Assembly: GCA_012839295.1 (NCBI GenBank)
Contig: DUNO01000013.1
Location: forward strand, 1-64,000
Reading direction: 5' to 3'
Origin: Clostridiales bacterium
Lineage (GTDB): Bacteria; Bacillota; Clostridia; Lachnospirales; Lachnospiraceae
Length of the DNA: 64,000 nucleotides
This document shows, piece by piece, positions 1-64,000 of this stretch; positions within the stretch are counted from its first letter, which is position 1; each line of letters begins with the position of its first letter. A program made the position numbers and the translations under genes. The notes below the pieces were generated by a model. That model saw nothing but the letters and a program-made list of their open reading frames with translations. It did not search any database and was not told the origin of the DNA.

Positions 1-2552
1 AAACGGCATATGAGATGGCTACAACGGTTGCTGGAATGGCGGGCGATGTTGCATCTTTTTATGATATGAGTTCCGATGAAGCATTTACAAAGTTGAAATC
101 TATTTGGACTGGAGAAACGGAAAGTCTTAAGGATTTAGGTATTGTAATGACGCAGACGGCTCTCGATCAGTATGCCTTAAATAATGGCTTTGGCAAGACT
201 ACAAGCCAAATGTCTGAACAAACAAAATTGATGCTCAGATATCAATATGTTATGGACGGCTTATCGGCAGCGAATGGAGATTTCGCAAAAACGAGCGGTA
301 GTTGGGCGAATCAAGTTAGGGTTTTAACGCTGAGATTCGACAGTTTTAAGGCTACATTAGGGCAAGGCTTTATAAATCTATTTACGCCTCTTATACAAGC
401 TTTAAATATCCTAATGGAGAAACTCCAAGGTGCTGCCAATGCTTTTAAGTCATTTACCGAATTAGTAACAGGAAAGACAATGGAAACCTCTGCTGGAGCT
501 ATAGCTACAAACGCACTCGACGCAACCAGTAATATTCTTGGAATGGGTGATGCTGCTGAATCTAGCGCAAAGAAAGCATCTAAATCATTAGCTGGATTCG
601 ATGAACTTAATGTGCTGTCAAGTCAAGCGGCTGGTGACAGTGCAACATCTCCTACGGGTGGATCAAGCGGTATGTCTACTGGAACAGATACAGCGCAAAC
701 AGATGGTGTTAATGAATCCCTGGATAATACGATAACAGCTCTTGATAAAATAAAGAGTAGGCTTAATGAATTATCCGGTTTATTTAAACAAGGGTTATCT
801 ATCGGATTGAACGGTGCAAGTTTTGATAATGTTATCAGCCATATCGGCGGTATAAAAGATTCTCTTATCGATATATTTGCTGATAAAAAGGTGTTATCAT
901 CTGCCAATAACTGGATTAATACGGTCACAGTATCACTAGGTAAAATCACTGGCAGCGCTGCAAGTATTGGGCTAACATTTGTTGAATTGTATTTTGGTAG
1001 CATTGATAAATATATAGATCAGAATAAGGATTTTATAAAAGGTAAGATTATATCCATTTTCGATTTATCATCGGATATATCTACATTAGTATCGGACTTT
1101 ATAGTTGCGATAGCAGACATATTCACCGTATTCAAGGGTGACAATGCTAAACAAATCGGCGCAGACGTAATCGCTATTTTTAGTAATAGCTTTTTAAGCG
1201 CATTAGAAATAGTTTTAAAATTTGGGCGTGATGCAATAGAAGCCATAACCAAGCCATTTATCGATAATAAAGATAAAATTAAAGAAGCCCTTGACAATAT
1301 GCTCGGAGTGGTGTCGGAAGTTGTAGGCGGTATAAAGGATTTTTTAAGCAATACCTTTGAAGCAATTAATAAATCCTATGATGAGTATATAGCTCCTGCG
1401 CTAGACAAGTTTAGCAGTGGATTTGATACAGTTTTCAGTGCAGTGCTAGATGCTTATAACAAATACTTGGCTCCTACCATAAAAAATATTTCGGAAAAAT
1501 TACGTGAATTAATCAATGGACCAGTATCAGATGTGGTACAAAAATTTACTGATTTCGTTGGGAAACTTGTTGATGGCATTGCAACTATATGGGAAGAGAC
1601 GCTCGCCCCTTTTGTTGCATGGATTATCGAGAATGTGGTACCGATATTAAGTGATGCTTTTGGGGTAGTTGGGGATTTATTTGTTTCTATTGCAACAACA
1701 GTTGCTACAGTTGTAGGCGATATTCTGGATGCTCTTGGTGGTCTAATTGACTTTATCGTAGGCGTATTTACAGGGGATTGGGAAAAAGCCTGGGGCGGAA
1801 TCAAAACCTTCTTTAGTGGCATTGTGCAAGCCATAAAAGATCTCGTTAGCCCAATTGGTAACTTTTTCAAGACTAACTTCGAAGCTGCATGGATGAATGT
1901 AAAAACCGCATTCAGCGGAGTAAAGACCTGGTTTGAAAACAAATACAATGATATCACTGGTGTGTTTAAAAACATTCCTACATGGTTTAAAAATAAGTTT
2001 ACCGAAGCTTGGACAGCAGTTAAGAACGTGTTCTCTACCGGTGGGAAAATCTTCGACGGTATAAAAGACGGAATTGCCGATACATTCAAGACTGTAGTTA
2101 ACGGGCTTATCAACGGTATTAATAGAATTATTAAGGCTCCATTTGATAAGATCAATTCTATGCTTAATACGATCCGTGATGTCAGTGTCTTAGGAATCAC
2201 GCCATTTAAAAATTTATGGTCAAGTAATCCGCTGTCAGTCCCTCAAATCCCGGCTTTAGCACAGGGCGGATATGTTGGAGCTAACCAGCCGCAGCTTGCC
2301 ATGATCGGGGATAATAAGAGGGAAGGGGAAATTGTATCTCCGGAGAGTAAGTTCCAGGAGATGCTTAATGCAGCTGCCAAGCTATCTGGCGGTGGAGGTA
2401 TCACGGAAGAAACCTTATACCGTGTTATGACGAGAGTGTTCAGGGAAAACCAGCTGGTGGCCGAAGCTGACCAAAACGGAATAATTAAATTAGTAAAGAA
2501 GGCAAACGATGAACACCGGAAGAGCACAGGCAAGGCTTTGTTTGGATATTAG
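1..2552 (+). CDS. Phage tail tape measure protein, 5' end cut by the window
   Basis: The frame is open to the first base, so the true start lies outside; the visible part is about 850 residues. Tape measure proteins set tail length and pass through the tail during DNA ejection. Evidence is the long, low-complexity helical sequence, the hydrophobic stretch around residues 545-640 (rich in V, I, F and G) typical of the membrane-interacting part, repeated 'W-K-K-F/A-W' segments around 620-690, and a C-terminal tail of the 'GGYVGANQPQLAMIGDNKRE' kind that is common at the end of these proteins. It is followed 17 bases later by small tail genes, which is the normal siphovirus order. The family call is firm; the missing N-terminus cannot be judged. 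Confidence 0.9.
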   Translation, partial: TAYEMATTVAGMAGDVASFYDMSSDEAFTKLKSIWTGETESLKDLGIVMTQTALDQYALNNGFGKTTSQMSEQTKLMLRYQYVMDGLSAANGDFAKTSGSWANQVRVLTLRFDSFKATLGQGFINLFTPLIQALNILMEKLQGAANAFKSFTELVTGKTMETSAGAIATNALDATSNILGMGDAAESSAKKASKSLAGFDELNVLSSQAAGDSATSPTGGSSGMSTGTDTAQTDGVNESLDNTITALDKIKSRLNELSGLFKQGLSIGLNGASFDNVISHIGGIKDSLIDIFADKKVLSSANNWINTVTVSLGKITGSAASIGLTFVELYFGSIDKYIDQNKDFIKGKIISIFDLSSDISTLVSDFIVAIADIFTVFKGDNAKQIGADVIAIFSNSFLSALEIVLKFGRDAIEAITKPFIDNKDKIKEALDNMLGVVSEVVGGIKDFLSNTFEAINKSYDEYIAPALDKFSSGFDTVFSAVLDAYNKYLAPTIKNISEKLRELINGPVSDVVQKFTDFVGKLVDGIATIWEETLAPFVAWIIENVVPILSDAFGVVGDLFVSIATTVATVVGDILDALGGLIDFIVGVFTGDWEKAWGGIKTFFSGIVQAIKDLVSPIGNFFKTNFEAAWMNVKTAFSGVKTWFENKYNDITGVFKNIPTWFKNKFTEAWTAVKNVFSTGGKIFDGIKDGIADTFKTVVNGLINGINRIIKAPFDKINSMLNTIRDVSVLGITPFKNLWSSNPLSVPQIPALAQGGYVGANQPQLAMIGDNKREGEIVSPESKFQEMLNAAAKLSGGGGITEETLYRVMTRVFRENQLVAEADQNGIIKLVKKANDEHRKSTGKALFGY

Positions 2553-2569
2553 GAAAGGAGGGGCTGCCA

Positions 2570-2971
2570 ATGGCTTTTGCAGGATATTTATTAAAAATTA
2601 ACGGGACGGTCTTTCCTGGTACTTATATACTCAGGGACACCTGGAATACTAACCCTGACCAGATACAGGACGATGATTCTTTTATAGATGGTGACGGAGT
2701 ACTCGACCGTGACATACTCCCACATACCAGAAGTAAAATCGAATTCAGTACCGTGCCATATTTAAATCTGAATGAAAAAATGGCTATGCAGGAAATCCTG
2801 CCAACAAGCCGCACTGAAAGAATACGGGTGACGGCCCAATACTGGAATGATGATACCAATGAATATAAGACAGGCTACTTTTACATACCGGATATAAATT
2901 ACCCAATCTATGACACTACCGACACGGACATCCTGTATAACTCAATCCGTGTCGCCCTTATAGAATACTAA
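2570..2971 (+). CDS. Small phage tail/baseplate protein (DUF6711-like)
   Basis: A 133-residue protein between the tape measure gene and the large tail protein, preceded by a good AGGAGG-type site. It has no signal peptide or membrane segment and is rich in short beta-type stretches. The position is where siphovirus genomes encode distal tail or hub components. The sequence pattern (start with 'LKINGTVFPG', middle 'RTERIRVTAQYW') recalls the DUF6711 family found next to tape measure genes in clostridial phages. That family name is from memory and was not searched. Its role is inferred from position only: a connector between the tail tube end and the receptor-binding machinery. Confidence 0.65.
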   Translation: MAFAGYLLKINGTVFPGTYILRDTWNTNPDQIQDDDSFIDGDGVLDRDILPHTRSKIEFSTVPYLNLNEKMAMQEILPTSRTERIRVTAQYWNDDTNEYKTGYFYIPDINYPIYDTTDTDILYNSIRVALIEY

Positions 2972-2982
2972 GGAGGGGCGAT

Positions 2983-5307
2983 ATGCTGAATGTGAGTCCG
3001 GAACTAAAAACGTTATACAAGACAGTCAAAACCCCCAAATGTTATTCCATATATTTCCCATCACTGGAGTTATCCGTTAATGAGCCAGGTAAAAATAATA
3101 AAATGGTGTCAAAAAGCTTCGAGCTTAAGGAACGCCTTTGTTCGGATGATGGGCTGAAATACGGGGAATGCGTGGCTTCCCAGATCAAATTCACCTTAGC
3201 TGATGTGGCTGCAGATATAAAAAACCATGAATTCGTAATTGACCAGAAGATATCCGGATTTGATGTCCATTTCGGAATTTATAAAGTTGAGTCCGTGGAA
3301 AAACAAAATAACCTCAGGTTTAAGGATATTGTCGCATATGACCGCATGAAGAATATCGAGGTTGATGCTGCTGAGTGGTACAATGGACTGACCTTCCCCC
3401 TGACCCTGTCGGAATTCAGGGCCTCATTTTTGTCATTTGTAGGACTCGAACAGGATATAAGCAAGCTTCCACTCCCAAATGACGGAATGACCGTAGAAAA
3501 GACAATTAGCGTGTCACAGCTGGCAGGGCGGGCGGTGATAGAGGCCTGCGAGGAAGTAAACGGATGCTTTGGACATATTGACCGGGAGGGGAAATTTACA
3601 CATATTATTCTCGCGCCTGGATATGGGGATTACCCAACGGATGATTATCCTACTGACGATTATCCGGTTAGCGAGGCAGATACATCCTACACCATGCCCA
3701 CAGACGAAACCATAACCGCCGGCATGAGGGAATCTATCAAGTTTGAAGAATATACTGTTAAAGAGATTACCAAACTAATTATCCGTCAGGACGATGATGA
3801 TATCGGGGCAATCGTTGGGGAGGGTTCCAACAGTTATATTATCCAGGATAACTTCCTCGTTTACGGCAAATCAGCTGCAGAGCTCGAAACAATAGCAACA
3901 AATATCTTCGGATATATCGCTAAAAGACCCTACAGGCCATATGAAAGTAGTAATATCGGTTTGCCATACGTCGAAATCGGTGACATGCTTGAGTTTGAGC
4001 AGAATGATCCGGTAAAAGGATATGTTTTTGGGCGTACACTAACAGGCATACATGGGCTAAGGGATATTTTTACGGCTGCCGGGCCAGAGGAGCAGACACA
4101 GAATTTTGGGCTTAATTACGAGATACAACAGATTAAAGGTAGGACAGCTAGAATAGTAAAAACCGTAGATGAAGTGAGCGTTAGCCTGTCTGACCTCGAA
4201 GAGAATGTTGACACATCATTTAATATCATGCATGGCGAGATTCAGTTAAAGGTAGATAAGGCCGGTGTTATAGCGGCTATCAACGTAAGCCCAGAAAACA
4301 TAAAAATTGCAGCAAGAAACATACAACTGGAAGGTATAGTGACAGCCAACAATTATTTTAAAATATTGCCAGACGGATCCATGGAGGCAGTTAATGGGAA
4401 ATTCAGCGGTCAATTAGTTGCTGCTACGGGAACTTTTTCAGGGAATTTAAGTGCAGCAGGAGGTACTTTTTCAGGTGCAATAATCGGCGGATCAATTAGT
4501 ATAGGAGGAAGATTTTCGGTTAATAGCAATGGGTATCTTACTGCCAGTGGCGCAACATTTACAGATGGGAAGATCACATCTAATGGTCCAAGCGGCAGGT
4601 TAGAAATGGATGGCGCTTATATCAATGGATATAATTCAAGCGGTGGGTTAATACTATTTATTGGTGCATCTGGAACTGTTAGTGCTGTAGCATTATATGC
4701 ACCTGATGGGTATTTAACCAGGGTCAACGGTGGTACGCCAATAACTAGTCTAAATTATGATAATAACACCTACGTTTTCCCTCCGAAAACTCACACACAT
4801 ACATCCTTATATGATGGAGTAGCAAAGGTTACGGCTTATGGTCCCAATTTTAGACCCCATAGCGACTCTGGGGACAATTCAATATCTTGCGGATCCCCTT
4901 CGTATCGATGGACGCAAGTTTTTGCAGCTACCCCAGTAATATCTACCTCGGACGCAACGCTGAAACAGCAAGGAAGAAGCCTTTCAGATGCTGAGCGAAG
5001 AGTTGCACAGAAAATCAAAGCCAACATTAAACTATTTAAGTTCAATGATGCCGTAGAGGCAAAGGGCGATGACGCAAGATGGCATACTGGTGTTTATGCG
5101 CAAGAAGTAAAGGGCTACTTTGAAGAAGAGGGACTTGACCCTTATCATTATGCTTTATTCTGTTCAGACACTTGGTACGAAAAAGACGGAAATGCCGTTG
5201 ACGAAAATGAAAAGCCGTATACTATAGAAGAAGAAGGGGTTATAGAGGTGACACAACTTGGACTTAGATATGCAGAATTATGGGGCTTTGTAATCGCATC
5301 ATTATAA
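2983..5307 (+). CDS. Tail-associated protein with C-terminal S74 intramolecular chaperone
   Basis: A 774-residue protein starting 11 bases after the previous gene with an AAGGAGGGG site. The first 380 residues resemble the tail-hub/endopeptidase type tail protein and include a short tandem 'DYPTD' repeat near residue 220. From about residue 470 a glycine-rich stalk with recurring 'GTFSG' units suggests a trimeric beta-structured fibre. The last 120 residues match the peptidase S74 chaperone of endosialidase: a 'TSDATLK' motif near residue 655 (the serine is the self-cleavage site in the family) followed by helical 'YAQEVKGYF'. The chaperone would trimerise the fibre and then cut itself off. 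This is probably the main side or tip fibre, with the smaller fibre gene at 6593 as a second receptor-binding component. Confidence 0.85.
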   Translation: MLNVSPELKTLYKTVKTPKCYSIYFPSLELSVNEPGKNNKMVSKSFELKERLCSDDGLKYGECVASQIKFTLADVAADIKNHEFVIDQKISGFDVHFGIYKVESVEKQNNLRFKDIVAYDRMKNIEVDAAEWYNGLTFPLTLSEFRASFLSFVGLEQDISKLPLPNDGMTVEKTISVSQLAGRAVIEACEEVNGCFGHIDREGKFTHIILAPGYGDYPTDDYPTDDYPVSEADTSYTMPTDETITAGMRESIKFEEYTVKEITKLIIRQDDDDIGAIVGEGSNSYIIQDNFLVYGKSAAELETIATNIFGYIAKRPYRPYESSNIGLPYVEIGDMLEFEQNDPVKGYVFGRTLTGIHGLRDIFTAAGPEEQTQNFGLNYEIQQIKGRTARIVKTVDEVSVSLSDLEENVDTSFNIMHGEIQLKVDKAGVIAAINVSPENIKIAARNIQLEGIVTANNYFKILPDGSMEAVNGKFSGQLVAATGTFSGNLSAAGGTFSGAIIGGSISIGGRFSVNSNGYLTASGATFTDGKITSNGPSGRLEMDGAYINGYNSSGGLILFIGASGTVSAVALYAPDGYLTRVNGGTPITSLNYDNNTYVFPPKTHTHTSLYDGVAKVTAYGPNFRPHSDSGDNSISCGSPSYRWTQVFAATPVISTSDATLKQQGRSLSDAERRVAQKIKANIKLFKFNDAVEAKGDDARWHTGVYAQEVKGYFEEEGLDPYHYALFCSDTWYEKDGNAVDENEKPYTIEEEGVIEVTQLGLRYAELWGFVIASL

Positions 5308-5332
5308 TATAATTAGAATATTTTAATAGATA

Positions 5333-5360
5333 TTGTAAAATATTACATAAGTGATATAAT
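5333..5360 (+). promoter_or_regulatory. Sigma-A promoter for the secreted Ig-like protein
   Basis: TTGTAA (5333-5338), 16 bases, then TATAAT (5355-5360) preceded by TG, which makes an extended -10 element. It lies in an AT-rich stretch between the tail gene and the Big_2 protein gene. A private promoter inside a late phage operon suggests expression from the lysogen. Confidence 0.65.
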
Positions 5361-5379
5361 CAAGGTGGAGGTGTAATAT

Positions 5380-6330
5380 ATGAAGCGAATTTATAAAATA
5401 TTCTTATGTTCATTATTTTTTGTGTTTTTATTTAGTAGTCGAGTTAATGCTGACCAAGCGAGTTTCTCTGTTATTGGTGTTGATGATTCCAGTTATAGCC
5501 CTCACTTTTTTTTGATAGTAAATGTAGATGGAGGTGGTTCAGACGTTGTAAATGCATACATCGGGAAATCAATGAATCGATATATTGTTAATGGTATAAT
5601 GTTTAAAGGAAAAGAAATAATTGAAGGCAAATATACATGGGAAAATCCAGATTACGTAATAGTAAAAGGTGATCAATATGTAAATTTAATATTTACATCT
5701 GACAACAACTTGAAATTAACATTAAAAATTTATCTAAACGGTGTAGAAATGCCAGTAAAAGAAAAAGTCCCGGTATCAATTGACGAAAGAGATGTTGTCC
5801 CGGAGGAGCCTGCTGTAGTAGGAGAAGTAACCACTCCATCCCTTACCGTTACATCCGTAACGTTGGCCACTTCAACGGCCTATGACATTAACATTGTAGA
5901 TAATATAAAGGGAACCAAATACGCATTTGAGAGCAGCAACCCTAAGGTAGCAACCGTAAACCCTAAGAATGGCATAGTAAAGGCTGTAAAGCCGGGCAAT
6001 GCAACGATAACCTGCAATGCAACATTGCCCGATGGAAGGACGGAAACTCTTAAAAGTGATATCATAGTGGGCTATGACGAAAACGCCCCCATGCTGACAG
6101 AAGAAGCGCTTGACCTATCAATTAATGATGTCTTTTACATCACTGTAGAAAATCAAATAGCGAAGAGTAAATATAAATATGCTTCCAGCGATTGGTCAAA
6201 GGTTCGTGTCAATTCTGCATCCGGAAAGATTAGGGCGGTCGGGGAAGGCGAGGCATATGTCACCTGCACGATCACCACGCCGGATAAACAGGTTATAGTC
6301 CTACGGTGTGACATAACCATTACAAATTAA
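5380..6330 (+). CDS. Secreted prophage protein with two Big_2 Ig-like domains
   Basis: A 316-residue protein with a clear signal peptide (basic 'MKR', hydrophobic 'IFLCSLFFVFLF', cleavage near residue 24). Residues 25-140 form a domain I do not recognise. Residues 150-228 and 229-316 are two Big_2-like Ig folds with the family pattern 'Y..ESSNPKVATVN..GIVKAVKPGNATITC'. Such domains mediate adhesion or decorate virions and cell surfaces. It has its own promoter 20 bases upstream and a terminator right after it, so it is a self-contained unit within the tail operon. The signal peptide argues for export from the lysogen rather than assembly into the phage tail. Likely a lysogenic-conversion factor; its target is unknown. 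Confidence 0.75.
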   Translation: MKRIYKIFLCSLFFVFLFSSRVNADQASFSVIGVDDSSYSPHFFLIVNVDGGGSDVVNAYIGKSMNRYIVNGIMFKGKEIIEGKYTWENPDYVIVKGDQYVNLIFTSDNNLKLTLKIYLNGVEMPVKEKVPVSIDERDVVPEEPAVVGEVTTPSLTVTSVTLATSTAYDINIVDNIKGTKYAFESSNPKVATVNPKNGIVKAVKPGNATITCNATLPDGRTETLKSDIIVGYDENAPMLTEEALDLSINDVFYITVENQIAKSKYKYASSDWSKVRVNSASGKIRAVGEGEAYVTCTITTPDKQVIVLRCDITITN

Positions 6331-6351
6331 AACTAAATATTCTATTAACCA

Positions 6352-6382
6352 GGGCAGCACCTATGTGGTAGCTGCTCTTTTT
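6352..6382 (+). terminator. Rho-independent terminator after the Big_2 gene
   Basis: Stem GGGCAGC (6352-6358) pairs with GCTGCTC (6371-6377, one G-T pair), with an inner ACC/GGT extension, followed by a run of five T. It closes the promoter-gene-terminator module that starts at 5333. Confidence 0.65.
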
Positions 6383-6405
6383 GTGCACGAAAGGATGGAC
6401 ACCGC

Positions 6406-6618
6406 ATGGAAAAGGGAATAAACCTACAGATCCATGAGTTGAAGGAAAACATGACACAGGTGATCAATGACGCGAAGCTGCCGATTGCAGTAGTCCAGAT
6501 GGCTCTATTTGAGCTTACGGCTCAGGTAAACAATATATCAGCCCAGACAATCGAAAATGAGCGAAAAGCTTACCAGGAAGGAGAGAACCAAAATGGCAAA
6601 GAGATACATACGGATTAA
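6406..6618 (+). CDS. Small phage protein upstream of the tail fibre
   Basis: A 70-residue, mostly helical protein with no membrane segment or known motif. Its start follows a GAAAGGATGG stretch. Its 3' end overlaps the tail-fibre gene by 26 bases, so the two are probably translationally coupled. Small helical proteins of this size are common between baseplate genes and fibre genes in clostridial prophages and may act as a fibre chaperone or connector. That role is inferred from the neighbourhood only. Confidence 0.6.
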   Translation: MEKGINLQIHELKENMTQVINDAKLPIAVVQMALFELTAQVNNISAQTIENERKAYQEGENQNGKEIHTD

Positions 6619-7126
6619 CTGGCAGAATAGTCCTTCCACGGCTACACCAAGGAATGCTGCTAACCTAAACTGGATGGATAAAGGCATAGATGATTGTGAC
6701 AATGCCATAGAGGATTTATATAGTGTAAAGGCAGCAAAAGCAGATATAGTAAATGTACAGACAAACAATCCAGAGAAGATGTGTGGAGCTGCCCTGGCCT
6801 ACGCCATGGGACAACAGCTTAGTACGCTAAATGATAATTTGTCCGCAAAGGCCAACATAAGCGATTCCATGACCTACAAAACAACTGCAAGTACAACGAT
6901 AGCCGGGATATTGCAGCCCGGGATGTACTATGCTTATGAGGGACCCGTAATATTTTCGGACTGGCCAGCAGTCATGGCAGCAACGCCATATGGCATTGTA
7001 ACTATAAGCATAGCCGGAAACTATAAGACAGTCCAAATAATTGCTTTTGATGGCACTGTTACTGTTTGCAAGATGATATTTGGAGCAGTGGTAGGCAGCT
7101 CCATAGTTTGGGGAACCGTGGTATAA
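6593..7126 (+). CDS. Phage tail fibre, expressed version with current tip
   Basis: A 177-residue protein. I chose the ATG at 6593 because AAGGAGAG lies about 9 bases upstream and because the N-terminus 'MAKRYIRINWQNSPSTATP' followed by 'RNAANLNWMDKGI' is a recurrent virion-attachment module of clostridial tail fibres. Residues 1-75 are this conserved base. At residues 77-82 the sequence reads 'LSTLND', and the last 95 residues are a variable tip rich in beta structure. The codons for 'LND' hold the same short DNA site that begins three other, unused tip cassettes. The gene ends 8 bases before a reversed alternative tip (7135-7491). The tip probably sets host-receptor specificity and may be exchangeable by inversion. 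Confidence 0.75.
   Translation: MAKRYIRINWQNSPSTATPRNAANLNWMDKGIDDCDNAIEDLYSVKAAKADIVNVQTNNPEKMCGAALAYAMGQQLSTLNDNLSAKANISDSMTYKTTASTTIAGILQPGMYYAYEGPVIFSDWPAVMAATPYGIVTISIAGNYKTVQIIAFDGTVTVCKMIFGAVVGSSIVWGTVV
6826..6839 (+). repeat. Tail-tip crossover site A (in the expressed fibre)
   Basis: CTAAATGATAATTT inside the fibre gene, coding for 'LNDNL'. Its first 11 bases are identical to the core of site B at 7449-7469 (opposite orientation) and site C at 10610-10630; site D at 11256-11284 shares the last 10. The shared reading frame at each copy suggests that recombination here would keep the fibre in frame. Confidence 0.55.
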
Positions 7127-7134
7127 ATAGCTAG

Positions 7135-7491
7135 TTAATAAATGACATCTACACCAACTATTGAATCTCCAATACTAAATGTAACTGAAATACCGTTTAC
7201 ATCCCACATAGCAGCCGGAACCAGGCCAATGATTCCTGGTGTTTCGCCAATCATGTATTGAGCATAAAAATTGGTATTCTGACCAAAAACCAATGATGGT
7301 ATTAATGCAACAGCGGTAACATTAGTAGGATTATACTTGATGGTAATCGCCAAAAAATTATACCCTGACATTGCGGGTAACGCGGTCGAAAAAGACATTC
7401 TCTGCCCAGAAGCAGCTGATCCCTGGTATAAGGCTTTGTGTTTCAAGGCTAACTTATCATTTAGTGAACCAACATAAAAACAATTCAACAT
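7135..7491 (-). CDS. Silent alternative tail-fibre tip cassette 1 (reversed)
   Basis: A 118-codon open frame on the opposite strand, ending 8 bases from the end of the fibre gene. It begins with a few residues, then 'GSLNDKL' at the same site where the expressed fibre has 'STLNDNL', followed by about 95 residues of beta-rich, tip-like sequence unrelated to the expressed tip. There is no convincing ribosome binding site and no fibre base domain, so it is unlikely to be made as a free protein. Inversion of the DNA between sites A and B would fuse it in frame to the fibre base. The tip family was not identified. Confidence 0.55.
   Translation of the reverse strand: MLNCFYVGSLNDKLALKHKALYQGSAASGQRMSFSTALPAMSGYNFLAITIKYNPTNVTAVALIPSLVFGQNTNFYAQYMIGETPGIIGLVPAAMWDVNGISVTFSIGDSIVGVDVIY
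7449..7469 (-). repeat. Tail-tip crossover site B
   Basis: Read on the minus strand, this 21-base sequence contains TTCACTAAATGATAAGTTAG and is identical to 10610-10630 on the plus strand. It starts tip cassette 1 and lies inverted relative to site A in the expressed fibre. Confidence 0.6.
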
Positions 7492-7512
7492 ATCATATAA
7501 AGTCGATTGTTA

Positions 7513-7539
7513 TTGATAATTCATTTAATCTGGTATAAT
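7513..7539 (+). promoter_or_regulatory. Extended -10 promoter for the two-gene prophage module
   Basis: TTGATA (7513-7518), 15 bases, TATAAT (7534-7539) preceded by TGG, an extended -10. It lies just outside tip cassette 1 and points into the 7576-8279 gene pair. Confidence 0.6.
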
Positions 7540-7575
7540 ATGTATATATTACTTATTATGCGAGGGGTCGTGCAA

Positions 7576-7944
7576 ATGAATATAAAATTGTTTTCCGGAC
7601 AATATGAAATAATTAACAGTAGCACTGTAATGCTATTTGACAAGGATTCTAACTTGATATTTGAAATTGATACTGGTGATTTTAAGTTTACAGTAGAGCT
7701 GTTATTTGTTGGGGATGGACAAGGAAATAAAATAATAAATAGAACAATCGATACAGAAAAAAATAAAATTACACTGGCATGCAATAATTTTACCAATGTT
7801 TTTGGAACTAATACGAGCATACCAGTTAGTATTGCGACCATAAATGGAAAAGGAATGTTTTTACATTTGGATGTGTCTCTTATGGAGGATGGGATCAGGA
7901 TAGTTAATTATACTATCTTTCTGGAAAGGAAGGATAATATATGA
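7576..7944 (+). CDS. Prophage module protein A, soluble, unknown function
   Basis: A 122-residue protein that I do not recognise. The ATG at 7576 is chosen because GAGGGG lies 8 bases upstream; longer in-frame versions would overlap the promoter. The sequence has no signal peptide or membrane segment and looks beta-rich, with alternating hydrophobic residues and many N and I. Its stop codon overlaps the start of the next gene (ATGA), so the two proteins are made together. Base composition is more AT-rich than that of the neighbouring lysis genes. The pairing of a soluble protein with a two-helix membrane protein under a private promoter recalls superinfection-exclusion or defence modules, but nothing in the sequence proves this. 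Confidence 0.6.
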   Translation: MNIKLFSGQYEIINSSTVMLFDKDSNLIFEIDTGDFKFTVELLFVGDGQGNKIINRTIDTEKNKITLACNNFTNVFGTNTSIPVSIATINGKGMFLHLDVSLMEDGIRIVNYTIFLERKDNI

Positions 7945-8279
7945 GCGAAAATAGTTCCCTGACTAGTAATGATCTTCTTGTAATTTTGAATACTCCAAAT
8001 TTTAGCAACCTTCCAAAAGAGCATAAAAAAATAATTCTAAATTCTTATGGCGATAATAAAAAAGGAGTGCTGGACAAAATGTTTGGAGATAACACTGAAA
8101 GAATTCCTATATATATTACATTTATTCTTTGTATGTCATTAATTTTAATAGCAACTATTTTTTCGTTGGTTGGCTATATCACTGGTAAAAGCGTAGACTT
8201 AGGCTTATGGAGTAGTATCATTCCAGTTATAACATTGGCATTAGGGTATATGTTCGGCAAGAATAACAAGAAGGAATAA
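7941..8279 (+). CDS. Prophage module protein B, two transmembrane helices
   Basis: A 112-residue protein overlapping the previous gene by 4 bases. Residues 1-55 are a soluble, helical N-terminal part with 'NTPNFSNLPKEHKKIILN'. Residues about 58-78 and 85-105 are two membrane helices with a short loop, followed by a basic tail 'GKNNKKE'. No known family is evident. The gene is closed by a terminator 10 bases later. A membrane protein co-expressed with a soluble partner from a lysogen-type promoter would fit a pore-forming effector or an exclusion protein that blocks DNA entry. A late holin-like role is less likely, because the lysis genes form a separate set after 8742. Confidence 0.6.
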   Translation: MSENSSLTSNDLLVILNTPNFSNLPKEHKKIILNSYGDNKKGVLDKMFGDNTERIPIYITFILCMSLILIATIFSLVGYITGKSVDLGLWSSIIPVITLALGYMFGKNNKKE

Positions 8280-8288
8280 CTAAAATAT

Positions 8289-8312
8289 AAGAGCGCATAG
8301 CAGCGCTCTTTT
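8289..8312 (+). terminator. Terminator of the two-gene prophage module
   Basis: Perfect 8-base stem AAGAGCGC (8289-8296) and GCGCTCTT (8303-8310) with a six-base loop, followed by T residues. Confidence 0.8.
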
Positions 8313-8332
8313 CAATATTAACCTATTAACCA

Positions 8333-8355
8333 AAGTCCTCTAAGGGCTTATTTTT
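8333..8355 (+). terminator. Weak hairpin with T-run before the 8378 gene
   Basis: AAGTCCT (8333-8339) pairs with AGGGCTT (8343-8349, one wobble pair) with a three-base loop, followed by ATTTTT. A related stretch without a clear stem (GGGCGCTTATTTTTATG) precedes the 8742 gene, so this may be a recurring late-gene leader rather than a strict terminator. Confidence 0.4.
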
Positions 8356-8377
8356 ATGCAGAGAAAGGAAAAAATCT

Positions 8378-8692
8378 ATGGAAAAAATCAAGATTGGAAC
8401 AAATGAATTTGAGCTTGTAGTAAACGGAATTACGGATCGGGATAAGAGCCGGAGCTTTACAATCGCCTCTGAGGCTCAATATGCGGAAATCGAGGCAGCC
8501 TTTGCCGATACATCGAACATTAAAGTGGTTTCCGAGGGCGGGGAGGTATTAACCGCTTACCTGGACGGCGTAGGGCTTAAGTCAATCAGGAGAGATTATG
8601 AAGCCGGCACTTACACCATTGAGGTGTCGACCGATGCCATGGTAGTAGAGCTTAAGGAGATCAGGGCACTTCTGGCAGCGCAGGCGCAGTAA
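8378..8692 (+). CDS. Conserved small phage protein before the lysis genes
   Basis: A 104-residue acidic protein with an AGAAAGGA site upstream. It starts with 'MEKIKIGTNEFELVVNGI', is beta-rich in the first 80 residues and ends in a helix ('VELKEIRALLAAQAQ'). It has no membrane segment. Proteins of this type are frequent between tail-fibre and holin genes of Lachnospiraceae prophages, but I know no function. A virion or fibre accessory role is likely from position. Confidence 0.55.
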   Translation: MEKIKIGTNEFELVVNGITDRDKSRSFTIASEAQYAEIEAAFADTSNIKVVSEGGEVLTAYLDGVGLKSIRRDYEAGTYTIEVSTDAMVVELKEIRALLAAQAQ

Positions 8693-8741
8693 AGACATGC
8701 GGATAGGGCGCTTATTTTTATGAGAGGACGGTATATCATGC

Positions 8742-9053
8742 ATGATGGACTTTATCGCTAAATATTGGCTTGAGGCCTTATTCACTTTGATACTCAGTGG
8801 AATTGGGGTAACAGTAAAGATGATGTTTACTCAGTTTAAGGCCTTGAAATTAGGAATGCAAGCAATCTTAAGAAATGGCATCATTGAGCAATACCATAAG
8901 TATATGGATAAGAAATACATACCGATTTATGCACTAGAGAACGTGACAGCTATGTATTCGCAATATCACGCTCTCGGCGGAAACGGAACCATTACACATT
9001 TATATGAGGAGCTTTTAGAGCTGCCAAACAGGAAAGAAGATGTTAAGCCATGA
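8742..9053 (+). CDS. Holin-like membrane protein, one N-terminal helix
   Basis: A 103-residue protein with GAGAGGACGG upstream. Residues 5-28 are one membrane helix ('YWLEALFTLILSGIGVTVKM'), and the rest is a soluble helical domain containing 'GNGIIEQYHKYMDKKYIP'-like sequence. It is the first of three short membrane proteins before the lysin and overlaps the next gene by 4 bases (ATGA). The N-out, single-helix form and the location support a holin or holin-regulator role. Similar proteins are usually annotated only as phage holin-like or hypothetical. Confidence 0.55.
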   Translation: MMDFIAKYWLEALFTLILSGIGVTVKMMFTQFKALKLGMQAILRNGIIEQYHKYMDKKYIPIYALENVTAMYSQYHALGGNGTITHLYEELLELPNRKEDVKP

Positions 9054-9289
9054 CTAAAAAGAAAGGCATATATTCCAAGGTTATTATTGTTGTTGTAATT
9101 GTACTCAATGTTCTTTTTACAGCGGCGGTTTTGCACGCATTTGAAAAGACCGGGAATGAACCAGCGGCGTTGATTGCGGCATGGTTTAGCTTCACGACAG
9201 GGGAATTGTTAATGCTGACAAGTATCAAAAAGGCAAAGGAAAAGAAGAAAGGATCTGGTGAGAAAGATGAAAATAAATTGGAAAGCTAA
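9050..9289 (+). CDS. Small membrane protein of the lysis cassette
   Basis: A 79-residue protein with a basic N-terminus ('MTKKKGIYSK'), two hydrophobic segments (residues about 9-29 and 38-58) and a very lysine-rich C-terminal tail. Two helices plus a charged tail is the usual class II holin or antiholin layout. It is coupled to the genes on both sides: a 4-base overlap upstream and a 23-base overlap downstream. It could be a holin, an antiholin or a spanin-like accessory; the sequence does not decide. Confidence 0.5.
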   Translation: MTKKKGIYSKVIIVVVIVLNVLFTAAVLHAFEKTGNEPAALIAAWFSFTTGELLMLTSIKKAKEKKKGSGEKDENKLES

Positions 9290-9482
9290 ACTTAGTAGCA
9301 GGAAATTCTGGGCAGCGATTGTCGGATTTGTAACTGCTATACTAACGGCCTTTAATGTGGACAACTTGACCATTGAACAGGTGGCAACGATAATTACCGC
9401 TTGCGCTACATTGGCAATCTATATCTTGGGTGAAACAGTTGTGGACGCGACCAGAAGGGAAAATGGTGATAAAGATGAGTAA
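9267..9482 (+). CDS. Phage holin, two membrane helices
   Basis: A 71-residue protein. The ATG at 9267 is preferred over the GTG at 9258 because the family begins with 'MKINWK' and GGTGAG precedes it closely. Two hydrophobic segments (residues about 14-30 and 40-60) flank a short loop, as in phi-LC3-like holins of Gram-positive phages. The tail is charged ('DATRRENGDKDE'). It overlaps the lysin gene by 8 bases, the standard holin-lysin arrangement, and so is the best holin candidate of the three small membrane proteins. Confidence 0.65.
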   Translation: MKINWKAKLSSRKFWAAIVGFVTAILTAFNVDNLTIEQVATIITACATLAIYILGETVVDATRRENGDKDE

Positions 9483-10206
9483 TTTGACGGGAAACGGACT
9501 TGTAGAGTTTTGCAAGACTAAATTAGGCACACCTTATGTATATGGCGCGAAGGGGAGCTATGGGAAGCTGACACAGCCGCACCTTAACAGCTTAATATTA
9601 GCTTATGCAAATATCTTTACCAATATCTATATAACCAAAGCAAAGAGGTTTGTCGGTAAAATATGCACGGACTGCTCCGGATTACCGGCTTGGTATACCG
9701 GCAAGATGCTGGGATCCTACCAGCTATATTCCGCGGCCTACACCAGGATCCCGATCGCAAATTATAAAGATTTTGCAAGTGGAGTTATTGTTTGGCGTAG
9801 CGGACATGTAGGTGTATTCTGCTGGATTAACGGAAAACCTTACGTCCTGGAAGCTAAAGGGATAGACTATGGCACTGTATTGTCCGAATTCGTACAATCA
9901 AAATGGACATATGGATTGACTTTTAAGGACATGACATATGACTACAGTACAAACCTGTCATCCAGGGCTACCTGGAAGGGCGTAAACCCGTATAAGGAGC
10001 CCGCCGTGTTGGTTTATAGGGGCATGATCGGGGAAGCCGTTAAATGGGGGCAATGGGAGTTATGCGAAGCTGGTTTTGATATCAAGATTGACGGAGATTT
10101 TGGACCGGCAACCGATAAGGCCGTAAGGGCATACCAGCAGAGCTGCAAGATTAAGGTGGACGGCAAAGTTGGCCCGGTTACCAGGGCAGCATTTAAGGCG
10201 GATTAG
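9475..10206 (+). CDS. Endolysin, NlpC/P60-like peptidase with C-terminal PG-binding domain
   Basis: A 243-residue lysin that cuts cell-wall peptide stems to release phage. The ATG at 9475 has GGTGAT four bases upstream; an in-frame ATG at 9463 is also possible. Residues 1-150 carry the catalytic domain: cysteine in 'TDCSGLPAWYTG' and histidine in 'RSGHVGVFCW'. Residues 180-243 are a peptidoglycan-binding domain 1 with the typical 'IDGDFGPATDKAVRAYQQ' and 'VDGKVGPVTRAAF'. It has no signal peptide, so it needs the holin encoded just upstream. A strong hairpin follows 15 bases after the stop. Confidence 0.88.
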   Translation: MSNLTGNGLVEFCKTKLGTPYVYGAKGSYGKLTQPHLNSLILAYANIFTNIYITKAKRFVGKICTDCSGLPAWYTGKMLGSYQLYSAAYTRIPIANYKDFASGVIVWRSGHVGVFCWINGKPYVLEAKGIDYGTVLSEFVQSKWTYGLTFKDMTYDYSTNLSSRATWKGVNPYKEPAVLVYRGMIGEAVKWGQWELCEAGFDIKIDGDFGPATDKAVRAYQQSCKIKVDGKVGPVTRAAFKAD

Positions 10207-10213
10207 AATATAA

Positions 10214-10244
10214 AAAAGATACCCCGGCCAGTACTGGCCGGGGT
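10214..10244 (-). terminator. Strong terminator between the lysin and the 10250 gene
   Basis: Bases 10221-10244 are a perfect 24-base palindrome with CCCCGGCC arms. On the minus strand it is followed by ATCTTTTTT, so it mainly ends the reverse gene at 10250-10519; it could also slow transcription out of the lysin gene. A near copy sits at 11308. Confidence 0.75.
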
Positions 10245-10249
10245 GTAAT

Positions 10250-10519
10250 CTAAACAAGATTAGAATTGTAATGCCTGGGTGCCGGATCCTCATCTGAAAA
10301 CCAAAAGTTACCTCGCAAATGATATTTAATCTTAATCCTTTCCTTTGCCCCGTTTCTGGCATAGCTACATTCGAAAATGTGGATGTTGTAAACCTTTTTA
10401 ACAGCTTCGACTTTTAATTTATATGGGATCTGTTTTCCTGCTAATCCGTCATACCGATAAATATATTCCGGCTCAATCTTCCCATTTTCCTCGAATACGG
10501 CACTTACTTTTATATTCAT
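10250..10519 (-). CDS. Small antisense prophage protein, possibly SOS-controlled
   Basis: An 89-residue protein read opposite to the late genes, with an excellent TAGGAGG site 5 bases before its ATG. It has no signal or membrane segment, three beta-type stretches at the start ('MNIKVSAVFEENGKIEPEYI') and a tyrosine-rich middle. I do not recognise the family. It has a near-consensus promoter (TTTACA-17-TATAAT) and LexA-like boxes next to it, and its own terminator. Expression from the lysogen, increased by DNA damage, is therefore plausible. Its place next to the silent tip cassettes may be chance. Confidence 0.6.
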   Translation of the reverse strand: MNIKVSAVFEENGKIEPEYIYRYDGLAGKQIPYKLKVEAVKKVYNIHIFECSYARNGAKERIKIKYHLRGNFWFSDEDPAPRHYNSNLV

Positions 10520-10536
10520 GGTAGCCTCCTAAATAC

Positions 10537-10579
10537 AAACGTGTGTTCTTATTATAGTACCAGGCGACATTTCTGTAAA
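10537..10579 (-). promoter_or_regulatory. Promoter of the 10250 gene with LexA-like box
   Basis: On the minus strand, TTTACA (10574-10579), 17 bases, TATAAT (10551-10556). Directly downstream at 10537-10548 lies AAACGTGTGTTC (plus strand), one mismatch from the GAAC-N4-GTTC core of the Gram-positive LexA box. A second, full core, GAACATTTGTTC, is at 10602-10613, upstream of the -35. Confidence 0.6.
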
Positions 10580-10600
10580 GGGACAAAAAATGGGATTTTC

Positions 10601-10629
10601 AGAACATTTGTTCACTAAATGATAAGTTA
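10601..10629 (+). repeat. Tail-tip crossover site C
   Basis: AGAACATTTGTT, three variable bases, then TAAATGATAAGTTA. It matches site D (11256-11284) in opposite orientation at 26 of 29 positions. Bases 10610-10630 are an exact inverted copy of site B. It marks the start of the orphan tip cassette 2. Confidence 0.65.
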
Positions 10630-10893
10630 GACGGTTTGTTTTACCATAAAACCGTCAACGGGACAACAGACACTGGCGGAAACTTAAATCTTAATATTTC
10701 GGCGGATTATACAGTACTAACAATATACACAGAAAAGGCGGTTGTTCCAGCGCTGGCTTGTACCCCGCTTTGCTTTATGGGCAACTGGTATGGTAGCTGT
10801 AGGTATGCTGATGCTAATAGACCAATAAACTATGCTGCCAGTACGGCAGTAACATTACATGTGATTTACATCAAACGAACAATATATACTTAA
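10612..10893 (+). pseudogene. Silent tail-fibre tip cassette 2 (no start, no base domain)
   Basis: An open frame that reads 'SLNDKL' through site C and then about 86 residues of beta-rich tip-like sequence ending at the TAA of 10891-10893. It has no usable start or ribosome binding site and lacks the N-terminal fibre base, so it cannot work alone. It lies tail to tail with cassette 3 on the other strand, in the same arrangement as the expressed fibre and cassette 1. It is best read as a stored or relic fibre tip. Confidence 0.55.
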
Positions 10894-10909
10894 ATAGCTA
10901 TTTATTGCG

Positions 10910-11272
10910 CTAATGCAAACGATCCCATGTTGACAGTACCCATGTGCCGCTACCAAGTACAAAGCGGTTTAAAAAGATACTGAAATCTAACTCGCTATAG
11001 ATTTTTACAGTGACATAATTATCGGCATGTTTAAAAAACTCAACATAGCCATATGTACCCGCGCCAGATGGTACATCAATATAGGGAGTGTTAGCAAATC
11101 CAAATGATCCAGTACGAATACCTTGGCTACCCACAATATAATTTAAATCATTCAGCAAAGATGCGGATGCTCCTACAGATGTCAAATCTCCGTATCTTGT
11201 TGTAATGGAATCAATTACGTTTAAATTACTGGGCAATTTGGTATTTATGCTGGTTAACTTATCATTTACCAA
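10910..11272 (-). CDS. Silent tail-fibre tip cassette 3 (reversed)
   Basis: A 120-codon frame starting at a TTG in site D with 'VNDKLTSINTKLPSNL', a linker often seen in tail fibres, then 'RYGDLTSVGASASLLNDLNYI' style sequence and a beta-rich C-terminus. No ribosome binding site is seen. With cassette 2 it forms a pair bounded by the inverted sites C and D. The sequence is unrelated to the other tips beyond the 'NDKL' junction. Probably unexpressed unless recombined onto a fibre base. Confidence 0.55.
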   Translation of the reverse strand: MVNDKLTSINTKLPSNLNVIDSITTRYGDLTSVGASASLLNDLNYIVGSQGIRTGSFGFANTPYIDVPSGAGTYGYVEFFKHADNYVTVKIYSELDFSIFLNRFVLGSGTWVLSTWDRLH

Positions 11273-11284
11273 ACAAATGTTCTT
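11256..11284 (-). repeat. Tail-tip crossover site D
   Basis: Inverted partner of site C (26 of 29 bases identical). The two flank the 10630-11255 cassette pair. Confidence 0.65.
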
Positions 11285-11307
11285 GGTGGTGACGGGTTAA
11301 CAAGAAG

Positions 11308-11346
11308 ACCCCGGCCATTGCTGACCGGGGTGAATATATTTTTTGG
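11308..11346 (+). terminator. Terminator at the end of the prophage late region
   Basis: ACCCCGG (11308-11314) pairs with CCGGGGT (11325-11331), followed by an AT-rich stretch ending in TTTTTT. It closely resembles the hairpin at 10221-10244, as if that segment had been duplicated along with the cassette pair. Confidence 0.7.
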
Positions 11347-11347
11347 C

Positions 11348-11770
11348 TTATTTATGTGGCTGCTTAATTCCGTTTATTAATAAAGGAATGCCAAATCCCA
11401 AAGATAGGAGTCCAATTATTATAGTTTGGGAATGGTAAATCGAAAGGCCAAAGCATACAAAGAAGACATATATATAAATTCCAGAGGATACAATCGTTGC
11501 TATTTTTGATTTTTTGCCTATCAAAATAATCATACCAGGAATAAGAAAATGAACCGCGGAAGCCATCAAGTGAATGTTTTCAAGTATGTTGTTTGCTATG
11601 CAGGCTACTATTATAAATAATGACAGACCCACTGTTATTATTCCGAAAACTAATCGTTGAGTAAACTTTGATTCTTTGTTCGATGTGACTATTGGATACC
11701 CACAATTCGGACATCTATCAGCCTTGTCAGATATATCTTTGCAACATTCGGGACAGCGAATTAGTGCCAT
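11348..11770 (-). CDS. Zinc-ribbon membrane protein at the prophage edge
   Basis: A 140-residue protein with TAAGGAG upstream. Residues 1-27 are a zinc ribbon with two cysteine pairs, 'CPECCKDISDKADRCPNCG'. From residue 38 on there are four hydrophobic segments that should span the membrane. Zinc-ribbon plus multi-helix proteins of this sort are common accessory genes of Firmicutes, with unknown roles. It has its own promoter and lies between the tip cassettes and the tRNA, the usual place for lysogen-expressed cargo. Its function is not known. Confidence 0.65.
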   Translation of the reverse strand: MALIRCPECCKDISDKADRCPNCGYPIVTSNKESKFTQRLVFGIITVGLSLFIIVACIANNILENIHLMASAVHFLIPGMIILIGKKSKIATIVSSGIYIYVFFVCFGLSIYHSQTIIIGLLSLGFGIPLLINGIKQPHK

Positions 11771-11798
11771 AACGATCTCCTTAGTATTTTATATTAGA

Positions 11799-11827
11799 AT
11801 TATAACCCATATAGCATAATTTGGCAA
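11799..11827 (-). promoter_or_regulatory. Promoter of the zinc-ribbon protein
   Basis: On the minus strand, TTGCCA (11822-11827), 17 bases, TATAAT (11799-11804), about 30 bases before the start codon. Confidence 0.65.
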
Positions 11828-12049
11828 CAAGAAAGCCCTGCGCATTTGCACGAGGCCTCCTTGAAAACAACATTTCTAATTTCGTCCATATTCATATTAC
11901 CATGTTTGTAATAATTTGTCTATAGCTTGGCTGGGGAAATATACCATTAATCGTTAGTAGCTAGGACTACCGTCTGCGTCTATTCATGTTATGCAACACG
12001 AAATGCAACATGAAATAAAGAAACCCCTGATTTCTCAAGGGGTTTAGTA
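11828..12049. other. Prophage-chromosome junction without genes
   Basis: No gene is visible. The stretch holds a tandem 12-base repeat at 11991-12014 (ATGCAACACGAA and ATGCAACATGAA) and the inverted pair CATGTT (11986-11991) and AACATG (12007-12012). Short repeats like these beside a tRNA 3' end fit integrase or excisionase arm sites of an attachment region. The other att site lies outside the window, so the exact prophage end cannot be fixed. Confidence 0.4.
12012..12045 (-). terminator. Hairpin terminator downstream of tRNA-Ala
   Basis: AAACCCCTGA (12021-12030) faces TCAAGGGGTTT (12035-12045) with one bulged base. On the minus strand it is followed by CTTTATTTC. It would end the tRNA transcript. 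Confidence 0.6.
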
Positions 12050-12122
<73 letters not shown>

Positions 12123-12133
12123 GCAATGGAATA

Positions 12134-12162
12134 ATTATAACACGGATAATGGTTGAAAACAA
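12134..12162 (-). promoter_or_regulatory. Promoter of tRNA-Ala
   Basis: On the minus strand, TTGTTT (12157-12162), 17 bases, TATAAT (12134-12139), ending 12 bases before the tRNA. Confidence 0.7.
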
Positions 12163-12403
12163 GAGGCAGATGAACGGAAGTTACAGTGCGGAAATTAATA
12201 TATATTGTCAATATTGCCGGAGGATTATAATAGAGGGCATTACAGCCCCATAGATAAATAAAGGGCATAGAGACCATAAGAACACGCATAAGAACAATAT
12301 ATAAATCAGGGGATTGAGTTTTAAAAAAGAATGTGGTATAAATAAATATAGTATAAATGAATACAGCTAAATAAACCAAAAGTATTAGGCAATAGCCTTG
12401 ATC

Positions 12404-12442
12404 CACGTCTGTTAGGGAAAATCTTAACAGGCGTGTTTTTTT
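12404..12442 (+). terminator. Leader hairpin with T7 run before the YitT gene
   Basis: CACGTCTGTTA (12404-12414) pairs with TAACAGGCGTG (12425-12435, one wobble), followed by seven T. It lies 30 bases before the 12472 start, so it either ends an upstream plus-strand transcript or attenuates the YitT gene. The rest of the 12123-12471 gap holds only the tRNA promoter; I see no credible gene in it. Confidence 0.7.
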
Positions 12443-12471
12443 ATGGAATATAATGTAGGAGCGTAATTTAT

Positions 12472-13353
12472 ATGAAAAAGACAGGGATATTATTTGAAGT
12501 GCTAATAATCCTATTTGGGAATTTTCTTTATGCGGCAGGGGTGGTCTTCTTTATCATGCCCTCAAAGCTGATTACGGGAGGTACTACGGGAATTGCAATA
12601 TGCATCAACCAGTATTTTGGCCTGCCTGTGTCCTATTTTGTATTTGGCTTTAATGTAATTATGTTTATCCTGGGCTTATTCCTTATGGGGAAAAAATTTG
12701 CCCTCACCACGCTGGTCAGTACCTTCTGCTATCCCTTTGCCCTGGAATTGCTGCAAAAAGTAGCCGGAGGCTATGTGGTGACGGAGGACATCTTCCTATG
12801 CGTACTCTTCGGGGGCATCTGTATCGGTACATCTATTGCGTTGGTCATCCGGGCAGGTGCGAGCACCGGAGGGATGGACATCCCCCCGCTTATTCTGTAT
12901 AAGTATTTCCGTATTCCGGTGTCCGTCAGCCTGTATATTGCCGACTGCGGGATTCTCGCACTGCAGGCGGTTTTTAGCGATAGGGAGAAGTCACTTTATG
13001 GAATTGTGCTGGTATTGGCCTATACGGTTATTATAGACAAGCTTCTGATGCTTGGTACCAATAAGATGCAGGTAAAGGTAGTGAGCAGCAGGATAGCAGA
13101 CATAAAGGATGTCATCATTTCGGAGATTGACAGGGGAGTGACGCTTCTGCATGGGCAGACAGGGTACCTGGAGGAGGAGATGGATGTTTTGCTGAGCGTG
13201 GTCTCCAATAGGGAGCTTTCCAAGGTGGAAAGGCTGGTGCATGGCATTGATAAGGACGCCTTTGTTATAATCAACCGTGTCAGTGAGGTAAAAGGAAGGG
13301 GATTTAGTGAAGGAAAGAGATATCTGAAAAGAGGGAAGATAAAAAGAGGCTGA
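12472..13353 (+). CDS. YitT family membrane protein
   Basis: A 293-residue integral membrane protein. Residues 10-200 hold about six hydrophobic segments with the family signature 'AAGVVFFIMPSKLITGGTTG' and 'RAGASTGGMDIPPLI'. Residues 205-285 are the soluble DUF2179 domain ('DRGVTLLHGQTGYLEE'). YitT proteins are widespread in Firmicutes, often several per genome, and have been proposed to be transporters, but no substrate is established. A second copy of nearly the same length is at 23080. TAGGAGCG precedes the start. A strong hairpin in the leader may regulate it. Confidence 0.88.
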   Translation: MKKTGILFEVLIILFGNFLYAAGVVFFIMPSKLITGGTTGIAICINQYFGLPVSYFVFGFNVIMFILGLFLMGKKFALTTLVSTFCYPFALELLQKVAGGYVVTEDIFLCVLFGGICIGTSIALVIRAGASTGGMDIPPLILYKYFRIPVSVSLYIADCGILALQAVFSDREKSLYGIVLVLAYTVIIDKLLMLGTNKMQVKVVSSRIADIKDVIISEIDRGVTLLHGQTGYLEEEMDVLLSVVSNRELSKVERLVHGIDKDAFVIINRVSEVKGRGFSEGKRYLKRGKIKRG

Positions 13354-13363
13354 TTTTACCACA

Positions 13364-13415
13364 TTGACAAATCAAGGATACACGGGTATAATTCTAAATG
13401 CAAATTGCTTGCATT
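13364..13415 (+). promoter_or_regulatory. Consensus promoter and operator of the zinc-type ABC operon
   Basis: TTGACA (13364-13369), 17 bases, TATAAT (13387-13392) is a perfect sigma-A promoter. Five bases later lies AATGCAA (13397-13403), 5 bases, TTGCATT (13409-13415), a perfect 7-base inverted repeat over the start of transcription. A repressor bound here would block initiation. By context it may be a zinc-sensing regulator (Zur-type or other). Confidence 0.7.
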
Positions 13416-13528
13416 AAAACTGTATGGGAACAGATCCAATATGGCCGATTGTGAAGCAGCATAGTTAGTGAGATTTCCGGGTTCCTGCAATCGTCTGGCT
13501 TGAATAAGCGGAAAGGAGAAGGGGCGCT

Positions 13529-13828
13529 ATGGGCATGAGAAAAAGAATATTGGTATTCCTTTTAATATTGGTTGTATCCTGTGTGCCGTTTCTTTCGCTT
13601 TTCTACATTGATGTGAACCTACACCATGAATGCACCGGAACGGAGTGCCAGGTGTGCGCGCATATTGAAGCCGCCATACAAAATCTTAATAGTTATAAAA
13701 ACTTTTATATACCATCAGTATTTCTTTTGGTAGCTGTCATCGTGGCAGCCTGCCTCTGTTTAATCAGGGATATCATCTGCCGGTCTGGAGGGACATTAAT
13801 CACCTTAAAGGTAGAACTGCTGAGTTGA
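13529..13828 (+). CDS. Small membrane protein with His/Cys-rich loop, first gene of the metal ABC operon
   Basis: A 99-residue protein with GAAAGGAGAAGGGG upstream. Two hydrophobic segments (residues 6-26 and 58-82) flank an outside loop with 'HHECTGTECQVCAHI', which has the histidine and cysteine content expected of a metal ligand site. It is the first gene behind a strong regulated promoter and lies about 100 bases before a ZnuA-like gene. I do not know a named family. A role in sensing, delivering or holding zinc at the membrane is inferred from the loop and the neighbours. Confidence 0.6.
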   Translation: MGMRKRILVFLLILVVSCVPFLSLFYIDVNLHHECTGTECQVCAHIEAAIQNLNSYKNFYIPSVFLLVAVIVAACLCLIRDIICRSGGTLITLKVELLS

Positions 13829-13933
13829 AGCAGCATCAGTGATAACTTACATCGGATGGTAGGTCCGGTGTTATTTTCATACGCAAAATTAAGTAAGGCG
13901 TCAAGATGCCATTCATTCAGGAGGTTCAATAAT

Positions 13934-14971
13934 ATGAAAAAAAATTTAATAGTAAGTATTCTGGTACTATGCCTGTGCATGGGTACCTTAGTCGGTTGTG
14001 CTAATTCGGGGGAGCCACAGTCCATTGGTAATAATGCCGCAGGGACTGATGGCGAACAGGCGGCAGGAAGGGAGAGCCTCAGTATCGTCTGCACCGTCTT
14101 CCCCCAGTATGACTGGGTCAGGGAGATCCTTGGGGATAGGGAGAAAGCTTCTGGCAATGCAGAGCTGACACTGCTGTTGGATAATGGTGTGGATCTTCAC
14201 AGCTATCAGCCTACAGCTGAGGATATCGCCAGGATTGCAACCTGCGACCTGTTTATCTATGTTGGAGGAGAATCCGACGGGTGGGTGGCTGATGCCCTCG
14301 CAGAAGCAACAAATAAGGATATGAAGGTAATCAATATGATGGAGGTGCTTGGGGACGGTATCAAGGAGGAAGAGGTAGTAGAAGGCATGGAAGCGGAAGA
14401 AGAGGAAGGCGAAGAGGGCGAGGAAGCGGAAGCTGAGTATGATGAGCATGTATGGCTCTCTTTAAAAAATGCTGAGGTAATCTGTAAGGCCATCAGTGGA
14501 GCCCTTTCAGAAATAGATACGGAAAATAAGGCCCTATACGAAAAGAATTTAGCCGCTTATACAGGAAAGCTGGAGGCTTTGGATGAGGATTACCAGAAGG
14601 CTGTGGACGGCGCGGCGCGCACCACCCTGTTATTTGGAGACAGATTCCCTTTCCGTTACCTGGTGGATAATTACGGACTGGATTATTATGCTGCCTTCGT
14701 AGGCTGCTCTGCCGAGACGGAAGCAAGCTTTGAAACCATTGTATTTCTGGCAGGGAAAACGGATGAGCTAAGCCTCCCGGCAGTATGTGTCCTGGAAAGC
14801 TCCGACCAGTCCATAGCAAAGACAATTATCAATAACACTAAGAATAAGGGACAGAAAATTCTTGTTATGGACTCCATGCAATCTGTAACCTCAGAGGATG
14901 TTGCAAAGGGCGCCACATACCTTTCCATCATGGAAGAGAATCTTGAAGTACTAAAGGAAGCACTTAATTGA
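13934..14971 (+). CDS. znuA: Metal ABC transporter substrate-binding lipoprotein (ZnuA-like)
   Basis: A 345-residue lipoprotein. The ATG at 13934 is chosen because CAGGAGG precedes it and because it gives a lipoprotein signal with lipobox 'LVGC' near residue 22. Family features are 'CTVFPQYDWVREILGD', histidine in 'NGVDLHSYQPTAEDI' and 'DEHVWLSLKNAEVIC', which supply metal ligands in cluster A-I binding proteins. ZnuA proteins usually carry a His-rich mobile loop before 'HVWLS'; here the loop is instead strongly acidic (about 15 Glu within residues 150-175). The substrate is probably zinc, with manganese possible. ATPase, permease and a lipoprotein follow. Confidence 0.85.
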   Translation: MKKNLIVSILVLCLCMGTLVGCANSGEPQSIGNNAAGTDGEQAAGRESLSIVCTVFPQYDWVREILGDREKASGNAELTLLLDNGVDLHSYQPTAEDIARIATCDLFIYVGGESDGWVADALAEATNKDMKVINMMEVLGDGIKEEEVVEGMEAEEEEGEEGEEAEAEYDEHVWLSLKNAEVICKAISGALSEIDTENKALYEKNLAAYTGKLEALDEDYQKAVDGAARTTLLFGDRFPFRYLVDNYGLDYYAAFVGCSAETEASFETIVFLAGKTDELSLPAVCVLESSDQSIAKTIINNTKNKGQKILVMDSMQSVTSEDVAKGATYLSIMEENLEVLKEALN

Positions 14972-15059
14972 GATGATAGCTTTATCAATTAAGAAGGATG
15001 GATTAACAGGACAGAATTAGGAGGAACGGAACCAAGGTTCCTTAGAAAAGAGGTTTTAT

Positions 15060-15779
15060 ATGTCACAGCTTATCTGTAAAAATGTTGCTCTCGGGTATGA
15101 GGGCAGGATTGTGGCGGAGCAGTTAAATTTTGAAGTAAACAGCGGCGATTATCTATGTATCGTTGGAGAAAATGGTACGGGAAAAAGTACGCTTATGAAA
15201 GCGCTACTCCATCTAAAAGCCCCTTCCTCCGGGGAAATCCTCATGGGAGATGGGTTAAAGGCGGCGGAAATAGGATATCTTCCGCAGCAGACCGTGGTAC
15301 AAAAGGATTTTCCGGCATCAGTATGGGAGATCGTACTGTCGGGCTGCCTGAACAGGTGCGGCCTGCGCCCCTTTTATAGCAGGGAGGAAAAGCAGCTGGC
15401 CAGGAATAACCTTAAGCGCCTGGGAATTGCCGATCTTGCCAAGAGGTGCTACCGGGAGCTGTCGGGAGGCCAGCAGCAGAGGGTGCTGCTGGCAAGGGCA
15501 CTGTGCGCCACGAAGAAAATGCTGCTTCTCGATGAGCCTGTGACAGGCCTGGATCCGAAGGCTGCTTTAGATCTGTATGAGCTGATAGAACAGCTTAATA
15601 GAGAGGATGGCATTACCGTAATCATGGTATCCCACGATATAGGGGCGGCAGTAAAATACGCATCCCATATTCTTCATATCAACCGGACGCCGGTGTTTAT
15701 TGGCCGGAAGGAGGACTATGTGTTAAGCGGGATAGGATTTAGCACAGGAGGCAGGAAGGAGGTGGCGGCCCATGAATGA
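15060..15779 (+). CDS. znuC: Metal ABC transporter ATP-binding protein (ZnuC-like)
   Basis: A 239-residue ATPase with all motifs: Walker A 'GENGTGKST' (residues 38-46), signature 'LSGGQQQR' (about 139), Walker B 'MLLLDEP' (about 158) and the switch histidine in 'VSHD'. The sequence between the motifs resembles zinc and manganese importers. It powers uptake by the permease that overlaps its end by 8 bases. The start has GAAAAGAGG upstream. The substrate is taken from the neighbouring ZnuA-like protein. Confidence 0.88.
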   Translation: MSQLICKNVALGYEGRIVAEQLNFEVNSGDYLCIVGENGTGKSTLMKALLHLKAPSSGEILMGDGLKAAEIGYLPQQTVVQKDFPASVWEIVLSGCLNRCGLRPFYSREEKQLARNNLKRLGIADLAKRCYRELSGGQQQRVLLARALCATKKMLLLDEPVTGLDPKAALDLYELIEQLNREDGITVIMVSHDIGAAVKYASHILHINRTPVFIGRKEDYVLSGIGFSTGGRKEVAAHE

Positions 15780-16626
15780 TATTCTGGATACATTACGCCA
15801 CTATTTCTCATTTCCCTTTGTAAGGTATGCTTTGGTTGTAGGAATACTGATTGCACTCTGTTCTTCCCTGCTGGGAGTCACCTTGGTATTGAAACGGTTT
15901 TCCTTTATCGGGGACGGACTGTCCCATGTGGCCTTTGGTGCCATCGCGGTAGCCGCTGTATTCGGACTTACGAATGAAACGGTTATCGTGATGCCGGTGA
16001 CCATCATCGCCGCGGTACTCTTGTTAAAAAGAGGCCAGGATACCAGGATCAAGGGAGACGCATCCCTGGCAATGCTTTCCGTAGGCGCTTTGGCTATCGG
16101 CTATCTTTTGATGAACCTGTTTTCAAAGTCCTCAAATGTCTCAGGTGATGTGTGCAGTACCCTTTTCGGCTCTACCTCTATACTCACCTTAAGCATGGCA
16201 GAGGTCTGGTTAAGCGTTATCATGTCCGGGGTTGTGGTGGTTGTGTTCCTGCTCTTTTACCATAAGATTTTTGCGGTGACCTTTGATGAGACCTTTGCCA
16301 GGGCCACTGGAACCCGTACGGATATTTATAACCTGATTGTCGCTGTAATTACTGCGGTTATCATTGTACTTGCCATGAATTTGGTAGGCTCCCTGCTGAT
16401 ATCGGCACTCATTATTTTCCCGGCCCTGTCCGCCATGCGGTTGTTCAAGAATTTCCGGGCAGTGATACTTTGTTCCGTAATAATATCCGTTATTGCAGCG
16501 GGCAGCGGGATAATAATATCGATTCTGGCCTCTACACCGGTCGGATCAACGATTGTGGCAATTGATATTGTGGTGTTTATCTTGTTTTATTGGCTTGGGA
16601 AGCTGATGGGAGGTATGGGAAAATGA
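15772..16626 (+). CDS. znuB: Metal ABC transporter permease (ZnuB-like, ABC-3 family)
   Basis: A 284-residue membrane protein with about eight hydrophobic segments. It has the ABC-3 pattern 'LALCSSLLGVTLVLKRFSFI' near the N-terminus and 'GDGLSHVAFGAIA', the usual coupling region. It overlaps the ATPase gene by 8 bases and the next gene by 4, so the operon is tightly coupled. It forms the membrane channel for zinc or manganese supplied by the ZnuA-like lipoprotein. Confidence 0.88.
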   Translation: MNDILDTLRHYFSFPFVRYALVVGILIALCSSLLGVTLVLKRFSFIGDGLSHVAFGAIAVAAVFGLTNETVIVMPVTIIAAVLLLKRGQDTRIKGDASLAMLSVGALAIGYLLMNLFSKSSNVSGDVCSTLFGSTSILTLSMAEVWLSVIMSGVVVVVFLLFYHKIFAVTFDETFARATGTRTDIYNLIVAVITAVIIVLAMNLVGSLLISALIIFPALSAMRLFKNFRAVILCSVIISVIAAGSGIIISILASTPVGSTIVAIDIVVFILFYWLGKLMGGMGK

Positions 16627-17441
16627 CAGGAAGAAAAAAGAGGGCTTTCACTATCGTTATTATGGCGGCTTTGGTTCTGGGGATGTCGGCCTGCAAAAAA
16701 GATACGAGCATGATTGATAAACTGGCAGGACAGCAGTATGGAACGGAAGAGGAGAATACTGTGGACGGGAAAGCTGGTTCAACGAATGGCTCCGAGGGGG
16801 AGGGCAATACAGCTGCGGATGCAGAAGCAGGAGAAGCAGGAAGTACCGCTGTGGATGCAGGAGCAGGAGAAGCAGGAAATACAGCTGGAGATGCTGAGGC
16901 AGAAGGGACAGGAAATACAGCTGGAGATGCAGGGGCAGACGGAACAGGAAATATCGCTGGTGATAAAGAGGTCAGAGGAAGTGATTTACAGCTATCGAAG
17001 GATACTGGGGCAAAAACAGGCACGGGAAAGGATACTGCTGCGGATGGAAAAGATAAGGATGGAAATTCCCAAACAGGAGAAAGTAAGGACAGCCCGGATG
17101 TTGACCTGACCAAATTAAGCAGTAATATGGTCTATGCGGAAGTATATAATATGATGACCAAGCCGGAAGATTATGTGGGAAAGACAATCAAAATACAGGG
17201 AGTCTATTATGCGAGCTATTGGGAAGGCACAGGGAAGTATTACCATTGCGTTCTGATTAGTGACGCAGCTGCCTGCTGCCAAAATGGAATTGAGTTTGTA
17301 TGGGATGATGACACCCACGTTTACCCGGATGAGTATCCCCCGGATAATACTGTGATAGAATTAACAGGGGTATTTGAACTGTATGAAGAAGAAGGTCAGA
17401 CCTATTGCCATTTAAAGACGGATGATATTATTGTACCTTAA
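16623..17441 (+). CDS. Lipoprotein with tandem 12-residue repeats in the metal operon
   Basis: A 272-residue lipoprotein. The ATG at 16623 overlaps the permease stop (ATGA) and yields a signal peptide with lipobox 'GMSAC' near residue 24. Residues 66-113 are four tandem 12-residue repeats of the form D-A-x-A-x-x-x-G-N-T-A-G (DNA 16818-16961), a flexible spacer. Residues 165-272 form a compact domain starting 'VYAEVYNMMTKPEDYVGKTI' with OB-like beta strands and three cysteines ('AAACCQNGIEF'). The role is unknown. Co-expression with a zinc-type importer suggests a surface metal-binding or handover protein. Confidence 0.7.
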   Translation: MTGRKKRAFTIVIMAALVLGMSACKKDTSMIDKLAGQQYGTEEENTVDGKAGSTNGSEGEGNTAADAEAGEAGSTAVDAGAGEAGNTAGDAEAEGTGNTAGDAGADGTGNIAGDKEVRGSDLQLSKDTGAKTGTGKDTAADGKDKDGNSQTGESKDSPDVDLTKLSSNMVYAEVYNMMTKPEDYVGKTIKIQGVYYASYWEGTGKYYHCVLISDAAACCQNGIEFVWDDDTHVYPDEYPPDNTVIELTGVFELYEEEGQTYCHLKTDDIIVP

Positions 17442-17484
17442 GCGGGTAGAAAGAAAAAAATAGAAAGAAAAAATTAAAAGCCAG

Positions 17485-17535
17485 TTGACATACCTATGTA
17501 AACTAGGTATACTTATACCTATGAAATCTAGGTAT
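17485..17535 (+). promoter_or_regulatory. PadR promoter with twin operators
   Basis: TTGACA (17485-17490), 17 bases, TATACT (17508-17513). Two copies of ATACCTA-N7-TAGGTAT lie at 17490-17510 and 17515-17535. The first covers the space between -35 and -10 and the second the start of transcription. This is an almost ideal layout for autorepression by the PadR protein that follows. Confidence 0.85.
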
Positions 17536-17550
17536 GGAGGAAAAGGGTAT

Positions 17551-17919
17551 ATGGATAAAAAGCTTATGAATATCAGCATATCAATGCTGCTCCTCAGGCT
17601 ATTGGAGGAGCAGGACAGGTATGGCTATGAGCTGATCAAGGAGCTGGAGGCAAGGAGTGAGAACGTATTTTCCTTAAAAGAGGGAACGCTGTATCCGATT
17701 CTGCACACCCTGGAGCTGGAAGGAGCTGTGGAGGGCTATGAAAAGGCCGCCGAGACAGGGAGGACGCGAAAGTATTACCATATCACGAAAAAAGGACTGA
17801 AGCTTCTGGCCGAGAAGAAAAAGGAGTGGGATACTTACCAGAAAGCAGTAAATCATGTGATAGGGGGGATGGAATATGAATATTCTACGGAATATGGAAC
17901 AGCAGCCTGGGGCTTTTGA
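17551..17919 (+). CDS. PadR family transcriptional regulator
   Basis: A 122-residue winged-helix regulator. The ATG at 17551 is used because the family begins 'MDKKLMNISISMLLLRLLEE'; TGGAGGAAAAGG precedes it. Typical PadR motifs are 'DRYGYELIKELEARS', 'LKEGTLYPILHTLELEG' and 'TRKYYHITKKGLKLL'. PadR proteins are repressors, often released by drugs or phenolics, and commonly sit next to a membrane protein that they regulate. The twin palindromes over its promoter suggest autoregulation. The next gene overlaps by 44 bases and is probably its effector partner. Confidence 0.92.
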   Translation: MDKKLMNISISMLLLRLLEEQDRYGYELIKELEARSENVFSLKEGTLYPILHTLELEGAVEGYEKAAETGRTRKYYHITKKGLKLLAEKKKEWDTYQKAVNHVIGGMEYEYSTEYGTAAWGF

Positions 17920-19360
17920 GGGAATGGATCCATTTCTTGAGGATGTGGCGGAGCAGATCCAGTATAAGCCGGTGAGGGATGAAATAAAGTCAGAACTGGC
18001 GGCCCATATCGAGGACCGGAAAGCGGAATATGCCGGACAGGGGCTGGAGTATGACAAGGCCTGGGAGAAAGCCCTGGAGGATATGGGGGATGCAGTTGAA
18101 ATCGGAGTCAGGCTAAATGAGGCACACAGGCTGCAGAGGAACCAGACCGTGGTGGCTCTTGTGATGGCTCTGGCATCAATCGGCATCATAGGAAATATAC
18201 GGCTGATGCTGGTTGAGAATCTTGGGATATGGTTTTCCGGCTTATTCTATTTCCTATGCGGGATCACCATTTTTGCAATAATGTATTACAACGGCTATCA
18301 GAGATTGGTAAAAAATATCAAAAAAATTAATATTATTATCCTGGCAGTATTGGGCGTATACCTGGGTCTGTTTTTTGTCCAGAGGCAGCTGTACAGTGTA
18401 TTTTCATTCCGGCTGACCAGCATGTCAATTGTATTTGCGTTGGAGCTGCTAAGTATTCCGGCAGTTTTAGGGATGGCATATTTGAACCGGAATAAGCGAT
18501 ATAGACCCTTCCTTCTGGTGACAGCGTTAACAGCCGCCATAGTAAGCATTGCGGCATGGCTTACAGGCAGTTATACGCTGGTATCCCATCTGGTCCTGAT
18601 CATAGCGGTATATGCTGCTCTGCTCTATATGATTGTAAAAGGAATGTTGGCAGGAAAGCCCGGAAGGCAGGTTGGCTGGTGGATCCTGAGCCTGGGAACC
18701 GTAGCGGCTGTCTTTGTATTATCCTTTCCTGGAAACTGGAAATATGAATTGGAGCAATGTTTTTATCCGGAAAAGATAGTCAGTGACTACTGGGATGATG
18801 CTTACAACAGTATTTTAATAAAGGATTTACTCGGAAAAGCCGTACCGGTAGGAACCGTTCCCCTGAGCCGGGAGGAGCGGATGGGCTACTATACGGATGC
18901 TTGGTATTTTGATGACCTGGATGAGTTCCACTATGAATATAAAATGCAATTCAAGGATGAAAACAATATTATGCTGGAGGATATCCTGCCCCAGCATTAC
19001 CAGAATAATTATAGGATTACATATTGGATATTGAAATATGGATGGCTTCCTGCAGTGGTACTGCTGGGCATTATACTCGCTGCTTATGGAATGCTGGTAC
19101 GGATGGTCAGCAAGGTCAAGAATAAAATGGGCAAGATCCTGGCATTTTCCTGTGTTCTGACTTTAATCCTGCAGACGGTATTTTACTTTATGGGGAATAT
19201 GGGATACCAGTTTGGCTGGTTCTGTAATTTTCCGTTTATTTCGGAGGGCTTCTGCAGTATCATAACGAACATGATTTTGGTGGGATTGGCCTGCTCCGCT
19301 TATCGCTATGATAGGGTGGTCAAGGAAGGAAAAAAAGGATATATGGTCAGCAGTACTTAA
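17876..19360 (+). CDS. PadR-linked membrane protein with permease prefix domain
   Basis: A 494-residue protein. Residues 1-85 are soluble, with a helical 'permease prefix' type pattern ('FLEDVAEQIQYKPVRDEIKSE', 'LAAHIEDRKAEY', 'ALEDMGDAVEIG') seen in many PadR-neighbour proteins. The rest has roughly ten hydrophobic segments, with a longer outside loop around residues 295-375 rich in Y, W and D. It has no ATPase motif. Its gene starts inside the padR gene, so the two are co-regulated. Family members are poorly understood; stress or envelope-related roles are suspected. A strong terminator follows. Confidence 0.75.
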   Translation: MNILRNMEQQPGAFEGMDPFLEDVAEQIQYKPVRDEIKSELAAHIEDRKAEYAGQGLEYDKAWEKALEDMGDAVEIGVRLNEAHRLQRNQTVVALVMALASIGIIGNIRLMLVENLGIWFSGLFYFLCGITIFAIMYYNGYQRLVKNIKKINIIILAVLGVYLGLFFVQRQLYSVFSFRLTSMSIVFALELLSIPAVLGMAYLNRNKRYRPFLLVTALTAAIVSIAAWLTGSYTLVSHLVLIIAVYAALLYMIVKGMLAGKPGRQVGWWILSLGTVAAVFVLSFPGNWKYELEQCFYPEKIVSDYWDDAYNSILIKDLLGKAVPVGTVPLSREERMGYYTDAWYFDDLDEFHYEYKMQFKDENNIMLEDILPQHYQNNYRITYWILKYGWLPAVVLLGIILAAYGMLVRMVSKVKNKMGKILAFSCVLTLILQTVFYFMGNMGYQFGWFCNFPFISEGFCSIITNMILVGLACSAYRYDRVVKEGKKGYMVSST

Positions 19361-19389
19361 TTTAAAGCTTTGGATTTTTCGGGTCTATT

Positions 19390-19419
19390 AAAACCCCCAG
19401 GATTTTTCCCGGGGGTTTT
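19390..19419 (+). terminator. Terminator of the PadR operon
   Basis: AAAACCCCC (19390-19398) and GGGGGTTTT (19411-19419) form a perfect 9-base stem ending in T residues. Confidence 0.85.
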
Positions 19420-19457
19420 AATCATGGAATAAACCAGTTTAATTTAATAGGCATTGA

Positions 19458-19466
19458 TGGTATAAT
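19458..19466 (+). promoter_or_regulatory. Extended -10 promoter of the YkgJ-type gene
   Basis: TGGTATAAT (19458-19466), 45 bases before the start codon. A poor -35 (TTTAAT) lies about 18 bases upstream. Confidence 0.5.
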
Positions 19467-19510
19467 TTTATAAGTAAGCTAAAAATATACGGAATGGGAG
19501 AAAATATAAA

Positions 19511-20185
19511 ATGAGACGCAACTGCAGCCTTGAAGAAATATCGGATGGCAGACTATATACGGCAAAGGATCTGGTGGAGGTAAGCTGTAATGGCTGTAAG
19601 GGAAAGGCCTCCTGCTGCCACGGAATGGGAAATTCCATTATCCTGGATCCCTTTGATGTCCACCGTCTGACGACGAACTTGAAGCTGCCCTTTGAGGCAT
19701 TATTAAGGGATCACATAGAGCTTAACCTGGTTGATGGCGTAATCCTGCCAAGCCTCAAAATGTCCGGGCCTTCCGAGGGCTGCTCCTTTTTAAATCCAGG
19801 AGGGAAATGCAGCATCCATGCCTTCCGTCCCGGGATCTGCCGGATATTTCCCCTGGGGCGGTATTATGAAAGCCATTCATTTACCTATATCCTGCAGAAG
19901 AATGAATGCAGGAATCCATCAAAAACAAAAACAAAGGTGGATAAATGGATTGATACCCCGGAGCAGGAGAAAAATGATCAGTTTTTAATTGACTGGCATT
20001 ACTTTTTAAATGACGTTGAAGCCGTAATCAGGAATGTACAGGATGAAAAGCTGGTCAAGAATTTGAATATGTATCTGCTTAACCGGTTTTATTTTAAACC
20101 CTATGACCAGGAAACAGATTTTTATGGACAATTTATGGAGCGTCTGGAGGAAGCGAAGGGAATTATTAAACTACAAGAAGGTTGA
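19511..20185 (+). CDS. YkgJ family cysteine-cluster protein
   Basis: A 224-residue protein with the family cysteine set: 'CNGCKGKASCC' near residue 29, then 'CSFLNPGGKCSIHAFRPGIC' near residue 90 and 'NECRNP' near 135. These are proposed to bind zinc or an iron-sulphur cluster. The 'CSIHAFRPGICRIFPLG' stretch is diagnostic. No enzyme activity is established for the family. It has its own promoter and no operon partner. Confidence 0.88.
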   Translation: MRRNCSLEEISDGRLYTAKDLVEVSCNGCKGKASCCHGMGNSIILDPFDVHRLTTNLKLPFEALLRDHIELNLVDGVILPSLKMSGPSEGCSFLNPGGKCSIHAFRPGICRIFPLGRYYESHSFTYILQKNECRNPSKTKTKVDKWIDTPEQEKNDQFLIDWHYFLNDVEAVIRNVQDEKLVKNLNMYLLNRFYFKPYDQETDFYGQFMERLEEAKGIIKLQEG

Positions 20186-20237
20186 TTCCCCGGCAATGGG
20201 GTATAGCGGGACAGACGGGTTACAAAGGGTACTATAT

Positions 20238-20274
20238 AACAAAGTTTAAACAAAGTTTAAACAAAGTTTATAAT
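20238..20274 (+). repeat. Three perfect 11-base repeats against a -10 element
   Basis: AACAAAGTTTA occurs three times in a row (20238-20248, 20249-20259, 20260-20270). The last copy runs into TATAAT (20269-20274). One repeat per helical turn would place bound protein on one DNA face. It is the probable control region of the phosphodiesterase gene at 20387. Confidence 0.65.
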
Positions 20275-20386
20275 TAAGCGAGGTCGAGAAAAGGTTGAAA
20301 GAAATAAAAATAATCAATGAAGGGGGGACCGGATCCATGCTGGCACTTTCATGGCGAATTGTGCAGTAAGGAGCATGGACATAAAT

Positions 20387-20932
20387 ATGAAGCTAATGGT
20401 AGCATCGGATATCCATGGTTCAAGTTATTATTGTCAGAGGATGCTGGAAGCGTTCCATAGGGAGAAGGCTGGTAAGCTTATATTGCTGGGGGATATTTTA
20501 TACCATGGACCAAGAAATGATCTTCCCAGGGAGTATGCGCCGAAGGAGGTCATCGCCCTTCTTAATCCGGTAAAGGATAGGATACTATGTGTCCGCGGCA
20601 ACTGCGATACGGAGGTTGACCAGATGGTCCTGGAATTTCCTCTTATGGCGGACTATGCCGTTATAATTAATGGGACAAATACGATCTATGCAACCCATGG
20701 ACACAAATTTGGTGAGGACAATCCGCCGCCATTACAGCCCGGTGATATCCTGCTGAATGGGCACACACATGTGCCAAAATGTATCCCCCACCCGCAGTAT
20801 ATCTATATGAACCCAGGCTCTGTCTCTATTCCCAAGGAGGGAAGCCCCCATAGTTATATGATAATTGACGGAGCGGAGTTTTCCTGGAAGGAAATAGAGG
20901 GAGGGAAGGAATATCTGTCGTACCACTTGTGA
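20387..20932 (+). CDS. YfcE-like metallophosphoesterase
   Basis: A 181-residue phosphodiesterase of the YfcE/MJ0936 type. The ATG at 20387 is chosen because the family begins 'MKLMVASDIHGS'; an in-frame ATG at 20375 is also possible. Metal ligands are visible: 'SDIHG', 'LGDILYHGPRN', 'RGNCD', 'THGHKFGE' and 'NGHTHVP'. The enzyme cleaves phosphodiester bonds with bound metals, and the natural substrate is not known. Loss of the protein would probably be tolerated. It lies behind the unusual triple 11-base repeat. Confidence 0.88.
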   Translation: MKLMVASDIHGSSYYCQRMLEAFHREKAGKLILLGDILYHGPRNDLPREYAPKEVIALLNPVKDRILCVRGNCDTEVDQMVLEFPLMADYAVIINGTNTIYATHGHKFGEDNPPPLQPGDILLNGHTHVPKCIPHPQYIYMNPGSVSIPKEGSPHSYMIIDGAEFSWKEIEGGKEYLSYHL

Positions 20933-20958
20933 TGTTCCTTCAATATATAATATGATTT

Positions 20959-21005
20959 ATGATTTGGGCGACGAATGGGTAGGGTTTAGGCTGTGAGGTG
21001 AATGC
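20959..21005 (+). repeat. Dispersed intergenic element, copy 1
   Basis: A 47-base stretch about 83% identical to 34716-34761. It contains the exact shared block GGTTTAGGCTGTGAG. It lies between the phosphodiesterase and the aldo/keto reductase and was not seen elsewhere in the window. Confidence 0.55.
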
Positions 21006-21069
21006 CATATAGCTAACGTATTTGGAAGAATAAAAATAATACCAATGGATAAGAGGAAGGAGATTAAGA

Positions 21070-21990
21070 ATGAATAAAGTGAATTTAGGCACAACCGAAT
21101 TACAGGTATCGCAAATAGCCTTGGGCTGCATGCGGTTTGGATTGAAAGAGGAACAGGAGGTAGAGGCCTTAATCGAGAAGGCGGTAGAGCTGGGAATTAA
21201 TTTTGTAGACCATGCGGATATCTACCAGTGGGGCAAGAACTCAGAGGAGATGTTTGGTGCGGCCCTAAAGAAGAAGCCGTCCTTGAGGGAGAAGCTGTAT
21301 GTCCAGACAAAATGCGGGATCTGCCGGGGCTATTATGATTTTTCAGCAGAGCATATTATAGAGAGCGCAGAGAGCAGCTTAAGGAAAATGAACCTGGATA
21401 CAATCGACGTCCTTGCGCTGCACCGCCCGGATGCCCTCATTGAGCCGGAGGAGGTAGCAAAGGCCTTTGAAAGCTTAAAGAGCTCAGGTAAGGTAAAGCA
21501 TTTCGGCGTTTCCAATATGAACCCGCTCCAGATGCAGTTAATTGAAAAGTATACCGGTGAGAAGCTTATGGTAAACCAGGTTGAATTCAGTGTAGTCCAT
21601 TCCGGCCTCGTGGATGCAGGCATTTTTGTTAACATGAAGGAGGCTGAGGGGCAGATGCGGGATGGAGGCCTGTTAGATTATGCAAGATTGAATAATATTA
21701 CGCTCCAGGCCTGGTCGGTGCTTCAGATCTCCCTAAGGGAAGGAACCTTTATTGATAAAGAAGAATACCAGCCCCTGAATGACAAGCTGCAGGAGCTTGC
21801 GGACCTGTATGGGGTTACGAAGAACGCCGTTGCCATCGCATGGATACTGAGGCATCCTGCAAAAATACAGGCAATCGTAGGTACCACCAGCCTTAAGCAC
21901 CTTGAAGAGCTGTGCAAGGCTTGTGAGGTAACCCTGACCAGACCCCAGTGGTATGAATTATATCTGTCAGCCGGACACAAGCTGCCCTAG
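21070..21990 (+). CDS. Aldo/keto reductase
   Basis: A 306-residue NADPH-dependent oxidoreductase with the TIM-barrel family motifs: 'LGCMRFGL', catalytic Asp and Tyr in 'NFVDHADIYQWGKNSEEMFG', the Lys in 'VQTKCGI' and His in 'LALHRPD'. It most resembles the YdhF/oxidoreductase branch. It reduces aldehydes or ketones; the substrate is unknown. GAAGGAG precedes the start. It stands alone and is separated from the reverse SDR gene by a bidirectional terminator. Confidence 0.9.
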   Translation: MNKVNLGTTELQVSQIALGCMRFGLKEEQEVEALIEKAVELGINFVDHADIYQWGKNSEEMFGAALKKKPSLREKLYVQTKCGICRGYYDFSAEHIIESAESSLRKMNLDTIDVLALHRPDALIEPEEVAKAFESLKSSGKVKHFGVSNMNPLQMQLIEKYTGEKLMVNQVEFSVVHSGLVDAGIFVNMKEAEGQMRDGGLLDYARLNNITLQAWSVLQISLREGTFIDKEEYQPLNDKLQELADLYGVTKNAVAIAWILRHPAKIQAIVGTTSLKHLEELCKACEVTLTRPQWYELYLSAGHKLP

Positions 21991-22020
21991 GCGGCAGCGA
22001 GGTACTGGCAGGCTAAATTA

Positions 22021-22065
22021 AAAATGCTTCCTTCTTATGAAGACATCATAAGGGAAGCATTTTTT
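22021..22065. terminator. Bidirectional terminator between convergent reductase genes
   Basis: AAATGCTTCC plus CTTATGA pairs with TCATAAG plus GGAAGCATTT. Runs of A and T on the two sides let it work on both strands. Confidence 0.85.
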
Positions 22066-22123
22066 CTGCTTTTCATTTCCCGGCGCCTGTATGAATTATA
22101 TTTTCGCAGCTTGTCCTGCCATT

Positions 22124-22855
22124 CTAAATCCAGCCGCCGTCCAGCGCTATCACCTGTCCCGTAAGATATTCATTCTTATAAGCTAAATGGTAGGCAAGGT
22201 CAGCTACCTCATCAGCCCTTCCCAGACGGTTTGTGGGTATCTCCCCGATGAGGCCCATAAGCTCCTCGTCAGAAAGAAAATAGTTCATTTCCGTATCAAT
22301 GGCGCCGCAGGCAATGGCATTTACCTGGATATTGCTCGGGGCCAGCTCCTTTGCGAGTGCCTTGGTAAAGGAATTCATGCCGCCCTTGGAAGCGGAATAG
22401 GCTACCTCGCAGGAGGCGCCTACATTTCCCCATACGGAAGATATATTTATAATTTTACCGGATTTTCTCTGCACCATGTCAGGGATGGCAAGGGAGCAGC
22501 AGTTATAGACAGAGGTCAGGTTGGTGGTGATCACACGGTTCCAGTCCTCCGGTGTCATGTCCGTAAATAATCCTACATATGCAATGCCCGCATTATTAAC
22601 CAGCACATCCAGGCTTCCGTAATGCTTCTTAATCTGGCGGAACAATTCCTGGGCAACCTCGTAATCACCCATGTCGCCTAAGAAAGCCATACAGGATACC
22701 TGATAAGAGTCGATTTCCTTTTTGGCCTTTAATAATTCATCCTCCTTATGGGCACAATTAATAATTACATCATAGCCTTTTTTGGCGAATTTAACTGCAA
22801 TTGCTTTTCCAATCCCGCGTGACGAACCGGTTACCAATACAGTTTTCCTATTCAT
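22124..22855 (-). CDS. Short-chain dehydrogenase/reductase (FabG/YmfI-like)
   Basis: A 243-residue SDR. The cofactor motif is 'TGSSRGIGKA' (residues 9-18), followed by 'NNAGIA', catalytic Ser in 'NISSVWG' and Tyr-Lys in 'AYSASKGG'. The overall form is that of 3-oxoacyl-ACP reductase. Stand-alone relatives in Firmicutes are often assigned as the EF-P 5-aminopentanone reductase YmfI, and that is possible here. No fatty-acid genes are next to it. TAGGAGGG lies before the start. Confidence 0.8.
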   Translation of the reverse strand: MNRKTVLVTGSSRGIGKAIAVKFAKKGYDVIINCAHKEDELLKAKKEIDSYQVSCMAFLGDMGDYEVAQELFRQIKKHYGSLDVLVNNAGIAYVGLFTDMTPEDWNRVITTNLTSVYNCCSLAIPDMVQRKSGKIINISSVWGNVGASCEVAYSASKGGMNSFTKALAKELAPSNIQVNAIACGAIDTEMNYFLSDEELMGLIGEIPTNRLGRADEVADLAYHLAYKNEYLTGQVIALDGGWI

Positions 22856-22931
22856 GAAACCACCCTCCTAAAGATATATTCCTGCTTTATTTTTATAGTA
22901 TAACATATCCTGCTAACGGAATAAAGATGCG

Positions 22932-22960
22932 TTGATAAAGAATGCTTTTTATGCTAAAAT
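22932..22960 (+). promoter_or_regulatory. Promoter of the second YitT gene
   Basis: TTGATA (22932-22937), 17 bases, TAAAAT (22955-22960) preceded by TGC. A hairpin, CAAAACCT with AAGGTTTTG, follows in the leader (22974-22997). Confidence 0.6.
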
Positions 22961-23079
22961 ATAAGGCGGCGCAAAACCTGCGGAACAAGGTTTTGTTCTC
23001 CGGGATGGCAAAGATATGGATGGAATATAATGCTTTATTTTTGGGTATTAATGATAGGGAGAAGATTAAAGGAGCAGCT

Positions 23080-23964
23080 ATGGCAAATAAAAGGGTAACA
23101 AATAAAAACATCTTATTATTGCGGAAATATATGATTATAACAATTGGCGCGGTCTTGATGGGTGTAGCCGTAAACCTGGTCTTTGAACCGATGAAATTAG
23201 TCACTGGAGGGGTGTCCGGCTTCGCGATTGTCATAAAGGCCTGGACAAACACTTTAATTCCGGGAGGCTTGCCTATATGGCTCTTTACGATGATATGTAA
23301 TGTGCCTTTATTTTTATTTGCGACAAAAATCAGGGGCGGTAAATTCCTGATATCCTCCCTTTATGGAACGGTTATCTATGTATTATCCATGATGGTGATA
23401 CCGATTGTGGATTTACAAATGGACGATTATTTGCTGGCGGCAATTCTTGGTGGAGTCATTGGCGGCGCGGGCATCGGCCTGGTGTTCTCCGTCCAGTCTT
23501 CTACGGGAGGGACGGATCTGGCGGCCTATATCCTGCAGCACCGCAATAAGCATATGTCAGTACCCCAGCTTATGATATTTGTGGATGGAATCATCATTCT
23601 TATCGGTGCCTTTACCTTTGGGCTGGGAAATGCGCTGTACGCATTGATTTCCATATTCATCTCAACCAAGGTGTCTGACGGCATACTGGAGGGACTGAAA
23701 TTTGCCAAGATGGCGTATATTATCTCCAATGACTATAAGCAGATAGCGGATGCAATCCTCCATCAGATGGACCGGGGCGTAACGGGTTTAAGCTCTACGG
23801 GAATGTATTCAAACCAGGACAGGAAAATGTTATTTTGTGTCGTTTCTAAGAAGGAAATTATCAAAATAGTTGAGATTGCAAAGAAAATTGACCCGAATTC
23901 CTTTGTCATTGTAAGTGATGTCAGGGAGGTCATGGGAGAGGGCTTTATTGAATATAGACAGTAA
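23080..23964 (+). CDS. YitT family membrane protein, second copy
   Basis: A 294-residue protein. I use the ATG at 23080 because AAAGGAG lies 5 bases before it and the length then equals that of the copy at 12472. About six hydrophobic segments are followed by the DUF2179 domain ('DRGVTGLSSTGMYSNQDRKM'). The signature 'EPMKLVTGGVSG' and 'SSTGGTDLAAYIL' parallels that of the first copy, but the two are diverged. Transport function is presumed and the substrate is unknown. Confidence 0.88.
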   Translation: MANKRVTNKNILLLRKYMIITIGAVLMGVAVNLVFEPMKLVTGGVSGFAIVIKAWTNTLIPGGLPIWLFTMICNVPLFLFATKIRGGKFLISSLYGTVIYVLSMMVIPIVDLQMDDYLLAAILGGVIGGAGIGLVFSVQSSTGGTDLAAYILQHRNKHMSVPQLMIFVDGIIILIGAFTFGLGNALYALISIFISTKVSDGILEGLKFAKMAYIISNDYKQIADAILHQMDRGVTGLSSTGMYSNQDRKMLFCVVSKKEIIKIVEIAKKIDPNSFVIVSDVREVMGEGFIEYRQ

Positions 23965-24147
23965 TTTAAAGCATATGCCAGCATATTATCGGTAAATCTA
24001 CTTATTTTAAAATGGGATATACAAATCGTACAAAAAGGAAAAAATGATTTTGGTGAAATGACATATGGCTTCCATTCCTGAAATGTTGTATCATTACGGT
24101 ATGGTAATTGTACAAGAACACATGAATTAAAATTAGGAGGCTATTCA

Positions 24148-25263
24148 ATGGCAAGCTTATCACTGAAAAATATTACAAAGCAATATCCTAACGGATTTGT
24201 TGCAGTAAAGGATTTCAATCTTGAAATCGCAGACAAGGAATTTATCATCTTCGTTGGACCATCCGGTTGCGGTAAATCAACAACCCTCCGTATGATTGCA
24301 GGACTTGAGGAGATCTCCTCCGGCGAGCTTCGGATTGGCGACAAATTAGTAAATGATGTTGAGCCTAAGGACAGAGATATCGCGATGGTATTCCAGAATT
24401 ATGCTTTATATCCCCATATGTCCGTATTCGACAATATGGCGTTTGGTCTTAAGTTAAGGAAGGTTCCAAAGGATCAGATTGAAAAATCCGTAAATGAAGC
24501 AGCTAGAATTCTTGGTATCGAGAATTTGCTCGACCGTAAGCCGAAGGCTCTTTCCGGCGGTCAGAGACAGCGTGTTGCCATGGGCCGTGCAATCGTTCGT
24601 AATCCTAAGGTATTCCTTATGGATGAGCCTTTATCAAACCTTGACGCTAAGTTAAGAGTACAGATGCGTATTGAGATCTCCAAGTTACACCAGGGATTGC
24701 AGACAACGATTATCTATGTAACACATGACCAGACAGAGGCTATGACACTGGGAACCAGGATCGTAGTTATGAAGGATGGTTTAATCCAGCAGGTAGATAC
24801 TCCCCAGAACTTATATGACAGACCGAAGAACCTCTTCGTAGCAGGCTTCATGGGATCGCCTCAGATGAATATGATCGAGGCTACTGTTTCCAAGAAGGGC
24901 AATGATGTATTCGTTAACTTCAGCGGTAATTCCTTAAAGCTTCCGGAAGGAAAGGCAAAGAAGGTTCTTGATGGTGGATATGATGGCAAGACTGTTGTTA
25001 TCGGTATCCGTCCAGAGGATATCCATGACGAGGAAATGTTCCTTGCCAGCTCCCCTGAAAGCATAATTGAAGCTACTGTAAGGGTATATGAGTTATTGGG
25101 TGCGGAAGTATTCTTATACTTCACCGTGGATGAATCCTTAGAGATCACAGCACGTGTTAACCCTCGTACAACTGCAAGACCGGATGATACATTAAAGATT
25201 GCATTTGATATGTCTAAGCTTCATATATTTGATAAAGAGACAGAGCAGGTTATTACAAACTAA
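24148..25263 (+). CDS. Sugar ABC transporter ATPase (UgpC/MsmX type)
   Basis: A 371-residue ATPase with Walker A 'GPSGCGKST' (residues 38-46), signature 'LSGGQRQR' (about 135), Walker B '[12 protein letters not shown]' and a C-terminal TOBE-type regulatory domain from about 240. No permease or binding protein is nearby, so it probably serves many carbohydrate importers, as MsmX does in Bacillus. The codon choice and the many preferred triplets suggest high expression. A strong terminator follows. UgpC, MsmX and MalK cannot be told apart from sequence alone. Confidence 0.9.
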
Positions 25264-25279
25264 TTATAGAACATATTTT

Positions 25280-25311
25280 ATCAGGGAACACAAAAGTGTT
25301 CCCTGATTTTT
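25280..25311 (+). terminator. Terminator of the sugar ATPase gene
   Basis: Perfect 12-base stem ATCAGGGAACAC/GTGTTCCCTGAT with an AAAA loop and a T tail. Confidence 0.9.
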
Positions 25312-25342
25312 AAAATCCAGGTACTCATACAGGCTTATTTTG

Positions 25343-25372
25343 AGGCGGAGGGGAAACTCGCCGCCTTTTTTT
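25343..25372 (+). terminator. Second hairpin with T7 run
   Basis: AGGCGG (25343-25348) pairs with CCGCCT (25361-25366), followed by T residues. It acts as a backup to the terminator 30 bases upstream. Confidence 0.65.
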
Positions 25373-25430
25373 ACCCCCATAGGTTCTCAGCCAAATAAAT
25401 CAATAAAAGGCAATTCAAGCTAATAAAATA

Positions 25431-25451
25431 TTAGTTTATTGCATAAACTAA
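25431..25451 (+). promoter_or_regulatory. Operator-like inverted repeat before the PucR-type gene
   Basis: TTAGTTTA-TTGCA-TAAACTAA, a perfect 8-5-8 palindrome about 65 bases upstream of the -35 element. It lies in the AT-rich 25264-25603 gap, which otherwise holds two terminators and the promoter. Confidence 0.6.
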
Positions 25452-25515
25452 TGTGGTCAAACCCAAATTTGATAGATTTATACTAAAATATTTATGCAAA
25501 TTTTATAGAACTTAG

Positions 25516-25544
25516 TTTACTTATTATGAAAAGGGTGTTAAAAT
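25516..25544 (+). promoter_or_regulatory. Promoter of the PucR/CdaR-type regulator
   Basis: TTTACT (25516-25521), 17 bases, TAAAAT (25539-25544) preceded by TGT. Confidence 0.55.
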
Positions 25545-25603
25545 ATCTTTCGTAAAGATGAATTTTAATGAAAAATAGAAATATAATATAAAGGAGTGAA
25601 ATC

Positions 25604-26692
25604 ATGATTTCCAATCAAATTCTTCAAAGTACCATCGATGGATTAAAAGGAATCACACGTATCGATATCTGCGTTATGGATACGGAAGGTAAAGTATTAG
25701 CAACAACAATAGAGAATGCTGAGCAATATGAGAACGCAGTGCTGGCATTCGTGGCTTCTCCCGCAGACAGCCAGGCGATCCAGGGATATCAATTCTTTAA
25801 GGTTTTTGATGAGCATCAGTTAGAATATGTGATTCTTGCCAAGGGTGACAGCGAAGACGTATTCATGATTGGAAAGATTGCTTCTTTCCAGATACAGAAT
25901 TTGTTGATCGCTTATAAAGAAAGATATGACAAGGATAATTTTATTAAGAATTTGCTGCTTGATAATCTGCTGTTGGTGGATATCTATAACCGCGCTAAAA
26001 AGCTTCATATCGATACGGAAGCCAGAAGAGTGGTTTATATTATTGAAACCAAGAATGAAAAAGACGCGAACGCCCTGGAAACAGTACGCAGCCTGTTCTC
26101 CGGAAAGACAAAGGATTTCATCACCGCGGTGGATGAGAAAAATATCATCCTGGTGAAGGAAGTAAAGCAAAATGAGACCTATGAGGATCTGACGAAGACG
26201 GCCAAGGTTATCCTTGATATGCTGAATACGGAGGCTATGACGAAGGTACACGTTGCATTTGGTACCATCGTAAATGAGATTAAGGATGTTTCCAGGTCCT
26301 ACAAGGAAGCAAAGATGGCGCTGGATGTAGGTAAGATATTCTACAGCGGAAGAAATGTAGTGGCTTATAACAACTTAGGGATAGGACGTTTGATTTATCA
26401 GCTTCCCATGCCTTTGTGTAAGATGTTCATTAAAGAAATCTTTGAAGGAAAGAATCCGGATGAATTTGATGAAGAGACTCTTACAACCATCAACAAGTTC
26501 TTTGAAAATAGCTTAAATGTATCAGAAACTTCTAGACAGCTGTATATCCACCGTAATACCCTGGTATACCGGCTGGATAAATTACAAAAGAGTACGAACC
26601 TTGATTTAAGGGTATTCGAGGATGCCATTACCTTTAAGATTGCACTCATGGTTGTGAAGTATATGAAGTATATGGAGCAGTTAGATTATTAA
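25604..26692 (+). CDS. PucR/CdaR-type transcriptional regulator
   Basis: A 362-residue regulator with AAGGAG upstream. Residues 1-110 resemble a sugar-diacid recognition or sensory domain ('RIDICVMDTEGKVLATT'). The middle is a GGDEF-like, catalytically empty domain of the CdaR type. The last 60 residues are the PucR helix-turn-helix: 'SETSRQLYIHRNTLVYRLDK'. Such proteins often control carbon or nitrogen uptake. Its position after the shared sugar ATPase suggests control of carbohydrate import, possibly autoregulated through the palindrome at 25431. The ligand is unknown. Confidence 0.82.
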   Translation: MISNQILQSTIDGLKGITRIDICVMDTEGKVLATTIENAEQYENAVLAFVASPADSQAIQGYQFFKVFDEHQLEYVILAKGDSEDVFMIGKIASFQIQNLLIAYKERYDKDNFIKNLLLDNLLLVDIYNRAKKLHIDTEARRVVYIIETKNEKDANALETVRSLFSGKTKDFITAVDEKNIILVKEVKQNETYEDLTKTAKVILDMLNTEAMTKVHVAFGTIVNEIKDVSRSYKEAKMALDVGKIFYSGRNVVAYNNLGIGRLIYQLPMPLCKMFIKEIFEGKNPDEFDEETLTTINKFFENSLNVSETSRQLYIHRNTLVYRLDKLQKSTNLDLRVFEDAITFKIALMVVKYMKYMEQLDY

Positions 26693-26871
26693 TCAAGGTA
26701 TGCCTAAAGCTATAATGCGTTTTCAGGCACACCCTGGAGGCTGTTGTGAAACATAGTTGCAAGAGGATGTTTTGCAGCAGCCGTTCTTACACTATGGGGT
26801 ATTCCCGGCAGCTCTTTTATGTAGGGCTACCGAAAGTACTCCACGGCAGAAAGGTGGTTATGTGACGTAAT

Positions 26872-28128
26872 ATGAAGCGGAATTTTATTTCAGGATTGCT
26901 TACGGGACTTTGCGGAGCCTTGCTGATCTTTACTTTGTTCGGAGCGGTGTTGCTTCATGTGGGAAATAAGGAGAACCAGGAGTTTAACAGCGCAACAGCC
27001 TCTGACGGTAAGGTAAAGGTTCAGGCCAGTGAAAGCACGAATCAGATATCCTATCCCAATATAGTGCAGAAATTGACGTTCCTCCAAAAACTGATTGATG
27101 AGTATTATTTGGAGGATGTGAAGGAAGATACCTTTGCGGATGGAATTTATAAGGGATTCATCTCAAGCCTGAAGGATCCCTACTCTACTTATTATACGGA
27201 AACGGAGTATAAGGCTCTGATGGAAAGCTCCTCCGGTGTCTATTGCGGCATCGGTGCCACGGTCAGCCAGAACGCGGAGACAGGAGTGATAACCATAGTG
27301 AAGCCCTTCGAAGGCAGCCCGGCCCACAAAGCAGGAATCCTGCCTGGTGACATTATCTACAAGGTAGATGGGAAGGAAGTTACCGGAGAGGATTTGTCTG
27401 AGGTCGTAAGCAACATGAAGGGTCTTGAAGGCAGCAAGGTAGTAATCACTGTGGTCCGGGAAGGTGAAAGTGACCCCATTAGCTATACTGTCAAGAGGGC
27501 TAAGATTGAAGTGCCTACCGTAGAGTATCAGATGCTGGAGAATAAGATCGGCTATATCTCCATCCTCCAGTTTGATGAAGTGACAGTTGAGCAGTTTAAT
27601 ACGGCGGTCGATAGTCTTGAGGCAAAGGGAATGAAGGGACTGGTTATCGATGTGCGTGATAATCCGGGCGGATTACTTTCGGCTGTTGTTAAAATCGTGG
27701 ACCGTCTGGTGAAGCCGGGCCTGGTGGTATATACCGAAGATAAGTATGGCAACCGTGAGGAAGAGAAGGCAACGGACAAGGATGCAGTCAGCCTGCCCAT
27801 GGCAGTCCTGATCAATGGAAACAGTGCCAGTGCCTCAGAAATCTTTGCAGGAACCCTCCAGGATGACAAGGTAGCAACAGTCGTTGGGACAACAAGCTTT
27901 GGTAAGGGTATTGTGCAGAAGGTGATACCGTTGTCCGACGGCAGCGCGGTGAAGCTTACTATTTCAAAATATTATACACCGAGCGGCCGTAATATCCATG
28001 GAGTTGGAATTACTCCGGATATCAAGGTAGAGTTAGATAAGAACCTGAAGCAGGAATTGACTATACCGAAGGAAAAGGATAACCAGCTGCAGAAGGCGAT
28101 TTCTACGCTTTCCAAGAAAATTAAATAA
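26872..28128 (+). CDS. S41 family C-terminal processing protease (CtpA/CtpB-like)
   Basis: A 418-residue protease with an N-terminal membrane anchor (residues 8-30). A PDZ domain lies at about 110-195 ('GIGATVSQNAETGVITIVKP'), followed by the S41 catalytic core with Ser in 'NGNSASASEIFAGTL' and Lys in 'TTSFGKGIVQ'. The enzyme works outside the membrane on C-terminal regions of exported proteins, often in envelope signalling or sporulation. The start has only a weak ribosome binding site. A 20-base-stem terminator follows, so it is separate from the flagellar genes. Confidence 0.9.
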   Translation: MKRNFISGLLTGLCGALLIFTLFGAVLLHVGNKENQEFNSATASDGKVKVQASESTNQISYPNIVQKLTFLQKLIDEYYLEDVKEDTFADGIYKGFISSLKDPYSTYYTETEYKALMESSSGVYCGIGATVSQNAETGVITIVKPFEGSPAHKAGILPGDIIYKVDGKEVTGEDLSEVVSNMKGLEGSKVVITVVREGESDPISYTVKRAKIEVPTVEYQMLENKIGYISILQFDEVTVEQFNTAVDSLEAKGMKGLVIDVRDNPGGLLSAVVKIVDRLVKPGLVVYTEDKYGNREEEKATDKDAVSLPMAVLINGNSASASEIFAGTLQDDKVATVVGTTSFGKGIVQKVIPLSDGSAVKLTISKYYTPSGRNIHGVGITPDIKVELDKNLKQELTIPKEKDNQLQKAISTLSKKIK

Positions 28129-28185
28129 AACAGATAGGCTTTTGGTGTTTTGATTACGGTATAACGTAATTGCTATAAGGATCCG

Positions 28186-28245
28186 GGCCGTGATTTGGTA
28201 AGTTTGGCGGGCATGCTTTCAAACTTCCAAATCACGGCCTTTTGA
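28186..28245 (+). terminator. Long hairpin terminator before the flagellar cluster
   Basis: GGCCGTGATTTGG plus AGTTTG pairs with CAAACT plus CCAAATCACGGCC, followed by TTTTG. It isolates the flagellar genes from the protease gene. Confidence 0.8.
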
Positions 28246-28272
28246 ATTTCTTTGAAGAAAATTTGAAAATGC

Positions 28273-28302
28273 TATAATGATAATTGAAAAATATCCGATA
28301 AA
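28273..28302 (+). promoter_or_regulatory. Overlapping sigma-A -10 and sigma-28-like promoter of flgM
   Basis: TAAT (28275-28278), 16 bases, CCGATAAA (28295-28302) fits the flagellar sigma-28 pattern. TATAAT (28273-28278) could also serve as a sigma-A -10. The rest of the 28129-28466 gap holds the terminator and a repeat-bearing leader. Confidence 0.6.
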
Positions 28303-28351
28303 TAAAGTAGAACTTAGTGGAAGCCGAAAGGGTTCCGCAATAAAGATAGGT

Positions 28352-28375
28352 GGACAGGCGGACAGGCGGACAGGT
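28352..28375 (+). repeat. Three 8-base GGACAGG repeats in the flgM leader
   Basis: GGACAGGC, GGACAGGC and GGACAGGT in tandem. Each supplies a GGA triplet, the core of CsrA binding sites. Confidence 0.6.
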
Positions 28376-28466
28376 GAACAAGGGGATCAACAGAGGAGCC
28401 CTTACAGATTGGTCACCGCAGATTAGTCTGTAGAATAGTCCACTGTATTAAAAGGTGGTGAGCAGG

Positions 28467-28736
28467 ATGCGTATCGATGCGTTTAACAAAATTAGTGAGA
28501 TGTATACAGCTGGGTCTGTAAAGTCTGCAACAAAAGCTAAAGCAGCTAATTTCAGTGATACACTTGAGATTTCCGAGATGGGCAAGGGGTATCAGGTGGC
28601 AAAGCAAGCTGTCGCGCGCACGCCAGATGTCAGGGAAGAAAAGATTAAGGACATTAAAGAACGCATGGAAGCAGGAACCTATAATATCAGTATCCAGGAT
28701 GTTGTAGATAAACTGGTTGACCAATACCTGGGATAA
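28467..28736 (+). CDS. flgM: Anti-sigma-28 factor FlgM
   Basis: An 89-residue protein that binds sigma-28 and is exported when the hook is complete. The ATG at 28467 is used because GGTGGTGA lies 5 bases before it. The C-terminal half has the conserved pattern 'DVREEKIKDIKERMEAGTYN' and 'VVDKLVDQYL'. The N-terminus is disordered, as in other FlgM proteins. It is the first gene of the late flagellar cluster and lies behind a sigma-28-like promoter, giving the usual feedback. Confidence 0.88.
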   Translation: MRIDAFNKISEMYTAGSVKSATKAKAANFSDTLEISEMGKGYQVAKQAVARTPDVREEKIKDIKERMEAGTYNISIQDVVDKLVDQYLG

Positions 28737-28792
28737 AAGGAACCGTACAATCAATTCATTTGGAAAAAACCTGAGTAAAGAGAGGGTTAACA

Positions 28793-29308
28793 GTGGCAAG
28801 CTTAATTGAGGAACTGATTGATGTTCTGGAACAGGAATATAAATTATATAAAGAATTGATTCCCATTGCGGAAATGAAGACTCAGGTCATCGTAAAAAAT
28901 GACCTGAATTCTTTACAGGAGATAACGGACAAGGAGCAAGCGGCCGTTGACCAGCTGAATGTCCTGGAGCATAAAAGGGAAACGGTTATGCTTGATATAA
29001 AAACGGTAATTAACAGAAAATCAAAGGAGTTTAGTCTGAAGGATTTAATCGGCTTGCTAGACAAACAACCTAAGGAGCAAAAAGCTCTATCTGTCATACA
29101 TGATAATCTAAAGGCTGCGGTACAAAGATTAGTTGGAGTTAATAACCGTAACCAATCGCTAATTCAACAATCCCTCGAGATGATAGAATTCAATATGAAT
29201 TTTATTCAAAGTACAAGGATGTCACCGGGGAATAATACTTACACAAAAAGTGCTTCCAGATATGATGCACAGATGCGGGGAACAGGGATGTTCGATGCAA
29301 AACAGTAG
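28793..29308 (+). CDS. flgN: Flagellar export chaperone FlgN
   Basis: A 171-residue helical protein that starts at a GTG with AGAGGG upstream. It has the FlgN layout: 'LIEELIDVLEQEYKLYKELI' at the start, a long coiled helix and a proline-poor C-terminus ending in a flexible tail. It keeps the hook-filament junction proteins FlgK and FlgL soluble before export. These are encoded next. Confidence 0.85.
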   Translation: MASLIEELIDVLEQEYKLYKELIPIAEMKTQVIVKNDLNSLQEITDKEQAAVDQLNVLEHKRETVMLDIKTVINRKSKEFSLKDLIGLLDKQPKEQKALSVIHDNLKAAVQRLVGVNNRNQSLIQQSLEMIEFNMNFIQSTRMSPGNNTYTKSASRYDAQMRGTGMFDAKQ

Positions 29309-29360
29309 AAGGCCAATTGCGGTTGAAGAGTAGTTGGCTATGGTAAGGCAGGTGTAGTCC

Positions 29361-31088
29361 ATGAGTTCAATGAGTAGCTTATATATAGGAGCGTCCGGAC
29401 TGAACGTAAGTCAGGCGGCTTTAAATGTAACCTCGCATAACCTGGCCAATGTAGATACTGCCGGTTATGTAAGGCAGCAGGTGGTCCAGACCGATTTCCG
29501 GTATGTGAAGCTGGGTGATGCATATATTTCTGCATTACAGCAGGGGCTGGGTGCGAATTTTGCTGAGATTAAGCAGGTGCGCGATATCTTTCTTGATAAG
29601 GCCTATCGTCAGGAGGTTGGGCGGGAGGTTTTTTATAATGCGCAGTATGAGGCTGTCAGTGAGGTGGAAGGCCTCTTTGGGGAATTGGAAGGAGAAACCT
29701 TCCAAAATGTAATCGGTGATTTTTGGACCTCCCTCCAGGAGCTTGCAAAGGAGCCGGATAGTATTGTTACAAGGGCATCCTTTATTGAAACAGCAGTGAC
29801 CTTTGTGGAGCGTGCGGAAAATATTTTTAATCAATTAAAGGACTACCAGGTCAATCTGAACACGAAGATTAAGAACCAGGTAGATAGAATAAACCAGATC
29901 GGTGATGAAATCTGTGAGCTGAACTTAAAAATCAGGCAATACGAGAGCACCGGGGTGGAGAAGGCCAACGACCTCAGGGACCAGAGGAATGTATTGCTGG
30001 ATGAATTGGGCGAAATGGCCAATATTACATATAAAGAGCATAGGGGCGGCATGGTTACCGTTAATCTGGAGGGTTATCCCTTTGTTACGGAGGATACATC
30101 CTTCCATATGACTACGGTTAAGATGAACGAAGGCTCTGAAATGATAAAGCCTATCTGGGAGTCTTACGGTGGAGTGGATGTCTTTAATCTTAGTACGGCA
30201 TACGCTTCGGACGACAATACGGATATTGGATCCCTGAAAGGCTTATTGGTAGCGAGGGGCGCTAAGCAGGCAAACTATACGGATATCCCGTTACGTGAAA
30301 ATTACGACTCGGATATGGCGTATAATACGGCAGTCATTGATTATAACAATACCATCGATTGTTCCGTCATTATGTCCGTTCAGGCACAGTTTGACCAATT
30401 AATCCATGGAATAACAACAACGGTTAATGATATATTGGCTCCGAATAAGGAGGTTACCTTAACGGACGGCACTAAGGTGAAGATACTGGATCAGGAAAAG
30501 GCGCCGGTAGGCCTGGATGGCACTACCATGGGGGAAGCCCTCTTCAACCGCAAATCAATGCCCCGGTACCGGGAGGAAGAAATTGAGATTGATAATGGGG
30601 ACGGTACCTATGAGACAATAACGGCAATGGTATATAATGAGGAAGATGTGTCGGATCATTATTCCTTATTTACCTTAGGTGAGATTGAGATTAACCCGAA
30701 TATACTGGGGAATTATGCTTATATTCCCTTATCAAACAACGCGGGGACAGGTGACCATGATATGGAAACTGCCCAGCAGCTACTGACCTCCTGGCAGGAA
30801 GCCTTCGCTACCTTATCGCCTAATACGTTGACAAAGAATAATTTCGCGGATTATTATACAGCCTTTATTTCGGAGATGGCAAACCGTGGTGAACAATTTA
30901 ATTCCATCAGCTCTAACCAGGCCTCCATGGTACAAAGCATCAATAACCGGAGGATGGAAGTAACCGGTGTATCCTCGGATGAAGAATTGACGAATTTGAT
31001 TAAATACCAGCATGCCTATAATGCATCTGCAAGATATGTGAATGTGGTCAGTGAGATGCTTGAGCATATCATTATGCGGCTGGCGTGA
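29361..31088 (+). CDS. flgK: Hook-filament junction protein FlgK, copy 1
   Basis: A 575-residue protein. The N-terminus 'GASGLNVSQAALNVTSHNLA' and the C-terminus 'EELTNLIKYQHAYNASARYV' are the paired helical ends of FlgK-type rod, hook and junction proteins. The middle is variable. FlgK joins hook and filament. A second FlgK-like gene follows (31236), with similar ends but a different middle. AGGTG precedes the ATG; an internal ATG at 29370 is an alternative start. Confidence 0.88.
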   Translation: MSSMSSLYIGASGLNVSQAALNVTSHNLANVDTAGYVRQQVVQTDFRYVKLGDAYISALQQGLGANFAEIKQVRDIFLDKAYRQEVGREVFYNAQYEAVSEVEGLFGELEGETFQNVIGDFWTSLQELAKEPDSIVTRASFIETAVTFVERAENIFNQLKDYQVNLNTKIKNQVDRINQIGDEICELNLKIRQYESTGVEKANDLRDQRNVLLDELGEMANITYKEHRGGMVTVNLEGYPFVTEDTSFHMTTVKMNEGSEMIKPIWESYGGVDVFNLSTAYASDDNTDIGSLKGLLVARGAKQANYTDIPLRENYDSDMAYNTAVIDYNNTIDCSVIMSVQAQFDQLIHGITTTVNDILAPNKEVTLTDGTKVKILDQEKAPVGLDGTTMGEALFNRKSMPRYREEEIEIDNGDGTYETITAMVYNEEDVSDHYSLFTLGEIEINPNILGNYAYIPLSNNAGTGDHDMETAQQLLTSWQEAFATLSPNTLTKNNFADYYTAFISEMANRGEQFNSISSNQASMVQSINNRRMEVTGVSSDEELTNLIKYQHAYNASARYVNVVSEMLEHIIMRLA

Positions 31089-31235
31089 TAGGGCCTGAAG
31101 CATGATAAAGGGCAGGCGCAAGGGCAATGCCTTTTACCAGAAGGAAAGAGCGGTTTCTGAATGACTTATTTTGAAGTTTAGATAAAAGGTTACCTCCTGG
31201 AATAAGGAGGATAACTTGAAAGGAACGGTGTTAGG

Positions 31236-33095
31236 ATGGCTTCAACATTTTTTGGGTTAAACATTGGGAAAACAGGTCTTTATGCTTATCAGGCGGCCAT
31301 AGATACAACTGCCCATAATATTTCCAACGCAGAAACCGATGGCTACTCCAGGCAGGTCATGGGACAAAAGGCCGGTAAGGCCCTGCGGATGAACAGCACC
31401 TATGGTATGGCTGGTACAGGTGTGACAGTTACCGGGGTTACCCAGATGCGGGATCTTTATTATGATGAAAAGTATTGGAGCAATAGCAGCTTATACGGAG
31501 AATATGCCGGTAAAGCATACTATATGTCTGAGATAGAAAATTATTTCAATGAGGTGAAGGAATCCGGATTTACGACCACCTATAATTCCTTGTTTGACAG
31601 CCTCTCTGAGCTGCAGAAGAATCCTTCCAGCTCAACGGTACGGACCCAGGTCATTAACTACGCGAAAAGCTTGACGGAATTTTTTAATTCGGTATCCTCA
31701 AACTTAAAAAGCGTACAGGAAGAATGCAATTTTGAGATCCGTAACCAGGTTGACCAGATCAATTCCATATCGCAGCAGCTGGCTGCTTTGACAAAGCAGA
31801 TCAATACCCTGGAGATCCAGGGCGGGATGGCTAACGACCTCCGTGACCAAAGGGCATTGCTGATCGATGAGCTTTCCCAGATAGCCAATGTCAGCGTGGA
31901 CGAGAGGAAGGTCGGTGCGTCGGGATCAGGAGTTACCAGCTATGTAGTCAAATTAGATGGCGTAACCTTGGTTGACGGGATCGAAACAAATAAGCTGATC
32001 GTATCTCCCAGGGAGGATAAATACAGCCAAAATGACATTGACGGCCTATATGACATCTATTGGGCAAATGGCCAGAAGTTTGATGAGAGGAGCCCTTCCC
32101 TTGGCGGTTCGCTGCAGGCTGTGCTTGAAGTGCGTGACGGTAATAACCAGGAGAATTTCTCGGGAACGGTCAACGCCAGCGCGGGAGACGATTTCCTTAT
32201 TGTAGAAGATTCTAATATTAACGAGGTTGAGACATTGAATATACCGGAGACAGGGACGATAACCGTAGGCAACCGCAATTATACCTATACGGGTTTTGAG
32301 GTTACGAAGGATGCGGACACCGGAAAATTCACTTATACCTTTGAATTAGAAGAGCCAATAGCGGCTGATGCGACAGACGTAAAGGCTTCGATAGGGGAAA
32401 GTATTAATTTTAAAGGAATACCATATTATCAGAGCCAATTAAACCAGTTTGTCCGGACCTTTGCGAGACTTTTTAATGACGTCCATCGGACCGGAGTGGA
32501 TCTGGAGGGAGCAGCAGGTACGGATTTATTTAATGGAACCAATAAGATAAGCGGCAGGAATTATACCTTTGGACCATTAGCAGGCTCGGATGATGCAAGC
32601 TACTATGACTACGATACCTTTAATTCACAGACGGGCGGCTATTATGAAGAGATTCCGGATAACCAGCCCCTATATGGCTCCTATTATTTTGTAACGGCAG
32701 AGAATTTTACCGTAAGCGAGAGCTTCTTTAAAAATCCTGGTCTGCTCGCAGCCTCCTCTGATATCGTAAACGGTATAGAGGATAATAGTATTGTCGATAA
32801 GCTGATAGCCTTAAAGGATAATAAGACAGCATTTGAGCAGGGGACACCGGAGGCTTTCTTCCAGACCATGGTTGCAGAGATAGGAATTGATTCGGATAAG
32901 GCGGGCACTATAGCAGAAAGCCAGTCCGATATCCTGAAAACAATAACAAACCAGAGGCTGTCCATTTCCGGTGTGGATGTGGATGAAGAGGCAATGAACC
33001 TGATAAGGTATCAAAATGCATATAATCTTTCAGCCAAGGTTATTACGGTAATGAATGAAATTTATCATAAATTAATCAATGAGATGGGTGTATAG
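31236..33095 (+). CDS. flgK: Hook-filament junction protein FlgK, copy 2
   Basis: A 619-residue FlgK paralogue with the N-terminal 'FFGLNIGKTGLYAYQAAIDT' and 'TAHNISNAETDGYSRQ' motif (closest to canonical FlgK) and the C-terminal 'VDVDEEAMNLIRYQNAYNLS'. The middle domain differs from copy 1. Two FlgK-like proteins in tandem occur in several Lachnospiraceae and may form two consecutive junction layers. The canonical N-terminus suggests this one is the true FlgK. It is coupled to flgL in the same operon. Confidence 0.88.
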   Translation: MASTFFGLNIGKTGLYAYQAAIDTTAHNISNAETDGYSRQVMGQKAGKALRMNSTYGMAGTGVTVTGVTQMRDLYYDEKYWSNSSLYGEYAGKAYYMSEIENYFNEVKESGFTTTYNSLFDSLSELQKNPSSSTVRTQVINYAKSLTEFFNSVSSNLKSVQEECNFEIRNQVDQINSISQQLAALTKQINTLEIQGGMANDLRDQRALLIDELSQIANVSVDERKVGASGSGVTSYVVKLDGVTLVDGIETNKLIVSPREDKYSQNDIDGLYDIYWANGQKFDERSPSLGGSLQAVLEVRDGNNQENFSGTVNASAGDDFLIVEDSNINEVETLNIPETGTITVGNRNYTYTGFEVTKDADTGKFTYTFELEEPIAADATDVKASIGESINFKGIPYYQSQLNQFVRTFARLFNDVHRTGVDLEGAAGTDLFNGTNKISGRNYTFGPLAGSDDASYYDYDTFNSQTGGYYEEIPDNQPLYGSYYFVTAENFTVSESFFKNPGLLAASSDIVNGIEDNSIVDKLIALKDNKTAFEQGTPEAFFQTMVAEIGIDSDKAGTIAESQSDILKTITNQRLSISGVDVDEEAMNLIRYQNAYNLSAKVITVMNEIYHKLINEMGV

Positions 33096-33208
33096 CGATT
33101 TGGGATAATTTTGGCCCTATTACGGAAGATGGAAGCAATAGAAGCATAGGATAGAAATATAAGTATAGAAGCATAAGAACGCGTTTTACAGGTTAGGAGG
33201 CACAGGGT

Positions 33209-34702
33209 ATGCGAATAACGAACAAGATGATGACGAATAATATGATGGGGAATATCAATAAGAATAAGATCAATATGACAAAGCTGGAAGAGCAGTATTC
33301 AACCGGCAAGAAGATCCAGAAGCCTTCCGATGACCCGATCATTACCGTCCGTGCGTTAAAGCTTAGGACGAACCTGTCAGAGCTGAATCAATATTACGAA
33401 AAAAATATTCCGGATGCGGAGTCTTGGATGGATGTGACGGAGAGCTCATTAACTACGGTAAATGATATCATCAGTAAGATAAATTCCTATTGTGTCCAGG
33501 GTAGCACCGATACACTGACAGCAGAGAACCGTTCCTCCATTTCCGAGAACCTGAAGCAATTAAAGGAGAATATTTACCAGGAAGGGAATACGAATTACGC
33601 GGGCAGGTACGTATTTACCGGATACAAGACGGACAGTTCTTTAACCTTTATGGATGATATGGATAATCTGACCTATCAGATTACGGAAAGTATTGATACT
33701 AAGAATATACGGATTATGAACAAGGTATCCGGAAGCTACGAACTAGCGGATTTTGAGGATTCAGGGCAGAACTTTGATGACTCCCCGGTGATGAATGAAA
33801 TATACCGGATCCAATTGGCTTATGAGGATCTGGATGCTGCCGCGGCACCGGACGGCATTGTTCTTTATAAGAAAAATGCGGCAGGGGAATTAGAGCCAGA
33901 GTCGACATTCCCTGTTACGCTAAGCTCGGTTAACGCTTCGGATGCCTATACCCCCCCTGACGGAGAGGTTCACTATATACCGGAGACAGGCGAGCTCATC
34001 CTGGGCAAGGATGCATATGAGGCGATGCGCCAGGTTGATTCCCTGCAAGTAACCTATACAAAGACGGGCTTCAAAAGCGGAGACTTAAAGCCGGAGCACT
34101 ATTTTGACTGTACCATGACCGACAGCAGTAAGCCGGAGCAGGGAGAGATTACTTATACCAAGGCTTCCCAGTCGATTGAATATGAGGTGAATTATAACCA
34201 GAAGCTGAAGGTGAATACGGAAGCTTCCGATGCGATCACACATAGCATTGGACGAAAGATAGATGATATCGTAAGTGCGGTGGATGAGGTTATCCGGACA
34301 GAGGCCAAAATCGCGGAAGTGGAGAAGCGGCTGGAAGACACCTCGTTATCGGAGGATGACCGGGAGAAATATAACAAGATGCTGGAGCAGCTGAATACGG
34401 AGCTTGTTCTGAAAAAGGAAGTAATGCAGCAGGAATTTTCCAGCGGAATTGGTGACTCGGCGAAGTGGCAGGACAATGTGAATACTGCTGTTGCAGATAT
34501 AGGAAGCCGGCATGTCCGCCTCAATTTGACGGAAAACAGACTGTCTGACCAGAAGGTTGATTTTGAAGATCTTTTATCCAGGAATGAGGATGCGGATATT
34601 GCTGAAACGATTGTAAAGTATAATGCTGCTAACACGATTTACAATGCGTCCCTATCGGCTGCTGCGAAGGTGGTAAAGAATACGTTGCTGGATTTCTTGT
34701 AA
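33209..34702 (+). CDS. flgL: Hook-filament junction protein FlgL
   Basis: A 497-residue protein with flagellin-like ends: N-terminal 'MRITNKMMTNNMMGNINKNK' and 'KLEEQYSTGKKIQKPSDDP'; C-terminal 'ADIAETIVKYNAANTIYNAS'. It is the second junction layer between FlgK and flagellin. It is longer than E. coli FlgL (317 residues) because of a middle insertion at about residues 180-380 and a coiled segment around 385-420. TTAGGAGG precedes the start. Confidence 0.88.
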   Translation: MRITNKMMTNNMMGNINKNKINMTKLEEQYSTGKKIQKPSDDPIITVRALKLRTNLSELNQYYEKNIPDAESWMDVTESSLTTVNDIISKINSYCVQGSTDTLTAENRSSISENLKQLKENIYQEGNTNYAGRYVFTGYKTDSSLTFMDDMDNLTYQITESIDTKNIRIMNKVSGSYELADFEDSGQNFDDSPVMNEIYRIQLAYEDLDAAAAPDGIVLYKKNAAGELEPESTFPVTLSSVNASDAYTPPDGEVHYIPETGELILGKDAYEAMRQVDSLQVTYTKTGFKSGDLKPEHYFDCTMTDSSKPEQGEITYTKASQSIEYEVNYNQKLKVNTEASDAITHSIGRKIDDIVSAVDEVIRTEAKIAEVEKRLEDTSLSEDDREKYNKMLEQLNTELVLKKEVMQQEFSSGIGDSAKWQDNVNTAVADIGSRHVRLNLTENRLSDQKVDFEDLLSRNEDADIAETIVKYNAANTIYNASLSAAAKVVKNTLLDFL

Positions 34703-34715
34703 ATAAGATGATAAA

Positions 34716-34761
34716 ATGATTTGAGCAATAAAGGGCAAGGTTTAGGCTGTGAGATGAATGC
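34716..34761 (+). repeat. Dispersed intergenic element, copy 2
   Basis: 46 bases related to 20959-21005. The differences are seven transitions and one indel. It lies between flgL and fliW in a 235-base gap. Confidence 0.55.
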
Positions 34762-34780
34762 GAGAGTTATAGCAAGACTT

Positions 34781-34810
34781 TTGACACACGAACCATAAAA
34801 ATAGTATGAC
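34781..34810 (+). promoter_or_regulatory. Possible promoter of fliW-csrA
   Basis: TTGACA (34781-34786) is a perfect -35. The -10 is poor: TAGTAT at 15 bases or TATGAC at 18 bases. Confidence 0.4.
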
Positions 34811-34937
34811 GATGAAATAGTAAGACATATAAAGTATAAGGAATTGAAATAATTAGATAATAAATAATAAGGACGGAACCGGCAATTGACAAGAGTTATA
34901 AGATGCTTTTAAGCAAATGAGAAGGAAGGGGAAAGCC

Positions 34938-35405
34938 ATGTTGGTTAGGACGAAGCATTTCGGGGAAATTGAGCTTGATGAGGATAAGGTTATATGTTTT
35001 GAGAATGGCATTTTAGGCTTTGAGGAGCTTACCAGGTATACTTTATTATATGATAATGACGGGGAGGAGCGCCCGGACATATCCTGGCTGCAAAGCCTGG
35101 AGGAGCCTGCACTGGCCATACCTGTGGTCAACCCGTTTTTAGTAAAGCAGGATTATAATCCGGAGGTTGACGATGAGCTGCTGAAGCCCCTTGGCGATGT
35201 GACGGATGAGAATATTGTGGTTCTGGTCTCGGTTACGGTACCGGCTGAGGTGGAAAAAACCTCAGCAAACATGAAGGCTCCGTTCATTATTAATTCTGAC
35301 ACGAAAAAAGGAGCACAGATTATAGTGGAAAACCCTGACTATGAGGTGAAATATTATTTTTATGAGCAATTAAAGGCTCATAAGGCTGAAAAGGGGGGCG
35401 AATAA
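34938..35405 (+). CDS. fliW: Flagellar assembly factor FliW
   Basis: A 155-residue protein that binds both flagellin and CsrA, so that CsrA represses flagellin only when free flagellin is scarce. The ATG at 34938 follows GAAGGAAGGGG. Family motifs are '[20 protein letters not shown]', '[14 protein letters not shown]' and '[16 protein letters not shown]'. It is followed by csrA after one base, the standard partner arrangement. Confidence 0.92.
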
Positions 35406-35406
35406 T

Positions 35407-35628
35407 ATGCTGGCCCTTTCAAGAAAAATGAATGAATCCATTATGATTGGAAATGATATCGAGATTACAATCCTGGAGGTTAAAGGCGACCAGGTTAAGA
35501 TTGGAATCAGCGCACCGAAAACGGTTTCGATTTACCGGAAGGAAATCTACCAGCAGATAAAAGAGTCCAATCAGGAAGCAGCAAAGACGGCTGCGACGGA
35601 TGAAGCCTTGAAGAAATTGTTTAAATAG
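35407..35628 (+). CDS. csrA: Carbon storage regulator / translational repressor CsrA
   Basis: A 73-residue RNA-binding protein with the family N-terminus '[20 protein letters not shown]' and '[19 protein letters not shown]'. In Bacillus it represses hag translation by binding GGA-bearing hairpins and is itself held by FliW. Both FliW and flagellin are encoded here. A hairpin terminator follows 40 bases after the stop. Confidence 0.94.
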
Positions 35629-35669
35629 GCTGGAGAATTGCTGGAAGATAGGATAAAAGATATTGGATA

Positions 35670-35695
35670 AAAGTCCCACTCATGGGACTTTTATT
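35670..35695 (+). terminator. Terminator of the fliW-csrA operon
   Basis: AAAGTCCCA (35670-35678) and TGGGACTTT (35683-35691) with a four-base loop, then TTATT. Confidence 0.85.
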
Positions 35696-35781
35696 CAATG
35701 TTATGAGATGATTTCTTTTTATGCCTGGACAGATACATCTAACCACCTTGGTGAGGCGACGGAGATTTTTGATAATAGCTA

Positions 35782-35809
35782 TAAACCTTTTCTTTGTGTA
35801 AGCCGATAT
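35782..35809 (+). promoter_or_regulatory. Sigma-28-like promoter of flaG-fliD-fliS
   Basis: TAAA (35782-35785), 16 bases, GCCGATAT (35802-35809). This is the consensus flagellar -10 and lies about 100 bases before flaG. No gene is credible in the 35629-35913 gap. Confidence 0.75.
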
Positions 35810-35913
35810 ATGAGTTATAAAGTCGTAGATCAATGTAACAATAGAATGCAGTCAAGGATGGCAAAAGCATCAGTTTAATTGATTGAATTTAACACACATG
35901 GAGGTGTATGCGT

Positions 35914-36348
35914 ATGGCATTAGAAGCAATATCGAATGCAATTTATCATGACGTCGCTAAAACGGCGATAAGGCCAAAAGCAGAGGCTACAATTGGACAA
36001 GGAGCAGATGCAGCTACAATTAATATTGCGGAAGTTCCCCCTACATCAACGGTTGCAGGCACAAGTGGAACAGATAAAGAGAAAGGATATGGCCAGAACC
36101 AGGGGCAAGGGAATGCGCAGGCCTATGACCAACAGGTTAAGGATGCCGTATCACAGGTAAACAGTAAATTGAAAATGCATCGGACCAGATGCGAATTTTC
36201 CTATCACGAGGAGACCAACCGGGTATCCATTAAGGTATTTGACAAGGAGACAAACCAGGTGATCCGTGAAATTCCTCCTGAGCAGTCTCTTGAGATGGTA
36301 GAAAAGATCTGGGAGCTGGCGGGATTTCTTGTAGATGAGAAGAGATAA
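35914..36348 (+). CDS. flaG: FlaG family flagellar protein
   Basis: A 144-residue protein. The ATG at 35914 is chosen because GGAGGTG lies 7 bases before it, whereas the ATG at 35908 is too close. The first 85 residues are disordered and G, Q and A rich. The last 55 residues form the FlaG fold, with 'HEETNRVSIKVFDKETNQVI' and 'REIPPEQSLEMVEKIWELAG'. FlaG influences filament length and is usually encoded before fliD, as here. Confidence 0.88.
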   Translation: MALEAISNAIYHDVAKTAIRPKAEATIGQGADAATINIAEVPPTSTVAGTSGTDKEKGYGQNQGQGNAQAYDQQVKDAVSQVNSKLKMHRTRCEFSYHEETNRVSIKVFDKETNQVIREIPPEQSLEMVEKIWELAGFLVDEKR

Positions 36349-36359
36349 GGAGGTGCTTT

Positions 36360-37916
36360 ATGCCTATAAGAATGTCGGGTTTGGTTTCTAACCTTGATAC
36401 AGAGCAGATTATCGGGGCTCTGATGTCGGCGCAGAAAACAAAGCAAACCAAGCTGAAGAATAAAATAACAAAGCTGGAATGGACGCAGGAAAAATGGAAG
36501 GATTTAAATACGAAGCTGTATAGCTTCTATTCAGACACCTTGTCTAAATTCAGGTTCCAGAGCAATTTTGCAACGAAAAAAGTAACTTCTTCAGATGAAA
36601 CGGTGGCAACGTTAACTGCATCCGGTTCTGCTGCTGAAGGCAGCCATAGTCTGAAGGTAAGCCAGCTGGCTAGCTCGCAGTTTGTTACCAGCGCACAGCT
36701 TACTACGGATAAGAATTCCTTGGCTATATCTTCCGCTACTAAATTGGTGGATTTGAATATGACTGCTGGAAATAAGATTTCCGTAGCGGTAGGAGACACC
36801 ACGAAGGAGATAATCATTGATGAGAATACCACAGTATCGGGTTTTCTATCTACTTTAAAAGGTGCCGGATTAAATGCATCTTATGACACGGCGCAGAAGC
36901 GTTTTTTCATAAGTTCAAAGCAAAGTGGCACGGAGAATGCCTTTACGTTAACCGCAGATACACCGTCTGAATTGGTGAACCTTGGATTAAGCGAGATTAC
37001 AAAGACAACGGCACCGGACGGAAGCCTGGTCTCTGTGAATGCTGGTTCTAATGTTGCTCTGGTTCAGCCTAAGGATGCAAAATATAATTATAATGGTGTG
37101 GATTTTACGAGTTCGTCAAATAATATCTCGGTGAACGGTTTATCGATTACCCTAAAGGGTCTCACAAAAGGCGCGGATACATCGGATACTTCCGATGATG
37201 TGCCGATCAGCTTAAATGTGACAAAAGATGTAAAAACTGTTTATGACATGGTAAAATCCTTTATAACTTCGTATAATGCGCTGTTAAAGGAAATGAATAC
37301 CAACTATTATGCAGATTCCGCCCGCTCCTATGAACCTTTGACGGATGATGATAAAGAGAAAATGAGCGAGGAAGAGATAAAAAAATGGGAGACAAAAATT
37401 AAAGATTCTTTGTTAAGACGTGATGATACTTTGGGATCCCTTGCTACTGTAATGAGGACGCGGCTCAGTGGAAGTGTTACAGTTGGTGGAAAGTCATATT
37501 CCCTGTCCTCTTTCGGTATTGCAACCTCTGCGGACTATACGGAAAAAGGCTTACTCCATATCGATGGGGATGAAAGTGACAGTTTAGTATCAGGTAATGC
37601 AGACAAGCTGATGGCGGCTTTAAATGAAGACCCGGATACTGTTGCGGAAGTGTTAACACAACTGGCTGGAAACCTGTACAGTGAATTGTCGAAGAATATG
37701 GGCGGTACTTCGCTCAGAAGTGCATTGACTTTTTATAATGACAAAGAGATAAAGAATACTTTGTCAGATTATAATGATGAATTAAAGACAATGGAAAGAA
37801 AGCTTCAAGAGATGGAAGACCGATATTATAAGCAGTTTTCAGCGATGGAAACAGCACTGGCAAAAATGAATTCCCAGAGTGCATCTTTGGCATCCATGCT
37901 GGGAACAAACCAGTAA
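36360..37916 (+). CDS. fliD: Flagellar filament cap protein FliD
   Basis: A 518-residue cap protein. The FliD N-terminal pattern is 'RMSGLVSNLDTEQIIGALMS' followed by a coiled segment 'KNKITKLEWTQEKWKDLNTKL'. The C-terminal coiled coil has 'QFSAMETALAKMNSQSASLASML'. It sits at the filament tip and directs insertion of flagellin. The gene begins 11 bases after flaG with GATAAGGAGG and is followed by fliS. Confidence 0.92.
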   Translation: MPIRMSGLVSNLDTEQIIGALMSAQKTKQTKLKNKITKLEWTQEKWKDLNTKLYSFYSDTLSKFRFQSNFATKKVTSSDETVATLTASGSAAEGSHSLKVSQLASSQFVTSAQLTTDKNSLAISSATKLVDLNMTAGNKISVAVGDTTKEIIIDENTTVSGFLSTLKGAGLNASYDTAQKRFFISSKQSGTENAFTLTADTPSELVNLGLSEITKTTAPDGSLVSVNAGSNVALVQPKDAKYNYNGVDFTSSSNNISVNGLSITLKGLTKGADTSDTSDDVPISLNVTKDVKTVYDMVKSFITSYNALLKEMNTNYYADSARSYEPLTDDDKEKMSEEEIKKWETKIKDSLLRRDDTLGSLATVMRTRLSGSVTVGGKSYSLSSFGIATSADYTEKGLLHIDGDESDSLVSGNADKLMAALNEDPDTVAEVLTQLAGNLYSELSKNMGGTSLRSALTFYNDKEIKNTLSDYNDELKTMERKLQEMEDRYYKQFSAMETALAKMNSQSASLASMLGTNQ

Positions 37917-37974
37917 TTCTTGGAGTGTACGGAAAAAAGAATATTAGATATGCGGATATAGGAGGAATTATTTT

Positions 37975-38343
37975 ATGGCAACAAATGCAGCTGCAGTTTA
38001 TAATAACAGCAGAATATTAACCGCTTCGCCGGCGGAACTAACCTTGATGCTGTATGAAGGGGCGATTAAGTTCTGCAATCTGGCGGTTATAGGGATGGAG
38101 AAAGGAGATCTGGAGAAGGTTAATACAAATGTTATAAAAGCAGAAAAAATTATACTTGAGCTTAAATCGACCCTAGATTTCAAATATCCGGTTGCAAAGG
38201 ATTTTGAGCAGGTTTACGATTATGTCTATCGTAGGTTAATTGACGCAAATATTAAAAAGGATATGGAAGTACTTGGGGAAGCCCTAGGATACATAAGAGA
38301 AATGCGGGATACCTGGAAGGAAGTTATGCGGCTTGCCAAGTAG
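37975..38343 (+). CDS. fliS: Flagellin export chaperone FliS
   Basis: A 122-residue helical protein with the FliS motifs 'YNNSRILTASPAELTLMLYE' and 'GAIKFCNLAVIGMEKGD'. It binds the flagellin C-terminus before export. In several bacteria it also affects the FliW-CsrA circuit. ATAGGAGG precedes the ATG. Confidence 0.92.
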   Translation: MATNAAAVYNNSRILTASPAELTLMLYEGAIKFCNLAVIGMEKGDLEKVNTNVIKAEKIILELKSTLDFKYPVAKDFEQVYDYVYRRLIDANIKKDMEVLGEALGYIREMRDTWKEVMRLAK

Positions 38344-38372
38344 AAATAATAGTAGTTGCTAACCAGTGGCAA

Positions 38373-38930
38373 ATGAAAGCGTTAAATACTGATGTTATGG
38401 AGGTCAAAGCCTCCCGAAAGGAGGTTCATAGAGGGGATATGGAAGCAGGCACTACAGGACATACATATATACAGCTATTGGTTGAAACGCTTGAGAAGAA
38501 AAAGGATCTCTTAATCTGGCTGACTAATGTTACGGAACAGCAGGAAACAATTATAGCTGCCAATTCCTTTGATGAGCAGTTGTTCAATGAGACGATTGAG
38601 ATCAAGGAAGAGCATTTGAAAAATCTGATGTTGCTAGATGAGGGCTTTGAGAAGATTTACGAGGGCGTAAAAACGGAATTGTCTGTAAATAGGGGACTTT
38701 ACAAAGCTGAAATCAATGTACTAAAAGCGCTTATAGCAGACGTAACAGATCTTAGTGTTAAGCTTCAAGCCTTGGAGAAAAGGAATAAACTAAAGTTGGA
38801 TTTCTTGTTTTCCGGAAAAAGGAAAGATATACGTGATTCACGAATCAGCAGTAAGACGGCTGCCAACTATTATAAAACTATGGCAAAGCAACATGAAAAT
38901 CAGTCATTGTTTTATGACAAAAAAAAATAA
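38373..38930 (+). CDS. FliT/FlgN-like flagellar chaperone
   Basis: Up to 185 residues of all-helical sequence with heptad patterns, such as 'YIQLLVETLEKKKDLLIWLT' near the start and 'LSVKLQALEKRNKLKLDFLF' near the end. The position after fliS is that of fliT, and the form fits the FliT/FlgN chaperone fold. The start is unsettled: the ATG at 38373 has no clear ribosome site, while the ATG at 38439 follows AAGGAGG and GAGGGG and would leave out a hairpin, CCTCC-CGAAA-GGAGG, that could hide the site. The shorter 163-residue form fits the family better. Confidence 0.7.
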   Translation: MKALNTDVMEVKASRKEVHRGDMEAGTTGHTYIQLLVETLEKKKDLLIWLTNVTEQQETIIAANSFDEQLFNETIEIKEEHLKNLMLLDEGFEKIYEGVKTELSVNRGLYKAEINVLKALIADVTDLSVKLQALEKRNKLKLDFLFSGKRKDIRDSRISSKTAANYYKTMAKQHENQSLFYDKKK

Positions 38931-38949
38931 AATATTTTAAAAAGAGATA

Positions 38950-38977
38950 TAAAGTATTCTAAAAAGATTCCGATATA
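38950..38977 (+). promoter_or_regulatory. Sigma-28 promoter of flagellin
   Basis: TAAA (38950-38953), 16 bases, CCGATATA (38970-38977), close to the consensus for flagellar sigma-28. The transcript would start near 38984, with a leader of about 160 bases. Confidence 0.85.
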
Positions 38978-38983
38978 TACTAC

Positions 38984-39144
38984 AAGTAAGAAAATTACTT
39001 ACGAGCTTCTCTCCCAGGTGGAGCGTACGGCCGTATGGGAGGAAACAAAATACAATACAAATGGGTAATAAACCAATTCATTTGTAAAGAAAATTAGCAG
39101 CATGGAAGCTGTTGAAAAAAACATAATTCAAGGAGGAAAGTAAT
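38984..39144 (+). promoter_or_regulatory. Structured flagellin leader with likely CsrA sites
   Basis: The transcript begins with a hairpin, AAGTAA (38984-38989) and TTACTT (38995-39000), then a second hairpin, CTCCCA (39011-39016) and TGGGAG (39036-39041), which presents GGTGGA in its loop. GGA triplets also occur at 39039-39043 and in the ribosome site AAGGAGG at 39131-39137. A first GGA site in a loop plus one over the ribosome site is the pattern of CsrA control of hag in Bacillus. Confidence 0.6.
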
Positions 39145-39978
39145 ATGGTAGTACAACACAATATGGCAGCAGCCAACACAAACAGACAGTTAGGTATTAC
39201 AACTGGAAATCTTGCAAAATCAACTGAAAAGTTATCTTCCGGTTATAAGATTAACCGTGCAGGCGATGATGCAGCTGGTCTTTCCATTTCTGAAAAAATG
39301 CGTGGACAGATCAAAGGTCTTGACCGTGCGTCTTCAAATGCACAGGATGGTATCTCTTTAATTCAGACAGCAGAAGGCGCTCTGAATGAGACACAGTCTA
39401 TTTTACAGAGAATGAGAGAATTAACAGTACAGGCATCCAATGATACTAACGTTACAGCAGACCGTGAGGCGATTGCTGAAGAAGTTAGGGCATTGACAAA
39501 GGAAATCGATCGTATTGCTAGCCAGACTGAATTCAATACGATGACACTCTTAAGCGGTGGCTTTACAGATAAGATGCTTCAGGTTGGTGCTAATACAAAC
39601 CAGATGATTACTTTCTCAATCAGTGCTATGACAACAACAAACCTTAGTGTGACAAGTCAGCAGACAGCAGAATTAATTTCCGTTGCTACCAGTGGTGGTG
39701 ATGTTACAGGAATCATCTCTGCCGTTAATACAGCTATTACTAAGGTTTCCACTCAGAGATCCAAGCTTGGTGCTCTCCAGAACAGACTGGAGCATACTAT
39801 TGCTAATGCAGATAATACTTCTGAGAACTTACAGGCTGCTGAGTCCCGTATCCGTGACGTTGATATGGCAAAAGAGATGGTTAAATACTCTAAGGACAAC
39901 ATCCTTCAACAGGCTGCTCAGTCTATGTTGGCACAGGCAAATCAATCAACACAGGGAGTGTTATCATTGTTACAGTAG
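39145..39978 (+). CDS. hag: Flagellin
   Basis: A 277-residue flagellin. The N-terminal D0/D1 pattern is 'NRQLGITTGNLAKSTEKLSS' and 'YKINRAGDDAAGLSISEKMR'; the C-terminal is 'ESRIRDVDMAKEMVKYSKDN' with 'ILQQAAQSMLAQANQ'. The central D2/D3 domains are absent, so this is a short form. The exposed middle (residues about 150-200) is very rich in Ser and Thr, the acceptors that Maf-type enzymes modify. Strong leader, promoter and terminator show it is a single, highly expressed gene. It is the likely target of the glycosylation island that follows. Confidence 0.95.
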   Translation: MVVQHNMAAANTNRQLGITTGNLAKSTEKLSSGYKINRAGDDAAGLSISEKMRGQIKGLDRASSNAQDGISLIQTAEGALNETQSILQRMRELTVQASNDTNVTADREAIAEEVRALTKEIDRIASQTEFNTMTLLSGGFTDKMLQVGANTNQMITFSISAMTTTNLSVTSQQTAELISVATSGGDVTGIISAVNTAITKVSTQRSKLGALQNRLEHTIANADNTSENLQAAESRIRDVDMAKEMVKYSKDNILQQAAQSMLAQANQSTQGVLSLLQ

Positions 39979-40002
39979 TTTTAATGGTATCAATGATTAT
40001 GG

Positions 40003-40032
40003 AGCTGACCTCAGGGTCAGCTTCATTTTTTT
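40003..40032 (+). terminator. Flagellin terminator
   Basis: AGCTGACC (40003-40010) and GGTCAGCT (40015-40022) with a TCAG loop, followed by a T7 run. Confidence 0.88.
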
Positions 40033-40061
40033 AGTAAAACCAAGTGTGGTATGGAGGGAGA

Positions 40062-40367
40062 ATGGAAGAAGGTAGAGAAGCAGTCAGAAATACAATAGAA
40101 TTGGTTGGCCAGGTGGCAGACTTGTTTTATAGGCAGCAGGATAAGGATGGATATTTTAAATTAAATGAGCTTATCGGACAAATATCAAATGCTATGGAAT
40201 ATGTACTGGGTAATGGTCAGAATGAAGTATCAGAAGAATGCTCAGGTATAATAGAGTATTTAAATGAAGCCCTTGGGGCGATGGAGGCGAGAGATACCAT
40301 ATTGTTAGCAGACTTGCTTCAATATGAAATTAAGGATCGGTTTCAAAAATTGTATGAAATGATGTGA
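40062..40367 (+). CDS. Small helical protein between flagellin and Maf
   Basis: A 101-residue acidic, all-helical protein with TGGAGGGAG upstream (ATG 40062). No motif is recognised; the sequence 'RDTILLADLLQYEIKDRFQK' at the end is typical of small flagellar-island proteins of this family group. It is 49 bases before the Maf fusion and probably co-transcribed with it. A chaperone or adaptor for Maf or flagellin is a guess from position. Confidence 0.5.
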   Translation: MEEGREAVRNTIELVGQVADLFYRQQDKDGYFKLNELIGQISNAMEYVLGNGQNEVSEECSGIIEYLNEALGAMEARDTILLADLLQYEIKDRFQKLYEMM

Positions 40368-40416
40368 TGATAGACTACCATGGGCTAGAATATTATCATA
40401 GATGTGGGAGGACGTT

Positions 40417-43023
40417 ATGGACTATTATAATCGCAATATGGAACTTCTCGAAAAATATAATCACAAGCTATATTCTTGTATTAAGGAATATGAAGATGAT
40501 AGGAGTAGCTTTACACCTGTCCATGTATATTCCTCCCCGACAAAGGATGGAAATGCTGCCCTTACGGTTTCAATAAATCGACAGGAGTTCAGGCTTAATA
40601 GCATATATTACCCAATACAGGAAGCGCAAAGATGGTGTTCACAGTTTGAGTTTTCGAATTTAGGAATTGTAATATCTTTATATGGATTAGGAAATGGAAT
40701 ATTCCTTAGAGAACTGATCAATAGGAAGGGAAACGAGGATATTATCCTGGTCTACGAACCTTGTATGGAAATTTTTTTCCATGTAATCAATAATTATGAT
40801 ATTACAGATATATTGGAAAATGAAAAAGTATTAATTTCTGTAGAGGATTTCAATGAAGAGGATTTCCGTGAGGCAATTGTAAGGCATGTTTATTGGACAA
40901 ACCTGGGTTCACAGATTGTATGTATGCATCCGCAATATGATAAAGTCTTTATGGAGAAAAGTATTAAATTCCTCCAGATCCTAAATGGGCATAATAACAG
41001 AACAATTGTCAACCGCAATACGAATGCATTTTTTGGAAGAGATGCGGTTGAGAATACAATTAAAAACCTAAGATTTGTGCAGAATGCAATGACAGTAAAG
41101 GATTTGGCGAAAGAAAATTTTGGGGATGTACCGGCAATTATTGTATCTGCAGGTCCTTCCTTAGATAAGAATATTCATCTTTTAAAGCAGGCAAAAGGAA
41201 AAGCAGTTATTGTGGCGACTGATACGGCAATGAAATTCCTCTATCGCCATGATGTGGTGCCTGATTTTTTTGTAACATTGGACGCAATGAAACCGGAGAG
41301 CTACCTGGATGATCCACGGTTTATGGAAGTGCCGTTATTTTGTAAAGTGGAGGCAAACTGGAGGATTTTGTATAAGCATAATGCGAAAAAAATATATTGC
41401 AGCAGTCATAGCTATATGGAAAATATGTTTGAGAGGCTCGGAAAAAAAATATCGGACTATACTACAGGCGGTTCTGTAGCTACAGGAGCCTTTTCCGTCT
41501 GTGCTGAGATGAAATTTAAGCATATTATATTAGTTGGACAGGATTTAGCTTTTGCAGGTGACCGAACCCACGCAGGGGAGCTATCAGACCATGTGCATGG
41601 GGAAGAGGAAGGAATTCGATATATTGAAGGAATCCATGGAGGCAGAGTTAAGACGCGTCATGACTGGTATATCTATTTGCAATGGTTTGAGGATTCGATT
41701 CAATTAGTGAAGGATTCTATTGAGGTGATTGATGGGACAGAGGGCGGAGCTAAAATCCATGGTACCAAGATTATGACGTTGCAGGAGGCGATTGACCGGT
41801 ATTGTAATGAGGATATCAATGTTGCAGAAATACTTGATAAAACATCAAATACGCTATCGGACGGAGAAATTAGCCAGCTGCATGGTTTTATGCGGGAAAG
41901 TATTCAGGAATTGGATGTTATCTACGAAAAGGTGCATCAGGCAGAGCTTTATTGTGACCAGATTATTGAAACGTTAAAGAACAATGGAGCTTTGAATGAT
42001 GAAGTTATAGATAAGTCTGCGGAGCTGGAGAAAATTAATAATTTGATTGAAAGCTGTATGGCATATAGATTAATTGATGATTATATATCGGATGTCTCCC
42101 TTCACACATTATCCGAGCTCTACAGATTTACAGGAGATGAGGAAGTGGATCGGATTCATACCTTTCAAAGGGCATGTGTTTTTTACCAGCTAATGTCTTC
42201 TGCGGTAACTGCGATTAAGCCTATGCTGGAAGAGGCTGTCGCTACTTTTTGGGACGGGGAGAATAGAGATGAGATGAATAAGAATAAGAAAAAGGTAGTT
42301 ATTATACAGGCCAGGGTAGGGTCTACAAGATTGAAAGGGAAGGTAATGCGTGATTTGGCCGGTAAAAGTATTCTAGCCCATGATATCGAACGAATTCGCC
42401 AAGCAAAATTGGTTGATGATATTGTTATAGCCACTACGACTAAAGAACAAGATGATGTAATTGTACAGGAAGCAAAGCAACTGGGAGTAAAGGTGTTTCG
42501 CGGAAGTGAAGAGGATGTTCTTTCTAGATATTATTATGCGGCTAAAGCGACAAGAGCGGATATTGTTATAAGGATAACATCGGATTGTCCGTTAATTGAT
42601 CCTTATGTATTAGATCAAACAATTCAATACTATCTGGAGCATGAGTATGATATTGTTACCAATGCGGGGGTGGAACTGGAGAAGAGGACATTTCCCAGAG
42701 GGCTTGATGCTGAGGTGTTTTCCTATGATATGTTAAGATTGGCGTATCAGTATGCAAAGAAAAGGTATCAGAGAGAACATGTTACGCCATATCTATATGA
42801 GCATCGTACAACGGGATATGTAACGAATGATACAAATTGTTCTGGATACCGCTGGACATTGGATACGGAAGAGGATTGGCAGTTAATCAGCGAAATTTAT
42901 CAATATTTATATCATGGGAAGCATGATTTTTACTTTAAGGATATACTGGCTTTGATGGAAGCACACCCGGAATTAATAGAAATCAATAAGCATGTAGAGC
43001 AGAAAAAATTAGGTTCAAAGTAA
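40417..43023 (+). CDS. Maf glycosyltransferase fused to CMP-sugar synthetase (PseF/SpsF type)
   Basis: An 868-residue two-domain protein. The ATG at 40417 has GGGAGG 5 bases upstream. Residues 1-610 are a motility accessory factor (Maf, DUF115 type), with 'LYGLGNGIFLRELINRKGNE', 'IIVSAGPSLDKNIHLLKQ' and 'TTGGSVATGAFSVCAEM'. Maf enzymes move nonulosonic acids from CMP to flagellin Ser/Thr. Residues about 626-868 are an SpsF/acylneuraminate cytidylyltransferase: 'IIQARVGSTRLKGKVMRDL', 'ITSDCPLIDPYVLD' and 'YRWTLDTEEDWQL'. It would make CMP-pseudaminic acid and hand it straight to Maf. An internal ATG at 42274 might also give the second domain alone. No separate PseF gene is seen in the window. 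Confidence 0.85.
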   Translation: MDYYNRNMELLEKYNHKLYSCIKEYEDDRSSFTPVHVYSSPTKDGNAALTVSINRQEFRLNSIYYPIQEAQRWCSQFEFSNLGIVISLYGLGNGIFLRELINRKGNEDIILVYEPCMEIFFHVINNYDITDILENEKVLISVEDFNEEDFREAIVRHVYWTNLGSQIVCMHPQYDKVFMEKSIKFLQILNGHNNRTIVNRNTNAFFGRDAVENTIKNLRFVQNAMTVKDLAKENFGDVPAIIVSAGPSLDKNIHLLKQAKGKAVIVATDTAMKFLYRHDVVPDFFVTLDAMKPESYLDDPRFMEVPLFCKVEANWRILYKHNAKKIYCSSHSYMENMFERLGKKISDYTTGGSVATGAFSVCAEMKFKHIILVGQDLAFAGDRTHAGELSDHVHGEEEGIRYIEGIHGGRVKTRHDWYIYLQWFEDSIQLVKDSIEVIDGTEGGAKIHGTKIMTLQEAIDRYCNEDINVAEILDKTSNTLSDGEISQLHGFMRESIQELDVIYEKVHQAELYCDQIIETLKNNGALNDEVIDKSAELEKINNLIESCMAYRLIDDYISDVSLHTLSELYRFTGDEEVDRIHTFQRACVFYQLMSSAVTAIKPMLEEAVATFWDGENRDEMNKNKKKVVIIQARVGSTRLKGKVMRDLAGKSILAHDIERIRQAKLVDDIVIATTTKEQDDVIVQEAKQLGVKVFRGSEEDVLSRYYYAAKATRADIVIRITSDCPLIDPYVLDQTIQYYLEHEYDIVTNAGVELEKRTFPRGLDAEVFSYDMLRLAYQYAKKRYQREHVTPYLYEHRTTGYVTNDTNCSGYRWTLDTEEDWQLISEIYQYLYHGKHDFYFKDILALMEAHPELIEINKHVEQKKLGSK

Positions 43024-43028
43024 ATGAT

Positions 43029-43067
43029 AAAAAAAGTCCCAGGGTTCCTATCGGAATTTCTGGGACT
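43029..43067 (-). terminator. Terminator of the reverse GT2 gene
   Basis: AGTCCCAG (43035-43042) with CTGGGACT (43060-43067), plus an inner TTCC/GGAA stem. The T-run lies on the minus strand side (43029-43035). Confidence 0.8.
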
Positions 43068-43117
43068 GAACCTAATAATGGGCTTGATCATTCCCCATCA
43101 AGAACAATATGAAATTT

Positions 43118-44128
43118 TTAACGGTAGACAGATGCTATAGTGTCCCATTCTTCTTGGTTTAAAGGGGTAGGGATAGTGTACATCAGCATTTTATAAGTCT
43201 CAGGCAGGAATTGGTCTAAGTAGATATTTTTATCGTAACCAGGAAAATGACGGAGTACCTCCTGTCGCATCTGATTCACAATGTCAACAGGTACATGGAT
43301 AAATCGGGTGAATATAATATGAAGGGTATTAAAGTAGTAGGTTGATAGGAAGTTGAATTCATTTTCAGCATAGTATGGTTCGAAGAGGCCGCGAGTTTTT
43401 AGCTCCTCTAATTTCATTAATTCAATTGTCAGCCGATCATAATGATGCGGAGAATTCGCCTTAACAATAGTAGAATTATAATTGACAAAATAGTGGTATA
43501 AGTATTCCTCTAGGAAATAAAGTCGGGTACAGTGCATTTGAACCAGATAGCCGAAAAAATTATCCTCATAGCTGAGATGCTCCGGAAAATAGATATTATT
43601 ATCGGCTAGAAAGCTCCTTTTATATAATTTCGACCAGACACCGCCGTTGCCTATCCCTGATATAAGTAAATCTGCCCTGGAAGGAATATCCTTTATGATA
43701 TAGAAGCTGTCATTTGCACCGGTTTTCCCCATAGAAGTACCTTCAGAGAAGACCCTTTTGCATTCACAGGTAACTACATCACAATCATAAGAAATGGCTT
43801 TGTTATAGAGCTTTTCAAACATTGTAACCTCTGTCCAATCATCCGGATCAACATATCCGATATAATCAGCTGATGCATAATTGAGTCCAAGATTCCTGGC
43901 ACCGCCCTGCTTTAAGTTGGTATCAGAGTTAATGACCAGAATTGAATCAGGATATTTCGCTTCATAATGCAGAAGCTTGTCCAAGGTATGGTCAGGGGAC
44001 GCGTCATTGACCAGAATCAGTTCAAGATGTTCTAATCCTATGGTTTGGTTGAGGAGAGAATTCATACAGCGGTCAATATATTGTTCAACCATATAGCAAG
44101 GGATTATAATGCTTACTTTTTTCTTCAT
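43118..44128 (-). CDS. GT2 family glycosyltransferase
   Basis: A 336-residue GT-A enzyme. Family motifs are 'VSIIIPCYMVEQYIDRCMNS' at the start, 'LILVNDASPDHT', 'GGARNLGLNYASADYIGYVD' and the metal-binding 'DPDD' near residue 93. It transfers one sugar from a nucleotide donor; donor and acceptor are unknown. It faces the Maf fusion and has its own terminator, so it is transcribed separately. A role in extending the flagellin or surface glycan is inferred from the island. Confidence 0.85.
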   Translation of the reverse strand: MKKKVSIIIPCYMVEQYIDRCMNSLLNQTIGLEHLELILVNDASPDHTLDKLLHYEAKYPDSILVINSDTNLKQGGARNLGLNYASADYIGYVDPDDWTEVTMFEKLYNKAISYDCDVVTCECKRVFSEGTSMGKTGANDSFYIIKDIPSRADLLISGIGNGGVWSKLYKRSFLADNNIYFPEHLSYEDNFFGYLVQMHCTRLYFLEEYLYHYFVNYNSTIVKANSPHHYDRLTIELMKLEELKTRGLFEPYYAENEFNFLSTYYFNTLHIIFTRFIHVPVDIVNQMRQEVLRHFPGYDKNIYLDQFLPETYKMLMYTIPTPLNQEEWDTIASVYR

Positions 44129-44376
44129 AATACATACCGCCCTAAAGTTTTATAGGATTTATAGTAACAGATAATAAAGGTAAATGCAATGAAATAAAGT
44201 TTTATAATCCCATACCAAGTTGATTAGGAATATTACTGAGAAAAGGGAACTTGAGTATAAGGCATACCAGGGAGGATAAAAGGATTGTTGTTGGTGGATA
44301 AATGATGTTATAATACCTTATGCAGGCAGCATTATAAATGGCCGCATTGCTATTACATTAGGGAGTGAAGCAAGTA

Positions 44377-45570
44377 ATGAAAATATTACTTTTCAAATAT
44401 ACTACTTTGGGATATAAGGATCTTTACCAGTCTTTAGTCGGTATGGGGCATGAGGTTGTTTATGTGGAATATGTGCCTAAAAGCTATGAAGAGGATCCGT
44501 ATATGGAAGATCTTTTAATGGGACGATTATCGGCAGAGTCCTTTGATGCAGTTATTTCCTTTAATTATTTTCAAGTGATATCAAAGGTGTGTTTCTGTTA
44601 TAGGATTAGCTATATTGCCTGGGTTTGGGATTCACCGCTGCTGACTTTGTATTCGCCGACCATATATAATGATACTAATTATATTTTTATTTTTGACAAG
44701 ATTTTATATCGAAGTTTCAAGAAACAAGGAATAAATACTGTTTTTCACCTTCCTTTGGCCGTAAATCATAAAAGGCTGGAGCAGATGAAGATAGATGATT
44801 GGGATTTAGAGAAATATACGGCTGACATATCCTTTGTGGGGAGATTATATATGAAGAAGATTTCCTATGATTCCATGGCGACTCTTCCTGATTACTGCAA
44901 AGGATATATTGAAGCCATTATGCAAGCGCAGACAAAAATTCATGGTTATAATTTTCTGGAAGAGGTCTTGACGGAAGAGGTGATGAAAGGGATCTGTTCC
45001 CGAACAGAGTTTTATCTGGGAGAGAAATTTACAGGAAGCTTAAGAAAGGTAATTGCCGACATGTTTCTAGGTACAAAAGTGACACAGTTGGAACGGACAG
45101 AGACCCTGAGAAACTTAGCCTTCCATCATGTAATTAACTTATATACCGATGAATCGATAGACATACTGCCAGAGGTAAATCATATGGGTGGGGTGGATTA
45201 TTATGATGAGATGCCAAAGGTTTTCCGGCTAAGTAAGATTAATCTTAATATAACCCATAGAACAATCCAATCGGGCATACCGCTTCGTATTTTTGATATC
45301 ATGGGGGCAGGGGGATTTGTTCTGACTAATTATCAACCGGAGATTTCTGAATTATTTTCCGAGGGCGAAGAATTGGTGGTTTATTATGACACCGAGGATC
45401 TATTAAGAAAAGTGGAGTACTATCTAATACATGAAGAAGAGAGAAGAAAGATAGCAGAGGCAGGATGCAACAAGGTACGGACTTTCCACAATTATGAAGT
45501 AAGGTTAAATCAAATGCTTCAAATAGTGCAGGAGAGGCAGCAGGCTGGCGAAGGGGATGTGAATCAGTGA
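44377..45570 (+). CDS. CgeB-like glycosyltransferase 1
   Basis: A 397-residue protein. The ATG at 44377 has GGGAGTGA 8 bases upstream. The N-terminus starts 'MKILLFKYTTLGYKDLYQSL', and the C-terminal half has the GT1/CgeB pattern 'KINLNITHRTIQSGIPLRIFD' up to 'GAGGFVLTNYQPEISELFSE'. Enzymes of this type (DUF3880 plus glycos_transf_1_2) act in spore-coat and flagellar glycosylation. It overlaps the next, related gene by 4 bases. Confidence 0.8.
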   Translation: MKILLFKYTTLGYKDLYQSLVGMGHEVVYVEYVPKSYEEDPYMEDLLMGRLSAESFDAVISFNYFQVISKVCFCYRISYIAWVWDSPLLTLYSPTIYNDTNYIFIFDKILYRSFKKQGINTVFHLPLAVNHKRLEQMKIDDWDLEKYTADISFVGRLYMKKISYDSMATLPDYCKGYIEAIMQAQTKIHGYNFLEEVLTEEVMKGICSRTEFYLGEKFTGSLRKVIADMFLGTKVTQLERTETLRNLAFHHVINLYTDESIDILPEVNHMGGVDYYDEMPKVFRLSKINLNITHRTIQSGIPLRIFDIMGAGGFVLTNYQPEISELFSEGEELVVYYDTEDLLRKVEYYLIHEEERRKIAEAGCNKVRTFHNYEVRLNQMLQIVQERQQAGEGDVNQ

Positions 45571-46727
45571 GAATATTATTTTGCAGGTGGAACAACATAT
45601 GTGAGTTGGATATGAAGGCAGCCTTCCTCAGCCTGGGACATGATGTTGGGGAGCTGAATCAGAAGATTGAAAGTGTGGATTATGATAAAGCTTATGTAGA
45701 GGTGCTGTCACAGAAGCTGCTGGATAGCTCTTATGATATAGTGTTTTCAGTGAATTTTATTCCTGTTATCGCCAGGGTATGCAAGGTGTGTCGGGTTATT
45801 TATCTTTCGTGGACGGTTGACAGTCCCCTGTTTCAGTTTTATTCGGACACCGTCTATTATGAATGTAACCGGATATTCATTTTTGATTATATGATTTACC
45901 GGCAATTTGCATATAAGAACCCAGAACGTATTTTTTATATGCCTTTAGCAGCAAACGTGGAGTATTTGGATGGCATGGTTCCAGGCGATAAAGAAATGGA
46001 GCGGTTCTCGTCGGATATCTCCTTCGTCGGTTCCTTGTATTCGGAAAAATGTAGATATAATAGTATGGTAGGTCAGATGCCGGATTATATCAGAGGGTAT
46101 GTTGACGGTTTGATTGAGGCGCAGCTAAGAATATATGGATATAATCTGATTCAGGACGTTATCACGGAAGATTTTGCCCAGAGCTTTAAGCAGTATGCGG
46201 GATGGTTTCCGCTGGCCTCTGATTATTGTGCGGATGATAAGGCTATTGTGGCGCAGGAATTTATCGGTATGAAATGCAGTGAGGTAGAGAGGAAAAGGTT
46301 ATTGAAGGCATTATCCGAACAATTTGAAGTCTACCTGTATACTTTAAGTGATACAACAGAGTTGAAAAGAGTATCCAATAAAGGGTCAGCGCATTCCAGG
46401 CTGGAGATGCCGTATATTTTTAAATGCAGTAAAATAAACCTGAATATTACGGCAAAAACGATACAGTCCGGTTTGTCTCAAAGGATATTTGATGTCTTGG
46501 GAGCGCAGGGATTTCTGATAACCAACTATCAATCAGAGATACCAGAATATTTTGAGGCAGGAAAAGATCTGGTGGTGTATGAGAGCGAGGAAGACTTGCT
46601 TGAAAAATGCAGATATTATCTGGAACATGAGGCAGAGCGTCAAGAAATTGCCTTAAACGGATATAGAAAGGTAAGTCAATACCATACCTATTCAATACGG
46701 ATGAAAGAAGTGCTTGGTAGGATATAG
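45567..46727 (+). CDS. CgeB-like glycosyltransferase 2
   Basis: A 386-residue paralogue of the previous protein, starting at a GTG that overlaps its stop (GTGA). It keeps the same landmarks: an N-terminal 'FCRWNNICELDMKAAFLSLG', 'SWTVDSPLFQFYSDT' where copy 1 has 'WVWDSPLLTLYSPT', and 'NITAKTIQSGLSQRIFDVLG' near the end. The two proteins probably arose by duplication and may add successive sugars of the flagellin glycan. Confidence 0.8.
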   Translation: MRILFCRWNNICELDMKAAFLSLGHDVGELNQKIESVDYDKAYVEVLSQKLLDSSYDIVFSVNFIPVIARVCKVCRVIYLSWTVDSPLFQFYSDTVYYECNRIFIFDYMIYRQFAYKNPERIFYMPLAANVEYLDGMVPGDKEMERFSSDISFVGSLYSEKCRYNSMVGQMPDYIRGYVDGLIEAQLRIYGYNLIQDVITEDFAQSFKQYAGWFPLASDYCADDKAIVAQEFIGMKCSEVERKRLLKALSEQFEVYLYTLSDTTELKRVSNKGSAHSRLEMPYIFKCSKINLNITAKTIQSGLSQRIFDVLGAQGFLITNYQSEIPEYFEAGKDLVVYESEEDLLEKCRYYLEHEAERQEIALNGYRKVSQYHTYSIRMKEVLGRI

Positions 46728-46744
46728 AATATGGAGGTTGCAGG

Positions 46745-47941
46745 ATGGCTGACACAGAGGATAAAGGTAAAATCGTAGTTGTTAAAGGGATTTCCCAATA
46801 CAATGTATTGAATTTTGCCGCCGAGCAGATGGCAAAAAGCTTTGAAGGATATGGGTACCGGGTAGCAGTATTGGACGGAAGAAGTATGCTCGGTAAGGAA
46901 GCGGAGATATTATCGCAGGAGATGAATGATAATGGGAAGTTTATATTTATATTCAATCCTATATTTTATGACACAATGGTGAATAAGCATGCCTCTCTTT
47001 TTGATAATTTGGGATGCCCGGTATTCACTTATCTGGTGGATTCCCCATATTACCATATTGAACGGTTGGAACATGTTAATAATCACAAAATATATCTAGG
47101 TTGTGTAGATTATAATCATGTTACATATATAAATCGGTATCACGCGAATATAAGGAATGCGGTGTTTCTGCCTCACTTTGGATTCCGGGCACCAGTAGAT
47201 ATTCCTTATGGGCAAAGGGAAATTGATCTATATTTTCCCGGATCTTATGCGGATCCTCAAAAAAGAGCCAAGGATATCGATGAACTGCCGGATGTTTTAT
47301 GCCATATTGCAAGAGTACTGATTCCTGAGCTGCTGAGTGATAAAAAACTCACTCTTGATAGAGCATTAACAAAATATCTGGACTCGATTAAGTTTGATTA
47401 TGAAGCAAACGATATTCCCGAATTAATATATGCCTTGGTTTGTGTTGACCAATATATTAGGGATTACCATCGTCATAGCGTTATCACGGAGATTTTGAAT
47501 GCAGGGATATCCTTGACCGTAAGCGGTGCCGGGTGGTCAGGGCTAAAAGAACAGTATCCGCGTTATCTCAATATATTGTCGGAAGAAGGACTGGATATTG
47601 AGGAAAATCTTACGGTTATCGTGAATTCCAAAATATTACTTAATATCCTGCCAAATTTCCAAAACGGGACACATGAGCGAGTGTTTACCGCGATGATGAA
47701 TGGATGTATTTGCCTGACAGATGATAATCAATTTTTTAAGATGAATTTTGAGGAGAATAAAGAGATTGTATACTATGATATAGATAATCTGAAAAGGCTG
47801 CCGGGCATCATTCAAGATATATTGGATCAACCAGCAAAGGCCGTGGGAATTGCTGAAGGAGGACGGCAAAGGATCCAAGGAGAATATGGGTTTGATAACC
47901 TGGCAAAGCAGATATTATCATTTATGGGTTGTGAAAAGTAG
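46745..47941 (+). CDS. CgeB-like glycosyltransferase 3
   Basis: A 398-residue protein in the same operon, more diverged than the first two. It has 'TYLVDSPYYHIERLEHV' at the position of the donor-proximal 'DSP' motif and a C-terminal 'LPNFQNGTHERVFTAMMNGC' and 'LTDDNQFFKMNFEEN'. The same GT1/CgeB fold is likely. With the two upstream copies it forms a three-gene set immediately before pseC. Confidence 0.72.
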   Translation: MADTEDKGKIVVVKGISQYNVLNFAAEQMAKSFEGYGYRVAVLDGRSMLGKEAEILSQEMNDNGKFIFIFNPIFYDTMVNKHASLFDNLGCPVFTYLVDSPYYHIERLEHVNNHKIYLGCVDYNHVTYINRYHANIRNAVFLPHFGFRAPVDIPYGQREIDLYFPGSYADPQKRAKDIDELPDVLCHIARVLIPELLSDKKLTLDRALTKYLDSIKFDYEANDIPELIYALVCVDQYIRDYHRHSVITEILNAGISLTVSGAGWSGLKEQYPRYLNILSEEGLDIEENLTVIVNSKILLNILPNFQNGTHERVFTAMMNGCICLTDDNQFFKMNFEENKEIVYYDIDNLKRLPGIIQDILDQPAKAVGIAEGGRQRIQGEYGFDNLAKQILSFMGCEK

Positions 47942-47967
47942 ACTTAAGAGGAAAAGGATGTGGTTTG

Positions 47968-49095
47968 ATGTATATACCTTATGGAAGGCAATGGATTGAA
48001 GAAGATGATATACAGGCTGTCGCCCAGGCATTGAAGTCAGATTATTTGACGACTGGTCCAAGGGTGGAAGAATTTGAAAGGTACGTAGCGGATTATGTTG
48101 GAGCAAAATATGCAGTTGCTGTCTCGAATGGTACAGCTGCCCTTCATGCGGCATGTTATGCGGCGGGAATCGGTGAAGGGGATGAAGTAATAACGTCTCC
48201 GATTACCTTTGTAGCATCAGCGAACAGTGTCTTATATTGTGGAGCCAAACCTGTATTCGCCGACATCGATCCGAATACCTATAATATCGATCCGGCAGAG
48301 ATTAGGAATAAAATAACACCGAGGACAAAAGCTATCATCCCGGTTCATTTTACAGGGCAGCCCTGTGACATGGATAAAATCAGGGAAATTGCATTAGAAC
48401 ATAATTTAATTGTAATAGAGGATGCCGCTCATGCCTTAGGTGCCGATTACAAAGGGAAGCGGATTGGGAGCATATCAGAGATGACAACCTTTAGCTTTCA
48501 CCCGGTTAAGCATATCACGACCGGTGAGGGGGGGATGATTATGACCGACCAGAAAGAGCTGTATGAACGTTTGTTGATGTTCCGAAGCCATGGGATCACG
48601 AGGGATTCCTCCAAGATGACGGCTCATGATGGTGCCTGGTATTATCAGCAAATTGATCTTGGATTTAATTATCGTATTACGGATGTACAATGTGCCCTTG
48701 GTCTTAGTCAGATGAAAAAAATAGACTTATTTATTAGACGGAGAAGGGAAATTGCGGCAAGATATAATGAGGCTTTTAGACAGATGGATGGAATTAAAAT
48801 ACCATTTCAGGCGGAGGGATGCCATAATAGCTGGCATTTATATGTCATCCAGGTGCTTAATGAGGACAGGCAGAAGGTATTTGACGGACTAACCAAGAGA
48901 AACATTGGTGTTAATGTCCATTATATACCGGTATATACACAGCCATATTACCGTAACAATGGATACGCGGATATTATGTGCTCCCATTCAGAAAGGGCAT
49001 ATGCAAGATTCATCAGCCTTCCTATGTATGCAAAATTAACGGATCATGAGCAGGATTATGTTATAGAGCAGGTCAAGCTCCTTGTGCAGGAATAG
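47968..49095 (+). CDS. pseC: PseC-like aminotransferase (DegT/DnrJ/EryC1 family)
   Basis: A 375-residue PLP enzyme that adds the C4 amino group in pseudaminic acid synthesis. The start used is the ATG at 47968; a TTG lies 3 bases upstream. Motifs are 'VSNGTAALHAACYAAGIGEG', 'EDAAHALGADYKGKRIGS' and the PLP lysine in 'SFHPVKHITTGEGG' (near residue 180). With the PseB dehydratase at 55157 it would make UDP-4-amino-4,6-dideoxy-N-acetyl-altrosamine. In Bacillus the equivalent is SpsC. The assignment to Pse rather than another amino sugar rests on the full set in the window. Confidence 0.85.
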   Translation: MYIPYGRQWIEEDDIQAVAQALKSDYLTTGPRVEEFERYVADYVGAKYAVAVSNGTAALHAACYAAGIGEGDEVITSPITFVASANSVLYCGAKPVFADIDPNTYNIDPAEIRNKITPRTKAIIPVHFTGQPCDMDKIREIALEHNLIVIEDAAHALGADYKGKRIGSISEMTTFSFHPVKHITTGEGGMIMTDQKELYERLLMFRSHGITRDSSKMTAHDGAWYYQQIDLGFNYRITDVQCALGLSQMKKIDLFIRRRREIAARYNEAFRQMDGIKIPFQAEGCHNSWHLYVIQVLNEDRQKVFDGLTKRNIGVNVHYIPVYTQPYYRNNGYADIMCSHSERAYARFISLPMYAKLTDHEQDYVIEQVKLLVQE

Positions 49096-49179
49096 ATTAG
49101 TATCAAAGAAGCCACTGGGAATGGATGTGAACCGAAGTTATTCATGACCATTTCCTCGGGATGTGGCTAAGGCGATAGA

Positions 49180-50118
49180 TTATGGAATACAGTCTGTAAA
49201 TATATCAGTAGCCTTTTCAGCATAATGAATATATTCTTGTCCAAAGATCTGAAATTCTGATTCCGGCAGGATATCATCATCCTTCCATGGTTTGCGTGAG
49301 CCAGCATAGTGTATGATATGGGTGGCATCATACACCTTTTCTGTAACATCTAAAAGGTCATTTGAAAGTGGGGCAGTACCATATCCGATTTCCTGTAAAA
49401 AACCATAATCAACCAAATCAAATGTTCCATTGGATAGATTAGGGCGAACGATATACTTTCTCGGCGGACAATTGTATAGAGCCCATGGCACATAAGTTAC
49501 TTTCTTGCAATACAATTCATTCAAAGCATCCTGGTCAACATATACGTAGTGGTCGAAATTTTCTTTGATTTTATTTAAAATAGTATGAGCTGCATTATTC
49601 AGCCTCAGGTACTCTAAATTAAAGAGCATGACACCGGAATTAAAATAACTTGCATCGGAAGGCACATTAGTTCTTTCCCTATGGATTCCCAGACCCTTTC
49701 CTAGGATGGAATAAATATCTTCACAGACGGCAAAGGCATAGTTTTCAATATTGGTCTGATATAGTTCCATAATACTGCCCTTTATTAATACATCAACATC
49801 CATATATAATACCTTTGTCATATTCTGTGGTAAAAGGTCAATGCCGAGTATTCTATAGTACATTTCTACTGGATATCCGTTTTTACCCATAAGCTGATTT
49901 CTTAAAGATGCTTCTACATAGAGGGGAAATACGGTTTTACCCTCCCAATGATACGCGAATTTTTTTAATGCTTCTACCTCAACCTGGTTCAAGCTGGAAT
50001 ATAAAATATATACATTGATATTAACAGGATTATTATCAAACAAGGAGCATAGTGTCGTTATGGTTGGTAAAAGATAATTTGAATTAGTGACAAGCATAAC
50101 ATCAATTGTAGGATTCAT
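49180..50118 (-). CDS. GT8 family glycosyltransferase
   Basis: A 312-residue enzyme. The ATG at 50118 is preferred over a longer frame because AAAGGAAT precedes it. GT8 landmarks are 'DVMLVTNSNYLLPTITTL', 'VLYMDVDVLI' with the metal-binding DxD near residue 105, 'YFNSGVMLFNLE' and 'DQDALN'. These enzymes use UDP-glucose or UDP-galactose. It is the last gene of the minus-strand Pse operon and overlaps the PseI gene by 17 bases, so it probably adds a hexose to the same glycan. Confidence 0.85.
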   Translation of the reverse strand: MNPTIDVMLVTNSNYLLPTITTLCSLFDNNPVNINVYILYSSLNQVEVEALKKFAYHWEGKTVFPLYVEASLRNQLMGKNGYPVEMYYRILGIDLLPQNMTKVLYMDVDVLIKGSIMELYQTNIENYAFAVCEDIYSILGKGLGIHRERTNVPSDASYFNSGVMLFNLEYLRLNNAAHTILNKIKENFDHYVYVDQDALNELYCKKVTYVPWALYNCPPRKYIVRPNLSNGTFDLVDYGFLQEIGYGTAPLSNDLLDVTEKVYDATHIIHYAGSRKPWKDDDILPESEFQIFGQEYIHYAEKATDIFTDCIP

Positions 50119-51175
50119 TTGGGATTCCTTTCGTAGGATATTGTTGACTATTTTCCATGCTAAGAGGTGTACCGAAGGGTATGTCCATGGTAGCATAGCC
50201 TCCATCTATTAGCATCTCGTAATGCCGTGTGTGTAGTCCGCATCCGGGACGGATAGAACGGATATTTACAGGAGTAAAGGGTTCCCCCTTTTTTATATCC
50301 TTTACAGCAAACAGACTACGGCGGTGTTGATAGCTTTGCTGCTCTGATTCTGTAGGTGCATATGATGGAATGCCGATAGCTGCCTCAACGTTGCGGATAT
50401 CTCTCACTAGATTTGAGAATTCTTCTTTTTCCATGGAGAATTCACTATCGACAGTTTTTTCTGCTCTGCTAATACAAAAATGTTTTTCAATTACGGAGGC
50501 TCCCATTCCGACGGCAGCAACGCTTGCCAGACTTCCCATAGAATGATCCGATAAACCAACGGGAAGCTGGAATTTTTGCTTCATATCAGGAATCGTAGAT
50601 AGGTTCATGCTAGGATAGTCTGCCGGGTAAGAGCTACAGCATTTTAGGAGAACGAGGTTTTTGTTATTCTGGCTATAAACCGTATCAATAGACTCCTGAA
50701 TTTCCTCAGGTGATGCCATTCCACAGGACATAATGATGGGTTTGCCTGTCGAAGCCACTTTTTTTATTAAAGGAATATCTACTAATTCAAAGCTTGCAAT
50801 TTTATAAAATTCAATACTAAGATCCTCCAAAAAGTCAACAGCCGTAAAATCAAAGGGAGTAGAAAGAAAATCGAGGCCAAGCCGTTCGGCCTCCTTTTTA
50901 ATCTCTCCTTGCCATTCCCATGGAGTATAAGCTTTCTGATAGAGATCGTATAAGTATTGCTTTTCCCACAATCCGGTTTTGACTAAAAATAAATCAGAAT
51001 GGCAGTCAATCGTTATAGTGTCTGCTGTATAGGTTTGGATTTTAATGCAATCCGCTCCTGCGACTTTGGCTGCCCGTACAATTTCCATGGCATTTTCTAA
51101 GCTGCCACCATGGTTTCCGGACATTTCTGCGATGATATATGTTTTGCCGATAGCAAGGTAATTCAATAATTTCAT
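50102..51175 (-). CDS. pseI: Pseudaminic acid synthase (PseI, NeuB family)
   Basis: A 357-residue enzyme that joins the 6-deoxy sugar to phosphoenolpyruvate to give pseudaminic acid. The start 'YIIAEMSGNHGGSLENAMEI' and 'ADCIKIQTYTADTITID' follow Campylobacter PseI closely, better than NeuB for sialic acid. 'VGLSDHSMGSLASVAAVGMG' and 'VIEKHF' are catalytic-barrel motifs, and the C-terminus has the SAF/antifreeze-like domain ('RPGCGLHTRHYEMLIDGG'). The gene is co-transcribed with PseH and the ACP pair. Confidence 0.9.
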   Translation of the reverse strand: MKLLNYLAIGKTYIIAEMSGNHGGSLENAMEIVRAAKVAGADCIKIQTYTADTITIDCHSDLFLVKTGLWEKQYLYDLYQKAYTPWEWQGEIKKEAERLGLDFLSTPFDFTAVDFLEDLSIEFYKIASFELVDIPLIKKVASTGKPIIMSCGMASPEEIQESIDTVYSQNNKNLVLLKCCSSYPADYPSMNLSTIPDMKQKFQLPVGLSDHSMGSLASVAAVGMGASVIEKHFCISRAEKTVDSEFSMEKEEFSNLVRDIRNVEAAIGIPSYAPTESEQQSYQHRRSLFAVKDIKKGEPFTPVNIRSIRPGCGLHTRHYEMLIDGGYATMDIPFGTPLSMENSQQYPTKGIPNESYN

Positions 51176-51255
51176 ATATTAGATACCTCCTCACTTCTGT
51201 AGTTTTTGACATTTTTGAAGGAATAGTAAGTATGTTTAAATGTCATAGTACATTT

Positions 51256-51801
51256 TTATTCAAATAAAAAATGTTCAAATTTAGTCTTGGAACGTAAAGT
51301 TTCCCATTCGGAAGAAAGAATAGAACCTACGGATATGTCATAGTATGTGCCATTTTTAAAAACATGCTGCCTCAATATACCTTCCTTTTTACTTCCACAG
51401 AGATCATGCAACTGAATGACCTGGTTATTTAATACAAAAGTCTCGTTACATAGCTTATTTAGTTTTAAAGTTTGAAAAACATAATCATACAAATTCCACT
51501 CCAAATACATGGCTAGCTTCAGTGATCTGACCGACTGGTTGGCAATGTAATAGCCCCAGTTGCATCTTTTATTGATATAGTCAATATTAACGAGGTTAAT
51601 TGAACCGGAGGGAACGTCATCCACGCAGATAACCCAGTGGCGCTGGGTGGAATCATTTTTTATACGTTCAAACCATTTTTTTTGGATATCAATATTAAGC
51701 TCTGGATCGGTGTTCATGAAACGGGTAATATCCGGGCGCATTCTCCATTCCATTACCTGCTGCAAATGATTCTCTCTTAAAAGCTCCATCCTCACGTTCA
51801 T
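51256..51801 (-). CDS. pseH: PseH-like N-acyltransferase (GNAT)
   Basis: A 181-residue GNAT enzyme, which in the pseudaminic acid pathway acylates the 4-amino group. Landmarks are 'LQQVMEWRMRPDITRFMNTD' and 'GSINLVNIDYINKRCNWGYY', both typical of PseH/SpsD. The coenzyme-A loop is not clear: the usual Q/RxxGxG/A is replaced by 'ANQSVRSLKLA'. It follows an FkbH-like protein and an acyl carrier protein by only 6 bases, which raises the possibility that the acyl donor is an ACP thioester and not acetyl-CoA. Confidence 0.8.
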   Translation of the reverse strand: MNVRMELLRENHLQQVMEWRMRPDITRFMNTDPELNIDIQKKWFERIKNDSTQRHWVICVDDVPSGSINLVNIDYINKRCNWGYYIANQSVRSLKLAMYLEWNLYDYVFQTLKLNKLCNETFVLNNQVIQLHDLCGSKKEGILRQHVFKNGTYYDISVGSILSSEWETLRSKTKFEHFLFE

Positions 51802-51807
51802 TGTGGG

Positions 51808-52035
51808 CTACTCCTTGTCAATAAATTTAAAAAAATCTTCTACGGATTCTATTTCCAATGCAGCCTCAATTGGGATGGTAAGACCCAACTGCTGTTTTAG
51901 TTCTGAAAGAATCATTAATTGCATTAGGGAATCCCAGTTCTCAATCTCGGAAATTTGTGTAGCGGCATTAATCGTGTTCGGCTTGAAACCAAGTGTCACG
52001 TTAATGATTTGTATAATTTTTTCTTTCATTTTCAT
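51808..52035 (-). CDS. Acyl carrier protein of the pseudaminic operon
   Basis: A 75-residue carrier protein. The phosphopantetheine site is the serine in 'ENWDSLMQLM' (residue 36), with the usual acidic helix following ('AALEIESVEDFFKFI'). It overlaps the FkbH-like gene by 4 bases (ATGA) and precedes pseH by 6, so it is a dedicated carrier and not the housekeeping fatty-acid ACP. It probably presents an acyl or hydroxyacyl group made by the FkbH-like protein. Confidence 0.88.
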   Translation of the reverse strand: MKMKEKIIQIINVTLGFKPNTINAATQISEIENWDSLMQLMILSELKQQLGLTIPIEAALEIESVEDFFKFIDKE

Positions 52036-53669
52036 ATCCTTTCTAAGTTGTTATTTACATGATAGATTCGTTTTGGACGAAGTGCCAAATCAATTTCGTA
52101 GATCACTTTCTCTGAAGAGGACGAGATTTTATGATAGCCAAGGCTGTCATAAAGTTCATGTACCGGTATGTTTTTTGAGGTTGGAATATACTCAGCAGTC
52201 AGCTTGTAGTAACCCCTTTTGAGTAAATCGCATTCAACATAGTCTATAATATAATTTTCAATCAATTTCCCCATAATACGGCAACTCATAACAAAGCTAT
52301 CGATATTTGGTAAGTGTTTTGTAATATCTATCAGTACTGCCGCAATAATACCGTAATCACCAAATTTGTCAGCAGCCCGGAATAAATAAACGAGCCAGTT
52401 ATCTTGTTCTATTCGGGAAAGATCTTCTTCTCCATAACGCCTTGTAGTTAAATTAAATTGGTTTGTTTTTTGGAGCAATTGAAGTAATCTTCTTTTTGAG
52501 GAATTGTTATAGGCTTCTCTGGTGATGCCAATTTGCAGGTCTTGAAGAAAGGTATTAAAATCAAGTTTTTTTGATAACTGGATTCTTCTGCCGTTTTCAT
52601 GGTATTGCTTGGTTTTGTCTGCATCCTCTTCGGTCATGCGTAGCTTTTGAAAATAACGATAATAGATATCCTCAAAAAAAACGGGCAAGTTATCCGGCGT
52701 GGTGGGAAAATCAGGAACTTCAATCATCGGAAATAAGGTGCGGATGGCCTCTCTTTCTGTAGGCATATCATCAATAAACACGAAAGAATCCAGACTCAGG
52801 TTCAGTTCAAGAGCTAACTCCTGCATGTTGTCGGCCTTAGTTTGCCAATTGATACGGAGTGCAGAAAAATCCTCTTCCCGGAGAACCATGTGGGGATGGT
52901 TGCGAATTACTTCCAGGGCATCATTAATATTGTTTTTAGAATTGATGGCAAGAATTACGCCATGTTTCTGCATCTGTTTGATGATTTTTTGAGCATCATG
53001 ATACAAGGCACCAACTTTATCATTGGAGAGTTGGATTCCGAGTGCACCCAATTCACCCACAATACCACCCCAAAGGGTATTGTCAAGATCCAAAACCAAT
53101 ACCTTTTTAGGTACCCGGATTAAAAGCTCCATTTGGAGAATAATCTGTTCAGCAATCAGTTTGCAACCTTGTGCTGTGAATGGGATCTTTCCAAGATACC
53201 AGAGCTGCTCGGAAAAAAAAGAAGATGTGCCTACACGATCTATTAGCCGTTGCACAGGGAAGCGATGAACCTGTGTGGTGTTTTCTGTCAATTGTGCCAG
53301 GCAATGCATCCAATATTGTCCGATACGGTAATGAAGCATCTCATCAATATCCTCAATAGCAGTTGTTCTGAACAATGTATCAGATATAAAATATTGTATG
53401 TCCGGTTGCATGCAGGAACGAAAGTGGCCAAACCATTCGTCAATAGCGCTGGCGGCCTCTTCATAGTTATAAGAGTTTTCCGTCAGGGCTGAGATATCCA
53501 CTATAAAAAAGATAACAGATGGTGAAAATTTTGCCAAATCAGAATTAGTATCTAACATCAGAGAGAAGGCATTTCCGTAACCTTGGGGAGGGAACACATT
53601 TTCACGGGAGGGCAATAATTTATATATCATGTCGATATTCACATTAGAGAGTATGGCCAGTTTTTTCAT
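52032..53669 (-). CDS. FkbH-like HAD-IIIC protein
   Basis: A 545-residue protein. The ATG at 53669 gives the usual start 'MKKLAILSNVN' and follows AGGACAGGTG. Residues 1-180 form an SGNH-like N-terminal domain. Residues 188-330 are a HAD domain with catalytic aspartates in 'VLDLDNTLWGGIVGELG' (about 194) and 'FIDDMPTEREAIRTL'. Residues 380-545 look like a GNAT-type domain. FkbH proteins load a three-carbon glyceryl or related unit from bisphosphoglycerate onto an ACP, with loss of phosphate. The next gene is that ACP. An acyl donor for PseH is the simplest role. Confidence 0.8.
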   Translation of the reverse strand: MKKLAILSNVNIDMIYKLLPSRENVFPPQGYGNAFSLMLDTNSDLAKFSPSVIFFIVDISALTENSYNYEEAASAIDEWFGHFRSCMQPDIQYFISDTLFRTTAIEDIDEMLHYRIGQYWMHCLAQLTENTTQVHRFPVQRLIDRVGTSSFFSEQLWYLGKIPFTAQGCKLIAEQIILQMELLIRVPKKVLVLDLDNTLWGGIVGELGALGIQLSNDKVGALYHDAQKIIKQMQKHGVILAINSKNNINDALEVIRNHPHMVLREEDFSALRINWQTKADNMQELALELNLSLDSFVFIDDMPTEREAIRTLFPMIEVPDFPTTPDNLPVFFEDIYYRYFQKLRMTEEDADKTKQYHENGRRIQLSKKLDFNTFLQDLQIGITREAYNNSSKRRLLQLLQKTNQFNLTTRRYGEEDLSRIEQDNWLVYLFRAADKFGDYGIIAAVLIDITKHLPNIDSFVMSCRIMGKLIENYIIDYVECDLLKRGYYKLTAEYIPTSKNIPVHELYDSLGYHKISSSSEKVIYEIDLALRPKRIYHVNNNLERI

Positions 53670-53861
53670 AGCACCTGTCCTTGTCAAAATAATTGTTGTG
53701 ACTATATTATAAAGCATTTGTCTTATGTTGCCTGTGTCGGATCTATAAGTTTAAATCCAATCATGCCAATTATAGCATGTTTATGAAAGGCACACAATAT
53801 AAATAAATCTGAATTATTTTGGAGTTTTCTTTGGAAAACGGTGTAATTTTTCGTCGGTAAA

Positions 53862-53870
53862 TGATATAAT
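53862..53870 (+). promoter_or_regulatory. Extended -10 promoter of the PseG operon
   Basis: TGATATAAT (53862-53870), 65 bases before pseG, with no convincing -35. The 53670-53934 gap is the divergent control region of the two Pse operons; a minus-strand TATAAT lies at about 53706-53711. Confidence 0.45.
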
Positions 53871-53934
53871 TTAGATGAATTGAACGGAATAAAGGCAACT
53901 GATTGGATAGACAGTGCAGGAAGGATAGTATTTT

Positions 53935-54981
53935 ATGGTATATATTCGTGCGGATGCTAATGCATACATTGGTAGTGGTCATATCATGAGATGCATGGCG
54001 ATAGCAGAAGAGCTGGTAAAGGCAGGGGAAGCAGTAACCTTTTTGTTGGCAGATGATGTTAGCTCAGAAAAGGTAAAACAAATGGGATGCCCCTTTCTGG
54101 TATTACATACTGATTGGAGTGACTTAAATAAGGACATGGATCAACTGATCCAATTTATCATAGGAAACAAGGTCGAGAAGCTTCTTGTTGATTCGTATTA
54201 TATTTCTAAGGAAACATTACATGAATTGAGTCAATATACCAAGGTTATGTATATAGATGATTATTCGAATGATGTAATTGATATCCAGAGCATTGTACAT
54301 TATGGGTTAATCTATGAGCAGGAATTTTACAAGGAATATGATAGGTTGGAAGTGGTAAAAGAGAAGAAGAACCATACCAGACTATTGCTTGGAAGTCAAT
54401 ACATACCATTGCGCAAAGAGTTTCAAGACATTGTGTTTGATGATAGGCTCAGGAAGAACAATGTCTTAATTATGTCGGGTGGTACAGATACCTATAATGT
54501 CATGGGGACACTGCTTTATCATATTATTAATGACAAGCGATATGACAGCTATCATTTTCATATCATTATTGGATTATATAATGAATTTAAAAATGATATT
54601 ATCAGACTTGCGGAAAACAGAGATAATATTACCACTTACTTTAATGTTGGTAATATGGCAGAGCTGATGAAAGCCTGCGCAGTCTCTATTAGTGCAGGGG
54701 GATCGACCCTGTACGAGCTTTTTTCTGCCCGGACACCTACTATATGCTACACATTTGCTGATAATCAGAATTTTGGAGCCGAGATGCTAGGAAGCATGGG
54801 GTATGTATGTTATATAGGCGATATAAGGGGAAATGTAGCTTCTTCCGCTAAGAGAATTCTTGACCGGATGGAAGAGCTATATTGGGATGAAGCGGGCAAG
54901 AGAGAGATGGTGGAAAAAATGATTCACGCGGTAGATGGAAAAGGAGCCTACCGTATTGCAAGAGAATTAATTAATCTATAA
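53935..54981 (+). CDS. pseG: PseG, UDP-sugar hydrolase of pseudaminic acid synthesis
   Basis: A 348-residue GT-B-fold enzyme that releases UDP from the 2,4-diacylated 6-deoxy-altrose. The N-terminal signature 'RADANAYIGSGHIMRCMAIA' (His 16 is the catalytic base in Campylobacter PseG) and 'SISAGGSTLYELFSARTPTI' near residue 255 are diagnostic. GGAAGGAT precedes the ATG. It is the first gene of the plus-strand operon that continues with PseB. Confidence 0.9.
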   Translation: MVYIRADANAYIGSGHIMRCMAIAEELVKAGEAVTFLLADDVSSEKVKQMGCPFLVLHTDWSDLNKDMDQLIQFIIGNKVEKLLVDSYYISKETLHELSQYTKVMYIDDYSNDVIDIQSIVHYGLIYEQEFYKEYDRLEVVKEKKNHTRLLLGSQYIPLRKEFQDIVFDDRLRKNNVLIMSGGTDTYNVMGTLLYHIINDKRYDSYHFHIIIGLYNEFKNDIIRLAENRDNITTYFNVGNMAELMKACAVSISAGGSTLYELFSARTPTICYTFADNQNFGAEMLGSMGYVCYIGDIRGNVASSAKRILDRMEELYWDEAGKREMVEKMIHAVDGKGAYRIARELINL

Positions 54982-55156
54982 ATAATATGGAATTAGGGAT
55001 TGAACCCGCATACATTGAATTGCTGGATTAAAAAAGTGTTAATATTATCGAGATAAATGTCGATATACTCAATGGTGTATTGATAAGGTTATGGTAATCG
55101 ATAAATCGATAAATCTTTGGGAGGAAAGGAATCCCAAGGGCTGGGAGGATTAGAAT

Positions 55157-56155
55157 ATGTTGAATGGAAAAAATATACTGATTACTGGAGGGACAGGTTC
55201 CTTCGGTAAAAAGTTTATAAAAATGATTTTTGAAAAATATAACCCGAATAAGGTGATCATTTATTCCAGGGATGAATTTAAACAGAGTGTGATGAGAGCT
55301 GAATATGATAACATAGTGGATATGTCAAAAGTTCGTTTTTTCATTGGGGATGTCAGGGATAAGGATCGTCTTTATCGGGCTTTTGACAGGGTCGATTATG
55401 TAATACATGCGGCAGCGATGAAACAGGTTCCAACTTGTGAGTATAATCCTTTTGAGGCGATTAAGACAAATATCCATGGTGCCCAAAATGTTATAGACGC
55501 GGCACTCGATAAAGGAGTAAAAAAAGTAATTGCATTATCTACTGACAAGGCGGTTAACCCGATTAATTTATACGGCGGAACAAAATTAGTATCGGATAAA
55601 CTGTTCGCAGCAGCGAATGCATACGCAGGCGAAAAAGGAACGAGTTTCTCTATTGTACGCTATGGAAATGTAGCTGGAAGCAGGGGTTCCATTATTCCGA
55701 TATTCAATACGATGATTAAGAATGGTGAAACAACATTGCCGATCACTGATTTTAGGATGACCCGTTTTTGGATTACTTTAGAACAGGGAGTTGAACTTGT
55801 ATTAAAGGCTTTGGAAGAATCGAAAGGCGGAGAGACTTACATATCTAAAATACCATCGTTTAAAATAACAGACCTTGCAAAAGCGATGTTACCGGAAGTT
55901 AATATGAAGGAGATTGGAATACGTGAGGGAGAGAAGCTTCACGAAATTATGGTGACCAAAGACGATTCCAGGATGACCTATGAATATGATAAGCATTATA
56001 TTATTTATCCTAATTTTGATTGGATGGATATCTCTAAGCATTTACTGCCAGGTGGGGAATTGGTACATGAGGGTTTTGAATACAGTTCCGATCTAAATAA
56101 GGAATGGTTAAGTGTTGAAGACCTGAAAACAGAGTTAGAGAAAATCAAGCTTTAA
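55157..56155 (+). CDS. pseB: PseB, UDP-GlcNAc 4,6-dehydratase (inverting)
   Basis: A 332-residue SDR enzyme for the first step of pseudaminic acid synthesis. NAD-binding is by 'TGGTGSFGKKFI' (residues 10-21), followed by 'DVRDKDRLYRAFDRVDYVIH', 'AAAMKQVPTCEYNPFEAIKT' and the 'YGGTKLVSDKL' region holding the Tyr-x3-Lys pair. The 'AAAMKQVPTCE' motif marks the inverting C5-epimerising dehydratase. The start has GGGAGGAT upstream. Confidence 0.92.
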   Translation: MLNGKNILITGGTGSFGKKFIKMIFEKYNPNKVIIYSRDEFKQSVMRAEYDNIVDMSKVRFFIGDVRDKDRLYRAFDRVDYVIHAAAMKQVPTCEYNPFEAIKTNIHGAQNVIDAALDKGVKKVIALSTDKAVNPINLYGGTKLVSDKLFAAANAYAGEKGTSFSIVRYGNVAGSRGSIIPIFNTMIKNGETTLPITDFRMTRFWITLEQGVELVLKALEESKGGETYISKIPSFKITDLAKAMLPEVNMKEIGIREGEKLHEIMVTKDDSRMTYEYDKHYIIYPNFDWMDISKHLLPGGELVHEGFEYSSDLNKEWLSVEDLKTELEKIKL

Positions 56156-56209
56156 AAATATGGAAATGTTATGGTGGGGAATAACTGGATTTTATAGGAG
56201 GCATCCTTT

Positions 56210-56917
56210 ATGAACATTGCTTTGATTCTAGCGGGAGGGGTAGACCCAAAGTTTCATATGGAGATTCCCAAACAGTTTGTTAGTGTATATAATAGGCCGA
56301 TTATTACATATACAATGGAAGTTTTCCAAATGAACCCTGAGATTGATTACATTGCAGTTGCTTGTTTAAACGGGTGGCAGGAATTGGTGAAATCGTATGC
56401 GAAGCAGTTTAATATATCCAAACTAAGATGGCTTGTAATGGGTGGTATACGAGGACAGGACTCATCCTACAATGGCATAAATGCCTTATATAAAGACTGT
56501 AATCCGGATGACTTAATTATAATTCATGACTCGATCCGGCCATTGGTGTCGAACGAAATCATTTCTGACAGTATAAAAACCTGTAAAAAAAATGGAATGG
56601 GCGTTGCAGCTGTCTGTTCCATGGATACTATAATGAGATCTTCTGATGGCAAGACTGGTGATGAAAGTATTAACCGATATGAGGTGATGCGAGTGCAGAC
56701 ACCGCAAACTTATCCTTTGAAGTATCTTTACGAAGCCCATCAACTTGCAATAGAAAAAGGAATTAAGGGGAATGTTGATACGAACAGCATGATTTCTAAA
56801 CTCGGACGAAAAATATATTTTTCTAAGGGGGCGGATATTAATTTGAAAATCAATACAGTTGAAGATGTAGAAATGTTCAAAGCGCTTTATAAAATAAGAA
56901 ATGATAAAGCTGAATAA
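56210..56917 (+). CDS. IspD/TarI-like cytidylyltransferase, copy 1, degenerate nucleotide loop
   Basis: A 235-residue protein of the IspD/TarI fold, which couples CTP to a sugar-alcohol phosphate. Family features are 'IPKQFVSVYNRPIITYTMEV', 'IIHDSIRPLV' and 'YEVMRVQTPQTYPL'. The N-terminal loop that holds CTP reads 'LAGGVDPKFHMEIPKQF' where active members have 'AGGxGxRxG': two glycines and the arginine are missing. It may be inactive and work as a partner of copy 2 in a heterodimer. ATAGGAGG precedes the start. Confidence 0.78.
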   Translation: MNIALILAGGVDPKFHMEIPKQFVSVYNRPIITYTMEVFQMNPEIDYIAVACLNGWQELVKSYAKQFNISKLRWLVMGGIRGQDSSYNGINALYKDCNPDDLIIIHDSIRPLVSNEIISDSIKTCKKNGMGVAAVCSMDTIMRSSDGKTGDESINRYEVMRVQTPQTYPLKYLYEAHQLAIEKGIKGNVDTNSMISKLGRKIYFSKGADINLKINTVEDVEMFKALYKIRNDKAE

Positions 56918-56932
56918 ACCAGGAGGAACTTT

Positions 56933-57649
56933 ATGAATATAGCTGTTATTCTTGCTGGAGGATGCGGTAAAAGAACAGGACAGGACATACCGAAGCAGTT
57001 TTTGAACGTAGAGGATAAGCCGATTATAATATATACTTTGGAAGCATTCGATAAGCATCCCAATATAGACGGAATAATTGTATCATGTGTAGATGGCTGG
57101 GATGAAATTCTTTGGGCTTATGCAAGGGAATTTAATATTAAGAAACTAAAGTGGGTTGTTATTGGTGGTAACAATGTACAAGAATCCATAGAAAAAGCAT
57201 TGGATGGATTAAGTGGCAGGTGCCATGGTGATGATATTTTATTAATTCATGATGCCATTCGCCCAATGGTATCTCAGGATACCATATCGGACTGTATTGT
57301 AAAGTGTAAGGAATATGGTTCGGGTCTTGCGGCGGTCAGATGCCAGGAAACCATTGTGAGGACTGAAGACGCAATTAAAGGAAACCACAGCATTGACCGT
57401 TCAGAAGTGATGCGGGTACAGACCCCACAAGCGTATCGTTACGGTAGAGTAAGGTGGGCTTTAGAAGAGGCAAAGCGTCGAAATATTGTTGATGAAGTTT
57501 ATATCAATACGTTAATGATTCATGTTGGAGAAATGGTGTATTTTGCTATGGGATCTAATAAAAATATAAAAATCACGACAGCAGAGGATATCGAGATCTT
57601 TACAGCGTTATATAATACAAAGCAAGAAAGCTGGGTAAAAAGTGAATAG
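56933..57649 (+). CDS. IspD/TarI-like cytidylyltransferase, copy 2, intact
   Basis: A 238-residue paralogue of the previous gene, 15 bases downstream with CCAGGAGG. It has the full loop 'LAGGCGKRTGQDIPKQFLNV', 'LLIHDAIRPMV' and 'SEVMRVQTPQAYRY'. It is not housekeeping IspD by context; the TarI-like role of making a CDP-polyol or CDP-sugar is more likely, since an SDR and glycan-transfer genes follow. Confidence 0.82.
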   Translation: MNIAVILAGGCGKRTGQDIPKQFLNVEDKPIIIYTLEAFDKHPNIDGIIVSCVDGWDEILWAYAREFNIKKLKWVVIGGNNVQESIEKALDGLSGRCHGDDILLIHDAIRPMVSQDTISDCIVKCKEYGSGLAAVRCQETIVRTEDAIKGNHSIDRSEVMRVQTPQAYRYGRVRWALEEAKRRNIVDEVYINTLMIHVGEMVYFAMGSNKNIKITTAEDIEIFTALYNTKQESWVKSE

Positions 57650-57665
57650 GCAAGGAAGCGTGACA

Positions 57666-58718
57666 ATGCAGAGAATTCGAGAGAAAGAATTATATCAACG
57701 TCAAATAAGAAGGCTTGCGGATAGTGTTTTAGATTGGGAGCTATTAAGGGATAAGATAATCCTGATTACAGGTGCTACCGGGATGATAGGCGTCTTTTTG
57801 ATAGATGTACTGATGCAACGTAATAAAGAGTTTAATGGTAATATAAAGATTATTGCTATTGGTGGCAATCTGGAAAAAGCAAAAGAAAGACTGGGAATAT
57901 ATTGGAGTGATTCTAAGTTTACTTTTATTCTGCATGATGTAAATGAACCATATTCTCAAGAAATGAGAAATATTGATTTTATTATTCATGCTGCCAGCAG
58001 TACCCACCCGATGCAATATTCCTTGGATCCTATCGGCACAATAAATGCAAATGTGTTAGGGACAAAGAATCTTTTGGAATTAGCCTCTAGGCAGAAAGCC
58101 TGTAGGCTTGTCTTTTTATCATCAGTGGAAATATACGGTGAAAATAGAGGAGATACAGATTTTTTTGATGAAGATTATTGTGGCTATATTAATTGCAATA
58201 CATTGAGAGCATGCTATACAGAAGGGAAAAGGTTGGGGGAGGCACTATGCCAAGCGTACCATTCTGCAAAAAATATTGACGTGGTTATTCCTAGGTTATC
58301 CCGTACTTATGGGCCATCTATGCTTTTTACGGATACAAAGGCAATCTCACAATTTATCAAAAGGGCAGTGCAGAAAGAAGATATTATACTAAAAAGCGAA
58401 GGGATGCAGCTATATTCTTATGTTTATGTAGCAGATGCAGTATCCGCCATACTTACTATCATGTTAAAAGGGGAAAATGGTGAAGCCTATAATGTGGCAG
58501 ATATTGATTCCAATATAACACTGAAAAATCTAGCAGAGTGTTTAGCCAAACTTTCCGGGAAAAAAGTGGTCTATGAGTTGGCTTGTGAGGAGGAGAAAAA
58601 AGGATATTCTATTGCTACTAAGGCACTTTTGGACTCTAAAAAGCTAAAATCAATTGGGTGGGAAAGTATGTATGATATTCATGAAGGCTTGAGACAAACT
58701 TATGAAATGCTGCTTTAA
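57666..58718 (+). CDS. NAD-dependent sugar epimerase/dehydratase
   Basis: A 350-residue extended SDR. The ATG at 57666 has AAGGAAG 7 bases upstream, while an upstream GTG at 57642 has no site. It has the nucleotide loop 'ITGATGMIGVFLIDVL', catalytic Ser in 'LVFLSSVEIYGENRGDTDFF', and Tyr-x3-Lys in 'RACYTEGKRLGEALCQAYH'. It probably reduces or epimerises the sugar that the cytidylyltransferases activate. The exact substrate cannot be told. Confidence 0.82.
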   Translation: MQRIREKELYQRQIRRLADSVLDWELLRDKIILITGATGMIGVFLIDVLMQRNKEFNGNIKIIAIGGNLEKAKERLGIYWSDSKFTFILHDVNEPYSQEMRNIDFIIHAASSTHPMQYSLDPIGTINANVLGTKNLLELASRQKACRLVFLSSVEIYGENRGDTDFFDEDYCGYINCNTLRACYTEGKRLGEALCQAYHSAKNIDVVIPRLSRTYGPSMLFTDTKAISQFIKRAVQKEDIILKSEGMQLYSYVYVADAVSAILTIMLKGENGEAYNVADIDSNITLKNLAECLAKLSGKKVVYELACEEEKKGYSIATKALLDSKKLKSIGWESMYDIHEGLRQTYEMLL

Positions 58719-58812
58719 TAAAAGGAAAGATTGTAGGTGCTTGAGGCGAGCCGTTATCTGCTTAGAATGGACTTTATCATTAAATTTATCCAGGAAAATA
58801 TGAGGTGAAATA

Positions 58813-61227
58813 ATGGACAAAGTATCAGTAATCATTCCGGTATATAATACAGAAAAATACTTAGGAAAAGCAATTGATAGTTGTTTGAATCAAACATTTA
58901 AAGATGTTGAAATTATTATAGTAAATGATGGATCAACAGATAAATCTTTGTATATTGCGCAGCAGTATGAAAATGTGCATCAATGTGTTAGTGTTATAAC
59001 GACTGAAAATAAGGGCTTAAGTGAGGCGAGAAATACAGGATTAAAGCTGGCAAAAGGAGAATATGTATATTTTCTTGACTCCGATGATTGGATTGAACCA
59101 GAAACAATCGAGTGCTGTTATAAATTGGCAGTGAAAAATGATCTTAATATGGTTTTGTTTGATTCAGCGGTAGAAGTAGAGCCTTCAATTGAACCTATAT
59201 GTACGATTGATTATGATTATTGTATGAGGAATAATATTGTTAATGAAAGTAGTATCTATACAGGAAGGGGATTTGTAGAGTTATATGCTGACAGAGGAGG
59301 CACCTTTGTACAAGCTTGGCTTGTGTTTATAAATAAAGAGTTTTTATTAAGTAATCAAATTTATTTTCTTACTAATGCATATTACGAAGATGTAGCCTTT
59401 CATTTTTCGTGTATGATGGCAGCTGAGAGAATAATGTATATACCACAGCCTTTTCATATTAGGCTATACAGAGCGGATTCAATTATGACATCCTCCTTAA
59501 ATATAAGGAAGGTCTTTAGTGTATATGAGATTGCCTTAGAAATGTATTCTTCAATAATGGCATTTCAAAATGGTAGCGATAATATTTGGATACAATATCT
59601 ATTTCGGCTAATGAGAAATTTGCATAGGATGGTATTTGGGAATGTATCCAGAAAAGATAATGATTTGATTAAACCTTATTATACCATAATACAGGAGCTT
59701 CAAAGCGAGTGTATCCTTTTTTATTACAAATTATTAAATGCATCAAATAGGAAAGTTAGTAATGTTAGACTGGCTCTTGAATTCGCAGAAGAAATAGTTA
59801 CTCCATTTGGAGGTGTGTCTAATGGGATTATAGATACAATTAAGATGATTACACAGGAAAGAGATCTCATAATATTTGATATTTTTAGTAAATTGCCCAT
59901 TAATAAGAAGGGAAAGAAAATTGGTATTTATGGGACTGGAAATCATGCTGATAGTCTTTTGAAAAAATATGGAGATATTATAGGAGATATCAAAGGAGAT
60001 ATTATCTTTATTGATTCTTATAAAAAGAGCTTTAGTGATAGATATCGCAATTATAAAATAATCAATATAGATGATTTAGAACAGCAGAATATTTCTGAAA
60101 TAATAATATTATCATATTTATACGAAGAAGAGATGTATTCAAATATTATTTCACGGTATGGAGATCGATATAAAATTCATAGAATATATAACGGAGATAA
60201 GGAGCCGATCGATTCTACATATTACTTGAAAGTATATAACAGGTTACTACAAATTCATGAGAATGGGAGAAAAAAAATAATTTTAATAAATACACCGGAG
60301 CACGATAATATTGGAGATCATATGATTGCATATGCTGCATTAAAGTTGTTTCAAGAATTTTTGCCTGATTATGATGTTTTGGAAGTGACAAATAAGAGGT
60401 ACATAGAGCGGAGAAAAGAAATAATTTATCGAATAAATTTTGATGATATTATTGTAATCACCGGTGGGGGATACTTTGGGTCATTGTGGCCTTATAGTGG
60501 TCAAAACGTATATAAAATCTTGGAAGATTTTAAGGAAAACAAGATAGTGATGTTACCGCAGTCGATGTTTTTTGAAGAGAATGAAGCGGGCGAAAGTCAG
60601 AAACAATTAACGTATAATTTATTTGTTGCACATAGGAATATTAACGTATGTTTTCGTGAAATATTGTCATATATACGGGCTGAGTCCATATTTGGGGATA
60701 AAATAAAAAAGTTTTTAATACCAGACATGGCTTTAATGTTAAACTATTCACAGGAGCAGTCATTAAGGAAAGGTATACTTTTATGTATTCGAAATGATAA
60801 AGAAGGAATTCTGTCGGAAAATGAAAAGAGGTCTTTAAAAGAATATTTTTATAAGTGGGGTGAAGAAACGGAAGAAACCAGTATGCGATGGAAGATAGGA
60901 ATTAAGGCTAATCAGAGGGAAGAAGTGATCATGGAGAAGATTGGCGAATTAAAAAAGAAGAAATTAGTAATTACAGATACGCTTCATTGTATGATATCCT
61001 GTGTGATTAGTGGGACTCCTTGTATTGCATTGAATAATGTTAATAGGAAATTGGAAGGTATTTATCAATCGTGGATAAAAGATTTAAAATATATTCGATA
61101 TGTTGATTCATACGAGGATATTTTTGGTATGGATTTGGAAAATTGGAAAGAATTACATGAAGATAATTATTATAACAAATCATATTTTGGTGAAGTAAAA
61201 AGGCTAGTCAATATTATATGTAATTAA
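58813..61227 (+). CDS. Three-domain protein: GT2 glycosyltransferase, nucleotide-binding-like domain, polysaccharide pyruvyltransferase
   Basis: An 804-residue fusion. Residues 1-330 are a GT2 enzyme ('VSVIIPVYNTEKYLGKAIDS', 'VNDGSTDKS', 'SDDWIEPETIE'). Residues about 370-470 form a small Rossmann-like domain beginning 'KIGIYGTGNHADSLLKKYGD'. Residues about 490-800 are a polysaccharide pyruvyltransferase ('DNIGDHMIAYAALKLFQEF', 'VITGGGYFGSLWPYSG', 'LVITDTLHCMISCVISGTPC'). One chain could add a sugar and cap it with pyruvate. GAGGTGAAATA precedes the start. The gene is AT-rich compared with the core genes. Confidence 0.82.
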   Translation: MDKVSVIIPVYNTEKYLGKAIDSCLNQTFKDVEIIIVNDGSTDKSLYIAQQYENVHQCVSVITTENKGLSEARNTGLKLAKGEYVYFLDSDDWIEPETIECCYKLAVKNDLNMVLFDSAVEVEPSIEPICTIDYDYCMRNNIVNESSIYTGRGFVELYADRGGTFVQAWLVFINKEFLLSNQIYFLTNAYYEDVAFHFSCMMAAERIMYIPQPFHIRLYRADSIMTSSLNIRKVFSVYEIALEMYSSIMAFQNGSDNIWIQYLFRLMRNLHRMVFGNVSRKDNDLIKPYYTIIQELQSECILFYYKLLNASNRKVSNVRLALEFAEEIVTPFGGVSNGIIDTIKMITQERDLIIFDIFSKLPINKKGKKIGIYGTGNHADSLLKKYGDIIGDIKGDIIFIDSYKKSFSDRYRNYKIINIDDLEQQNISEIIILSYLYEEEMYSNIISRYGDRYKIHRIYNGDKEPIDSTYYLKVYNRLLQIHENGRKKIILINTPEHDNIGDHMIAYAALKLFQEFLPDYDVLEVTNKRYIERRKEIIYRINFDDIIVITGGGYFGSLWPYSGQNVYKILEDFKENKIVMLPQSMFFEENEAGESQKQLTYNLFVAHRNINVCFREILSYIRAESIFGDKIKKFLIPDMALMLNYSQEQSLRKGILLCIRNDKEGILSENEKRSLKEYFYKWGEETEETSMRWKIGIKANQREEVIMEKIGELKKKKLVITDTLHCMISCVISGTPCIALNNVNRKLEGIYQSWIKDLKYIRYVDSYEDIFGMDLENWKELHEDNYYNKSYFGEVKRLVNIICN

Positions 61228-61275
61228 AATGTGCAAGATAAGGAATTAATACCAGTTAACTAAGAGGGGAGGAGT

Positions 61276-62626
61276 ATGTACGAAAAAATTTATAGAATGT
61301 ACCATTCCGGTTACTTCCTGTAATTTAAGGTGTGAGTATTGTTATGTAATACAGGAAAATAGAAGGCTAAACTGTATAGAGGATTTACCGTATGCGGCAG
61401 ATTTTATAGCGAAGGCATTATCGCCTCAAAGATTAGGAGGGGTGAGTTATATAAATCTTTGCGGGGGAGGGGAGACTCTATTGCCTTCTTATATGACAAA
61501 TTTAATAAAAGAAATATTGAAAACAGGTAATTATATTAATGTTACTACAAATGGTACATTAACCTCTCGGTTTAATGAATTGATACAATTTGACTATAAA
61601 TTATTGAGTAGGCTTCATATAGCATTTTCTTTACATTATGATGAATTGAAAAGAACAAATCAATTAGAGTGCTTTTTTAGAAATGTGGCTAATGTTAAGA
61701 AAAGTGGTATTTCGTTTGTTGTACAATGCAATTTATGTGATTCTTATATTAAAGAAATAGATGAAATTCGAAATGTTTGTTTATCAATGCTGGGAGGATT
61801 GCCTCAATTTGTAGTTACTCGTGATGAGAGCAGTTTGCCATTTGGGATTTTTACTAGTAATAATGAAAAATATTTAAAAGTCGGAAAAGAAGCAAATTCG
61901 GCACTTTTTGATTTTACATATGATAATTTTAATAAAAAAAGAGGCCATTATTGCTACGCAGGAGGATGGTCATACAAATTATTGTTGAAAACAGGAGAGC
62001 TTAAACGGTGTTATGATGAATCTGTTTCGTATAATATATATGATAATATAAATGAAGAGCTACCTTACGAACCTATCGGATACAACTGTAAAAGTGGTTA
62101 TTGTGCTAATGCCAGTCATTTCATTGCCCTCGGAGTTATGCCAGATGTTGAGGTGCCATCCTACTCTGAGCTACGGGAGAGAAAAGAATTGTCATGGTAT
62201 AGTGAAAAGATGATACAATTTTTTAGTCAAAAACTGTTTGATGATAACCCTATAATTCATGAAAAAATAAATAATATTATCGTTATCAAAAGAGAAGAAG
62301 ATTATATGGAGATATTAAGGCGAGAAATTATTATTTATGGTGTTGGAAGTTATGGGAAGAAACTATACAAACGTTTAATGGAGAACGGGATAACTCCTGC
62401 ACTGGTGTGTGATAACGACCCGAAGAAACAAAGTGATTCAATCCTTTCAGTGAATACTATGATATTAAGGTTAAAGAAATATAATAATCCATTAATAGTA
62501 GTCGCTATAAATGATGATAAAATCGTTTATGAGGTGTTTAATTTATTAAAAGACGTGAAAGCGGACTTATGTACATATTATACAATGGAGACAGCAATTA
62601 GGCATATGATTAGAAATAGGGAGTAA
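61276..62626 (+). CDS. Radical SAM enzyme, out of frame by one base in an A6 tract near its start
   Basis: The main frame (61442-62626) starts at a GTG inside the domain. The frame stays open upstream and reads 'FIECTIPVTSCNLRCEYCYV', which contains the radical SAM CxxxCxxC motif, but there is no start codon in that frame. A good site (GGGGAGGAGT) and ATG at 61276 are one base out of phase: with five instead of six A at 61283-61288 the reading would be 'MYEKFIECTIPVTSC'. The protein then has 'GGGETLLPSY' and a C-terminal cysteine cluster ('GYNCKSGYCANASH'), then from residue about 340 a nucleotide-binding-like domain ('IIYGVGSYGKKLYKRL') like that in the previous protein. It may be phase-variable, a sequencing error or a recent pseudogene. 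Confidence 0.75.
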
Positions 62627-62635
62627 GGTACGGTT

Positions 62636-63757
62636 ATGGGATTTTGTTGCTATGACGCATATAATGAAAAAAATATAATCTGGTTTTCAGCTATTGATAA
62701 TAACGGATTGTATAGAATGGCTATTGATGATAGTGAAGTTGTCAAAGTAACTGATTTTCAACATGAGAGAAATATCGCTGAACTACATCGCAGAGTATTA
62801 GCTTATAATAGAGTATTATTTTTTATACCATACAAAGGAAGAGGCATTAGTGCATATCATTTAGATACTGGACAAATGGAGTTCTTTCTTCCTAGCGACA
62901 GAAAAGAAATACATGCATCGGATGCATTTATACATAAAGAAACAATATGGATCCTTCCGAGAGTGTTAGATCAACCTTTATATGAATTCAACATTACTCA
63001 TAAAAGGTTTTATAAGTATGAAGAATGGAATAATAGACTACTTAAACTATTAAATATAACTGATAAACATATTTTAAGTCTATCAGCAACATGCTTTCTG
63101 GATAGGATAATGTGGACTGTAATATATAATACGCCATATGTGATAAGAACTGAATTAATGTCTGGGAATGTAGACATTTATTATCTGTCGGATGAACTGC
63201 GCCTGAGAGGAATTGCTTATGATGAAGGGAAACATTGGTTAACAATGGAGAAAGGAGGAGATCTATTATATATAGACTTTTTAGCTGGCAATGCTGAAAT
63301 CTTTCATATAGATACTTCCAATGATGCGAGTTTTATGAATTTGATTATTGATGAAAAATCAGTGCTTGTATTACCCTGTAGGAACTCTAATATTTATAAA
63401 ATAGATAAAAGACAACAAACCGTTTCCGTAATTAAAGATAATTTGAAACAAAATGAAATAAAGAAGAGTTTGCCATTATATATGGGATGGATTAAAGGTG
63501 ATAATGGATTGTTAATCTTGCCAAGTGCGGGCGACAATATATTAAAGTGCACGGCTGAATATGAACCGAAATTAAAAATACTTCCTCAAAAATTGAAATG
63601 TGAAGGTAGTGTTTTTTATGAACGTAATAATGATTTTTTCATGAATTATATTGAAAATATAGATACATTAACGAGTATACTTGAGCCGCATCTAGATAGT
63701 GAGACTTTTGGAGCGGTAATTTGGAGATATATTAAAAATAATTCAGGTAGTATTTAA
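62636..63757 (+). CDS. Unrecognised protein with propeller-like repeats
   Basis: A 373-residue protein starting 9 bases after the radical SAM gene and probably translated with it. I recognise no family. The sequence has recurring short strands with W, Y, F and I and 'D..G/N..Y.I' turns ('GRGISAYHLDTGQMEFFLP', 'GNAEIFHIDTSNDASFMN', 'NSNIYKIDKRQQTVSVI'), at intervals of roughly 45 residues, which suggests a beta-propeller. It has no signal peptide or membrane segment, so it is cytoplasmic. A scaffold or sugar-binding role in the glycan machinery is a guess. Confidence 0.5.
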   Translation: MGFCCYDAYNEKNIIWFSAIDNNGLYRMAIDDSEVVKVTDFQHERNIAELHRRVLAYNRVLFFIPYKGRGISAYHLDTGQMEFFLPSDRKEIHASDAFIHKETIWILPRVLDQPLYEFNITHKRFYKYEEWNNRLLKLLNITDKHILSLSATCFLDRIMWTVIYNTPYVIRTELMSGNVDIYYLSDELRLRGIAYDEGKHWLTMEKGGDLLYIDFLAGNAEIFHIDTSNDASFMNLIIDEKSVLVLPCRNSNIYKIDKRQQTVSVIKDNLKQNEIKKSLPLYMGWIKGDNGLLILPSAGDNILKCTAEYEPKLKILPQKLKCEGSVFYERNNDFFMNYIENIDTLTSILEPHLDSETFGAVIWRYIKNNSGSI

Positions 63758-63829
63758 CGACGTTTCAAGAGAATGATGTCAGCCAGACGCGGAAGAAGTC
63801 GAGTGGGGATTGATTGAAAGGTAAAGAGA

Positions 63830-64000
63830 ATGCGTAAGTATAAAAAAAAAGAATTGCTTGAAATTATAAAAACACTGCTTCAAGAAAATGATGCCATACG
63901 GACTTACATCCAACGAGAGGAAGAAGGCTCTATAGTTGAAACTCTCATAGAATGTCAGAGGGTTGGCATTCAAATTGGTGAAAAGATTGAGGAGGCAGAG
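63830..64000 (+). CDS. Start of a helical protein, possibly a CDP-glycerol-type transferase (cut by window)
   Basis: The ATG at 63830, with AAAGGTAAAGAGA upstream, opens a frame that continues past the window end (57 codons visible). The N-terminus 'MRKYKKKELLEIIKTLLQEN' is helical, and the pattern C-Q-x-x-x-I-x-I-G-x-x-I-E-x-x-E recalls the N-terminal extension of CDP-glycerol glycerophosphotransferase-like proteins from Lachnospiraceae. This is from memory and cannot be tested on 57 residues. It would suit the upstream cytidylyltransferases. Confidence 0.4.
   Translation, partial: MRKYKKKELLEIIKTLLQENDAIRTYIQREEEGSIVETLIECQRVGIQIGEKIEEAE

Follow-up and report, generated by a model that had tools for sequence, protein, structure and literature searches.

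A recurring FkbH-ACP-PseH gene cassette in pseudaminic acid loci and its possible role in supplying a glyceroyl group

In the textbook pathway of pseudaminic acid (Pse) biosynthesis a plain acetyl group is added where a glyceryl group is proposed here. The structure of Helicobacter pylori PseH has been determined with acetyl-CoA, Lys133 and Asn131 binding the CoA pyrophosphate and pantetheine arm (PMC4363471; this and the other papers are cited for excerpts of their text). A glyceric-acid-type Pse is known from Campylobacter flagellin, as the first-pass annotation of the DNA described here had stated: in C. jejuni a di-O-methylated glyceroyl group is carried on N5 and depends upon Cj1295, and exchange of the 5-acetamido group has been proposed (PMC3068675); moreover, an fkbH-domain gene, cj1302, lies within the flagellar glycosylation locus of that organism (PMC7099621). 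Aeromonas group II flagellar glycosylation islands contain pseFGHI, an acyl carrier protein (ACP) gene downstream of pseH, and genes for a 3-oxoacyl-ACP reductase, an AMP-dependent synthetase, LuxE and LuxC, and the associated Pse derivative has a mass of 376.14 Da (PMC7874193); enterobacterial flagellin islands hold ACP, LuxE, LuxC and FabG genes (PMC4875605). In the Pse cluster of Vibrio B9-25K2, PseH is fused to a lipid-metabolism-like domain and is followed by a methylmalonyl-CoA-epimerase-like gene (PMC7371886). FkbH-ACP pairs occur in polyketide- and tetronate-type pathways (PMC7489565).

Among the papers listed from the open PMC library, and in the excerpts cited, no description was found of FkbH-ACP joined to PseH (one may nevertheless exist in print), nor any match for FkbH with O-antigen; the term 'acyl carrier' is absent from the excerpts of PMC5109656 and PMC2674064. 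The earlier remark that no described pathway of this makeup was known has to be tempered by partial parallels in C. jejuni (PMC7099621), Aeromonas (PMC7874193) and Vibrio (PMC7371886), although in none of these excerpts does FkbH-ACP feed PseH.

Gene content of the locus

The window (that is, the whole stretch of DNA analysed, 64,000 nucleotides of contig DUNO01000013.1 from a member of the Lachnospiraceae) includes a locus of the flagellin-Maf-pse type in which genes for FkbH, ACP and PseH follow one another on the minus strand, pseI coming next (Table 1). The FkbH stop and the ACP start share a 4-base overlap (ATGA), and 6 bases lie between the ACP stop and the PseH start; gene positions and family scores both agree with the first-pass annotation, which had placed an overlapping FkbH-ACP pair just before PseH.

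Table 1. Features of the locus, in window coordinates; functions given as proposed are predictions
Feature	Position	Strand	Basis
Flagellin	39145..39978	+	PF00669 + PF00700
Maf/PseD-like flagellin nonulosonate transferase with fused CTP transferase domain	40402..43023	+	PF01973 217-385, PF02348 632-804
PseC aminotransferase	47965..49095	+	TIGR03588, 522.7 bits
GT8 glycosyltransferase	49180..50205	-	PF01501, 109.9 bits
PseI, pseudaminic acid synthase	50102..51175	-	TIGR03586, 458.8 bits
PseH GNAT, 181 aa, proposed glyceroyl-ACP:UDP-4-amino-sugar N-acyltransferase	51256..51801	-	TIGR03585, 122.7 bits (cut-off 93.1)
PseH residues 92-97 (RSLKLA), CoA pyrophosphate loop position	51511..51528	-	alignments
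ACP, 75 aa, proposed glyceryl carrier	51808..52035	-	PF00550, 31.4 bits (cut-off 20.8)
ACP Ser36 codon, expected phosphopantetheine attachment site	51928..51930	-	ACP alignment
FkbH, 545 aa, proposed glyceryl loader	52032..53669	-	TIGR01686, 256.4 bits (cut-off 146.65)
PseG UDP-sugar hydrolase	53935..54981	+	TIGR03590, 184.4 bits
PseB dehydratase	55157..56155	+	TIGR03589, 538.4 bits

PseH is linked to pseB, pseC, pseG and pseI, and whole-genome searches yield a single FkbH, one PseH above cut-off (with four weaker GNAT matches under it) and four PP-binding proteins, the cassette ACP included. For the GT8 gene the probable start codon, ATG, is at 50118, where it overlaps the last part of pseI. 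The Maf/PseD-like protein scores 148 bits against the PseD model, under the cut-off of 670, and is the genome's only match to the PseF model (34.7 bits, under the cut-off of 205.7); its fused CTP transferase domain is likely the CMP-Pse synthetase, and the flagellin is likely the acceptor of the sugar. Promoter-like sites number 34, as compared with 24.7 (sd 5.2) in shuffles, and terminator-like sites 9, as compared with 4.4 (sd 2.6).

FkbH consists of a BF1531-like N-terminal part (which we take to be SGNH-like), a HAD-IIIC phosphatase domain and a C-terminal GNAT-like domain; its AlphaFold2 model (pLDDT 88.5) has 3slr (BF1531) as top PDB match, with GNAT folds next. The DxDxT motif, the K, the DD pair and the Cys of SCR are invariant in a 20-sequence alignment; these residues, D194, D196, T198, K278, D300, D301 and C463 (numbered from the ATG at 53669, one less than in the 20-row alignment), presumably act as the HAD catalytic residues and the conserved cysteine of the C-terminal domain. 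The FkbH has a partner ACP with an attachment serine, Ser36 (WDSL in the window), which is invariant across 10 aligned cassette ACPs. The locus has these conserved residues and a free-standing ACP in common with methoxymalonyl-ACP and tetronate FkbH-ACP loading (TIGR01686), and by analogy with that family FkbH would load glyceryl onto the ACP; the acceptor here, however, would be a sugar N-acyltransferase rather than a dehydrogenase or a FabH-like enzyme.

PseH resembles its H. pylori and C. jejuni counterparts (4ri1, 4xpk/4xpl; TIGR03585) in GNAT fold, above-equivalog score, place within the pse pathway and possession of the pantetheine-arm Asn. It differs from H. pylori PseH in having A97 for Gly103, Q127 for Lys133 and a His in place of Tyr138, and in that it stands beside ACP and FkbH, whereas acetyl-CoA is the ligand in the structure of the H. 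pylori enzyme. The PseH model (pLDDT 94.4, GNAT fold) has spermidine acetyltransferases as its top Foldseek matches, with H. pylori PseH (4ri1) at rank 48 (TM 0.83); this modelled nearness is best read as telling of fold, not of donor.

Recurrence of the cassette and the CoA loop of PseH

PseH-like loci were represented by the best 63 of 83 rows, the window included and the 20 weakest left out. Among 61 other loci of the family, FkbH and ACP adjoin 9 of the 15 PseH-like loci that are linked to PseI versus none of the 46 that are not (PseB- or PseC-like neighbours were not required), so that the grouping of FkbH, ACP and PseH is more than chance; kinship among the genomes, and the shortness of a few of the contigs, mean that the Fisher p of 2.9e-7 serves only to rank this effect. 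FkbH relatives were collected by an alignment-based query of genome contigs, the best 80 of 567 being kept; a one-sequence query of these contigs with the window FkbH returned no relative. Among the loci examined, 21, the window included, have the FkbH-ACP-PseH cassette; all three genes lie on one strand in 20/20 of the others, and ACP and PseH overlap or are at most 100 bases apart in 18 of these (the exceptions being L092 and L093).

Starred branches of the PseH tree divide the cassette PseHs into two or more lineages: a Lachnospiraceae type and a second one, f209, whose gene order is PseI-PseH-ACP-FkbH-VOC. (This tree leaves out 18 of 61 aligned PseH-like rows, namely near-copies, L159, which duplicates L041, and distant or short GNATs, including L152, L266 and L269.) On an FkbH tree of 40 chosen rows, the label 'PseH-linked' needs at least six gains or losses, so that FkbH partners, which come from several lineages, have been exchanged beside PseH. 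In L113, PseH is fused to an epimerase-like domain that elsewhere occurs as a neighbour of FkbH and ACP in cassettes. Two contrast cases, L089, whose PseH carries a fused MaoC domain, and L263, where MaoC adjoins PseH, both keep the canonical loop and are compatible with a matching of PseH to its donor. Some cassette loci show no flagellin gene (e.g., L041, in the 20 kb read), and flagellin is therefore not the sole possible acceptor.

The canonical GNAT CoA loop motif is Q/R-x-x-G-x-G/A. The window PseH departs from it, Lys replacing the first Gly (the final Ala is allowed), so that the loop is indeed atypical, as the first-pass annotation had noted, but it is not diagnostic. In H. pylori PseH the first loop Gly is Asn (gapped alignment). 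Asn125 and position 127 of the window PseH align with H. pylori Asn131 and Lys133; in 18/18 Lachnospiraceae-type cassette PseHs the Asn is kept, whereas the loop lacks its glycine and position 127 is neither Lys nor Arg; these are not independent cases inasmuch as this loop may have had a single origin. Three f209 cassette PseHs retain both Gly and Lys, and hence ACP use cannot be read from the loop; L270, L272 and L273 rule it out as a marker in its own right. The glycine is also retained in PseHs that stand next to an ACP without FkbH (L126, L131, L264 and L265); the L106 PseH lacks it, yet no FkbH occurs in that 86%-complete genome. The Lys/Arg at 127 is missing in 10/22 non-cassette PseHs as well, and the glycine is missing in GNATs of L152, L266 and L269 that are not shown to be PseH. 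As an argument for ACP use, the loop is lineage-specific and weak.

Proposed route and alternatives

The proposed route is as follows. FkbH would take glyceryl from 1,3-bisphosphoglycerate, its HAD domain stripping the phosphate, and would load the glyceryl onto ACP; PseH would draw it from ACP in place of acetyl-CoA and would acylate the 4-amino group of UDP-4-amino-4,6-dideoxy-AltNAc. PseG, PseI and then the fused CMP transferase-Maf protein would process the sugar onward, so that flagellin would receive 7-N-glyceroyl-Pse. The product, Pse5Ac7Gri, has a predicted residue mass of 362.13 Da and oxonium m/z of 363.14. We think it fairly probable that FkbH-ACP-PseH is an acyl-supply cassette of this kind. 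What the sequences establish is the identity of the genes, their operon-like arrangement, the recurrence of the cassette and the single above-cut-off PseH of the genome; that PseH is the glyceryl recipient, that N7 is the position and that flagellin is the site of attachment, we infer. The first-pass proposal that PseH takes its acyl group from an FkbH-charged ACP has strong comparative support in the recurring gene order, the two PseH lineages and the exchange of FkbH, whereas the argument from the loop holds only in part.

Such a product would share with C. jejuni a glyceryl-type group on flagellar Pse, along with an fkbH-domain gene in the locus; it would differ in that the group is predicted at N7, owing to the chemistry of PseH, rather than at N5, and in that no methyltransferase family is found among the tested window proteins. 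Like Aeromonas group II islands, the locus has an ACP among pse genes; there, however, acyl supply is by a ligase and a reductase, and the excerpts of that paper describe no FkbH (PMC7874193). Nor is FkbH described in those on Vibrio B9-25K2, for which the authors suggest a diacetylated Pse (PMC7371886).

It is unlikely that PseH is instead an ordinary acetyl-CoA enzyme making diacetyl-Pse, the glyceryl from FkbH-ACP serving a later exchange or O-acylation. This would correspond to C. jejuni, with its N5 group, its need for Cj1295, its proposed 5-acetamido exchange (PMC3068675) and its cj1302 (PMC7099621), and would accord with the canonical loop of the f209 cassette PseHs. Against it, 18 of the 20 other cassettes have ACP next to PseH, the FkbH lineage beside PseH varies, and of those window proteins in this region that were run on Pfam/NCBIfam none matches a further acyltransferase family. 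Nor is there a DUF4910 protein, as a sign of a Cj1295-like amidohydrolase, in the genome, a test only as good as the assignment of Cj1295 to DUF4910.

Quite unlikely, too, is that PseH depends upon ACP for an acyl group other than plain D-glyceryl, such as lactyl or a C2-epimerised or O-methylated glyceryl. Some FkbH domains load lactate; a methylmalonyl-CoA-epimerase-like gene is present in L090, L092, L094, L113, L149, L163, L270, L272 and L273, and a methyltransferase-like ORF (judged by eye) in L090 and L092. Yet neither a glyoxalase/epimerase nor a methyltransferase family was found among the region's window proteins run on Pfam; the genome's four Glyoxalase_4 proteins above cut-off lie elsewhere. 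That FkbH-ACP lies here by accident and serves some polyketide- or tetronate-like product unrelated to Pse is very improbable: such pairs are known from those pathways (PMC7489565), but no ketosynthase family was found among the region's window proteins run on Pfam, and the cassette occurs again with pse genes (21 loci).

Implications

On balance we lean toward a broader view as well: that a branch of PseH uses acyl-ACP charged from glycolysis to form 7-N-glyceroyl-Pse (of D configuration, or L in the presence of an epimerase-like protein) on clostridial flagella and other surface glycans, and that pse loci are modular, acyl-supply cassettes (acetyl-CoA; MaoC/CoA; FkbH/ACP; ketosynthase or ligase/ACP) being swapped beside PseH. 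At present the N7 acyl group is readily assumed to be acetyl because PseH is present (as in PMC7371886). If the proposed route is correct, nonulosonic acid biosynthesis would include an ACP-dependent step, flagellar glycans would be linked to glycolysis through its pool of 1,3-bisphosphoglycerate, and a gene-based rule could predict which acyl group pseudaminic acids carry on N7; the cassette also provides a genetic point of comparison for the glyceroyl groups on Campylobacter flagellin, whose origin is unsolved.

Pseudaminic acid genes of the window

The window genome (6.36 Mb) holds, by a genome-wide model search, a single FkbH gene and a single PseH above cut-off, both of which lie in one minus-strand run whose members score above the cut-offs of curated family models: FkbH (256 bits against 147), ACP (31.4 against 20.8), PseH (122.7 against 93.1) and PseI (458.8 against 340). 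Because the sole match in the genome to the PseF model (34.7 bits; cut-off 205.7) is the CTP-transferase domain of a Maf fusion, this domain is likely the CMP-Pse synthetase (Pse being pseudaminic acid). A Maf/PseD-like flagellin transferase and a CTP-transferase occur in one chain, which would combine nonulosonate activation with transfer; no PseF scores above cut-off in the genome. Two IspD-like genes lie near the FkbH-ACP unit (56210-58718), and an IspD-like cytidylyltransferase with an SDR likewise accompanies FkbH-ACP units in four comparison loci (L042, L161, L162, L165).

Pseudaminic acid and flagellin genes of the window
Feature	Coordinates	Strand	Remarks
Flagellin	39145-39978	+	End of flagellar block
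Maf-type protein fused to CTP-transferase domain (KdsB-like)	40402-43023	+	After flagellin; then glycosyltransferases
pseC	47965-49095	+	PseC model 522.7 bits (cut-off 423.5)
FkbH - ACP - PseH - PseI - GT8	53669 to 49180	-	Gene order as listed
pseG and pseB		+	PseG 184.4 bits (cut-off 153.6); PseB 538.4 bits (cut-off 407.8)

Recurrence and independence of the pairing

A search of 397 genomes of the window's family yielded 83 PseH-like rows in 71 genomes (E <= 1e-15), of which the neighbourhoods of the best 63, window included, were examined, mostly over 12 kb, some being ended by contig ends. Apart from the window, PseI was present in 15 of 61 stretches; among these 15, FkbH and ACP occurred in nine, ACP without FkbH in two and neither in four, and among the 46 stretches lacking PseI, FkbH or ACP occurred in none (Fisher p = 2.9e-7, which only ranks the effect, the genomes being related rather than independent). 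An FkbH-alignment scan found the cassette of FkbH, ACP and PseH in nine of its best 80 matches (L149-L151, L156-L159, L163, L184), among them Lachnospiraceae bacterium GAM79 (L151); L159, on the same contig as L041, was left out of the cassette count. Across 391 genomes of the class, a PseH-alignment scan matched in 19 and added three cassette loci (L270, L272, L273) from f209, another family of that class. The cassette is real and recurrent, with at least 21 loci including the window. In all 20 others the three genes are co-directional, and in 18 ACP and PseH overlap or are no more than 100 bases apart, the exceptions being L092 (3.8 kb) and L093 (2.9 kb).

The cassette label must change at least twice on well-supported branches of a 43-row PseH tree: cassette PseHs comprise a Lachnospiraceae type (18 rows including the window, possibly of one origin) and an f209 type (three close rows; the one tested, L270, scores 110 bits as PseH). 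On an FkbH tree of 40 rows, no fewer than six gains or losses are required to explain the PseH-linked label; in L092, L093 and L163 PseH is paired with FkbHs that branch outside the main cassette clade, and related FkbHs occur with no cassette PseH alongside in L042, L152 and L153. No other evidence speaks as strongly for a working link as this persistence of the pairing with PseH through changes of FkbH partner; together with the recurrence, it leaves the coupling proposed by the first-pass annotation well supported.

The PseH donor site

H. pylori PseH was mapped onto the window protein by gapped alignment (chain numbering assumed to be native +6, in agreement with Asn131, Lys133 and Tyr138) together with PseH alignments. 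Gly103, Asn131, Lys133 and Tyr138, the last the proposed general acid (PMC4363471), correspond to A97, N125, Q127 and H132. Asn125 is retained in every one of the 18 cassette PseHs of Lachnospiraceae type, and all 18 lack both glycine at 95 and Lys/Arg at 127 (14 have Gly there, three Gln and one Glu); among non-cassette rows, glycine at 95 is found in 20 of 22 and Lys/Arg at 127 in 12 of 22. The loop had been called atypical, and it is so as a lineage trait compatible with ACP use, but not as proof of such use, because there are counter-cases: all three f209 cassette PseHs retain INSGLG and Lys, against a simple loop rule; the four PseHs with an adjacent ACP but no FkbH (L126, L131, L264, L265) keep the glycine; L106 PseH (5926-6489) lacks it, at a locus with flagellin, transketolase-like halves and an SDR-like ORF, in a genome (86% complete) where no FkbH was found; Asn takes the place of the first loop glycine in H. 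pylori PseH in the gapped alignment above; and the GNATs of L152, L266 and L269, all dropped before the PseH tree, lack the loop glycine.

Acyl group and its supply

Alignment shows the HAD residues of window FkbH and its C-terminal Cys to be conserved, its predicted structure has BF1531-like and GNAT-like parts, and PseH is the sole acyltransferase family among the neighbours tested. A PseH fed by FkbH-charged ACP, as first suggested, is the best available model, in which we infer both the identity of the acyl group and the dependence of PseH on ACP. FkbH and ACP would yield glyceryl-ACP, the glyceryl would pass to N4 of the UDP sugar, and this nitrogen would become N7 of Pse, giving 7-N-glyceroyl-pseudaminic acid (Pse5Ac7Gri; computed residue 362.1325, oxonium 363.1398; diacetyl-Pse residue, 316.127). 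No DUF4910 protein, the family to which C. jejuni Cj1295 presumably belongs, was found in the window genome. C. jejuni flagellin, as PMC3068675 describes it, carries 7-acetamido-5-(2,3-di-O-methylglyceroyl)amino-Pse and requires the aminopeptidase-like Cj1295, which its authors suppose to free N5; the computed di-O-methylglyceroyl residue, 390.164, equals the value that PMC4975691 reports for C. jejuni, and the locus includes cj1302, a gene with an fkbH domain, and cj1301, whose annotation is epimerase (PMC7099621). Glyceroyl chemistry thus has a precedent, but since the group there is on N5 via Cj1295 and the window genome yielded no DUF4910 protein, route and position here should differ. No publication joining FkbH-ACP to PseH was found among the open-access matches listed, and a survey of flagellar Pse loci in Clostridium published in 2026 (PMC13317340) has none of the terms 'acyl carrier', 'glycer' and 'HAD' in its main text.

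A methylmalonyl-CoA-epimerase-like protein is beside or fused to the cassette in L090, L092, L094, L113, L149, L163, L270, L272 and L273, with which L042 is listed; it is Glyoxalase_4 in L090 and L113, the remainder being assigned by similarity. Its role may be to invert C2 of glyceryl-ACP; the strains that carry it would then make L-glyceroyl, and the window the D form. In Vibrio B9-25K2 a gene of this kind comes after a PseH fusion (PMC7371886).

Other supplies may also exist. L089 PseH carries a fused MaoC hydratase domain (5989-6954), and in L263 MaoC is the next gene to PseH (5589-5984); both PseHs retain GKGIA and Lys and would be CoA-fed, the donor perhaps being 3-hydroxyacyl-CoA. A MaoC-type hydratase domain is likewise fused or adjacent to PseH in L261 (5578-5799). 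In L126, L265, L264 and L131, ACP lies beside PseH without FkbH, accompanied by SDR-like ORFs and, in addition, by either ketosynthase-III-like ORFs or an AMP ligase (Pfam assigned the L264 ACP and ligase and the L265 ACP; others by eye); these are read as putative further acyl-supply cassettes. L131 and L264 resemble Aeromonas group II islands, in which, according to PMC7874193, ACP, 3-oxoacyl-ACP reductase, AMP-dependent synthetase, LuxE and LuxC accompany pseFGHI. The 376.14 Da Pse derivative given there fits a C4H6O3 acyl replacing one acetyl (computed residue 376.148), such as O-methylglyceroyl or dihydroxybutyryl, hydroxymalonyl (376.112) also being near; an unknown 102 Da moiety in the same text has the nominal mass of the C4H6O3 group.

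In L090, from another genus, the order flagellin - Maf - FkbH - ACP - PseH resembles the window; around L041, no flagellin was found within the 20 kb examined, and the surroundings are other glycan genes. FkbH-ACP lies near a PglD/NeuD-like hexapeptide acyltransferase in L042 (Pfam) and, by similarity to L042, in L161, L162, L164 and L165. Because it occurs near these acyltransferases as well as PseH, FkbH-ACP appears to supply glyceryl to sugar acyltransferases in general, and PseH would be one of its clients.
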